In this document: in pieces, positions 1 through 39,721 of the stretch
How the letters are laid out: each line of letters begins with the position of its first letter
Numbering within the stretch: the stretch's first letter is position 1
Source: Klenkia terrae
GTDB lineage: Bacteria > Actinomycetota > Actinomycetes > Mycobacteriales > Geodermatophilaceae
Assembly (NCBI RefSeq): GCF_900491935.1
Contig: NZ_UEXK01000004.1
Span: 3,224,128-3,263,848 of the forward strand
Direction of reading: 5' to 3'
DNA: 39,721 nt
Translations under genes and position numbers: made by a program
The notes under the pieces: model-generated
What the model saw: the letters and a program-made list of their open reading frames with translations, nothing else
The model's database searches: none
Told to the model about the DNA's origin: nothing

Positions 1-624
1 CCGGTGGCCAGTTGGGAGTCCTTGTCGGCCGTGGGTGGCCAGGTGGTGGTGTCGGGTTGGTCGGTGGACCCGGATCAGGTGTCTGTGTCAGGTGCGGTGC
101 ACGTGTACGTCGATGGTGTGGGTGTGGCGGTGACTGCTGATGGTGAGCGGGGTGATGTGGCTGCGCGGTTCCCTGGTGGCGGTTCGCGGCACGGGTTCTC
201 CTACACCGCGCGGGTGGCGCCGGGGGTGCACTCGGTGTGCGTCTATGCCATCGACGTGGATCCGGCTGCTCGGCACGCTGCGCTGGGGTGTCGGTCGATC
301 ACGACGCAGTTGGCGTCCCCGGTGGCCAGTTGGGAGTCCTTGTCGGCCGTGGGTGGCCAGGTGGTGGTGTCGGGTTGGTCGGTGGACCCGGATCAGGTGT
401 CTGTGTCAGGTGCGGTGCACGTGTACGTCGATGGTGTGGGTGTGGCGGTGACTGCTGATGGTGAGCGGGGTGATGTGGCTGCGCGGTTCCCTGGTGGCGG
501 TTCGCGGCACGGGTTCTCCTACACCGCGCGGGTGGCGCCGGGGGTGCACTCGGTGTGCGTCTATGCCATCGACGTGGATCCGGCTGCTGGGCACGCTGCG
601 CTGGGGTGTCGATCGATCACGACG
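1..624 (+). repeat. Tandem 318-bp direct repeat, two almost identical copies
   Basis: Bases 1–306 align with 319–624 with only two mismatches that I can find: 271 C versus 589 G (Arg to Gly) and 294 G versus 612 A (silent). The period of 318 bases keeps frame (106 codons). The window starts in register with the unit, so further copies may lie upstream. Confidence 0.9.
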
Positions 625-630
625 GCGTGA
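1..630 (+). CDS. C-terminal part of a secreted repeat protein (5' end outside window)
   Basis: The frame is open from base 1 to a TGA at 628–630, so the gene starts upstream and only about 209 residues are seen. They form two units of 106 residues. Each has a GWSVDPD motif, a VHVYVDG strand, a GDVAARFP segment, an RHGF motif, and a VCVYAID...LGCRS ending with two conserved cysteines. The same architecture, more diverged, forms the C-terminus of the amidase at 23528–26281, so this is probably also an exported cell-wall or surface protein; the catalytic part, if any, is not in view. The two units differ by one residue (R/G). The codons use more GTG, GGT and GCT than the neighbours, which fits recent duplication or transfer. 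It converges on accA3 with a 29-base gap. Confidence 0.8.
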   Translation, partial: PVASWESLSAVGGQVVVSGWSVDPDQVSVSGAVHVYVDGVGVAVTADGERGDVAARFPGGGSRHGFSYTARVAPGVHSVCVYAIDVDPAARHAALGCRSITTQLASPVASWESLSAVGGQVVVSGWSVDPDQVSVSGAVHVYVDGVGVAVTADGERGDVAARFPGGGSRHGFSYTARVAPGVHSVCVYAIDVDPAAGHAALGCRSITTA

Positions 631-659
631 ATCGTCACCACGCGGCCGGGACCGGGCAG

Positions 660-2420
660 TCAGGAGTTCTGCGACTCCGTGATCGTGCACAAAACCGCGC
701 CGCTGGTGACGGTGGCACCGACCTCGGCCGACAGGCCGGAGATCGTGCCGGCCTTGTGCGCCACGATCGGCTGCTCCATCTTCATCGCCTCGAGCACGAC
801 TATCAGGTCACCGGCGGCCACGGTCGCGCCGTCGGAGACGGCGACCTTGACGATCGTGCCCTGCATGGGCGAGGTGAGGCTGTCACCCGAGGCGGCAGCG
901 CCACCGGATCCGCCACCGCGCTTGCGGGGCTTGGCCTTGGCGCCGGCGGATGCTCCACCCCCGGCGGCCAGGCCGGCCGGCAGGGAGACCTCGAGCCGGC
1001 GTCCCCCGACCTCGACGACGACGGTCTGCCGTTCCTCGGGCTCCTCGGTCTCCGCGGCCGCCCCGTGCGGCTGCACCTGGTTGTCCCACTCGGTCTCGAT
1101 CCACCGGGTGTGCACGGTGAACGGCTCGGAGGTGAAGGCCTCGTCGCGGACCACGGCGCGGTGGAACGGGATGACCGTGGGCATGCCCTCGACGACGAGC
1201 TCGTCCAGCGCCCGGGCGGCCCGCTGCAGCGCCTCGGCACGGGTGGCACCGGTGACGATCAGCTTGGCCAGCATGGAGTCGAAGGCCCCGGCGACCTCGC
1301 CGCCGGCCACGACGCCGGAGTCCCACCGCACGCCCGGGCCCTGGGGCACCGACAGCGCGGTGACCGGGCCGGGGGCCGGCATGAAGTTGCGGCCGGCGTC
1401 CTCGGCGTTGATGCGGAACTCGATGGAGTGCCCGCGCGGGGTCGGGTCCTCGGTGATCTCCAGCGGCAGGCCGTCGGCGATGCGGAACTGCTGGCGGACC
1501 AGGTCGATGCCGCTGGTCTCCTCGCTGACCGGGTGCTCGACCTGCAGCCGGGTGTTGACCTCGAGGAAGGAGATGTCGCCGTCCACCCCGACCAGGTACT
1601 CCACGGTGCCGGCGCCGACGTAGTCAGCTCCCCGCACGATGGCCTTGGCGCTGGAGTGGATGCGCTCGCGCTGCTCGTCGGTGAGGAACGGCGCCGGGGC
1701 CTCCTCGACCAGCTTCTGGTTGCGGCGCTGCAGCGAGCAGTCCCGTGTGCCGACCACGACGACGTTGCCGTGGGTGTCGGCGAGCACCTGGGCCTCGACG
1801 TGCCGGGGCTTGTCCAGGAACTTCTCCACGAAGCACTCACCGCGGCCGAAGGCGGAGACCGCCTCGCGGACGGCGGAGTCGAACAGCTCGGGGATCTCCT
1901 CCATGGTGCGGGCGACCTTGAGTCCGCGGCCACCACCGCCGAAGGCGGCCTTGATGGCCACGGGCAGACCGTGCTCCTCGGCGAAGGCCACGACCTCGTC
2001 GCCGCCGTTCACCGGGTCGGTGGTGCCGGGGACCAGCGGAGCGCCGACCTTCGTGGCGATGTGCCGGGCCTGCACCTTGTCGCCCAGGGCGATGATCGCC
2101 GCGGGGGAGGGGCCGATCCAGGTCAGCCCGGCGTCGAGGACGGCCTGGGCGAAGTCGGCGTTCTCGGAGAGGAAGCCGTAGCCGGGGTGCACGGCGTCGG
2201 CGCCGGACTCCTTCGCGACCTCGATGATCTTGTCGATCACCAGGTAGGACTCGCCCGGGGTGTTCCCGCCGAGGGCGAAGGCCTCGTCGGCGACCCGCAC
2301 GTGCAGGGCGTCCCGGTCGGGCTCGGCGTAGACCGCGACGCTGGTCAGCCCGGCATCCTTGCAGGCGCGGGCGACCCGGACGGCGATCTCACCACGGTTG
2401 GCGATCAGGACCTTCTGCAC
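660..2420 (-). CDS. accA3: Acyl-CoA carboxylase alpha subunit (biotin carboxylase + BCCP)
   Basis: This 586-residue protein carboxylates its own biotin with bicarbonate and ATP, then passes the carboxyl group to the AccD5 subunit to make malonyl- or methylmalonyl-CoA. The biotin carboxylase part fills residues 1–450: it opens [11 protein letters not shown], has a glycine-rich ATP-grasp loop GGGGRGLK near 161–168, and [13 protein letters not shown] Gly/Ala/Lys-rich linker (about 485–510) leads to a BCCP domain with the biotinylation motif EAMKMEQP, so Lys547 should carry biotin. The GTG start at 2420 has an AGGAGG-type site just upstream (complement of 2429–2436). Length and layout match actinobacterial AccA3. 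It is last in an accD5-accE-maf-accA3 run, 43 bases after maf, and birA is divergently transcribed next to the operon. Confidence 0.97.
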
Positions 2421-2463
2421 AGTGCACAGCCTCCTCGATGTGGGCGGACTCCGGCCAGCAGGC

Positions 2464-3066
2464 TCAGTGGTCCCAGAACTCGGTGATGGTCAGCCCCAGG
2501 CGGCCCAGCTGGACCCGCAGGAGCGGCAGCGACAGCCCGATGACGCCGGTGGGATCGCCCTCGACCCTCCGGACGAACGCAGCACCCAGGCCGTCGAGGG
2601 TGAACGCCCCGGCGACCTGCAGCGGCTCGCCGGACGCGACGTAGGCGTCGATCTCGGCGTCGGTGGGGGTGGCGAAGTGGATCGTCGTCGACGACACGGC
2701 CACGTCGCGGCGGGCGACCGCACCGCCCTGCACGTCGAACAGGGCCTGACCGGTGTGCAGCACCCCGCTGCGCCCGGCCATCCGGCGCCAGCGCTGCCGG
2801 GCGTCGGCCGCGTCGGCGGGCTTGCCCAGCGGCTGGCCGCGGAACTCCAGCACGGAGTCCGCGCCGATCACCAGCGCGTCGGACTCCTGCCGGGCCACGG
2901 CCTGGGCCTTGGCTGTGGCCAGCAGGGCGACCAGCTCGGCCACCCGGGGGGAGCGGGTCGCGGTCTCGTCGACCCCGCTGACGACGACCTCGGGAGCGAG
3001 CCCGGCCTGGCGCAGCAGCTGCAGCCGGGCCGGCGAGGCGGAGGCGAGGACCAGCCGGCGGGTCAT
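2464..3066 (-). CDS. maf: Maf family nucleotide pyrophosphatase
   Basis: This 200-residue Maf/HAM1-superfamily protein probably hydrolyses non-canonical or modified nucleoside triphosphates to monophosphates (house-cleaning; Maf proteins are also linked to septum inhibition). Visible motifs are [12 protein letters not shown] at 7–18, a Glu/Arg-containing segment DETATRSP at 33–40, the catalytic GADSV with Asp70, and GKP at 81–83. Its ATG overlaps the accE stop as ATGA, so translation is probably coupled. The same gene sits inside the mycobacterial accD5-accE5-maf locus. Family assignment is firm; the substrate cannot be read from sequence. Confidence 0.93.
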
Positions 3067-3281
3067 GCGAACCGTCCCGAGGCGCGCCAGCCGCCCGGAC
3101 CGTGGTGCAGGGGCCGCCGGACGGCGTCCGACCGCGACGCCCAGGCGCCGACCGGGGTGGGCCGGGGGCGGTCCCGGCGCTGGGACAGTGCGGCGACGAC
3201 GGCGGTGAGGGCGGCCAGCTCCTCGGCCGACGGCTCGCCCCGGACGACCCGCAGCAGAGGGCGCACGACGTCGTCGCTCAC
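3063..3281 (-). CDS. accE5: Acyl-CoA carboxylase epsilon subunit
   Basis: A 72-residue basic protein between accD5 and maf. It begins with a [17 protein letters not shown]-like stretch followed by an Ala/Val helix and an Arg/Pro-rich segment ending in a W-x-x-SGRF-like tail, the pattern of ACC_epsilon proteins. These small subunits bridge and stimulate the alpha and beta subunits of actinobacterial acyl-CoA carboxylases. Both ends overlap neighbours by four bases: a GTGA start overlap with accD5 and an ATGA overlap with maf. All three are therefore likely translated in series. Confidence 0.9.
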
Positions 3282-4903
3282 AGCGGGATGTTCCCGTGCT
3301 TCTTGGCCGGCAGGGTCTGGCGCTTGTTGGCCAGCACCCGCAGGGCCTTGGCGACCTGGATCCGGGTGTGGGAGGGCAGGATGACGGCGTCCACGTAGCC
3401 CCGGTCGGCGGCGATGTAGGGGTTAGCCAGGGTGTCCTCGTACTCGGCGATCAGCTCGGCCCGCCGCTCGTCCGGGTTCTCGGCGTCGGCCAGCTCGCGG
3501 CGGTACAGGATGCCGACGGCGCCCTGGGCACCGACGACGGCGATCTGCGCGGTGGGCCAGGCCAGGTTGACGTCGGCGCCCAGGTGCTTGGAGCCCATGA
3601 CGTCGTAGGCGCCGCCGTAGGCCTTGCGGGTGATCACCGTGACCAGCGGGACCGTGGCCTCGGCGTAGGCGTAGATGAGCTTCGCGCCGCGGCGGATGAT
3701 GCCGTCCCACTCCTGCGACGTGCCCGGGAGGAAGCCCGGCACGTCGACGAAGGTCAGGACCGGGATGTTGAAGGCGTCGCAGGTCCGGACGAACCGGGCG
3801 GCCTTCTCGCTGGCGTCGATGTCCAGCGTGCCGGCGAACTGGGTGGGCTGGTTGGCCACCACCCCGACCGGCCGGCCCTCGACCCGGCCGAAGCCGGTGA
3901 GGATGTTGGGGGCGAAGAGCTCCTGCACCTCGAGGAACTCACCGTCGTCCAGGACGTGCTCCAGGACGGCGTGCATGTCGTACGGGCTGTTCGCGGAGTC
4001 CGGGATGAAGGTGTCGAGTTCCCGGTCCTCGTCGGTCACGCCCTCGACCGAGGTGTCGACCGCGGCCACGTCGAGGGCCGGCAGCGGGTCCAGGTTGTTG
4101 GCCGGGAGGTAGGACAGCAGCGCCTTGACGTAGTCGATGGCGTCCTCCTCGTCCGAGCCGAGGTAGTGCGCGACGCCGGACTTGGTGTTGTGCGTGCGCG
4201 CGCCGCCGAGCTCCTCGAGGGTGACGTCCTCGCCGGTGACGGTCTTCACCACGTCGGGCCCGGTGATGAACATCTGGCTGGTCTTGTCGACCATCACCAC
4301 GAAGTCGGTCAGCGCGGGGGAGTAGACGTGCCCGCCTGCGTTGGCGCCCATGATCAGCGAGATCTGCGGGATGACCCCGGAGGCGTGCACGTTGCGGCGG
4401 AAGATCTCGCCGTACAGGCCCAGGGAGACCACGCCCTCCTGGATCCGGGCACCGCCGCCCTCGTTGATGCCGACCACCGGGCAGCCGTTGGTGAGCGCGA
4501 AGTCGAGCACCTTGACGATCTTCTCGCCGTAGACCTCGCCGAGGCTGCCGCCGAAGCTGGTGACGTCCTGGCTGAACACCGCGACCGGACGTCCGTCGAC
4601 CGTGCCGTAGCCGGTGACCACGCCGTCGCCGAAGGGCCGCTTCTTCTCCAGCCCGAAGTTCGTCGACCGGTGCCGGGCGAACTCGTCGAACTCGGTGAAG
4701 GAGCCCTCGTCGAGCAGGAACTCCACCCGCTCGCGGGCGGTCATCTTCCCGGCGGCGTGCTGCTTCTCCACGGCCTTGTCCGAGCCCGCGTGCAGGGCTT
4801 CGGCCTGGCGCCGGGCGAAGTCGGCGAGCTTGCCCGCGGTGGTGTGCACGTCGACGTCGTCAGGGACGTTCTCGCCGGCGTCCTGCAGTTCAGCCGCGCT
4901 CAC
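3278..4903 (-). CDS. accD5: Acyl-CoA (propionyl-CoA) carboxylase carboxyltransferase beta subunit
   Basis: A 541-residue carboxyltransferase that moves CO2 from biotinyl-AccA3 to acetyl- or propionyl-CoA. It has the two crotonase-like halves of the family. The N-half carries a [13 protein letters not shown] segment near 111–123 and the oxyanion-hole loop [10 protein letters not shown] at 149–158; the C-half carries PTQFAG and a [11 protein letters not shown] stretch before a [12 protein letters not shown] segment. The GTG start at 4903 is preceded by a good GGGAGG ribosome site. It is first gene of the accD5-accE5-maf-accA3 unit and divergent from birA across 84 bases. AccD5-type preference for propionyl-CoA is inferred from family and the accE neighbour. 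Confidence 0.96.
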
Positions 4904-4974
4904 TCGGGACCTCCCAGGCCATCAGCCTCGCTCGGGTGTGCCCGCTCCGCTGCGGGACCCGCCTGCACCGGCCG

Positions 4975-4980
4975 TAGCGT
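4975..4980 (+). promoter_or_regulatory. Probable -10 box of a leaderless birA promoter
   Basis: TAGCGT lies exactly seven bases before the birA ATG, and no Shine-Dalgarno sequence precedes that ATG. This is the spacing expected when transcription starts at the A of ATG. No clear -35 box is visible. The identical hexamer and spacing occur before sbcD. Confidence 0.4.
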
Positions 4981-4987
4981 AGGGGAC

Positions 4988-5821
4988 ATGGGTGACACCG
5001 GCGCGGGGCGCTATCGGGACCTGGACCGCCCCGGGCTGGACGCCGTGGCGCTGGTCACAGCCCTGCAGCGCGGCGACGGCCTGTGGCGAGCGGTCGAGGT
5101 GGTCGACGAGATCGGCTCGACCAACGCCGCGCTCGCCGTCCGCGCCGCCGACGGCGAGGCGGAGGGGCTGGTGCTGGTCGCCGAGCACCAGGTCGCCGGC
5201 CGGGGGCGCCTGGACCGCACCTGGACGTCGCCGCCGCGGGCCGGGGTGACCGTCTCGGTGCTGCTGCGCCCCGACGTCCCCGCCGCCCGCCGTGGCTGGC
5301 TGTCGATGCTCACCGGGATCGCCCTGGCCGAGTCGGTGGCCGACACGGCTCGGACGTCGCTCAAGTGGCCCAACGACCTGCTCGCGCCGGACGGGCGCAA
5401 GCTGGCCGGGATCCTGGCCGAGGTCGCCGACGGCGGGGTGGTCGTGGGGGTCGGGCTGAACGTGTCCACCCGCGCCGATGAGCTGCCCGACACCGGCACC
5501 TCCCTGGGCGAGGTCGCCGGTCGCCCCGTCGACCGTGCCCCGGTGCTGCTGGCTTACCTCCGCGCGCTGGAGATCCGCTACCGCCGGTGGGTCGAGCACG
5601 CCGGTGACCCGGTCTCGTCGGGGTTGGCCGCGGACTACCTGGCCTGGTGCTCCACGGTGGGTGCCGGCGTCGTGGTCACGCTGCCCGACGGCTCGTCGCT
5701 GGAGGGCGTGGCCGAGGCGGTGGACTGGGACGGCCGCCTCGTCGTCCGCACCCCGGAGGGCCGTCACGACCTAGCGGCAGGCGACGTCCGACACGTCCGG
5801 GGTCGGACGCAGGCTGGGTGA
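4988..5821 (+). CDS. birA: Biotin--[acetyl-CoA carboxylase] ligase
   Basis: A 277-residue enzyme that makes biotinyl-AMP and attaches biotin to the BCCP lysine (here AccA3 Lys547). Key motifs are GSTN at 43–46, the biotinyl-AMP loop GRGRLDRTW at 71–79, KWPNDLL at 126–132 and KLAGIL at 138–143; a small C-terminal beta domain follows. There is no N-terminal helix-turn-helix, so this is the monofunctional actinobacterial type and not a transcriptional repressor. The ATG at 4988 was chosen because a -10-like box precedes it and upstream residues do not resemble the family. It is divergent from accD5, linking the ligase to its substrate. Confidence 0.95.
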   Translation: MGDTGAGRYRDLDRPGLDAVALVTALQRGDGLWRAVEVVDEIGSTNAALAVRAADGEAEGLVLVAEHQVAGRGRLDRTWTSPPRAGVTVSVLLRPDVPAARRGWLSMLTGIALAESVADTARTSLKWPNDLLAPDGRKLAGILAEVADGGVVVGVGLNVSTRADELPDTGTSLGEVAGRPVDRAPVLLAYLRALEIRYRRWVEHAGDPVSSGLAADYLAWCSTVGAGVVVTLPDGSSLEGVAEAVDWDGRLVVRTPEGRHDLAAGDVRHVRGRTQAG

Positions 5822-5852
5822 CGTCGGGCCCGGCATCGGTCATCCTGTCGCC

Positions 5853-6419
5853 GTGGCGTACCCCGACAAGCTGCTGGCCGACGACGAGCGGGTCATCCGG
5901 CACCTGCACCCGCACTGGTTGACCGTCTTCTGGCCGATCGTGGCGTTCTTGGTCCTGGTGGGCCTGGGCTCCTTCGGGGCCGCCCTGATCCCCGAGGGGT
6001 CGAACCAGGGGGTCTACCGGTTGGTGATCGTCGTCCTGGCCGTGCTGCTGGCGGTCGCGTTCGTCGTCGTCCCGGTGCTGAAGTGGCGGACGACGCACTA
6101 CGTGATCACCTCGCACCGGATCCTCTACCGGGTCGGGATCCTCTCCCGGACCGGCCGGGACATCGGGCTGTCCCGGATCACCGACGTCTCCTACAGCCAG
6201 ACGCTGTGGGACCGGATCATCAACTCCGGCACGCTCACGATCGAGACCGCGGGCGAGGGCGGGTCGACGATCTGGTCGGCCATCCCGGACTCCGACGGCG
6301 TCCAGCAGTTGCTCAACCACATGGTCGAGGAGGACGCCGACCGGCGGGCGCAGGAGAGCGCCGGCTACATCGGCCAGTACTACCGCGGCGAGACCGGGCC
6401 GGTCCCGCCCCAGCGCTGA
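5853..6419 (+). CDS. PH-domain (bPH2/YdbT-like) membrane protein
   Basis: A 188-residue protein with an N-terminal LADDERVIRHLHPHW segment and two transmembrane helices (about 24–47 and 54–78). A bacterial PH-like domain follows: KWRTTHYVITSHRILYRVGI, then GRDIGLSRITDVSYSQTLWDRI and a GTLTIETAG strand. The GTG at 5853 fits the family start, with a weak -10-like CATCCT six bases upstream. The role is unknown; the orthologous position in M. tuberculosis (Rv3278c) is also between birA and the GtrA gene. The tail after the domain is short and polar. Confidence 0.85.
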   Translation: MAYPDKLLADDERVIRHLHPHWLTVFWPIVAFLVLVGLGSFGAALIPEGSNQGVYRLVIVVLAVLLAVAFVVVPVLKWRTTHYVITSHRILYRVGILSRTGRDIGLSRITDVSYSQTLWDRIINSGTLTIETAGEGGSTIWSAIPDSDGVQQLLNHMVEEDADRRAQESAGYIGQYYRGETGPVPPQR

Positions 6420-6474
6420 CCTGCACGTCGGCCCCACCGGTCCCACCGGGGGCGCTTTTGTCGGAGGGGCCGCC

Positions 6475-6480
6475 TAGCGT
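6475..6480 (+). promoter_or_regulatory. Probable -10 box of a leaderless sbcD promoter
   Basis: TAGCGT ends seven bases before the sbcD ATG, the same hexamer and spacing as at birA. No ribosome binding site is visible between it and the start. No convincing -35 box is seen. Confidence 0.4.
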
Positions 6481-6487
6481 CGTGGCC

Positions 6488-7639
6488 ATGCGGTTCCTGC
6501 ACACCTCCGACTGGCACGTGGGCCGGTCCCTGCACGGGACCGACCTGCTCGCCGAGCAGGAGGCCGTGCTGTCCCGGCTGGCCGACGTCGTCCGCGCCGA
6601 GCGGGTCGACGTCGTGCTCGTCGCCGGTGACGTCTACGACCGCGCGGTCCCCTCGGCCGACGCCACCGGGGTGCTCGACCGGGTGCTGTCCCGCCTGCGA
6701 GCTGCCGGGGCCACCGTGGTGCTCACCCCGGGCAACCACGACTCCGCCCGGCGGTTGGGTTTCGCCGCCGGGCTGCTGGCCGTGTCCGGCGTGCACGTCC
6801 GGGCCACCACGGCCTCGTTGGACGAGCCGGTCCTGCTGGCCGACGAGCACGGTGAGGTCGCCGTCTACGGGTTGCCGTTCCTCGAGCCCGAGGTCGCCCG
6901 CCACGAGCTGGGCGCCGATCTCGCCCGCTCCCACCAGGCCGTGCTCTCGGCGGCGATGGACAAGGTGCGGGCCGACCTGTACTTCCGCCCGGGTGCCCGT
7001 TCGGTGGTCCTGGCGCACGCGTTCGTCGGCGGTGGGCTGCCGAGCGAGAGCGAACGCGACATCGCCGTGGGCGGGGTCGACCTGGTCAGCCCGTCGGTGT
7101 TCGACGGCGTCGACTACGTCGCGCTGGGGCACCTGCACCGTCCGCAGACCTTGAGCCCGCGGCTGCGCTACAGCGGTTCACCGCTGCCGTACTCCTTCGG
7201 CGAGGCGGGGCAGACCAAGCAGGTCTGGCTGGTCGACCTCGACGCCACCGGCCTCGCCGAGGTCCGTGCCGTCCCGCTGCCGGTGCCCCGGCAGCTGTCC
7301 GTCCTGAGCGGCACGCTGGCCGAGCTGCTGGACGACCCCGCCCACGAGGACGTGGTGGAGCACTTCGTGTCCGCCCGGCTCACCGACCCGGTGCGCCCGA
7401 CCGACGCCATGCGCAGGTTGCAGAGCCGGTTCCCGCACTGCGTGCACCTGGAGTGGTCGGGGGCGCCCACGGGTTCCGACGAGCGCAGCTACACCGAGCG
7501 GCTCCGCGGCCGCGACCCGCTGTCGGTCGCCGGGGAGTTCGTGGGGCACGTCCGCGGCGGGGTGGGGCCGACACCCGCCGAGCGCGAGCTGCTGGGCCGT
7601 GCCCTCGCGGTGGCCGACCGCGAGGAGGCAGCCCGGTGA
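6488..7639 (+). CDS. sbcD: Exonuclease SbcCD, nuclease subunit SbcD (Mre11 family)
   Basis: A 383-residue Mre11-type metallophosphoesterase that, with SbcC, opens DNA hairpins and processes double-strand ends. The phosphoesterase motifs are all present: SDWH (Asp8, His10), AGDVYD (Asp48), GNHD (Asn83, His84), the HAFVGGG histidine and GHLHRP. The ATG at 6488 directly begins the MRFLHTSDWH family start; an in-frame GTG two codons earlier is less likely. The stop overlaps the sbcC GTG by four bases. This gene pair is absent from the corresponding mycobacterial segment, as far as I recall. Confidence 0.96.
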   Translation: MRFLHTSDWHVGRSLHGTDLLAEQEAVLSRLADVVRAERVDVVLVAGDVYDRAVPSADATGVLDRVLSRLRAAGATVVLTPGNHDSARRLGFAAGLLAVSGVHVRATTASLDEPVLLADEHGEVAVYGLPFLEPEVARHELGADLARSHQAVLSAAMDKVRADLYFRPGARSVVLAHAFVGGGLPSESERDIAVGGVDLVSPSVFDGVDYVALGHLHRPQTLSPRLRYSGSPLPYSFGEAGQTKQVWLVDLDATGLAEVRAVPLPVPRQLSVLSGTLAELLDDPAHEDVVEHFVSARLTDPVRPTDAMRRLQSRFPHCVHLEWSGAPTGSDERSYTERLRGRDPLSVAGEFVGHVRGGVGPTPAERELLGRALAVADREEAAR

Positions 7640-10584
7640 GGGTGCACTCGCTGACGCTGAGCGCGTTCGGCCCCTTCGCCGGGACGGTGTCGGTCGACCT
7701 GGACGACGTCGGGCGCGACGGTCTGTTCCTGCTCTGGGGTCCCACGGGGGCGGGCAAGACCACCCTGCTCGACGCGGTGGTCTTCGCGCTCTACGGCTCG
7801 GTGCCCGGCCCCCGGGGGCAGGAGAAGCGCCTGCGGAGCGACCACGCGGTGGCCGGGGTACGCACCGAGGTCGGGTGCGAGGTCACGATCGGCGGTGAGC
7901 GGCTGCGGATCACCCGGCGGCCCGAGCAGGTCCGCCCCAAGAAGCGGGGCACCGGGTGGACCACCGAGCAGGCGATGCTGCTGGTGCAGCGGCTCACCGA
8001 CGGTGGGTGGGAACCGGTCAGCACCCGCATCGACGAGGGGTCCGAGCACCTGCGCACCCGGCTGGGCTTGTCCGCCGAGCAGTTCTGCCAGGTGGTGCTG
8101 CTGCCGCAGGGTGACTTCGCCCGTTTCCTCCGGGCAGAGCCCGACGACCGCGGCCGCCTGCTCCGCACGCTGTTCGACGTCGGCCGGTTCGCCCGGGCCG
8201 AGGAGTGGTTGGCCGAGGAGCGCCGCACGGCCGGGCAGCGACTCGAGCTGGCCCGGGGGGCGCTGGGCTCCCTGCTCGCGCGGATCGCCCAGGTGTCCGG
8301 CGGTGACCTGCCCGAGGAGCTGGCCCACGACCCCGGGCACGGTGCCGTGGACCGGTGGGTGCGGGTCACGACCGCGGCCGCCCACGCCCGCGACGACCGG
8401 GCGCGGGCCACCGTCGCGCAGACCGGCGAGGACCTGGGCGCGGCGGCGGCCGTGCTGACCGCTGCCCGCTCGGCGGCGGGGCGGCACGACCGCCGGGACA
8501 GGGCTGCTGCCGACCCCGACCGGCTGCGCGCCGTCGAGCCGGCGGTGACGGCGCTGCGGGCGCGGGTGGTTGCTGGCCGCCGGGCCGAGGGGGTCCGCGA
8601 GGTGCTCGAGACCGCTGACCGGTGCGCGGTCGCGGCCGAGGTGGCGGCCGGCGCCCTGGCCGCCGCCTCCGCCGCGTGGGACCGCATCTCGGCGGGCCGG
8701 CCCGCCGACGCCGTGGTGGCCCGGTCCCTCCGGGACGAGGCCGCCGTGGTCACCGAGCTGCGGGCCGACACCCGCCGGGCGGCACAGCTCGCGGAGCGGG
8801 TCGCCGCCCTCGACCGGCGCATCGCAGCGTTGCGTGGGCAGATCGTCGAGGCCGAGGAGACGGCGCCCCGGCGTCCTGCCCGACAGGCAGAGCTCGAGCG
8901 GCAGGTCGCGCTGTGCGCCGAGGCAGCAGCGCAGCTCCCCGGGCTGGTCGCGGAGCAGGACCGCCGGTCCCAGCGGGTCCGGGCGGCCGTGGCCGCCCGG
9001 ACGGTGGCCACCCGCATCACGACGGCCGACGCGCGGGTCCTCGAGCTGCGCGAGTCGCTCGTGACGGCCCGGGAGCTGGTGGCCGACCTCCGCGCGGCCC
9101 GGTTGGACGGGATGGCGGCGGAGCTGGCGGCCGGTCTGCGACCGGGGGACGGGTGTCCCGTCTGCGGGTCCGCCGAGCACCCCCGCCCGGCCACCGCCGG
9201 CGGACCGGCCGTGACCGCGGACCATGAGGACGCCGCCCGGGCCCGGGTGGAGCTGGTCGACGTCGAGCTCACGTCCGCCCAGGCCGAGCGGGCCGACCTC
9301 GGCGCCGAGCTGTCCGCGCTGCAGGCCGTGGCCGGTGAGCTGCCCGTCCACGAGCTGCAGGCTGCGGAGGCCGAGGCCCTGGCGGCTGTCGACGCGGCGA
9401 GCGGGCTGGCGAGGAGCGTGCCGACCGTCCAGCGGTCGTTGGACGTGTTCCTGGCCGAAGCCGCCTGCGCCGACGAGCAGCTCGGCGCAGCCCGCACCGA
9501 GCTGTCGGCCCGGCAGGCGGAACGGGACTCGGTGGCCGAGAGCTGGGTGGAGCTGCGCGACCGGTTGGCCGCCGCGGTGGGCGGGGACGTCGACCTGCCG
9601 GCCCGCGGGCGTCGCCTCGCGGACGAGGCCCAGCGGTGCGAGGACCACATCGAGGCCGCGGCGGCCGACCGCCGGGCCCGTGCCGAGCTGGGGGCAGCCA
9701 CGGCCCGCGCCGAGGAGCGCCTGTCTGCGGCAGGGTTCACCGATCTCGGCACCGCGGCGGAGGCACTCCTCGAGCCGGGTGAGGCGACCAGGGCAGAGCA
9801 GCGGGTGGCCGAGCACGACCGGGCCACCGCAGTGGCCCGGGCCGTGCTCGCCGAACCGGAGCTGACCGACCTGGGGGAGCGGCCCGACCTGGTCGCGGTC
9901 GAGCTGGTGCACCGCACCGCGGCGCAGCGGCGGGAGCTGGCCGTGGCCGAAGCCGGTGCCGCCGGGCGGTGCCTGGCCGAGCTCGACCGTCTGGCCGGCG
10001 ACCTCACCGCGGTCCAGGTGGAGCTCGACGAGCGCCGGGCGGACGCCGACCACGTCGGGTCGCTGGCCGACTTGGTCAACGGCCGCGGCAGCAACACCCT
10101 GAAGATGCGGCTGCAGTCCTTCGTGCTCGCCGCCCGCCTCGAGCAGGTCGCCGAGGTGGCCAGCATCCGGCTGCAGGACATGTCCGGCGGCCGGTACACC
10201 TTCCGGCACAGCGACGCCGCCGGCCGCAACGGTGCCCGCGGCGGGCTCGGCCTCGACGTGCTCGACGAGTACACCGGTCAGCAGCGGCCGACCAAGACCC
10301 TGTCGGGCGGGGAGAGCTTCATGGCCTCGCTGGCGCTGGCGCTGGGGCTGGCCGACGTGGTCACCGCGGAGTCCGGCGGAGTGCAGATCGACACCCTCTT
10401 CGTCGACGAGGGCTTCGGATCGCTCGACCCGCTGGCGCTGGACGCGGTCATGAACGTGCTCGACGAGCTCCGCCGCGGGGGCCGCACCGTCGGGGTGGTC
10501 AGCCACGTCGAGGAGTTGCGCACCCGCATCCCCAGCCGCGTGGAGGTCACCACAGGTCGGTCGGGATCAGCGATCGCGAGCTGA
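7636..10584 (+). CDS. sbcC: Exonuclease SbcCD, ATPase subunit SbcC (Rad50 family)
   Basis: A 982-residue SMC-like ATPase partner of SbcD. The N-terminal ATPase half has Walker A GPTGAGKTT at 35–43. Two long Ala/Arg/Glu-rich coiled-coil arms flank a zinc hook CPVCG with cysteines 507 and 510, close to mid-protein as expected for dimerisation. The C-terminal half has the signature LSGGES at 889–894 and Walker B LFVDEG with Asp924 and Glu925. The GTG start is coupled to the sbcD stop (GTGA). Downstream, 10585–10821 separates it from the convergent gtrA; I see no gene there and only weak hairpins. Confidence 0.96.
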   Translation: MRVHSLTLSAFGPFAGTVSVDLDDVGRDGLFLLWGPTGAGKTTLLDAVVFALYGSVPGPRGQEKRLRSDHAVAGVRTEVGCEVTIGGERLRITRRPEQVRPKKRGTGWTTEQAMLLVQRLTDGGWEPVSTRIDEGSEHLRTRLGLSAEQFCQVVLLPQGDFARFLRAEPDDRGRLLRTLFDVGRFARAEEWLAEERRTAGQRLELARGALGSLLARIAQVSGGDLPEELAHDPGHGAVDRWVRVTTAAAHARDDRARATVAQTGEDLGAAAAVLTAARSAAGRHDRRDRAAADPDRLRAVEPAVTALRARVVAGRRAEGVREVLETADRCAVAAEVAAGALAAASAAWDRISAGRPADAVVARSLRDEAAVVTELRADTRRAAQLAERVAALDRRIAALRGQIVEAEETAPRRPARQAELERQVALCAEAAAQLPGLVAEQDRRSQRVRAAVAARTVATRITTADARVLELRESLVTARELVADLRAARLDGMAAELAAGLRPGDGCPVCGSAEHPRPATAGGPAVTADHEDAARARVELVDVELTSAQAERADLGAELSALQAVAGELPVHELQAAEAEALAAVDAASGLARSVPTVQRSLDVFLAEAACADEQLGAARTELSARQAERDSVAESWVELRDRLAAAVGGDVDLPARGRRLADEAQRCEDHIEAAAADRRARAELGAATARAEERLSAAGFTDLGTAAEALLEPGEATRAEQRVAEHDRATAVARAVLAEPELTDLGERPDLVAVELVHRTAAQRRELAVAEAGAAGRCLAELDRLAGDLTAVQVELDERRADADHVGSLADLVNGRGSNTLKMRLQSFVLAARLEQVAEVASIRLQDMSGGRYTFRHSDAAGRNGARGGLGLDVLDEYTGQQRPTKTLSGGESFMASLALALGLADVVTAESGGVQIDTLFVDEGFGSLDPLALDAVMNVLDELRRGGRTVGVVSHVEELRTRIPSRVEVTTGRSGSAIAS

Positions 10585-10821
10585 TGGCCGGTGGTTGGCG
10601 GTCGAGGTGGACCGGCTGAGCCGGCCCGCCCGGCATCGGCGCGCGGGCAGGCCGGGGTGTCCGTGCCCGCAGGCCGGTCCGTGGATGGCGGACTGAACGC
10701 GGTCGAGCGCCTCCGGGCGCACGCGTGACCAGGATGACCGCACCCAGGCCCCTGGAGGACGACGCGCGCCGATGCCCGGAAGTGCTGTGGGCGAGCACCG
10801 CACGGGGTCGGCCCAGGTGCG

Positions 10822-11295
10822 TCAGTCGACCGGGTCGCGGTGCTCCGCCGCCGGCTCGGCCGGGAACACCCACGTGCGATAGCTCGCGTACCTGATGACC
10901 GTCCCCAGCCCGATCGACGCAACGTTCGCCAGCTGCAGCACTAGCGCCCCGTCCTGACCGAGGGGGTAGCGGGCGACGGCGACGACGGCCAGCCCCAGCG
11001 CGAGAGTCACGCCGTTGATGACCAGGAACAGCGAGTACTCGCGCCGGATGCCGGTCTGCGCTCGGTGGTTGAACGACCAGTTTCGGTGCGCGAAGTACGC
11101 GGCCGTCATGGACACCAGTGTCGAGACCATCTTGGCCGTCACCGCACCCAGGCCGACGTGCACGTACAGCAGCTGGAACAGCCCGACGTCGAGGACGGAG
11201 CACAGTGCGCCCACCACGACGAACGCGCTCAGCTCGCGCAGTCGCGGCGACCACTTCCTGATCGACCGCGGGTCTGTGTGGGTGCCCTGGGTCAC
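10822..11295 (-). CDS. GtrA family membrane protein
   Basis: A 157-residue protein with four hydrophobic helices. It has the family hallmarks: an ELSAFVVVGALCSVLDVGLF opening, SMTAAYFAHRNWSFN after helix two, and IRYASYRTWVF at the end. GtrA proteins are thought to move polyprenyl-phosphate-linked sugars across the membrane for glycan modification. I place the start at the GTG at 11295, seven bases after the LGFP gene stop; the longer upstream frame is only Arg/Pro-rich shadow. The weak ribosome site and tiny spacing suggest coupling to the LGFP gene. A GtrA gene also lies next to purK in mycobacteria. Confidence 0.88.
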   Translation of the reverse strand: MTQGTHTDPRSIRKWSPRLRELSAFVVVGALCSVLDVGLFQLLYVHVGLGAVTAKMVSTLVSMTAAYFAHRNWSFNHRAQTGIRREYSLFLVINGVTLALGLAVVAVARYPLGQDGALVLQLANVASIGLGTVIRYASYRTWVFPAEPAAEHRDPVD

Positions 11296-11299
11296 GGCG

Positions 11300-13741
11300 T
11301 CACGGTACGTCCGTCGGGGTTGCCGGGCCCGTGGTCCCCGCGTCCTCGGTCGGTCCTGGGGAGGACGAACTGCTGGACGGGCTGGACGGGCCGGTCGTCG
11401 CCGCGGGAGCAGGCTGCGTGGCCGGTGCCGGTGCCGTCGCCGACGCAGTGGTCGGGGCCGGCGTGGACGTGGTCCGGACCTGTCCGGTGGCTGTGTCGAG
11501 GACGAGGCGGCCACCCTGGAAGTCCTGGCTCACCGCTCCTGCGGTCGTCTGGGCCTCGCTGATCGGGTAACCGAGAGCCCCCGCCTCCCATCCCTGGCTC
11601 GCCCAGCGCGCGGAGATCGGGCCGTCGAGGACGGCATGGGTGCCGCTCGCCGGGCTCGTGTAGAGCGAGCCGCCGCGGAAGTTCTGGACGCAGCCGTTGC
11701 CTGCCAGGCCACAGAACTGCTCCCGGGTCGGCGCCCCCAGCACACCGGCGGCCCCGCCGCGGGCGAGCCAGGCATCGGCCACGGCGCCAGGAGGTATGAC
11801 CTGGGCAGCGGTGGTCGAACTGGTCACCAACAGCCCACCCTGGAACGCCTGCGTGCAGTCCGTCGCGCTCGTACAGCTCTGCTCCCCCGTCGGGTAGCCG
11901 AGCCGCCCGTTCTCCCATCGCTGTGCGGCCCAGGCAGTACCGATCGGCCCGTTGAGGACGGCGTGCGTCCCTGTCGCTGCGGTGGTGTACAACGAGCCGC
12001 CCTGGAAGTTGGCGCCGCAGCCGGCTGCGGTCAGGCCGCAGAACTGATCCCGGGTCGGCTGACCGAGAACCCCGCCACCCGCACCTCGAGCGACCCATGC
12101 GTCGGCGATCGGGCCCAGTGGCACCGTGCGCGCGCCGAAGGCCTGGCTGACCGTCAGGAGCCCGCCCTGGAACGGCTGCACGCAGTCGGTGCTGCTCGAG
12201 CACGTCTGGTCGCCGGTCGGGTACCGGAGCGGACCGGACTCCCAGCGCTGCGCGGCCCAGGCCGATCCGACCGGCCCCGTCATGACACTCCACGTCCCGG
12301 CAGCCGAGGTCGTGTAGGCCGTGCCTGCCTGGAAGCTCTGCAGGCACCCACCCGCTGCCAGCCCGCAGAACTGGGCGGCGGTCGGGTAGCCGAGAGGGCT
12401 GGCCTCCCACCCCCGCGCGGCCCAGTAGGACCCGATGGCCCCGTTGCCGACGACCTGCGCGCCGGTGGCCGGGGTGGCGTAGATGGTCCCGCCCTGGAAG
12501 TTCTGCAGGCACCCGCTGCCCACCAGGCCGCACCGCGGGTCGCCGGTGGGGTAGCCGAGCGCGCCGGCCTCCCACATCTGACTGGCCCACCTGTCGGCGA
12601 TCGTGCCCCGCATGACCGCCGACGTGCCGAGCGACGCGAGGCTGTACAGCGTCCCGTTCTGGAAGCTCTGCAGGCAGCCGCCCCCAGTCAGCCCGCACAC
12701 CTGAGGGCTGCTGGGGTAACCCAGTGGTCCGGCCTCGTAGCTCCGAGCCGCCCAGCTACTACTGATCGCGCCGTTCAGGACGACCTGGGCACCGGTCCGG
12801 TCGCTCCAGTAGATGTTCCCGCGTTGGAAGGTCTGGACGCATCCGTTGCCCACCAGGCCGCACCGGATCGGTCCGGCCGCCGTCCCCAGGGCACCTCCAG
12901 CCGAACCCGAGTTCTGGTACAGGGCAAGGATGGCTTCGCCACCGGGGGACTGGGTGGACCCGAACCAGTCCGTGAAGTAGCTGAAGAAGTTCCGGTTGCC
13001 GTACGCGGAGCAGCTGTCGCCCGTCCCGTAACCGGCGGCCAGGGCGGCGGCGTTCGGCACGTAGGGCGTGTAGTTGTAGAGCCCGGCCGTGGCCACGTTG
13101 GCGATGTAGACCGGCTGGCTCCCGCATGCAGCGCTGGGGTTGTAGAGGATGTTCTGCGTGCGTCCTGCGCGGTAGCTCCCGGCGAGCCCGTCGGCATAGC
13201 GCTGGAACTGGCGGGCCGCGAAGTAGACCTGGCTCACGAAACCGGAGAAGGCCGGGTTGCAGGCCGCGGTGTCCGGACAGGCGAACCCGGTGGCCTTGTC
13301 GTACTTGCGCGCCGCGGGACGGGTGCCGGTGATGAGGCCCTGCTCCTTCTGCAGCAGGACGACGAGGACCCGGGGGTTGATGCCGCACGCCACGCCGACC
13401 TTGGCGATGATCGCGGCGGCGGACTCCTGCGCTGCACCCTGGTAGGCCGAGCAGAAGGCGTCCCCGGCCTGGGTCGAGGTGTCCTGCCGGAAGTCCTTGA
13501 TGCACGGCATCTCGCCGGCGACGCACGAGGACCCCTTGGCCAGGAGGAATGCCTGCACCTGAGCTGCGTCCATGGACAGCGAGTCGAAGAAGACGGCGTC
13601 GCTGATGATGTTGCCGGGGGAGAACGTGCTCAGGTCGGCGGCCTGCGCGCTGTGCCCGTCCAGCCGGGCGATGGCCGGCACGAGCACGGCCGCGAGGACC
13701 AGCGTGCCTGCCACGAGGCTGCGGAGTGCGGAGCGGATCAT
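11300..13741 (-). CDS. Secreted lysozyme-like protein with nine LGFP repeats
   Basis: An 813-residue exported protein. A signal peptide covers about 1–35. A domain of about 240 residues follows, with CGINPRVLVVLLQKEQGLI (Glu133 is a candidate catalytic acid), paired cysteines, and a TDWFGST end; it resembles lysozyme/transglycosylase-like modules in other LGFP proteins. Nine LGFP-type repeats follow, seen as LGYP, LRYP, LGQP or LGAP motifs, alternating with CGL..GC.Q.FQ.G..Y units, then a Pro/Thr/Ser-rich tail. LGFP repeats are linked to anchoring in the mycolata cell envelope, so peptidoglycan or glycan binding is inferred. The ATG at 13741 has a GGAGGT site and overlaps the upstream stop as ATGA. 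The enzymatic role is not proven by sequence. Confidence 0.85.
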   Translation of the reverse strand: MIRSALRSLVAGTLVLAAVLVPAIARLDGHSAQAADLSTFSPGNIISDAVFFDSLSMDAAQVQAFLLAKGSSCVAGEMPCIKDFRQDTSTQAGDAFCSAYQGAAQESAAAIIAKVGVACGINPRVLVVLLQKEQGLITGTRPAARKYDKATGFACPDTAACNPAFSGFVSQVYFAARQFQRYADGLAGSYRAGRTQNILYNPSAACGSQPVYIANVATAGLYNYTPYVPNAAALAAGYGTGDSCSAYGNRNFFSYFTDWFGSTQSPGGEAILALYQNSGSAGGALGTAAGPIRCGLVGNGCVQTFQRGNIYWSDRTGAQVVLNGAISSSWAARSYEAGPLGYPSSPQVCGLTGGGCLQSFQNGTLYSLASLGTSAVMRGTIADRWASQMWEAGALGYPTGDPRCGLVGSGCLQNFQGGTIYATPATGAQVVGNGAIGSYWAARGWEASPLGYPTAAQFCGLAAGGCLQSFQAGTAYTTSAAGTWSVMTGPVGSAWAAQRWESGPLRYPTGDQTCSSSTDCVQPFQGGLLTVSQAFGARTVPLGPIADAWVARGAGGGVLGQPTRDQFCGLTAAGCGANFQGGSLYTTAATGTHAVLNGPIGTAWAAQRWENGRLGYPTGEQSCTSATDCTQAFQGGLLVTSSTTAAQVIPPGAVADAWLARGGAAGVLGAPTREQFCGLAGNGCVQNFRGGSLYTSPASGTHAVLDGPISARWASQGWEAGALGYPISEAQTTAGAVSQDFQGGRLVLDTATGQVRTTSTPAPTTASATAPAPATQPAPAATTGPSSPSSSSSSPGPTEDAGTTGPATPTDVP

Positions 13742-14322
13742 CGGTCGACCTCCACGGTCGTCAGGTCGCTCTGGGCAGAGGTGGTCGCGGACTGGTAGCC
13801 GACGACCACGGACGGACTGCCGTCGGCTGCCGACCACGGCACCACGAGGTCGGCGCAGACGGTCGTGGTCGCATCGGCCGACGCGGCCGAGCTGGCCGAG
13901 CGGGTGGCGGCGGCCGAGGTCGCGGTGACGGTGCACGTCCCGCCGTCCTCGACGACACCCGCGACGTACGCGCTGGCGTCGATCTTCCCCGTGTCCGAGG
14001 ACCACGCTGCGTAGGTGACGACGACCCGCGAGCCCGAGCCGACGTCGACGGGGCGGTCGGTTGCCACGTCCCCGGGGACGGACGTCGGGATGGGCCCCGT
14101 CGTCGAGACCCCGTAGACGCCCGAGGTCGTGGCGGCCGGCGGTGGGGTCGGGGCGATGGTCGGCATCGCCGAGGGCTCACTGGAGGTACTGGTCGGGCCG
14201 CGTCGGCTGGCTTCTGCGGACCCGGGAGTCGTCCGGGTCGTGACGATCCAGGTCGCCACCGCCAGGGCGAGAGCCAGGACGGCGATCGTGACGGACAGGC
14301 GTCGTCGGCGCATGCGTGTCAT
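13738..14322 (-). CDS. Small exported or membrane-anchored protein, function unknown
   Basis: A 194-residue protein not recognised as a named family. It starts MTRMRRRRLSV, followed by one hydrophobic segment (about 9–28) that may be a signal peptide or anchor, then a Pro/Ser/Thr-rich linker. The C-terminal region (about 80–190) is rich in short Val/Thr strands with two cysteines, plausibly an Ig-like beta domain. The ATG at 14322 is preceded by GGGGAGA. The stop overlaps the LGFP-protein ATG by four bases (ATGA), so the two exported proteins are probably made together. The gene is divergent from purK across 233 bases that hold promoters for both directions. Confidence 0.75.
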   Translation of the reverse strand: MTRMRRRRLSVTIAVLALALAVATWIVTTRTTPGSAEASRRGPTSTSSEPSAMPTIAPTPPPAATTSGVYGVSTTGPIPTSVPGDVATDRPVDVGSGSRVVVTYAAWSSDTGKIDASAYVAGVVEDGGTCTVTATSAAATRSASSAASADATTTVCADLVVPWSAADGSPSVVVGYQSATTSAQSDLTTVEVDR

Positions 14323-14540
14323 CTGGTTCTCCCCGTGAGCGGCACCTCGGCGTGGCGGTTCCTGGATGTGGACCGCCACACCCTCGAGGGCAACACGACG
14401 CTACGTGGTGAGGACGGTCCGTCACAGAGCGCGCTTGGAGTGTCGGATTCATGGTCTCGGGCGATACCTGACGACTCTCGCCGTCCGATGCGTCAGCTCT
14501 CACCGGGCAGCGGCCTGCGCCGGAGTTGGTCCGCGGTGGT

Positions 14541-14546
14541 TAACCT
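14541..14546 (+). promoter_or_regulatory. Possible -10 box for purK
   Basis: TAACCT ends nine bases before the purK ATG and no Shine-Dalgarno sequence lies between, which would fit a leaderless or very short leader transcript. No clear -35 box is seen. Confidence 0.3.
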
Positions 14547-14555
14547 CTGGGCACC

Positions 14556-15761
14556 ATGTCTCCGCCCGTAGATGCCCCAACCTCCGTGCCGGTGGTCGCG
14601 ATGGTGGGGGGCGGTCAGCTGTCGCGGATGACCCACCAGGCAGCCATCGCCCTGGGCCAGTCACTGCGGGTGCTCGCCGCCGACCGGGCGGAGTCGGCCG
14701 CGCTCGTCGCGGGTGATGTCCGGATCGGGCAGCACACCAGCCTCGAGGACCTGGTCGCCTTCGCCGACGGCGCAACCGTCGTCACGTTCGACCACGAGCA
14801 CGTGCCCATCGACCACCTGCATGCGCTGGAGGCCGCCGGGCACCGGGTGGCGCCGGGCCCCGGGGCGCTCGTCCACGCCCAGGACAAGCTGGTGCTCCGC
14901 CGGGCGCTCGCGGCGGCGGGCGAGCCGCAGCCGGCGTGGGCGCAGGTCGACTCCGGTGCTGACGTCGCTGCCTTCGCCGCTGTCCACGGCTGGCCGGTCG
15001 TGCTGAAGACCCCGCGGGGCGGATACGACGGCCGGGGGGTGTTCGTCGTCCCCGATGCGAGCACCGCGGTCGAGCTGGTCGAACGGCACGGCACCCTGTT
15101 GGCCGAGGAGCGGGTGGTGATGGTCCGCGAGCTCGCCGCGCAGGTCGCCCGCTCCCCGTTCGGCCAGGTGGCCGTGTACCCGGTCGTGGAGACCGTGCAG
15201 CGCGACGGCGTCTGCAACGAGGCGCTCGTCCCGGCGCCCGGGCTGGCCGACGACCTCGCGACGGCGGCACAGGAGTTGGCGATCCGGATCGCCGACCGGC
15301 TCGGCGTGGTCGGGATGCTGGCCGTGGAGCTGTTCCAGACCGAGGACGGCGTCCTGGTCAACGAGCTGGCCATGCGCCCGCACAACTCCGGGCACTGGTC
15401 GATCGAGGGGGCGGTGACCAGCCAGTTCGAGCAGCACCTGCGCGCGGTTCTGGACTACCCGCTCGGTTCGACGGCGATGACGGCCCCCGTGGTCGTCATG
15501 GCCAACGTGCTCGGCGGGGATGCCGCGGCCGAGGACTGGTCCGGGCCTGGGCTGGACGAGCGCATCCACCACTTCATGGCGCACTGGCCCGACGTGAAGC
15601 TGCACTGGTACGGCAAGGGTCAGCGGCGCGGCCGCAAGCTCGGCCACGTGACCGCGCTGGGCGACGAGGTCGGTGAGGTCCGCGCCCGGGCAGTCGCCGC
15701 GGCCCGCTACCTGGCCGACGGCGTCGTCGACCCGGCCTTCACGTTCCCCGACGAGCACTGA
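14556..15761 (+). CDS. purK: N5-carboxyaminoimidazole ribonucleotide synthase
   Basis: A 401-residue ATP-grasp enzyme that converts aminoimidazole ribonucleotide, bicarbonate and ATP to N5-CAIR in purine synthesis. Visible features are the MVGGGQLSRM nucleotide-binding start near 15, VVTFDHEHVP, the KTPRGGYDGRG ATP-grasp loop, and NELAMRPHNSGHWSIEGA near the active site. Upstream -10-like sequence and family alignment support the ATG at 14556. purE follows after 12 bases with its own start, so the two CAIR-forming enzymes are co-transcribed. Confidence 0.96.
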   Translation: MSPPVDAPTSVPVVAMVGGGQLSRMTHQAAIALGQSLRVLAADRAESAALVAGDVRIGQHTSLEDLVAFADGATVVTFDHEHVPIDHLHALEAAGHRVAPGPGALVHAQDKLVLRRALAAAGEPQPAWAQVDSGADVAAFAAVHGWPVVLKTPRGGYDGRGVFVVPDASTAVELVERHGTLLAEERVVMVRELAAQVARSPFGQVAVYPVVETVQRDGVCNEALVPAPGLADDLATAAQELAIRIADRLGVVGMLAVELFQTEDGVLVNELAMRPHNSGHWSIEGAVTSQFEQHLRAVLDYPLGSTAMTAPVVVMANVLGGDAAAEDWSGPGLDERIHHFMAHWPDVKLHWYGKGQRRGRKLGHVTALGDEVGEVRARAVAAARYLADGVVDPAFTFPDEH

Positions 15762-15773
15762 GGAGCACCCGGC

Positions 15774-16283
15774 ATGACCACCCCTCTGGTCGGCATCGTC
15801 ATGGGCAGCGACTCCGACTGGCCCACCATGGAGCCGGCGGCCGCAGCCCTCGACGAGTTCGGGATCGGCTGGGAAGCGCACGTCCTCTCCGCGCACCGCA
15901 CGCCGCGGCGCATGCTCGAGTGGGCCGAGGGGGCCGCGGGTCGAGGACTGCGGGTGGTCGTCGCCGGCGCCGGGGGAGCGGCCCACCTCCCCGGCATGGT
16001 CGCCGCGGCCACGCCGCTGCCGGTCATCGGCGTCCCCCGCGCGCTCGGCCAGCTCGACGGCATGGACAGCCTGCTCTCCATCGTGCAGATGCCGGCCGGC
16101 GTCCCCGTGGCGACGGTGTCCATCGGCGGTGGCCGCAACGCCGGCCTGCTCGCCGTCCGGATCCTGGCGGCCTCGGACGACGTCCTGCGGGCGCGGGTCG
16201 AGCAGTTCCAGGCCGACCTCGCAGACTCCGTGGTGGCCCGCGACGCGCAGCTGCAGCAGCGGTTGTCTTCCCCCGCGGAGTGA
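15774..16283 (+). CDS. purE: N5-carboxyaminoimidazole ribonucleotide mutase
   Basis: A 169-residue class I PurE that moves the carboxylate of N5-CAIR to C4 to give CAIR. It has GSDSDWPTM at 11–19, the catalytic SAHRTP with His41 at 39–44, and [13 protein letters not shown] further on, all standard. The ATG follows a GAGGAG stretch. It is the second gene of purK-purE and is followed after 20 bases by the acyl-CoA dehydrogenase gene, which appears to have its own promoter. Confidence 0.96.
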
Positions 16284-16291
16284 CGGCGGCC

Positions 16292-16297
16292 TAATCT
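16292..16297 (+). promoter_or_regulatory. Probable -10 box of a leaderless acyl-CoA dehydrogenase promoter
   Basis: TAATCT, close to the TANNNT consensus, ends six bases before the GTG at 16304, with no ribosome binding site in between. It suggests a leaderless internal promoter inside the pur-fadE run. Confidence 0.45.
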
Positions 16298-16303
16298 GTA
16301 CCC

Positions 16304-17461
16304 GTGGGTAACAACGCCGGCGGGCTGTACGCGCTGACCGAGGAGCACCAGGCGATCCGGGAGGCGGTCCGTGACATCGCCGAGCGCGAGATCGCCCCGT
16401 GGGCCGCTGAGTGCGACGCGGACTCCCGGTACCCGATCGAGGCGCAGAAGGCGCTCACGGCGGCGGGTTTCCACGCCACCCACATCGAGGAGCAGTACGG
16501 CGGCGAGGGTGCCGACGCGATCGCGACCTGCATCGTGATCGAGGAGGTCGCCCGGGTCGACGTCAGCGCCTCGCTGATCCCCGCGGTGAACAAGCTGGGT
16601 TCGGTCCCGGTGATCCTGTCGGCTTCCGAGGAGCTCAAGCAGAAGGTGCTGCCCTCGATCGCCGCCGGTGACGCGATGATCAGCTACGGCCTGTCCGAGC
16701 GGGAGGCCGGCTCCGACGCCGCGGCCATGAAGACCCGGGCGCGCCTGGAGGGCGACACCTGGGTGCTCAACGGCGCCAAGGCCTGGATCACGAACGCCGG
16801 GGTCAGCGAGTGGTACACGGTCATGGCCGTCACCGACCCGGACAAGGGCGCCAACGGCATCTCCGCCTTCGTCGTGCACCGCGACGACCCCGGCTTCGAG
16901 GTGGGCGCCAAGGAGCGCAAGATGGGGATCAAGGGATCACCGACCTGCGAGCTGCACTTCACCGACTGCACGATCCCGGCCGACCGGATCATCGGCGAGC
17001 CCGGTACCGGGTTCAAGACCGCGCTCAAGACGCTGGACTTCACCCGGCCGACCATCGGCGCGCAGGCCGTCGGCGTAGCGCAGGGCGCTCTGGACGCAGC
17101 GATCGCCTACACGAAGGACCGCAAGCAGTTCGGGAAGAGCACCTCGGACTTCCAGGGCGTGCAGTTCATGCTCGCCGACATGGCCATGAAGATCGAGGCC
17201 GCCCGGCACCTGGTGTACGTCGCCGCTGCGCGCGGGGAGACCGGCGGGCCGGACCTGACCATGGTGTCGGCGTCGTCCAAGGCGTTCGCCTCCGACGTCG
17301 CGATGCAGGTGACCACCGACGCCGTCCAGCTGTTCGGCGGGGCCGGGTACACCCAGGACTTCCCGGTCGAGCGGATGATGCGCGACGCGAAGATCACCCA
17401 GATCTACGAGGGCACCAACCAGATCCAGCGGATGGTGATCGCGCGCAACATCCTGCGCTGA
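16304..17461 (+). CDS. Acyl-CoA dehydrogenase (FadE25-like)
   Basis: A 385-residue FAD flavoprotein that oxidises acyl-CoA to the trans-2-enoyl form. The layout is typical: an N-terminal helical domain, YGLSEREAGSDAAAM and WITNAG in the beta domain for FAD/substrate binding, and a C-terminal helical domain ending QIYEGTNQIQRMVIARNIL, where Glu369 is the likely catalytic base. The position directly after purE matches FadE25 (Rv3274c) of M. tuberculosis. The GTG start fits a leaderless promoter. Chain-length preference cannot be told; short or branched chains are plausible given the nearby carboxylase and CoA-transferase. Confidence 0.93.
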   Translation: MGNNAGGLYALTEEHQAIREAVRDIAEREIAPWAAECDADSRYPIEAQKALTAAGFHATHIEEQYGGEGADAIATCIVIEEVARVDVSASLIPAVNKLGSVPVILSASEELKQKVLPSIAAGDAMISYGLSEREAGSDAAAMKTRARLEGDTWVLNGAKAWITNAGVSEWYTVMAVTDPDKGANGISAFVVHRDDPGFEVGAKERKMGIKGSPTCELHFTDCTIPADRIIGEPGTGFKTALKTLDFTRPTIGAQAVGVAQGALDAAIAYTKDRKQFGKSTSDFQGVQFMLADMAMKIEAARHLVYVAAARGETGGPDLTMVSASSKAFASDVAMQVTTDAVQLFGGAGYTQDFPVERMMRDAKITQIYEGTNQIQRMVIARNILR

Positions 17462-17466
17462 GCGCC

Positions 17467-17493
17467 GCGGGGCCGTCCACCGGACGGCCCCGC
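17467..17493. terminator. Bidirectional terminator between fadE and scoB
   Basis: A perfect 12-bp GC-rich stem (17467–17478 with 17482–17493) closes a three-base loop, lying six bases past the fadE stop and seven bases from the convergent scoB stop. There is no T-tract, as is common in actinobacteria. Confidence 0.75.
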
Positions 17494-17500
17494 AGCCGCC

Positions 17501-18169
17501 TCAGGCGCTCAGGGGGAGCTGCATCTCCCGCACGTCGTCGGCGACGGTCAGCGGCGCGCCGGTGGCCGCGACGACCTCGTCGGCGGTGACCCCGGGTGCG
17601 GTCTCCCGGAGCACGAAGCCGCCGTCGGTGACGTCGACGACGGCCAGGTCGGTGATGACCCGGTCGACGCAGCCCTTGCCGGTCAGGGGCAGGGTGCACT
17701 CCTGCACGAGCTTGGGCGACCCGTCGCGGGCGACGTGCTCCATCATCAGGATGACCCGGCGTGCGCCGTGGACGAGGTCCATCGCCCCGCCCATGCCGTT
17801 CACCATCTTGCCGGGGATGAGCCAGTTGGCCAGGTCTCCGCGCGGGTTGACCTGCATGGCACCGAGGACGGCGACGTCGATGTGCTTGCCGCGGATCATC
17901 CCGAACGACAGCGCGGAGTCGAAGAAGCTCGCGCCGGGCTGCAGGGTGACGGTCTCCTTGCCGGCGTTGATCAGGTCGGGGTCCTCGTCGCCCTCGAAGG
18001 GGTAGGGGCCGACGCCGAGGACGCCGTTCTCGGACTGCAGCACCACGTGCACGCCGTCGGGGATGAAGTTGGGCACCAGGGTGGGCATGCCGATGCCGAG
18101 GTTGACGTAGGAGCCGTCCGCCAGGTCCAGGGCGACGCGGGCGGCGAGCTGGTCGCGGGTGAGGGCCAC
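17501..18169 (-). CDS. scoB: 3-oxoacid CoA-transferase subunit B
   Basis: A 222-residue beta subunit of a succinyl-CoA:3-ketoacid-type CoA-transferase. It has the NLGIGMPT segment and the [11 protein letters not shown] motif in which Glu47 is the residue that forms the enzyme-CoA thioester. A second conserved [14 protein letters not shown] segment follows. It starts with GTG one base after the scoA stop, so the subunits are coupled. With scoA it probably activates acetoacetate or related oxoacids with succinyl-CoA; the exact substrate is inference. Confidence 0.94.
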
Positions 18170-18170
18170 G

Positions 18171-18941
18171 TCAGTTCTCCTGTCCGGTGGTGGGGCGGGG
18201 GCGGGTGGTGCGCTTCTCGATGTCCTTGCCCTCGGGGCCGACCTCGACGACGCGCTGCACGAAGACCCCCGGCAGGTGGATGGACCCGGGCGGGATCTCC
18301 CCGGGTTCGACCAGCTCCTCGACCTCGGCGATGGTCACCTTCCCCGCCATCCCGGCGAGGGGGTTGAAGTTCTGGGCGGAGGAGTGGAAGACGAGGTTGC
18401 CGTGCCGGTCGCCCACGGCGGCGCGGACGAGCCCGAAGTCGGCGGTCAGCGCGGTCTCCAGCACGTACTGGACGCCGTCGAACTCGCGGATCTCCTTGGG
18501 CTTCGACGTCTCGACGACGTCGCCGTCGGCGTCGTAGCGCACCGGGATGCCGCCGTCGGCGACCATCGTGCCCACCCCGGTCGGGGTGTAGAAGGCGGGG
18601 ATGCCGCAGCCGCCGGCGCGCAGCCGCTCGGCCAGCGTGCCCTGCGGGGTCAGCTCCACGTCCAGCTGGCCGGACAGGTACAGCCGGGCCAGCTCCTTGT
18701 TCCCCCCGACGAACGAGGAGATCGTGCGGGTGATCCGACCGGCGTAGAGCAGCACGCCCAGGGCGGCGTCGTCGACCCCGCAGTTGTTGCTGATCGTGGT
18801 CAGCCGGTCCGCGCCCTGCTCGAGCAGGGCGTCGATCAGCTTGATCGGCACCCCGCAGAGACCGAACCCGCCCACGGCCAACGACGAGCCGGAGCCGATG
18901 TCGGCCACCGCCTCCGCAGCACTGGCGACGACCTTGTCCAT
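18171..18941 (-). CDS. scoA: 3-oxoacid CoA-transferase subunit A
   Basis: A 256-residue alpha subunit partnering ScoB. The N-terminal glycine-rich CoA-binding region reads GGFGLCGVP at 24–32, followed by TTISNNCG and [14 protein letters not shown], and the C-terminal region has [17 protein letters not shown], all typical. The ATG at 18941 begins at the family start; the open frame upstream is only shadow of the next gene. It lies 34 bases after the TIGR03089 gene, so LCP, TIGR03089, scoA and scoB may form one transcript. Confidence 0.94.
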
Positions 18942-18975
18942 GCAGCGACCACCATCCATCGAGTGGCTGGGCGGA

Positions 18976-19770
18976 TCAGCTCGCGGCGGGGCGGCCCAGC
19001 TCGCGGATCCCGTCGAGCCTGAGGCCGAGGGTAGCGGTGACCCCTTCGGTCTCCGCCCGGTGCTGCAACTGGGCGGAAACCGGGTTGCGGCACAGCACGA
19101 GGGAGGCGCCCGCGGCGAGCGGGGCCAGCAACCAGGCCACGGGGCCGGCCTCGGTGGCGGTGCGCTCGTCGACGAGCACCCGGTCGCCGGCCACCATCCC
19201 GAGCCGGTCGGCGAGCGCGACGGCGGAGTCGACCAGGCCGCCGAGGGTGAGCTCGAGCCCGGCGACCAGGAGACCCGGTGCGGCAGGGTCCGGCTGCACG
19301 TAGGGCGCGAAGTGGTCACCGTGGGCACGGACCTCGAGGGCGAAGTCTCGGGCTTCGCCGGCGTACCCGGTCATGCCCAGGCCGAGCGGGTGCAGCGACA
19401 ACCCGACGAGCTCGGCGGCGCCCTGCTCCTCGATCGCGGCCAGCCGGCCCTGCTCGGCGAGCACGAGGTCGACGTCGGCCAGGTGGCCGTCGTCCTCCGC
19501 CGCGGTGTCGACGACGGCGGCCCCGCAGGACCACACGGCCAGCAGGACGGCGGCGGTCTGCCAGTGCACCGGGAGGGCCGGGGCCACCCGGCTGCCGGGC
19601 CCGATGTCGAACTCGTCCTGCAGCAGGTTGGCCGTCTTGGCCACCCAGTTCGCCGTGGTGGCACCGGACAGCTCGACCCGCTCGCCGGTCGCGTCGTCGT
19701 AGTGGGTGATCAGCGGCGCGGCACCGTCGCGGCGGACGACCGCGGCGAGCAGGTCGGCGGGGACCGGCAT
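18976..19770 (-). CDS. TIGR03089 family protein (truncated adenylating-enzyme homologue)
   Basis: A 264-residue protein resembling the N-terminal part of acyl-CoA synthetases. It has SGATTANWVAKTANLLQDEF and VAPALPVHWQTAAVLLAVWS, as in AMP-binding domains. The Ser/Thr/Gly P-loop (TSGTTG-type) is replaced by DPAAPGLLVAG, and the C-terminal lid domain is missing. It is therefore unlikely to make an acyl-adenylate in the usual way; a binding or regulatory role is a guess. The ATG at 19770 overlaps the LCP stop as ATGA; an in-frame GTG four codons earlier is less likely. A homologue next to an LCP gene is known in mycobacteria (Rv3268/Rv3267). Confidence 0.8.
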   Translation of the reverse strand: MPVPADLLAAVVRRDGAAPLITHYDDATGERVELSGATTANWVAKTANLLQDEFDIGPGSRVAPALPVHWQTAAVLLAVWSCGAAVVDTAAEDDGHLADVDLVLAEQGRLAAIEEQGAAELVGLSLHPLGLGMTGYAGEARDFALEVRAHGDHFAPYVQPDPAAPGLLVAGLELTLGGLVDSAVALADRLGMVAGDRVLVDERTATEAGPVAWLLAPLAAGASLVLCRNPVSAQLQHRAETEGVTATLGLRLDGIRELGRPAAS

Positions 19771-21314
19771 CAGTTGATGCACCCGGTGTCGTCGGCGGTG
19801 CGCGGGTCCTCGCCCTGGACGGTCGCCTCGGACGTCGCGGCGGCCGGGGTCGAGAGAGCAGCGCCGATGCCGTTGAAGTCCGAGCCGATGACCAGCTGGA
19901 CCGTGCCCGCTGTGACGTCGTCCACCTGGGCCGTGGTGGCCCCGGGGATCTGGCCGGCCAGGGTCGCGGCGAGCGCTTCGTCACCGGCGGCGTAGCGGAT
20001 CTCCGTCGCCGTGTAGGCGGCAGAGTCGGCGTTGCCGGTGCTCGCGATGGTGAACCCGGCGGCGGTCAGGTCGTCGGCGGCGGTCCCGGCGACCCCGCCG
20101 ACCCCGGAACCGTTGAAGACCGCCACCGAGACGTCGGCTGGGTCCACGGTCTCGACCGGGGCCTCGCTCACCGGGGCCTCGGTCGGCGCGGCGGCGTCGG
20201 CGGACAGGTTCGCGAAGAAGGTGTGCAGGGTGTCCTCGTCCTGCAGCTGCAGGATGTACCGGCCGGCGTCGTCCTCGCTGTCGCCGACGTAGGGGATGGT
20301 CTGGAAGTCGATGCTCCCGGCGCTGACCGACTGCATCTGGGCGGCCAGGTCGAACAGGTCGAGGGTCTGGTCGACGGTCAGCGAGTCGGCCGCCGCCTGC
20401 ACCAGCTCGCGCTGCTTGCCGAGGTCGAGCAGCACGTTCTCCGACAGCATCTTCCGGATCATGGCGGCGATGAAGTACTGCTGCCGGATGATCCGGTCGA
20501 AGTCGCCGCGCGGCAGGCCGTGCCGCTGCCGGACGAAGGCCAGGGCCTGGGTGCCCTCGATGGTGGAGACGCCGGCCGGCAGGTCGACGCCGGAGAAGTC
20601 GTCCTGCACCGCGTTGCACAGGTTGACGTCGACCCCGCCGATCACCGAGGACAGGTTGAAGAAGCCGAGCAGGTCGACCTCGGCGTAGTGGTCGATGGCC
20701 AGCCCGGTGAGTTGGCTGATCGTCTGGATGAGCAGCTGGGCCCCGGCCGCCTGGGTCTGGGCGTCCGTCGCGCCGGCGGGGGCGTCGGCCATGCCGTAGG
20801 CGTAGGCGGCGTTGAGCTTGTCCTGGCCGTGGCCCGGGATCTCGACGTAGGAGTCGCGGGGGAACGAGACGAAGGAGGCCTTGGCCCCGTTGGCCGGGAT
20901 GTGCACCAGGATCATCGTGTCGGTGTTGGTGCCCTCGTTGGCCTCGGTGCCGAGCTCGGCCAGCTGCTCATCGGTGGCGCTGGCGCGGCTGTCGTTGCCG
21001 ACTAGCAGCAGGTTCATCGCCTCGCCGTCGACGCCGGCGCCGTCCTCGTTGCCGTCTGCGGGGATGGCGTCTGTGCGGTTCACGCTGGCCTCCACCACCC
21101 GGCCCAGGTACCAGCCCCAGCCGCTGGTGCCCAGGAGGACCGCGGCGACCAACCCGGCCACCAGGCGGGCCCCGACGGCCGCGCGGCTGGTGCCGGTCCG
21201 GGCTCCCGACCGCGGCCGGCCGGCCGGCTCGGCGGCGGCATGACGGGACGCCCGCCCGGCGCGCGGGTCGAGCCGCGGGGGCAGCGGGCGGAGGTTGTCG
21301 TCGGATCTGCTCAC
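19770..21314 (-). CDS. LCP (LytR-CpsA-Psr) family glycopolymer ligase with LytR_C domain
   Basis: A 514-residue membrane protein that should attach polyprenyl-phosphate-linked glycopolymers to peptidoglycan on the outer face. An Arg/Pro-rich cytoplasmic tail (1–50) is followed by one transmembrane helix (about 51–71) and the LCP domain (about 98–330). Phosphate-binding residues are visible in GNDSR (Arg110), TDTMILVHI (Asp132), SFPRDSYV (Arg153, Asp154), KLNAAYAYG (Lys166, Asn168) and RQRHGLPRGDFDRIIRQQYF. A LytR_C domain with VSVAVFNGSGVGG covers about 395–490. The GTG at 21314 is chosen over 21326 because TGAGGA precedes it. Divergent from rmlBD, it is the probable ligase for a rhamnose-linked wall polymer. 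Confidence 0.93.
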   Translation of the reverse strand: MSRSDDNLRPLPPRLDPRAGRASRHAAAEPAGRPRSGARTGTSRAAVGARLVAGLVAAVLLGTSGWGWYLGRVVEASVNRTDAIPADGNEDGAGVDGEAMNLLLVGNDSRASATDEQLAELGTEANEGTNTDTMILVHIPANGAKASFVSFPRDSYVEIPGHGQDKLNAAYAYGMADAPAGATDAQTQAAGAQLLIQTISQLTGLAIDHYAEVDLLGFFNLSSVIGGVDVNLCNAVQDDFSGVDLPAGVSTIEGTQALAFVRQRHGLPRGDFDRIIRQQYFIAAMIRKMLSENVLLDLGKQRELVQAAADSLTVDQTLDLFDLAAQMQSVSAGSIDFQTIPYVGDSEDDAGRYILQLQDEDTLHTFFANLSADAAAPTEAPVSEAPVETVDPADVSVAVFNGSGVGGVAGTAADDLTAAGFTIASTGNADSAAYTATEIRYAAGDEALAATLAGQIPGATTAQVDDVTAGTVQLVIGSDFNGIGAALSTPAAATSEATVQGEDPRTADDTGCIN

Positions 21315-21490
21315 GGGTGTCCTCACGTCGTGCCGGTGCGCCGTGGTGCCGCACCGGGGTCGTCCGGCGCGCGGAGTCGAGGCCTGACGATACGTCGAGG
21401 ACCGGGGAGGACGAGGTTGCGCCCCGGTCTCTGGAAGACTGCGGACCCGATCGTCTGCTCCGACCACCCACTGCGAAGGACACCGACTCG
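21315..21490. promoter_or_regulatory. Divergent promoter region between LCP gene and rmlBD
   Basis: This 176-base gap should hold promoters for both directions. A TATCGT hexamer on the minus strand (21387–21392) could be the -10 of the LCP gene. GAAGGA at 21475–21480 is the rmlB ribosome site. No operator repeat is obvious. Confidence 0.35.
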
Positions 21491-22486
21491 ATGCGCATCC
21501 TGGTCACCGGCGGCGCCGGCTTCATCGGCTCCCACTACGTCCGGACCATGCTCTCCGGGGGTTACCCCGGGTACGAGGACGCCGAGGTCACCGTCTTCGA
21601 CAAGCTCACCTACGCCGGGAACCTGGCCAACCTCGCCCCGGTCGCCGACAACCCGCGCTACCGGTTCGTCCAGGGCGACATCTGCGTGCCGGCCGACCTG
21701 GACGCGGCCCTGCCCGGTCACGACGTCGTCGTCAACTTCGCCGCCGAGTCCCACGTCGACCGGTCGATCACCGGCGCCGCGGAGTTCGTGCTGACCAACG
21801 TGCTCGGCGCCCAGCAGGTCTTCGAGGCCTCGCTGCGGCACGGCGTCGGCCGGGTCGTGCACGTCTCGACCGACGAGGTGTACGGCTCCATCGACGAGGG
21901 CTCCTGGGTCGAGGACCACATCCTGGAGCCCAACTCGCCCTACTCGGCCGCGAAGGCCGGCAGCGACCTGATCGCCCGGGCCTACGCCAAGACCTACGGG
22001 CTCAACATCTCGATCACCCGCTGCAGCAACAACTACGGGCCGTACCACTTCCCGGAGAAGGTCATCCCGCTGTTCGTGACCAACCTGCTCGACGGGCAGA
22101 AGGTCCCGCTCTACGGCGAGGGCGCCAACGTCCGGGACTGGCTGTTCGTCGACGACCACTGCCGGGGGATCCAACTGGTCGTGGAGAAGGGCCAGCCCGG
22201 GGAGTACTACAACATCGGTGGCGGTCGGGAGCTGTCCAACCGTGAGCTCACGGAGAAGCTGCTGGAGGCGACCGGTCGGGACTGGAGCTTCGTCCAGGAG
22301 ATCGTCGACCCGCGTGGCGGCGGGCACGACCTGCGCTACTCGGTCGACTACTCCAAGACCGGCGCGCTGGGCTACGCCCCCCGCATGACGTTCGAGGACG
22401 GCCTCGCGCTCACCGTGCAGTGGTACCGGGACAACCGGTCGTGGTGGGAGCCGCTGAAGGCCTCGGCCGCGACGGCGCGCTCGTGA
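21491..22486 (+). CDS. rmlB: dTDP-glucose 4,6-dehydratase
   Basis: A 331-residue short-chain dehydrogenase/reductase that converts dTDP-glucose to dTDP-4-keto-6-deoxyglucose, second step to dTDP-L-rhamnose. It has the NAD-binding TGGAGFIGS at 6–14, the active-site STDEVYG at 126–132, YSAAK at 151–155 (Tyr151, Lys155), and CSNNYGPYHFPEK and NVRDWLFVDDHC in the substrate domain. ATG at 21491 follows GAAGGA. The stop overlaps rmlD by four bases. rmlA and rmlC are not in this window. Confidence 0.96.
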   Translation: MRILVTGGAGFIGSHYVRTMLSGGYPGYEDAEVTVFDKLTYAGNLANLAPVADNPRYRFVQGDICVPADLDAALPGHDVVVNFAAESHVDRSITGAAEFVLTNVLGAQQVFEASLRHGVGRVVHVSTDEVYGSIDEGSWVEDHILEPNSPYSAAKAGSDLIARAYAKTYGLNISITRCSNNYGPYHFPEKVIPLFVTNLLDGQKVPLYGEGANVRDWLFVDDHCRGIQLVVEKGQPGEYYNIGGGRELSNRELTEKLLEATGRDWSFVQEIVDPRGGGHDLRYSVDYSKTGALGYAPRMTFEDGLALTVQWYRDNRSWWEPLKASAATARS

Positions 22487-23367
22487 GAACCGCCTGGTTG
22501 GTGACCGGCGCCCGGGGCCAGCTCGGGCACGACCTGCTGGACGTCCTGTCGAACCGGACCGGCGACGCCGTCACCGCCGTCGGCCGGCAGGAGATGGACC
22601 TGACGGACGAGTCGTCGGTCAGGTCCGTGGTCCGCGCGTGGATCGCCTCGTCTGCGGACGTGGACCGGCGGGTCCTCGTCAACGCGGCGGCCTACACCGC
22701 GGTCGACGCCGCGGAGGCCGACGAGGAGACCGCCCTGGTGGTCAACGGTCGGGCGCCCGGCTGGATGGCCCAGGAGCTCGACGGGCGCGGCCGCCTGGTT
22801 CACGTGTCGACCGACTACGTCTTCGGCGGCGACGCCGACATCCCCTACCCGGTGGATGCGCCTGTGGCCCCCCGGTCGGCCTACGGGCGGACGAAGGCGG
22901 CGGGGGAGCGTGCCGTCCAGGAGGTGGACGGCGACTCGTCGATCGTCCGGACGGCGTGGGTCTACGGCCGGCACGGTGGCAACTTCGTGCGGACGATGAC
23001 CAACCTGCAGGCGCAGCGCGAGACGATCTCCGTGGTGGATGACCAGGTCGGCTCGCCGACCTGGTCGGCGGACCTGGCCGCAGGCCTGGTCGGGCTGGGT
23101 GTGGCCGAGGGGCCGGTCGCTCCGGTCCTGCACTACACGAACACCGGCGCAGTCAGTTGGCACGGCTTGGCCCGGGCCGTCTTCGAGGAGCTCGGAGCCG
23201 ATCCCGCACGAGTCTTGAGGACGTCGTCGGCGGACTTCGTCCGTCCCGCGCCGCGCCCGGCGTACTCCGTGCTGGACGGGTCCGACTGGGACGCTGCGGG
23301 CCTGCCGGAACGGCAGGACTGGCGGACCGCCCTCGCCTGCGCCATGTCGGTGGGCTTCAAGGACTGA
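22483..23367 (+). CDS. rmlD: dTDP-4-dehydrorhamnose reductase
   Basis: A 294-residue reductase for the last step of dTDP-L-rhamnose synthesis. It shows VTGARGQLGHDL near 7–18, NAAAYTAVDAAE, the catalytic STDYVFGG and YGRTKAAGE (Tyr-x3-Lys), and a DDQVGSPTW substrate loop. GTG at 22483 overlaps the rmlB stop (GTGA), so the pair is coupled. No RmlC domain is fused to it. The 160 bases after it, before the amidase, contain only that gene's leader. Confidence 0.95.
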   Translation: MRTAWLVTGARGQLGHDLLDVLSNRTGDAVTAVGRQEMDLTDESSVRSVVRAWIASSADVDRRVLVNAAAYTAVDAAEADEETALVVNGRAPGWMAQELDGRGRLVHVSTDYVFGGDADIPYPVDAPVAPRSAYGRTKAAGERAVQEVDGDSSIVRTAWVYGRHGGNFVRTMTNLQAQRETISVVDDQVGSPTWSADLAAGLVGLGVAEGPVAPVLHYTNTGAVSWHGLARAVFEELGADPARVLRTSSADFVRPAPRPAYSVLDGSDWDAAGLPERQDWRTALACAMSVGFKD

Positions 23368-23527
23368 CGTCGGGGAAGGGGGCCCGCCGCGGTTGCCGGG
23401 CGGCTGATCGGGCCGTTGTCGGAGGTGCAGCGCTCAAGGTCGGCCTCACGGGTGTCGATGTAGCAGTCGGAACAGGCTCACCATCCGCAGGTGGGTCGCT
23501 GCTCGTCGCCCAACGGAGGACCCACTC

Positions 23528-26281
23528 GTGCGCCGCATCATCGGGGGCCTGATCGCCTTCCTCGTCCTGACGGGGACCTTCCTCGTGCTCCCGGTCTACG
23601 CCGCTCCGACCGCCGGCGTACACCCCGTGGAGCCCTCGATCGACGAGGTTTCCCTCGGCTCGGTGATCGACCCGGCCCCGGACGCGATCGTCAGCACCGA
23701 CGGTGAGGTCCAGCCCGGTGGCGTGAGCGAGTCCGAGGCCACGGTCCTCCCCGGCAGCACCCCGACTGAGGCGTCACCCGAGACCACCCCGCCGCCGGAG
23801 TCGCCCTCGGCTCCGGCGGAGGTCACGTCAGCCCCGGAGGCCGTGGAAACCCCGGCTGGGTCGACCAGCCCCGGAGACCCGAACGAGACCGCGGCGCCGG
23901 CTGAGACGACGGCTTCGCCCCCGGCGCCCTCCGCGCCCGACGAGGAGGCCGTGAGCTCGGGCGAGGAGCTCCCGGGTGTGCCGGCGTTGACGGTCTCTCG
24001 GCCCTCCACGGACGACTTCTCAGCGGTCGGTGTGACCTGGGCTCTCTCGGAGGCGGTCACCGACGTGTCGGTGCAGATCCGGGTCAGGTCCGTGTCCGGG
24101 TCGTGGGGGTCGTGGACGACCCTGGAGGCAGACGACATCGAGCAGACGGAGTCCCCGGAGACCACCGGCAACGATGTCCGCGGCGGCACGGCGCCCTACT
24201 GGACCGGTGACTCGAACGGGGTCGAGGCGATCGTGCAGTCCGCCGAGGGGACGGTCCCCGAGGATGTGCGGCTGACCCTGATCGACCCTGGCACCAGCGC
24301 CGCTGACACGCTCCCGAGAGCCCCGGCTCCGCAGGACCAGGCGGGTGCCGCCACCTTCATGCCCGACATCGTGACCCGCGCGCAGTGGGGTGCCGACGAG
24401 TCGATCAGGACGTGGGATCCCGAGTACGCCCCGACCATCAAGGCCGCCACGATCCACCACACGGCGGACGGGAACAACTACACGGCCGCGCAGGTGCCGG
24501 CGATGATGCGGTCGATCTACGCCTTCCACACCCAGACCCGAGGCTGGGGGGACATCGGCTACAACGTCATCGTCGACAAGTACGGCCGCATCTTCGAGGG
24601 TCGCTACGGCGGTCTGAGCTCGACCGTCGTCGGCGCCCACGCCGGTGGGTTCAACACCGGCACCTTCGGTGTCTCCATGCTGGGCAACTACGCCGAGGTC
24701 GACACCCCTGCCGCGATGCTCGAGTCCATCGCGCAGGTCATCGCCTGGAAGTTGGCCATGTACGGCGTGAACCCCAACGGCTACACCCAGCTGACGTCGG
24801 GAGGCGGCGGCACCTCGCGCTACGCCGCCGGCGCCGTGGTCACGCTTCCCACGATCTTCGCCCACCGGGACGTCGGCAGCACGACTTGCCCCGGGCAGTA
24901 CGCCTACGACCGGATGGGACAGATCCGCGACCTCGTCGCGGCCAGGACGCCGGCTCCCGGCGGGAGCCCCGTCGGCAGCCTCGAGGTCATGGGCCTCAAC
25001 GGCAACCAGCTCGTCCTGTCCGGCTGGGTCTTCGACCCGGACTTCCCGCCGGGCGGCATCGCCGTGGCCGTCGACGTGGACGGCTCGCGGGCCGCGACGC
25101 TGGTCGCGACCGGGGCGCGTGCCGACGTCGCCGCCTCCTACCCGCAGGCGGGCCCCGACCACGGCTTCTCCGCCAGCGTGCCGCTGGCCGTGGGCAACCG
25201 CCGCGTGTGCGTGTACTTCCTCAACGCGTCCTCGAGCGGCCGTGACGTGTGGGTCACCTGCCGGATCGTCACGGTGAGTGCCGCCCCGCCGGCCTCCCAG
25301 CTGGGGGACAACCCGGTCGGTGCGATGGAGGACATCCGGGCCGCCGGCCGAGGCGTCACCCTGACGGGGTGGGCCTTCGACCCCAATACGCCCACCTCTC
25401 CCGTGGATGTGCACGTATGGGTCGACGGCGCGTACTCCGGGCTCTTCCCCGCTGACCGTCCCCGGTCCGACGTGGGTGCGCGGTACGCCGGGATCGGCGC
25501 TGCGCACGGCTTCTCCGCGACCGTCCCCATCGCGACACCGGGACAGCACCAGGTCTGCGGCTACGCCATCAACAAGGCCGCAGGCACGGTCAACCCGCTC
25601 CTGGGTTGCCGCACCGTGGACGTGGCGGCCTCGGCCTGGGACCCCCAGGGCAACCTGGAGACCGCGTCCGTGGCGGGCACCCAGTTGCGGGTGACGGGCT
25701 GGGCCTACGACGTCGACACCCCGTCGACCCCCTCCGCGGTGCACGTCTTCGTCGACGGCGCGTACGCCAAGACCCTGACCGCGGGTGGGTCGCGCCCCGA
25801 CGTGGCCGCAGTGTTCCCAGGATCCGGTGACCGGCACGGCTACGAGGGCACCGTCTTCGTGGGGGCCGGCCGGCACTCGGTCTGCGCGTTCTCGATCAAC
25901 AGCGGCTTCGGCACCGCCAACACCCTGGTCGGGTGTCGGTGGGTCGACATGCCCGCCGCCGCATCCGAGCCCACCGGGGGGCCGGACGTCCTGGCTCCGA
26001 CCCGGGAGGGCGTGGTCGTGTCGGGCTGGGCGATCGATCCCGACGCCTTGGGGACCGCCATCGACGTCCACGTGTACGTCGACGGACGCGGCTTCGGACG
26101 AGCGGTCGCGGGTGAGGACCGTCCCGACGTGGGTGCCGCGTTCACCGAGGCGGGTCCGCGGCACGGCTTCCGACTGCCGGTCAGCCTCGTGCCGGGTCGT
26201 CACGAGGTGTGCGTGTTCGCCATCAATGTGGGGCCCGGTGTCACCAACCCGCGACTGGGCTGTCGGACCGTCACCGTCTAG
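23528..26281 (+). CDS. Secreted PGRP-type N-acetylmuramoyl-L-alanine amidase with four C-terminal repeats
   Basis: A 917-residue exported protein. The signal peptide (1–25) ends LPVYA. A Pro/Glu/Thr-rich linker (about 35–150) and a beta-type region (about 155–265, with WGSWTTLE) follow. The PGRP/Amidase_2 domain (about 280–478) opens with TRAQWGADE. Zinc ligands are His310 in IHHTADG, His446 in FAHRDVG and Cys454 in TTCPG, the set expected for an active amidase that cuts between muramic acid and the stem peptide. Four repeats of about 105 residues close the protein (about 479–585, 593–699, 704–808, 814–917). The GTG at 23528 has ACGGAGGA upstream. Together with rmlBD and LCP it suggests wall-polymer remodelling; the repeats probably target it to the surface. 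Confidence 0.92.
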   Translation: MRRIIGGLIAFLVLTGTFLVLPVYAAPTAGVHPVEPSIDEVSLGSVIDPAPDAIVSTDGEVQPGGVSESEATVLPGSTPTEASPETTPPPESPSAPAEVTSAPEAVETPAGSTSPGDPNETAAPAETTASPPAPSAPDEEAVSSGEELPGVPALTVSRPSTDDFSAVGVTWALSEAVTDVSVQIRVRSVSGSWGSWTTLEADDIEQTESPETTGNDVRGGTAPYWTGDSNGVEAIVQSAEGTVPEDVRLTLIDPGTSAADTLPRAPAPQDQAGAATFMPDIVTRAQWGADESIRTWDPEYAPTIKAATIHHTADGNNYTAAQVPAMMRSIYAFHTQTRGWGDIGYNVIVDKYGRIFEGRYGGLSSTVVGAHAGGFNTGTFGVSMLGNYAEVDTPAAMLESIAQVIAWKLAMYGVNPNGYTQLTSGGGGTSRYAAGAVVTLPTIFAHRDVGSTTCPGQYAYDRMGQIRDLVAARTPAPGGSPVGSLEVMGLNGNQLVLSGWVFDPDFPPGGIAVAVDVDGSRAATLVATGARADVAASYPQAGPDHGFSASVPLAVGNRRVCVYFLNASSSGRDVWVTCRIVTVSAAPPASQLGDNPVGAMEDIRAAGRGVTLTGWAFDPNTPTSPVDVHVWVDGAYSGLFPADRPRSDVGARYAGIGAAHGFSATVPIATPGQHQVCGYAINKAAGTVNPLLGCRTVDVAASAWDPQGNLETASVAGTQLRVTGWAYDVDTPSTPSAVHVFVDGAYAKTLTAGGSRPDVAAVFPGSGDRHGYEGTVFVGAGRHSVCAFSINSGFGTANTLVGCRWVDMPAAASEPTGGPDVLAPTREGVVVSGWAIDPDALGTAIDVHVYVDGRGFGRAVAGEDRPDVGAAFTEAGPRHGFRLPVSLVPGRHEVCVFAINVGPGVTNPRLGCRTVTV
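24962..26278 (+). repeat. Four diverged copies of a roughly 105-residue repeat domain
   Basis: Units start near 24962, 25304, 25637 and 25967. Shared features are G..V.V.GWA.DPD, VHV.VDG, a RPDV or equivalent with Phe/Tyr-Pro, a HGF/HGY motif, and VC.(Y/F).(I/L)N followed 15–18 residues later by a second Cys in GCR.V. The DNA copies are diverged, unlike the almost identical pair at 1–624. Confidence 0.85.
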
Positions 26282-26328
26282 CTGTACCCGGCCAGGACGT
26301 CGGTGTCGTCTGAGCCTCTTGATCGCAG

Positions 26329-26385
26329 GAGAACCTCCGAGTGGGGTGTGGCTTGTCTGAGGCACACATTCACTCGGAGGTTCTC
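26329..26385. repeat. 15-bp perfect inverted repeat ahead of the transposase remnant
   Basis: Bases 26329–26343 (GAGAACCTCCGAGTG) are the exact reverse complement of 26371–26385, with 27 bases between. The right arm ends directly before the GTG that begins the transposase remnant, so this may be the left-end region of the element or a hairpin guarding its start. No matching copy is seen at the other side of the remnant. Confidence 0.6.
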
Positions 26386-26744
26386 GTGTCCCAAGCTAAT
26401 GCCCGCACGACCCCGCTGGGCGGGCTGCTGATCGTGCATCGGGCCGCCTCGGGGTGCCGTTGGCGCACATCGCGGTGGCGATGGGTGTCTCCCGCGAGTG
26501 CGTGCGAGTCTGAGCGCCCAGCTAGGCACCAAGCAGAAGTTCATCCGCCCGCGCTGCCCCTGGCGGAACGGGAAGGTCGAACGACTCGACCGCACCGTGC
26601 CACCGAATGGGCCCGCGACAGCCCTGGACCAGCAACGATGCCCGCACCTCCGCCCGTGGCGGCCTGCTCGAGCACTTCAACACTCAGCGCCGCCACTCGG
26701 CACTCGGAGGCACGCCACCGATCAGTCGACTGGCACCAACGTGA
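26386..26744 (+). pseudogene. Degraded IS481-family transposase
   Basis: The left piece begins GTG at 26386 and reads MSQANARTTPLGGLLIVHR, then after a frameshift the LAHIAVAMGVSREC-type helix-turn-helix of IS481 transposases. The middle, including the catalytic domain with both aspartates, is missing. The right piece reads LGTKQKFIRPRCPWRNGKVE (carrying the family's catalytic Glu). After another shift it reads RQPWTSNDART, LLEHFNTQRRHSALGGTPP and SRLAPT, to a TGA at 26742–26744. It cannot make a working transposase. It lies in the 679-base stretch between the amidase and the glycan locus; apart from this remnant and hairpins I see nothing else coding there. Confidence 0.85.
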
Positions 26745-26783
26745 TGACTCGGTACATCCAGCACCGGTCGCGGCGGGACCGAC

Positions 26784-26822
26784 GGGTGCCGCGGGGGCAG
26801 CACGTCGGCCCCCGCGGCACCC
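26784..26822. terminator. Strong GC hairpin, probable terminator
   Basis: A perfect 15-bp stem (26784–26798 with 26808–26822) with a nine-base loop. No T-tract follows. A second, weaker stem CGCGGG/CCCGCG lies at 26855–26860 and 26870–26875. Both are upstream of the DUF2142 gene and could end transcription coming from the amidase or the IS remnant. Confidence 0.6.
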
Positions 26823-26960
26823 ATTGGACCGAGGACGACGGGACGGCGGTGCGCCGCGGGTGGGCGCCCCCCGCGTGAGAGGGTGGTCCGGCCCGGAGTG
26901 GCCGAGCGTGCCCGTTCCGGCTGCCGCCCGGTGTCCAGCAGCCGACATCCAGGAGTTCCC

Positions 26961-28577
26961 GTGCGTGGCCGTGTGATGCCCTTGTCCGGACGGCTGCGGT
27001 GGCTCGTCCTCTTCGTCGCCTTGTCGGCGTTGGGCGGTGTTTGGGCCGTGGCCACCCCGCTCTACGGGGTGCCTGACGAACCCGCGCACGCCGTCTACTC
27101 GGCCGCAGCCGTCCGGGGTGAATTGTTCGAGCCGGGGGACGGCAACCGGGTCGAAGTCCGGGTCCCGGCCGACTTCGCGGCCGCCGGCGCCGTCCCGGTC
27201 TGTTACGCCTTCCAACCTGAGGTCCCGGCAGGGTGCGCCGCTGCCTACCCCGACGTCGACGGGGAGGCATCAGTCGTGACGACGGCGGGGCGGTACCCAC
27301 CGGCTTACTACCTCTACGCAGGGTTGGCCACGTTCGTCGACAGCGGCGCCCAGACCGTCTACCTGATGCGACTGCTGACGGCGGTCCTCGTCGGTGCGCT
27401 CCTCGCCTCGGCTACCTGTTCGGTCCTCGATCGGCGGCGCGCCCCCTGGACGAGCCTGGGATTGGCCCTGGCCGGCACCCCGATGCTCTTCTTCTTCGCT
27501 GGGGCGGTGAACCCGCAGGCCCCGGAGATTGCAGCTGCGGTCCTGCTGTGGACGTCGGGGGCCGCCCTGTTGGTGACGCTGCGGGCCGACCCTGGGCGGC
27601 AGTTGCGCCTGCGCGACCCCCTGGTCCGACGGGTAGTGGTGGGTGCGGCGGTCCTCAGCCTCGCCCGACCCCTGTCGTTGCTGTGGCTTGCTCTCGTCGT
27701 GGCGTGCTTGCTCGGTGCGTTCGCGACGGCTCCCGCCCTCCGTGCGATCGTTACGTCGCGCGCCGGCGTCGTCGGCGCGGTGGTCGTGGGGATCACCAGC
27801 CTGACGACCCTTGGTTGGGTGCTGGTCCGGGACTCGCTGATCCAGCAAGACGTACCCATCTTCGCCGACCTGCCCTTCTCGCAGGCAGTCATCACTGCCG
27901 TAGAGAAGGCCGACAACGAGTACCGCGAGATGATCGGGGTGTTCGGGTGGCGTGACAATGCGGCTCCTGGGATCGCCTACGTGGTCTTCACCCTGCTGCT
28001 CGGCTCCCTGCTGCTGGTCGGCTCGTCGGGTGCCCGGCGTCGGCAGCTCGCGGTGCTCGCCGCACTGGCGGGTGTGGTGCTCCTGCTACCCGGGGTCTTG
28101 GACCTCAGCGAGTACGAGTCCAGCGCCTTCGCCTGGCAGGGCCGCTACACCCTGCCCATCGCGGTCGGAGTCCCCCTCCTGCTCGGTTTCTTCGCAGACG
28201 AGAGGGGTCAGCGTCGGGTCGACCTGGGGGTGACAGTTGACCACTCGATGCGTCGGGTGGCCCTCGCGTTCGGCGCCGGTCTCGTCGTCGTCCACGTCGC
28301 TGCGTTCGTGGGGGCTCTCAACCGGAACGTGCACGGGGTCAGTGGGTGGTGGTTCGTGTCGCAGCCCGGTTGGGTCCCGCCCCTGCCGTCCTGGCTCCTG
28401 GTCGCGGGCTGCGTTGTCGTGTGCTGCTCCTTGGCAGCCGGGCTGGTCGGAGTGGTCGGATCACAGGCCGATCGCCCGGCTGGGGGGCGCTCGGTACGAC
28501 CGCCGGAGCAGACAGGCCTCGGAACCGGTGCGGCTCCCGTGGACCGGGTCGATCAGTCGGAGGCCACCCGGCGATAG
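26961..28577 (+). CDS. DUF2142 family polytopic membrane protein
   Basis: A 538-residue integral membrane protein with roughly ten to twelve hydrophobic helices. The first helix is followed by the characteristic PLYGVPDEPAHAVYSAAAVRGE segment of DUF2142 proteins, and a large outside loop precedes TTAGRYPPAYYLYAG. Such proteins are found in surface-polysaccharide loci and resemble GT-C glycosyltransferases in layout; a polyprenyl-sugar-dependent transferase role is inference. The GTG at 26961 is chosen because AGGAG sits five bases upstream; the ATG at 26976 is the alternative. Its last 25 bases overlap the end of the convergent GT4 gene. Confidence 0.85.
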   Translation: MRGRVMPLSGRLRWLVLFVALSALGGVWAVATPLYGVPDEPAHAVYSAAAVRGELFEPGDGNRVEVRVPADFAAAGAVPVCYAFQPEVPAGCAAAYPDVDGEASVVTTAGRYPPAYYLYAGLATFVDSGAQTVYLMRLLTAVLVGALLASATCSVLDRRRAPWTSLGLALAGTPMLFFFAGAVNPQAPEIAAAVLLWTSGAALLVTLRADPGRQLRLRDPLVRRVVVGAAVLSLARPLSLLWLALVVACLLGAFATAPALRAIVTSRAGVVGAVVVGITSLTTLGWVLVRDSLIQQDVPIFADLPFSQAVITAVEKADNEYREMIGVFGWRDNAAPGIAYVVFTLLLGSLLLVGSSGARRRQLAVLAALAGVVLLLPGVLDLSEYESSAFAWQGRYTLPIAVGVPLLLGFFADERGQRRVDLGVTVDHSMRRVALAFGAGLVVVHVAAFVGALNRNVHGVSGWWFVSQPGWVPPLPSWLLVAGCVVVCCSLAAGLVGVVGSQADRPAGGRSVRPPEQTGLGTGAAPVDRVDQSEATRR

Positions 28578-29677
28578 GCCTCGAGCGTGGCGGCACCGGT
28601 CACCCGCCACGTGTACGCCGCGGCGTGCCGACGGCGTGCGTCTGCCACCGGGGCGTCGGGAACTGCAGCGCCCGCCGCGGCGACGGCGGCCGCCAGGGCG
28701 TCCCGGTCGCCGGTCGGTACGAACCGAGCCGCCCCCGGGGTGTCGCCCAGCACCTCCCTGGTGACGGGCAGGTCGCTCGCGACGACCGGGACCCCGCAGG
28801 CGAAGGCCTCCAACGGCGGCAGTCCGAACCCCTCGTAGGAGGTGGGGAAGAGCAAGGCGGTGGACCCGGCGACGATCGACTGCAGGTCACGGTCGGGCCG
28901 GTGCCCCGTAAAGACGACCTTCTCGGCCGGGATACCGCGGGTGTCGAGCGCGGGCCCCCACCCGGGAGGTCCCACCAGGACGAGCGCAGGGACCTCGGGG
29001 TCGCTGCTGAGGACCTGCCGGTAGGCCGACAGCAACAGCGGCAGGTTCTTCCTGGGTTCAAGGTTGCCGACCACGACGAACCAGCGCTCGGGGAGGCCCA
29101 GCCGGGCCCGGGCGGCAGCATCTGGGGGCCGGGCGCGAGCCCAGCTCGGGCCTACCCCCAGGGGAGTGACAACCACCCGGTCTGCGGGGAGCCGGTACTC
29201 CTCGACGACCTCGTCGGCCACCGCCCTGCTGGGGGTGAGGACGACGCCAGCTCGCCGGATGCTGCGGGGCACCAGCTCCCGGTACGCACGCGCGGCGGCG
29301 GTCACGGTGGCCGGGGACCGCAGGAAGGACAGGTCGTGCACGGTGACCACCCCGGCGGCACGGCCAGGAGGCGGCAGGACGAAATTGGTTCCGTGCACCA
29401 CGTTGGTCCGCCCGGTGAGCCGGTCGAACGCCGGGTGCTCCGACCTGGCCCAGGCCCTCTGCAGGAGACGAGCGGGCATCGGGGCGCCCACGCCGGACAC
29501 CCCGTCCGGGAGCAGGTCCGCCAGTCGTGCCTGGCCCCGTACGGTGACCACCGCGGCGGCCAGGCGGAGGTCGGGTGCGTCCGCCGCGGACGCCAGGTCG
29601 TGCAGCAGGGCATCGACGTACCGCCCTACGCCTGTCCTGGGTCCCAGCAGAGGGGTCGCGTCGAGGGTCACGCGCAT
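28553..29677 (-). CDS. Glycosyltransferase family 4 (GT-B)
   Basis: A 374-residue retaining GT-B enzyme. The N-terminal half starts MRVTLDATPLLGPRTGVGRY, the usual glycine loop, and has VVHGTNFVLPP and VTVHDLSFL. The C-terminal half has FVVVGNLEPRKNLPLLLSAY and the nucleotide-sugar EX7E motif in YEGFGLPPLEAF (Glu282 and Glu290). It resembles mannosyl- or rhamnosyltransferases of O-antigen clusters; the sugar is not predictable. The ATG at 29677 was chosen by the family start. It is divergent from the large GT gene (131-base gap) and its stop overlaps the DUF2142 gene by 25 bases. Confidence 0.9.
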   Translation of the reverse strand: MRVTLDATPLLGPRTGVGRYVDALLHDLASAADAPDLRLAAAVVTVRGQARLADLLPDGVSGVGAPMPARLLQRAWARSEHPAFDRLTGRTNVVHGTNFVLPPPGRAAGVVTVHDLSFLRSPATVTAAARAYRELVPRSIRRAGVVLTPSRAVADEVVEEYRLPADRVVVTPLGVGPSWARARPPDAAARARLGLPERWFVVVGNLEPRKNLPLLLSAYRQVLSSDPEVPALVLVGPPGWGPALDTRGIPAEKVVFTGHRPDRDLQSIVAGSTALLFPTSYEGFGLPPLEAFACGVPVVASDLPVTREVLGDTPGAARFVPTGDRDALAAAVAAAGAAVPDAPVADARRRHAAAYTWRVTGAATLEAYRRVASD

Positions 29678-29808
29678 GGGCACCCCTGGGCCACAGACCC
29701 GTGCCGCATCGGACGGTACGTTGGGTCGCCGGGCGTCGGGCGCCCCCTCTGCGTGGGCCCGTCCGACCGACCGCTCATATGCCGTCCACCCCACAGGAGT
29801 CGTTCATC

Positions 29809-32800
29809 GTGACCTCCCCCACCGAAGGCAGTACCGAGGGTACGGAGTCCGCCACCCCGGTCCCGGGGGAGGGCGTCGACGCGACCCCGCCCCAGGCGAC
29901 TGCTAACGGCTTGCCCGAGCCCGCTCCGGTGGCACCGCCAGGCCCCCGGCCACGGCTTCGTGCCCGGGTGCGGGAGACCGTGAAGCAACGTCTGCCCGAG
30001 GGCAGTCGACAGCGGCTGGCCGCGAAGGCGGGCCTGTCGACCTACCGCGAGCTGCTCAACACCGCTTCCACGATCCGGTCGCTGTGGACTGCACCCGGCC
30101 TTGCTGAGCCTTCTGCGCCAACCTACCGAACCTGGTTGAAGGACCACGAGGTGACTGGGGAGCAGTCCGACGCCCAGCGCGAGTCCTCTGCTGCCGCAGC
30201 CTGCCCCGTCACGGTGCAGGTGGTGATTCTCCCGGGCCAGGGGACCGTCGACAGCACTCTTGACTCGCTGCGCGCTCAGAGCTGGGCTCACTGGACGGCG
30301 GTCGTCTGTCGGCCGGACCTCAGCGCGGCGTCGACCGCCCCCGTCTCGGGGCAGGTCGTGGATGCCGGGGGCGTGGTCGTCGACAGCGTCAACACCCACG
30401 TGCAGCACGGCTCAGCTGACCTGGTGGTCCTGCTGGAGGCCGGGGACCGTCTGCGCCCGGACTGCCTGTACCAGGTGGCCGCGGCAGCGCACCGTGACCC
30501 CCTGGTCGACATCGTCACCTGGGACGACGACGTGCTCACGGAGGGCCGGCCGGCCCAGCCGCTCTTCCGTCCGTCCTGGTCTCCCGAGATGCTGCTCGGC
30601 GCACCGTACGTAGGCCGGGCCTTCGCCATCCGCCGGGCGCGCTTCCTCGCCGCCGGCGGCCTGCGCGTCGAGGCCGGACAGGCTCTGCACTGGGACCTCC
30701 TCCTCCGTTCGGACTGCGAGGCCGAGCGCGTCACCCGTGTCACCCGGGTCCTCAGCAGCGTGCCGGCCCGGCCGGTCCTGCCCGCCCTCGACGCCGTGCA
30801 CGCCGTCCAGCAGCACCTGGACCGCAACGGCGTGGCCGCGCGCGCGGAGTCCGCCGGGCCGAGCCGGGTGCGCCTGCGCTGGACCCCGCAGGAGTGGCCC
30901 TCGGTCAGCATCGTCATCCCGACGCGGCACAACCGCCCGATGCTGTCGACCTGTCTGCCGTCGCTGGCGCGGACGGACTACCCCGCTTTCGAGGTGGTCA
31001 TCGTGGACAACGGCGGCCAGACCCCGGAGAACGAGGCGTGGTACGCCGCCCGCGAGGACGGCTTCCCGACCGAGGTGCTGTGGTGGCACGAGCAGCCCTT
31101 CAACTACTCGGCCGTCAACAACGCCGCGGTCCGCACCAGCAACGGGGAGGTGCTGGTCTTCCTCAACGACGACACCGAGGTGCTCGACCCGCTCTGGCTG
31201 CAGGAGCTCGTCGGGTGGGCCACCCAGCCGGACGTCGGCGTCGCGGGGCTCCAGCTCACCGGTCCCGACGGCGCCATCCAGCACGCCGGTGTGGTCCTGG
31301 GCATGGGCGGGTTCGCCGACCACGTCTTCGAGGGCATGGCCCCGGGCAGCGACTCCATCTACGGGCCTACCGACTGGTACCGCAACGTGCTGGCTGTCAC
31401 GGGGGCCTGCCTCGCCGTGCGGCGCGAGGTCTTCGACCACGCCGGCGGTTTCGACGAGCGGTTCGTGCTGTGCGGCTCCGACGTCGCCCTCGGCCTGGAC
31501 ACCCACCTGGACGGCAAGCGCAACGTCTGCTCCCCCTACGCGGGGATCCGGCACCTGGAGTCGGCCACCCGGGGGACCACGGTGCCCACCGAGGACTTCT
31601 TCGCCAGCTACTGGAAGTACAACACCTGGCTGTTCGGGGGCGACCCGTACTGGAGCCCCAGCCTGTCGCTGAGCAGCCGGGAGCCCCAGCTGCGCAGCCG
31701 CTTCGAGCCCAGTCCCGGGCAGCGGTTGGCCGGGCCGCTGGGCAGGGACTTCACCGCCTTCCGGCAGCGCAACGACGCCGCCGAGTCGCGGATGCTCGCT
31801 GACATGTGCCGGGCTCTGCCCTCCGACGTCCGGGCGGTGGAGGACCTGCACGCGCAGAACGCCGAGCCGTTCCAGGTGAGGACCGTCAACTGGTTCATCC
31901 CGGACATCGACAGCCCGTTCTACGGCGGGATCAACTCCGCGCTGCGGATCGCGGACGAGCTCGCGCGCAACCACGGCGTCGAGAACCGGTTCGTCGTCTG
32001 GGGCAGTCCGCCCGACCACTTCGTGCGGTCGGCGCTGGCCGCGGCCTTCCCTTCCCTGGCCGACTCCACCATCGTCTTCTTCGACGGATCGCAGGGCGAC
32101 CTGGCCAAGGTGCCCAAGGCCGACGTGGGCATCGCCACCCTGTGGGTGACGGCGTACGCGCTGGCACACGCGCCGAACATGCGTCGCAAGTTCTACCTGA
32201 TCCAGGACTTCGAGCCGATGTTCTACCCGGCGAGCACGCTGTACGCGCTGGCAGAGGAGACCTACAAGCTCGGCCTGTACGGGTTGTGCAACACCGACAA
32301 CCTGCGGCAGATCTACGCCGGGGACTACGGCGGCCGCGGCATGAGCTTCGCCCCCGCCGTCGACGACACCGTCTTCCATGCCCGGTGGCGGCACCAGCGG
32401 ACCCCGGGGTCGCCCGTCACCGTCTTCGTCTACGCCCGGCCGGGGCACTGGCGGAACTGCTGGGAGATGGCATCCCTCGCCCTCGAGGAGCTCAAGCGCC
32501 GGATGGGCGACGGGGTCCGGATCGTGACCGCCGGTGCCTGGGCCGCGGGCCAAGGGGCCGATGAGGACATCAAGCCCCTGGGGCTGCTCCCCTACCGCGC
32601 CACCGGTGAGCTGTACCGGAACAGCGACGTCGGGCTGGCGCTCACGGTGTCCAAGCACCCGTCGTACCTGCCGTTGGAGTTGATGGCCTGCGGCGTGCCG
32701 GTCGTGGCCTTCGACAACCCGTGGGGGCACTGGATCCTCGAGCACGAGGAGAACAGCCTGCTGGCCAAGCGGACCGCGGACGACCTGGCCGACCAGCTGG

Positions 32801-32949
32801 AGCGTCTGTGCCGGGACCAGGAGCTGCGGGAGCGGCTGTCGACCCAGGGGCTGCAGGACATCGCGGCTCGGCACGGCAAGTGGGACCCGGCACTCGCCGG
32901 GATCTACGACTACCTCTGCGACCCGGAGGGCAAGGGCGCGCGCGGATGA
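29809..32949 (+). CDS. Tri-modular glycosyltransferase: GT2 + GT2 + WsaF-like GT4
   Basis: A 1046-residue cytoplasmic protein. After a Pro/Glu/Thr tail and a basic helix region (1–130) comes a first GT2-like module (about 135–345). Where such modules usually show a DHDD-type metal site it reads LLEAGDRLRPD (205–216), so it may be weak or inactive. The second GT2 module (about 363–620) has VSIVIPTRHNRP, FNYSAVNNAAV and FLNDDTEVLD (Asp454, Asp455). The third (694–1040) starts NWFIPDIDSPFYGGI, as in the rhamnosyltransferase WsaF, and has SYLPLELMACGVPVVAFDNP with Glu957. The GTG at 29809 has AGGAG nine bases upstream; an in-frame ATG at 29779 lacks one. It probably builds a rhamnose-containing chain using dTDP-rhamnose. 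Confidence 0.88.
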   Translation: MTSPTEGSTEGTESATPVPGEGVDATPPQATANGLPEPAPVAPPGPRPRLRARVRETVKQRLPEGSRQRLAAKAGLSTYRELLNTASTIRSLWTAPGLAEPSAPTYRTWLKDHEVTGEQSDAQRESSAAAACPVTVQVVILPGQGTVDSTLDSLRAQSWAHWTAVVCRPDLSAASTAPVSGQVVDAGGVVVDSVNTHVQHGSADLVVLLEAGDRLRPDCLYQVAAAAHRDPLVDIVTWDDDVLTEGRPAQPLFRPSWSPEMLLGAPYVGRAFAIRRARFLAAGGLRVEAGQALHWDLLLRSDCEAERVTRVTRVLSSVPARPVLPALDAVHAVQQHLDRNGVAARAESAGPSRVRLRWTPQEWPSVSIVIPTRHNRPMLSTCLPSLARTDYPAFEVVIVDNGGQTPENEAWYAAREDGFPTEVLWWHEQPFNYSAVNNAAVRTSNGEVLVFLNDDTEVLDPLWLQELVGWATQPDVGVAGLQLTGPDGAIQHAGVVLGMGGFADHVFEGMAPGSDSIYGPTDWYRNVLAVTGACLAVRREVFDHAGGFDERFVLCGSDVALGLDTHLDGKRNVCSPYAGIRHLESATRGTTVPTEDFFASYWKYNTWLFGGDPYWSPSLSLSSREPQLRSRFEPSPGQRLAGPLGRDFTAFRQRNDAAESRMLADMCRALPSDVRAVEDLHAQNAEPFQVRTVNWFIPDIDSPFYGGINSALRIADELARNHGVENRFVVWGSPPDHFVRSALAAAFPSLADSTIVFFDGSQGDLAKVPKADVGIATLWVTAYALAHAPNMRRKFYLIQDFEPMFYPASTLYALAEETYKLGLYGLCNTDNLRQIYAGDYGGRGMSFAPAVDDTVFHARWRHQRTPGSPVTVFVYARPGHWRNCWEMASLALEELKRRMGDGVRIVTAGAWAAGQGADEDIKPLGLLPYRATGELYRNSDVGLALTVSKHPSYLPLELMACGVPVVAFDNPWGHWILEHEENSLLAKRTADDLADQLERLCRDQELRERLSTQGLQDIAARHGKWDPALAGIYDYLCDPEGKGARG

Positions 32950-34328
32950 CCCGCCTCGGTGGCACTGGAGTCCTGGTCGTCACCGCGGAGTCGCTCGGGG
33001 AGCGGATGGCCGGGCCGGCCATCCGCTCCCTGGAGCTCGCTCGTGCGCTCCACCGCGACGGCCGTCCCGGACCGGTCACCGTGGCCTCGCTCGGGGACGC
33101 CCGGCTCCTCGACCCGGGCGTGCAGGTCGTCGCCGTCACGGATGTCCCGCACCTCCGGCGGCTCGTGGACGGGGTCGGATCGGTCGTCGTGCAGGGTGAT
33201 GTGCTGGGGCTCCACCCTTGGCTGGTCGAGACCGACGTCCCGGTGGTCGTGGACGTCTACGACCCCTTCCACCTCGAACAGCTGGAACGGACCCGGGGCG
33301 AGGTGCCGGCGCACCGTTGGGCCGTGGTCCGGGACTGCGTCACCTCCCTCAACACCCAGCTCGCCCGGGCCGATTTCGTGCTCTGCGCGTCCGGGCGGCA
33401 GCGGGCGCTGTGGATCGGCCACCTCGCCGCCCTCGGCCGGGTCAATCCGGTGGTCCACGACCTCGGGGCTGACCTCGCTGGCCTCGTCGCGGTGGTCCCC
33501 TTCGGGACCCCGGGTCGGTCGCCAGCACCCCGCGACCGGACGGTCCTCACCCGCGCGTTCCCCGCGGTGGGCCCGGACGACGTGGTGTGCGTCTGGGGTG
33601 GCGGGGTCTACCCGTGGCTCGACCCGGAGACGCTCGTGCGCGCCGTGGCCGCCGCACTGGCCGACGTGCCGACCCTGCGGCTGGTCTTCCTGGGCACGAG
33701 GCATCCGGTCCAGGGGGTCGAGTCGGCCGCCGGAGACGCTCGGCGTACGGCCGAGGAGCTCGGTGTCCTCGACACGGCGGTCTTCTTCCACGACGGCTGG
33801 GTGCCCTACGAGGAGCGGGACGTCTGGCTGCGTGCGGCCGACATCGCCGTCAGCACCCACCACGACCACCTGGAGACCGAATTCGCCTTCCGCACCCGAG
33901 TGCTGGACTACCTCTGGTGCGGCCTGCCCGTGGTGACGACGTCCGGCGACGAGCTGGCCGAGGTCGTCGTCGCCCACGGGGCCGGGAAGAGTGTCCCCGC
34001 CGAGGACGTCGGCGCCCTCCGCGAGGTCCTGGTCGGGCTCGCGTCCTCGGCGGAGGCCCGGTCCGTGGCCGGTGTCGCAGCCGCCGGACTCGCCGAGACC
34101 TTCGCCTGGGACCGGGTCGCCGCGCCCCTGGCTGACTTCTGCGCGCGACCCCGCCGGGCACCCGACCTCGTGCTGGGGCCGGTGCAGCGCGCCCAGCTGG
34201 GTCTGCGCTCGCCCAGTCGACGGGGATCTGCGGGCGCGCGGCTGCGCGCTGCCCTCGACGAGGGCGGCGCTGGCCTGGTGGTCCGCCGCGTCGCCGACCG
34301 GGTGCGCCGGCAGCTCCGGCGGGGCTGA
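32946..34328 (+). CDS. Glycosyltransferase (GT-B fold, GT4-like)
   Basis: A 460-residue protein whose ATG overlaps the upstream GT stop (ATGA), so the two are co-translated. The N-terminal half has LVVTAESLGERMAGPAIRSLELARAL, the loop typical of GT4 proteins, and VDVYDPFHLEQLERTRG. The C-terminal half has VCVWGGGVYPWLDPETLVRA, HDGWVPYEERDVWLRAADI, and RVLDYLWCGLPVVTTSGDEL for donor binding. A basic C-terminal tail (about 405–460) may contact the membrane. The sugar donor cannot be predicted. Confidence 0.88.
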   Translation: MTRLGGTGVLVVTAESLGERMAGPAIRSLELARALHRDGRPGPVTVASLGDARLLDPGVQVVAVTDVPHLRRLVDGVGSVVVQGDVLGLHPWLVETDVPVVVDVYDPFHLEQLERTRGEVPAHRWAVVRDCVTSLNTQLARADFVLCASGRQRALWIGHLAALGRVNPVVHDLGADLAGLVAVVPFGTPGRSPAPRDRTVLTRAFPAVGPDDVVCVWGGGVYPWLDPETLVRAVAAALADVPTLRLVFLGTRHPVQGVESAAGDARRTAEELGVLDTAVFFHDGWVPYEERDVWLRAADIAVSTHHDHLETEFAFRTRVLDYLWCGLPVVTTSGDELAEVVVAHGAGKSVPAEDVGALREVLVGLASSAEARSVAGVAAAGLAETFAWDRVAAPLADFCARPRRAPDLVLGPVQRAQLGLRSPSRRGSAGARLRAALDEGGAGLVVRRVADRVRRQLRRG

Positions 34329-34330
34329 CC

Positions 34331-34382
34331 CGGCGGATCAGCCCGCGGGCTAGTCGGTCCGACGACGGGCGCTGATCCGCCG
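34331..34382. terminator. Inverted repeat across the convergent junction, probable bidirectional terminator
   Basis: CGGCGGATCAGC at 34331–34342 is the exact reverse complement of 34371–34382, with 28 bases between that contain an inner CCCGCGGG palindrome. The structure begins two bases after the plus-strand GT stop and runs 33 bases into the 3' end of the minus-strand methyltransferase gene. Confidence 0.5.
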
Positions 34383-35519
34383 GATGACCCCGGCCGCTGC
34401 CGAGGCGCCCGGGAGCCTGCGGAGCGTGTCGGTGTCCGCGCGAGCCGCCGCCAGGTCGGACTCCAGCTGCGCCTCACGCGCCTCGGCCGACCGGCGGTCC
34501 TCCTCGCGCTGGCGCAGCAAGTCGTCCCGCTGGGCCACGGCGGCGTCGCGGCGGGCGGTGAGCTCGATGACGTGCTGGGCGGAGAAGCGGGGCAGCAGCA
34601 GGAACTCGGCGTGCCCGACCTGCTCGGCGAACGGGGCGAAGCGCTGCTGCTTCTTCACCACGACCACGGAGTCGTAGAAGGCGATGCTGTCCACCGTGTC
34701 GGTCCACACCCGGTCGACGGTGGTGTCGTGGTGGTAGCCGTTGACGGCGTCGATCTTCGCCTTGCACCACTCGATGAACGTCCCCGCGCGGCCCACCCCA
34801 CCCTGGTAGCTGTCCCAGTAGGAGGTGTGGCAGTCCTCGGTGAGGAGGACCCCGCCGTCGGCGATCAGCGGGAAGAGCGTCTCAGCAGTCACGATCTGCT
34901 GCTCCATCGTGTGCCCGCCGTCGTCGATGACGATGTCGAAGGGGCCGTGCCGCTCGGCCAGCGACCGGAGGAACTCCGGGTCCGTCTGGTCACCGATCTC
35001 GACCAGGTGGTCGGGTGCGGACACCTCCCGGGCGCGCTCGTCGATGTCTGCGCCGACGAGGATGGCGTCCGGCCCGAAGAACCAGCGCCACATGTCCAGG
35101 GACCCGCCGCGGTACACGCCGATCTCCAGGATGCGCACGGGGCGCCCGCGGAAGCGGGAGAAGTGCTCGGTGTAGATGGGGAAGTAGTGCACCCACTTGT
35201 CCAGCACGCGGCCGGTGCGCTTGCTGGAGAAGAAACCGAACAACGGGTCCGACCGCAGCGCCGGGAGTCCATCGCCCAGGTAGAACGCCGCGCGGTAGCA
35301 CTCATTGGCGAGGAAGTCGAGACCGGTGGCCTCCCGAACAGCGTCACCGAGCGCGCGAGCCATGCCCGCCGGGTCGGCTGCGCTGTCCAGCGCCGTCCGG
35401 AGGCGCGCCCGCTCCGCCTGGTCGAGCACCGCGCTCTCGCTGATGGCCCTCTCGACGTCGTCGTCGGACCGCCGGGCCAGCGCCAGCAGGATGGCCTTGA
35501 GGGTTTCTTCGTTCAGCAC
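34350..35519 (-). CDS. SAM-dependent methyltransferase (MycE/CmcI-like) with C-terminal coiled coil
   Basis: A 389-residue protein. A helical N-terminal region (1–70) is followed by a class I methyltransferase core. Motif I is LEIGVYRGGS at 131–140, an acidic loop GADID at 156–160, DDGGHT at 199–204 and TEDCHTSYWDSY at 227–238; the DDGGHT pattern is that of metal-dependent sugar O-methyltransferases such as MycE. Residues about 318–368 are a charged heptad-like helix (RDDLLRQREEDRR and on), a likely coiled coil, then a basic tail. The GTG at 35519 has AGGAGA just upstream. It follows wzt by 29 bases in the same operon. Capping of the exported glycan by methylation is inferred. Confidence 0.85.
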   Translation of the reverse strand: MLNEETLKAILLALARRSDDDVERAISESAVLDQAERARLRTALDSAADPAGMARALGDAVREATGLDFLANECYRAAFYLGDGLPALRSDPLFGFFSSKRTGRVLDKWVHYFPIYTEHFSRFRGRPVRILEIGVYRGGSLDMWRWFFGPDAILVGADIDERAREVSAPDHLVEIGDQTDPEFLRSLAERHGPFDIVIDDGGHTMEQQIVTAETLFPLIADGGVLLTEDCHTSYWDSYQGGVGRAGTFIEWCKAKIDAVNGYHHDTTVDRVWTDTVDSIAFYDSVVVVKKQQRFAPFAEQVGHAEFLLLPRFSAQHVIELTARRDAAVAQRDDLLRQREEDRRSAEAREAQLESDLAAARADTDTLRRLPGASAAAGVIRRISARRRTD

Positions 35520-35548
35520 GTGCGTCTCCTGGGGCGGGGGGCGGGGGG

Positions 35549-36865
35549 TCAGAGGCCGGCGCTGGGTGCGGGGTCGTGACGCCACGTTCCGGGCATCCGC
35601 ACGAGCCCCGGCTCGGTGACGACGTCGTCGGCGCGGACCTTGAGCACGAAAGCGCGGTCCACGTAGTCGTACATGTGCCCCTTGTCGACGGCGGCCACGC
35701 TGAGCAGGTACTCACCGGGCTGCAGGGGGAGGGTGTCCAAGGAGTAGTCGACGCTGCCCCGTCCGGCCGGCACCGGGAAGGCGTCGGGCCCGTAGCCGGA
35801 GTTGGGGCCGGCGGCCTGGACCCCGGACTCGTGCACGAAAGCCAGTCCGAAGGTGACGTCGGACAGGTCGCTGGTGGCCTCGTAGTCGATCCGCACCGTG
35901 CAGGCCCGGCCGGTGCTGAGGAACTTCCGCTCCCCGCCGTCGGCGTCCAGGTAGCGCACCCCGGTCACCCGGACCTCGCCCGAGCCCCGTCGCGCCGTCT
36001 TGCCGACGATGTCGTCGTCGGGCGGTGTGCTGGTACCCGGTGTCGACGAGCTCGCGGCCGAGGCGGTGTCGGCCGCTGCCTCGCGTTCGTTGACAGTGGA
36101 CAGGTACTGGTCGACGATCTCGCGCGCCGGGCCGACGGCGCGCAACGTGCCGCCGTCGAGCCAGGCGGCCTCGTCGCACAGGTCGGCGACGAGGGACAGC
36201 GAGTGGGTGACCAGCACGATGGTCACGCCCTTGCGCCGGAGCTCGTACAGGTGGTCGAAGCACCGTCGCTGGAAGGCCTCGTCCCCGACGGCGATGACCT
36301 CGTCGATGATGAGGATCTCCGGATCGAGGTTGACCGCGATGGCGAAGCCGAGCCGGACGTACATCCCCGAGCTGTACACCTTCACGGGGGTGTCGATGAA
36401 TTCCCCGAGCCCGCTGAACTCGATGATCTCTTCCATGGCGGCGTCGATCTGGCGACGCGTCATGCCCAGGATCGAGCCGTTGAGGTAGATGTTGTCGCGC
36501 CCGGACATCTCCGGGTGGAAGCCCGCCCCCAGCTCCAGCATCGCCGAGACCCGGCCGCTGGAGGTGATCGTCCCCGACGTGGGCCGGTGGATGCCGGCCA
36601 CCAGCTTGAGCAGCGTCGACTTGCCGGAGCCGTTGTGCCCGATCAGCCCGAACGTCCGGCCTGCGGGGATGTCCAGGGACACGCCCTTGAGCGCCCAGAA
36701 GTCGTCGTGCCTGCTGATTCGCTGGCGGGCGCTGAAGAGCTCCTTGACGTTGGTCTTCTTGTCGTTGTGCAGGCGGAACTTCTTGGTCACGTCCCGCACT
36801 GCGATCGCCGTGACCGCGGGGGAGGGGGAGACGTCGGGGGCGGCCCCGGTGGGGAAGACGCTCAC
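35549..36865 (-). CDS. wzt: Polysaccharide ABC exporter ATPase with C-terminal glycan-binding domain
   Basis: A 438-residue Wzt. The nucleotide-binding domain (about 20–255) has Walker A GHNGSGKST at 76–84, the YSSGM signature at 164–168 typical of O-antigen and teichoic acid exporters, Walker B LIIDEV at 185–190 and the switch His221. A Ser/Thr/Pro linker (about 262–290) joins a C-terminal beta-sandwich (about 297–425) like Wzt_C, which in O9a-type systems binds the modified non-reducing end of the finished chain. The GTG start overlaps the wzm stop by four bases. Mycobacterial galactan Wzt proteins lack this extension, as far as I know. Confidence 0.93.
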   Translation of the reverse strand: MSVFPTGAAPDVSPSPAVTAIAVRDVTKKFRLHNDKKTNVKELFSARQRISRHDDFWALKGVSLDIPAGRTFGLIGHNGSGKSTLLKLVAGIHRPTSGTITSSGRVSAMLELGAGFHPEMSGRDNIYLNGSILGMTRRQIDAAMEEIIEFSGLGEFIDTPVKVYSSGMYVRLGFAIAVNLDPEILIIDEVIAVGDEAFQRRCFDHLYELRRKGVTIVLVTHSLSLVADLCDEAAWLDGGTLRAVGPAREIVDQYLSTVNEREAAADTASAASSSTPGTSTPPDDDIVGKTARRGSGEVRVTGVRYLDADGGERKFLSTGRACTVRIDYEATSDLSDVTFGLAFVHESGVQAAGPNSGYGPDAFPVPAGRGSVDYSLDTLPLQPGEYLLSVAAVDKGHMYDYVDRAFVLKVRADDVVTEPGLVRMPGTWRHDPAPSAGL

Positions 36866-37674
36866 AGTTCCTCACTCACGTCGGCGGACTTGCGTTGGAA
36901 GACCGTCCACCCCAGTGCCAGGACGCCCAGGCTGACGACGGTGAGGTAGGCCAGTCGCCCCAGCCCCGGGAACCGGAGGTGCCAGAGCACGTCGCGGAAG
37001 GCCTCGACGAAGGAGGTGATCGGGTTGTACTCGTACACCTGCAGCCAGGGATGGGCCGCGTACATGTCTGTGACCAGGGTGATCGGGTAGATGATCGGCG
37101 AGGCGTAGAAGAGCAGCCCCAGGACCACGGTCACGATGTAGTTGACGTCGCGGAACCGGGCGTTGGCGATGCTGAGCAACAGACCCAGCCCCAGGGCGAA
37201 TGCCGACAGGAGCAGCAGCAGGACGGGCACCATGAGGATCGTCCAGCTGAGGTTGAGCACCACCAGGTAGACCACGAACAGCAGACCGAACTCGATCGCC
37301 GTCTGGTTCAGCACCGCGAGTGCGGACCCGAAGACCGGCGCGTACGGCGGGAAGTGGATCTTGCGGAGCAACGGCCCCGCGCCGACCAGCGCACCCATCC
37401 CGCTGGTCGTGACCGCGTAGAAGAAGTTCCAGACGACCAGGGCCGTGAACAGGTAGACCGGGAAGCTGGTCAGCGAGCCGTTTCCCGCCGTAGGCGTCGG
37501 GAACCTCAGGATGAAACCGAAGACCAGGCTGTAGGTGGCCAGTGTGGCGAGCGGGTTGATCAAGGCCCAGGCGCCGCCGAGCAAGCTGCCCTTGTACTTG
37601 CCCTTGATCTCCCGGTTGGCGAAGTTTCCGATGAGGCCCCGGTACTGCCACACCTGGCGCAGGGACTGCGTCAT
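36862..37674 (-). CDS. wzm: Polysaccharide ABC exporter permease
   Basis: A 270-residue ABC-2 type permease with six hydrophobic helices. It begins with the cytoplasmic NREIKGKYKGSLLGGAWALINP gate helix region characteristic of Wzm/TagG proteins and has YNPITSFVEAFRDVLW near the end. With Wzt it moves an undecaprenyl-linked polysaccharide across the membrane. The ATG at 37674 was chosen by family start, with GGTGGAG upstream. It is followed by wzt (4-base overlap) and the methyltransferase; 183 bases separate it from the GT2 gene upstream, enough for its own promoter. Confidence 0.93.
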   Translation of the reverse strand: MTQSLRQVWQYRGLIGNFANREIKGKYKGSLLGGAWALINPLATLATYSLVFGFILRFPTPTAGNGSLTSFPVYLFTALVVWNFFYAVTTSGMGALVGAGPLLRKIHFPPYAPVFGSALAVLNQTAIEFGLLFVVYLVVLNLSWTILMVPVLLLLLSAFALGLGLLLSIANARFRDVNYIVTVVLGLLFYASPIIYPITLVTDMYAAHPWLQVYEYNPITSFVEAFRDVLWHLRFPGLGRLAYLTVVSLGVLALGWTVFQRKSADVSEEL

Positions 37675-37857
37675 CCTGAGTGCTCCACCTGTCTGTTCGA
37701 GGGGTCGGCCCCGGCGACGTCGGCGACTCTGCCGGTCGTCGTGCTCACGACACGTCCTGGACAGGTCTCGGCGGCTCGACCATCCTCGCCACGCTAGCAC
37801 CGGAGTCCGACCGGGCCGTCGAACCGGCGCACCGCTGCAGGGCGCCGGTGGTCGGGG

Positions 37858-38820
37858 TCATCGCCATCGGCGCGGGTCCACGGACCGGCCGGTGGGACGC
37901 CCGCGCACGCAACGGGGCAGCCCTCCGACTGCGTCCCGGAGCACCGACCAGCGCACGCCCGGTCGCAGGTTCCACGGCCGGGCACCGTCGACGGCCGGCG
38001 CCGGGCGCACGACCAGGGACAGGGTCGTGACCACGAAGCGCACGGTGACGCCGACGGCAACGGGGACCGGCGCATGGCGCCACAGCATCCAGAGCCGGTT
38101 GCGCTCCGTCACGTGGGCGAACAGGCGGGAACGGGGGTCCGTGCTTGCGGCGTGCTGGTGCACGACGACGGCGGTGGGCTCGAACCAGACCGTCCACCCG
38201 GCCTCCCGGAGCCGCCACGCGAGCTCGGTGTCCTCGTAGTAGAGGAAGTACCGAGGGTCGAAACCGCCCACCGCGCGGACGGCGTGGGTGCGCAGCAGGG
38301 CCGCCCCGCCGCTGAACCCGAAGACCTCCGCGGGTTCAGCGACGCTCGCGGGGTCGGCACCCGCGGCCCGGTCGGCTCCGTACCAGCTGTCGAGCACGAT
38401 CACACCCGCGTTGTTGACCACCGGTGGTTGGGTGCCGGCCAGCAGCAGCAGGGACGTGATCGCTGCAGCGTCGGGGCGGCGCTGCGCGGCCGCCAGGAGC
38501 GCGGCCAGCCAGTCCGGCTCGGCGACGGCGTCGTTGTTCAGCAGTGCTGCGAAGCCGGTGCGCACCTGGTCCAGGCCGGCCTGGACGCCGCCAGCGAAAC
38601 CGGTGTTCTCGGTGCAGCGGACCACCTGGACGTCGTCCCTGGCGGCCAGCAGCTCGACCGTGCCGTCGGTCGAGGCGTTGTCGACCACGATGACCCGGTG
38701 TCCGACCGTCTGGCGCCGCAGGGAATCCAGGCATGCGGTCAGCAGGTGCGCCCCCTGCCACGTCACGACGACGACGGTGACGTCGGCCGGTGGGACGGGG
38801 GCGCTCGCGTCGGCAGTCAT
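37858..38820 (-). CDS. Glycosyltransferase family 2 (WbbL-like)
   Basis: A 320-residue inverting GT-A enzyme. It has VTVVVVTWQGAHLL at 14–27, VIVVDNASTDGT at 43–54, ENTGFAGG at 71–78, the metal-binding LNNDA at 94–98, and FGFSGGAALLRTHAVRAVGGFDPRYFLYYEDTEL in the acceptor part, followed by one hydrophobic C-terminal helix. This pattern is that of WbbL-type rhamnosyltransferases; in mycobacteria wbbL sits beside rmlD. Rhamnose as donor is inference. The ATG at 38820 is preceded by a TACCGT -10-like box and no ribosome site. Confidence 0.9.
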   Translation of the reverse strand: MTADASAPVPPADVTVVVVTWQGAHLLTACLDSLRRQTVGHRVIVVDNASTDGTVELLAARDDVQVVRCTENTGFAGGVQAGLDQVRTGFAALLNNDAVAEPDWLAALLAAAQRRPDAAAITSLLLLAGTQPPVVNNAGVIVLDSWYGADRAAGADPASVAEPAEVFGFSGGAALLRTHAVRAVGGFDPRYFLYYEDTELAWRLREAGWTVWFEPTAVVVHQHAASTDPRSRLFAHVTERNRLWMLWRHAPVPVAVGVTVRFVVTTLSLVVRPAPAVDGARPWNLRPGVRWSVLRDAVGGLPRCVRGRPTGRSVDPRRWR

Positions 38821-38865
38821 CGCTGCTGGACGGTAGTCACCCCGGGGTCTCCGTAGGCTCGCCGG
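38821..38865. promoter_or_regulatory. Compact divergent promoter region between two glycosyltransferase genes
   Basis: In 45 bases there is a minus-strand TACCGT (complement of 38830–38835) nine bases from the GT2 ATG and a plus-strand TAGGCT (38854–38859) six bases from the GT4 ATG. Both fit leaderless starts. A CCCCGGGG palindrome-like stretch lies between them. Confidence 0.4.
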
Positions 38866-39721
38866 ATGCGCATCGCGGTCGTGGTGGAACAACTGTCCGC
38901 GCGGGTGCCGGGGGGGACGGGCCGGTACACCGCAGAGGTGGTCGCCGGGCTGGTGCGCACCGCGCCGGAGGGGGCGCAGGTTCAGGGCTGGTCGGCTTGG
39001 CACCGGCGCGCCTGGGTGCCCCGACTCGCCGGGGCGCCGGCCACCCACCGGCTGCCGTTGCCCTCCCGGGGGCTGACGGCTGCCTGGCAGGCGGGGGTCC
39101 CGCTCCGTCCGCGGGGTGTCGACCTGGTCCACGCGCCCACGCTCCTGGCCCCGCCCCGCAGCCGGCGGGCCGGGCTCGTGGTGACCGTCCACGACACCGT
39201 CCCGTGGACGCACCCGGAGACGTTGACGCCCCGGGGTGTCCGCTGGCACCGGGGCATGGCCGAGCGGGCCGCCCGACACGCCGACGCGCTGGTGGTCCCG
39301 ACCAGGGCGGTGGCCGACGACCTCGTGCGCCACCTCGACGTCCGGGTCCCGGTGGTGGTGGCCGGTGCGGCACCCAGCCACAGCGTCGGACGCCCGGCCG
39401 ACGCGGCCGAACGGGTGCGACGTCTCGGGCTCACCGACGGTCACCTGGTCACCGTGGCCACGCTCGAACCCCGCAAGGGTCTCGACGTGCTCCTGCGCGC
39501 GCTCGCGGTCGCCGGTCCGCGCCTGCCTCCACTGGCCGTCGTGGGCCGCCCCGTGTCCCGTCCCACGCCCGCCGCCATGCTCGACATCTCTACCCCGCCT
39601 CACCCACGGCGGCCCACGACCGCCAGTACAGCCAGTCGCGGCCCCGCACCCGCCCGCGCGCGCGCTAGCCCTTCGAGACCCCTCCCGGGTGCGCGCGCGG
39701 CCACGGAGGCTCCGTGGCCGG
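38866..39721 (+). CDS. Glycosyltransferase family 4, cut by window end and with an unrelated-looking tail
   Basis: The frame is open from ATG 38866 to the last base. The first 230 residues are GT4-like: MRIAVVVEQLSARVPGGTGRY, DLVHAPTLLAPP, VTVHDTVPW, ADALVVPTRAVADDL, and HLVTVATLEPRKGLDVLLRAL. After VVGRP (about 39555) the reading becomes Pro/Ala/Arg-rich with no resemblance to a GT C-terminal half, and no EX7E motif is seen. Either the reading frame is broken or the last 160 bases are an assembly artefact. It is divergent from the GT2 gene. Confidence 0.75.
   Translation, partial: MRIAVVVEQLSARVPGGTGRYTAEVVAGLVRTAPEGAQVQGWSAWHRRAWVPRLAGAPATHRLPLPSRGLTAAWQAGVPLRPRGVDLVHAPTLLAPPRSRRAGLVVTVHDTVPWTHPETLTPRGVRWHRGMAERAARHADALVVPTRAVADDLVRHLDVRVPVVVAGAAPSHSVGRPADAAERVRRLGLTDGHLVTVATLEPRKGLDVLLRALAVAGPRLPPLAVVGRPVSRPTPAAMLDISTPPHPRRPTTASTASRGPAPARARASPSRPLPGARAATEAPWP
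39698..39720. repeat. Terminal 10-bp inverted repeat
   Basis: CGGCCACGGA (39698–39707) is the reverse complement of 39711–39720 with a three-base loop, at the very end of the window. A hairpin here may explain an assembly stop. Confidence 0.6.

Follow-up and report, generated by a model that had tools for sequence, protein, structure and literature searches.

The locus lies in a 39,721-nucleotide stretch of DNA from the soil actinobacterium Klenkia terrae; the whole stretch is called the window below. It encodes a Wzm/Wzt polysaccharide ABC exporter, a methyltransferase (MT) and several glycosyltransferases (GTs), with the following features.

22420..23367, plus strand: RmlD-type dTDP-4-dehydrorhamnose reductase (Pfam RmlD_sub_bind, 284 bits)
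28553..29794, minus strand: GT4 glycosyltransferase (Pfam)
29779..32949, plus strand: putative polymerase, a GT2 fused to a WsaF-type GT4 (WsaF_N, WsaF_C, Glycos_transf_2; start approximate)
32946..34328, plus strand: GT4 glycosyltransferase (Pfam; start approximate)
34350..35519, minus strand: long-form MycE-like O-methyltransferase (MT), 389 aa (Pfam Methyltransf_24, PDB matches to MycE and 8ia9, family alignments)
34413..34565, minus strand: predicted coiled coil of MT, residues 319–369 (COILS scheme)
34830..35129, minus strand: SAM/metal catalytic core of MT, residues 131–230 (Pfam, PDB sequence match)
35202..35519, minus strand: conserved N-terminal region of MT, residues 1–106 (long-form alignment)
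35549..36865, minus strand: Wzt, ATPase of the polysaccharide ABC exporter, 438 aa
35594..35998, minus strand: Wzt_C glycan-binding domain, Wzt residues 290–424 (Pfam 85.3 bits, weak PDB matches)
36862..37800, minus strand: Wzm permease (Pfam ABC2_membrane)
37858..38829, minus strand: GT2 glycosyltransferase (Pfam; start approximate)

The genes for MT, Wzt and Wzm share one strand, and the reading frames of wzm and wzt overlap. The initial annotation had placed MT 29 bp downstream of Wzt, flanked by Wzm and chain-building GTs. The gap is indeed 29 bp, and Pfam confirmed the flanking genes, including the GT2-WsaF-type fusion. MT starts at a GTG codon (VLNEETLKA...) preceded by AGGAGA; a longer open reading frame reaching position 35585 is a mechanical call only and was set aside. 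The match of Wzm to the NCBIfam model galactan_ABC_perm scores far under the cut-off of that model. No oligosaccharyltransferase was seen among the scanned window genes.

The Methyltransf_24 match of MT (residues 131–230) scores 35.4 bits against a Pfam cut-off of 26.3. The enzyme had been described as MycE-like, lacking a kinase domain and not a WbdD homologue by eye, and the sequence searches support all three statements. PDB sequence matches were obtained to MycE (3ssm, E 1.7e-24) and to a demethylmacrocin O-methyltransferase (8ia9, E 3.9e-22), the Pfam scan found no kinase domain, and no WbdD chain is present among the best 60 of 64 PDB profile matches at E ≤10. The profile search is led by MycE, 8ia9 and CmcI, and on these 60 matches a WbdD homologue by sequence was rejected. 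MycE and the demethylmacrocin enzyme are macrolide sugar O-methyltransferases that act on deoxysugars. MT resembles them in its catalytic core, where the Asp/His and Glu-Asp residues align. MT residues D200, H203, E228 and D229 align with positions 295, 298, 323 and 324 of the MycE construct, are invariant across 23 rows of the MT family alignment, and presumably are the functional residues of a MycE-type metal-dependent sugar O-methyltransferase core. The matches are confined to this core, however, so that the N-terminal region and the C-terminal coil of MT fall outside them, and MT stands in a context of polysaccharide export, unlike the macrolide enzymes. For residues 1–101 the best PDB match was no better than E 0.7. 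A start codon giving an N-terminal region of 106–108 residues is present in the long-form members with a complete N terminus, a length that is partly by construction because the starts were picked closest to 107.

A coiled coil had been claimed at residues 318–368 of MT. It is predicted at 319–369 with P > 0.5, so the lack of a coil that would have spoken against the claim was not found. The COILS scheme was re-implemented for this prediction, and a GCN4 control gave P near 1. Two of 200 shuffled MT tails scored as high as the real coil. With a heavier weight on the a/d heptad positions, the top score for a 28-residue segment is 1.51, and on either side of residue ~340 the top-scoring 21-residue segments fall into different registers. 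The window coil is short, at about 50 residues. Among the 24 members of the long-form family found, COILS was run on 19 (leaving out L059, L079, L083, L085 and L090); a coil is predicted in 18, the exception being L082. Tails that end at a stop codon are 76–141 aa long in 17 members (L078, L080–L082, L084, L086–L089, L091–L093 and L095–L099). In the window polymerase, COILS also reports a segment at 986–1015, which lies mostly within the WsaF_C match (881–1007); taken as a false positive, it indicates that the method can err.

The co-occurrence of the MT-Wzt pair was checked across genomes. MT is directly adjacent to wzt in 21 of 23 long-form loci, downstream of it in 19 and upstream in 2; L098, whose contig begins within the MT gene, was excluded. 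In all 23 loci with visible neighbours a wzt lies within 5.1 kb of MT. L058, L060, L061 and L062 are from the same genomes as L079, L083, L085 and L090, and each was counted once. The gap between wzt and MT is −14 to +33 bp in 12 of 13 measured loci and +143 in L094. By comparison, none of 15 catalytic-only relatives of MT has a Wzt-like gene (at least 38% identity) in the available flanking DNA, which extends to 8 kb on both sides in only 9 of these 15 short-form loci; the catalytic domain as such is therefore not tied to a capping role. An MT widely found apart from Wzt_C, the observation expected to tell against the initial annotation, did not emerge for the long form. Recurrence of the pair in other genomes indicates that it is not a chance neighbourhood. 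The pair had been proposed as actinobacterial, and it does recur there, Modestobacter and Blastococcus being among the carriers, but four loci are in Chloroflexi MAG contigs (three MAGs), so it is not confined to that phylum. The species-genome scan is no census, as a genome was covered only if it contained either of two exact peptide patterns, which gave 70 stretches and 37 relatives. Among 396 phylum-sample genomes, with at most four candidates scored per listed genome, full-length MT matches at E 1e-30 were limited to the window.

The Wzt_C-type domain reported for Wzt was recovered by Pfam well above the cut-off of 30.4 bits, together with ABC_tran, and all 7 of the other Wzts that were scanned have Wzt_C as well. 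Its PDB matches are weak: 5hno (E 0.0034), 8dky (0.012) and 6o14 (0.014). In 14 MT-linked loci, Wzm is 37–41% identical to that of the window, yet Wzt_C is 42–58% identical. In 11 unlinked loci, same order, the values are 31–43% for Wzm and 22–33% for Wzt_C. Of the 64 genomes that have Wzt_C but lack a full-length MT (70 minus 6), the unlinked set takes a non-random 18, 11 of them hand-picked and 7 chosen for a Wzt_C closest to that of the window. Among these seven, Wzt_C identity is 48% in L118 (genome G041), 41% in L121 (G050), and 40–43% in L119, L120 and L122–L124, near the lowest linked values (42–44%). No MT match at E 1e-10 was found in G041 or G050. Three Cellulomonas loci have MT and a divergent Wzt_C (22–29%). 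The notion that Wzt_C alone is the co-inherited unit was rejected, as the nucleotide-binding domain tracks MT too (58–69% versus 52–56%).

Quick trees were also built, and they carried long-branch warnings. The 20 MT-adjacent rows need one change on the Wzt_C tree, at a branch support of only 59, and 19 MT-adjacent rows need three on the Wzm tree, at least two of them forced by starred branches. When the Cellulomonas rows are included, the MT label changes three times on the Wzt_C tree and five times on the Wzm tree. R299, R411, E418 and P419 are examples of Wzt_C positions that are conserved across the 20 linked rows but not across the 7 near unlinked ones. Judged by these comparisons of sequence, MT and Wzt share their inheritance across most of the loci examined.

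The genes surrounding the pair vary. MT and Wzt are kept together where an RgpF-WbsX protein stands in for the GT2-WsaF polymerase and where Wzm identity is 37–41%. The WsaF- and RgpF-type proteins, together with rmlD, suggest a rhamnose polymer. L119, L120 and L123 are relatives of the window cluster without long-form MT. They have a polymerase of the window type (61% identity) with another MT and a coil fused in front, the coil sitting between MT and GT; this fused part was not found in the window polymerase. Since a window-type polymerase is paired either with a separate MT or with a WsaE-like fused MT, one arrangement may have replaced the other, in either direction.

Gram-negative O antigens are the setting in which chain termination and cap recognition have been worked out in detail. 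The window resembles the WbdD system of E. coli O8/O9a in having an MT followed by a coiled coil and a Wzt with a C-terminal glycan-binding domain. In E. coli O8, a sugar hydroxyl is methylated and no kinase takes part (PMC3482155). Compared with WbdD, however, the window MT belongs to a different family by sequence (no WbdD chain among the best 60 of 64 profile matches), its coil is shorter, its host is Gram-positive and its substrate is likely a deoxyhexose rather than mannose. For Gram-positive bacteria, the cases described in the literature consulted concern the S-layer glycans of Geobacillus and Paenibacillus. In the Geobacillus stearothermophilus WsaE/WsaF system, the terminal rhamnose is 2-O-methylated and is predicted to be recognised by Wzt (PMC2943079, PMC3898925), and the window shares with it a Gram-positive host, Wzm/Wzt export and a WsaF-type rhamnosyltransferase. 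L119, L120 and L123 resemble WsaE in architecture, having MT fused to GTs, whereas in the window MT is encoded apart from the rhamnosyltransferases, by a gene adjoining wzt, and has a coil of its own. The initial annotation compared the design with WbdD; WsaE is an equally close known design. The third comparison is the C-terminal glycan-binding domain of Aquifex aeolicus Wzt, which binds a 3-O-methyl-mannose cap and for which rhamnose is said to be consistent (PMC9445017). The window domain is similar to it only weakly (E 0.012–0.077), and mapping of the pocket was abandoned for that reason. On its predicted features the locus is a candidate member of the class of ABC exporters with cap and terminator, having a Wzt_C domain, an exporter-linked modifying enzyme and the coil of a terminator protein.

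The reading we favour, with a probability of about 0.6, is an exporter-dependent rhamnose-polymer surface glycan in which MT would cap the chain end, Wzt_C would read the cap and the coil would serve as a spacer or ruler. The chain, a rhamnan or another rhamnose polymer, would be elongated on a cytoplasmic lipid by the GT2/WsaF-type transferases. Long-form MT would methylate a hydroxyl of the last deoxyhexose (2-O by analogy) and halt growth, and Wzt_C would read this cap and license export via Wzm/Wzt. The coil would tether MT to the membrane or the polymerase and possibly set a minimum chain length before capping. Gene linkage supports the proposed capping role of MT. We only infer the ruler function of the coil, as well as the lipid carrier, the sugar, the methyl position, its terminality and cap binding.

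One alternative is a cap without a ruler. MT could cap and Wzt_C could read while the coil only oligomerises or docks the polymerase, length being set by rates or elsewhere. The short window coil (319–369), L082 without a predicted coil and the wide range of tail lengths within one family would all fit, but COILS predicts a coil for 18 of the 19 members it was run on, and in L119, L120 and L123 the fused MT also has one, like characterised terminators (PMC11231755); we consider this version unlikely. Alternatively, MT may place its methyl groups on internal or side-branch sugars, with Wzt_C recognising another feature of the polymer. The 15 catalytic-only relatives without a detected Wzt in the available flanking DNA and the related Wzt_C domains of G041 and G050 without MT point that way. 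Such a decorator need not match its exporter, however, whereas Wzt_C similarity mostly tracks MT and the gap between wzt and a long-form MT is nearly always −14 to +33 bp, which makes decoration quite improbable. MT and Wzt might also merely travel together within one mobile polysaccharide cluster. MT is patchy, with no match in seven sampled congeneric genomes, four of which have Wzt_C, but the pair persists while Wzm and the polymerases (RgpF-WbsX versus GT2-WsaF) change, and we give linkage without function very little credence.

We see about even odds that Wzt and the coil-bearing, MycE-derived MT form a portable exporter-terminator unit, combined with varied permeases and polymerases of rhamnose-polymer clusters. 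The WbdD design would then have originated independently here, and cap chemistry and recognition would be swappable. Related MT-Wzt pairs are found in other bacteria, including some with different chain-building genes, and the specificity of Wzt_C might be predictable from the neighbouring gene. The actinobacterial family offers natural tails from short to long, matching Wzt partners and fused-MT relatives, so that the ideas of a ruler and of cap recognition would be testable by part-swapping in harmless soil bacteria.

The C termini of the long-form MTs are basic and share a partly conserved motif. The hydrophobic moments, no better than those of shuffles in 18 of 19 members, give no support to a C-terminal amphipathic membrane helix. 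The motif, SW[RK]xTxP[LI]R, is absent from the window MT, and no paper mentioning SWRxTxPLR was found in the literature. By eye, it is present in 17 of 23 complete long-form members, not counting L094, whose contig ends within the MT gene. In the window polymerase, a motif search located HPSYLPLE at residue 960.

The methyltransferase (MT) of the window is encoded beside an ABC exporter, and an RmlD-type reductase is encoded elsewhere in the window:

34350–35519, minus strand: MT gene, 389 residues
35549–36865: wzt, exporter ATPase, with a gap of 29 bp to the MT gene downstream
36862–37800: wzm, exporter permease, overlapping wzt
22420–23367: RmlD-type reductase

Pfam assigns the MT to Methyltransf_24, Wzt to ABC_tran plus Wzt_C (the C-terminal glycan-binding domain) and Wzm to ABC2_membrane. 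Around these genes lie one GT2-WsaF fusion, two GT4 proteins and one GT2 protein. A search of the whole genome revealed a single MT match and a single Wzt_C.

The initial annotation regarded the MT as MycE-like and not as a homologue of WbdD, and the structural database agrees with both statements. The closest solved relatives in a PDB sequence search are MycE (3ssm) and demethylmacrocin O-methyltransferase (8ia9). When a 23-row MT profile was searched up to E 10, these two were again far in front, followed by CmcI, and no WbdD-named chain was present among the matches listed (60 of 64). Residues D200, H203, E228 and D229 are invariant across all 23 rows and align with positions 295, 298, 323 and 324 of the MycE construct, which we take to be the metal and base residues (native D275, H278, E303 and D304). 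Both relatives act at the 2-hydroxyl of a 6-deoxyhexose, and O-methylation of a deoxysugar is the chemistry predicted from sequence for the MT. Mycinamicin methylation is described as Mg-dependent and mixed base-catalysed (PMC11408123).

A coiled coil had been proposed at residues 318–368. It was recovered at residues 319–369 by a re-implemented COILS-type score, for which a GCN4 control gave P near 1; when the tail was shuffled 200 times, two of the shuffled versions scored as high. Among the long forms of the MT, which consist of an N-terminal region, core and tail, the tail coil was predicted in 18 of the 19 members tested. The lone negative is L082, with a best P of 0.15, and in L080 the coil score is matched by 28 of 200 shuffles. 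Counted from residue 302, the tail has 88 residues in the window and 76 to 141 in the 17 members whose tail ends at a stop codon. Of the 23 complete members inspected by eye, 17 have SW[RK]xTxP[LI]R as their last residues, a motif absent from the C terminus in the window, L059, L078, L079, L080 and L081. An amphipathic C terminus was tested and found unsupported.

Within the order of the window, MT matches (E 1e-10) occur in 25 of 249 genomes, six of them spanning nearly the whole query, and Wzt_C occurs in 70 genomes, including all six. Wzt_C is directly upstream of the MT in five of the six; in the other (G031) the two genes share a strand but are separated by 3.8 kb. A pattern scan of species genomes yielded 37 loci, of which 22 are long forms (L078–L099) and 15 contain the catalytic domain only (short forms, L100–L114). 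Adding the window and L059 brings the number of distinct long forms to 24; L098, which starts inside the MT gene, was left out of the neighbor count (n = 23). The gene for Wzt is directly upstream in 19 of the 23 and directly downstream in two (L087 and L088). Thus 21 long forms adjoin wzt, and the other two have it 3.8 kb away (L059) or 5.0 kb away on the opposite strand (L089), so the objection that the MT might be widely found without Wzt_C fails for the long form. No Wzt-like gene (≥38% identity) was present at any of the 15 short forms in the available flanking DNA, which is full for only nine; the ABC ATPases encoded at L107 and L108 show weak similarity (25–28%). Wzt_C was confirmed by Pfam in all seven further Wzts scanned, including three from Cellulomonas. 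In the genus of the window, none of seven sampled genomes has an MT match and four have Wzt_C. Long-form pairs also occur on contigs titled Chloroflexi MAG (L084, L086, L091 and L092; three MAGs).

Identities to the window's Wzm, Wzt nucleotide-binding part (NBD) and Wzt_C were compared between exporter loci with the MT (linked) and without it (unlinked). Fourteen linked loci have 37–41% for Wzm, 58–69% for the NBD and 42–58% for Wzt_C; the corresponding values are 31–43, 52–56 and 22–33% in 11 unlinked loci, and 47–61 (six measured), 69–75 and 40–48% in seven unlinked loci near the window's exporter. The remaining five linked loci (L078–L081 and L059) resemble the window more closely (Wzt_C 49–82%; Wzm 60–83%, four measured). 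In the Wzt_C tree, 20 MT-adjacent rows fall on one side of a branch with a support of only 59, and long-branch warnings apply elsewhere in the tree; in the Wzm tree 19 MT-adjacent rows need three changes, two of them forced by starred branches. Together with the identities, this makes it probable that Wzt and the MT, as a pair, have joined a different Wzm lineage on at least one occasion. There are exceptions: the Cellulomonas loci carry the MT but a divergent Wzt_C, and Wzt_C occurs without this MT in G041 (L118, 48%) and G050 (L121, 41%). L118 has an FkbM-type methyltransferase beside Wzm as well as an AT3-SGNH acyltransferase; no methyltransferase was found among three L121 proteins scanned.

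The polymerases of the linked loci vary too. A GT2-WsaF type 71–82% identical to that of the window is present in L078–L081, and the Cellulomonas loci reach only 29–31% identity to it. An RgpF-WbsX-type protein, RgpF being by its Pfam name a rhamnan synthesis family, occurs in the available DNA of 13 of the 23 non-window members; L081 has both kinds. RgpF is fused to a WbsX-type glycosyltransferase within the MT cluster in L085, L093 and L059, and a separate short gene lies between the MT and the RgpF-WbsX protein in L093, L092 and L099 (RgpF by Pfam in L093). The WsaF half of the window's polymerase contains HPSYLPLE, close to the PHPSYPPLE motif proposed as a possible rhamnose signature (PMC3898925). 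In L068, L069, L070, L072 and L077, which have Wzt_C and no MT of this family, the gene immediately after wzt encodes a protein that combines GT2 and GT4 parts (Pfam for L069 and L072).

In three further loci without this MT (L119, L120 and L123), the GT2-WsaF polymerase is of the same type as that of the window (61% identity) and carries an additional N-terminal methyltransferase and a predicted coil (ORF residues 348–379, 357–390 and 237–274, respectively). The window's polymerase aligns only from its own residue 45 (against L123) or 50 (against L120). Pfam assigns the fused methyltransferase of L120 to Methyltransf_23 (33.1 bits, cut-off 27); that of L123 falls short of the cut-off (20.1 bits) and is 64% identical to its L119 counterpart. 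When the window was searched with the fused methyltransferase, the best match had an E of only 0.43. By sequence, the combined function of methyltransferase and coil therefore seems to come in two arrangements, as part of the polymerase chain or as a gene of its own next to Wzt, and one may naturally have replaced the other. The proteins of L119, L120 and L123 are WsaE-like fusions from the window's order: a single chain, encoded next to Wzt, holds the methyltransferase, a short coil and the GT2 and WsaF parts.

WbdD is described as combining terminal modification, a coil and a C-terminal membrane region, with chain length shifting with coil length (PMC11231755, PMC3482155, PMC5082667), the Aquifex Wzt domain binds 3-O-methyl-mannose (PMC9445017), and WsaE methylates the rhamnose at the end of a glycan in a Gram-positive, with recognition by Wzt predicted (PMC2943079). 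The window fits this class: capping of the chain with recognition of the cap by Wzt_C is likely, and a role of the coil as chain-length ruler is plausible. The convergence with WbdD suggested by the initial annotation would here mean the independent recruitment of a different methyltransferase family rather than a novel principle. Literature searches found no description of the recruited family, of a stand-alone coil form in Gram-positives or of co-inheritance with Wzt, and no paper by title on an actinobacterial MT-Wzt pair, subscription literature being mostly outside their reach.

Elsewhere in the window, a possible transposase remnant (about 26498–26878; rve_3 17.8 bits, below the cut-off) is flanked by the amidase gene on one side and a DUF2142 membrane protein on the other. 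Several proteins share a repeat of about 110 residues (GWAxDPD ... HGF ... VCxYAxN ... GC) to which Pfam gives no convincing name. It is found at 4–627 and in the C-terminal half of 23528–26278, one carrier having an Amidase_2 domain, and in three loci with the same exporter type (L059 13238–14737, L118 782–2878 and L121 176–2305). Its carriers are possibly secreted, wall-bound or glycan-linked surface proteins.
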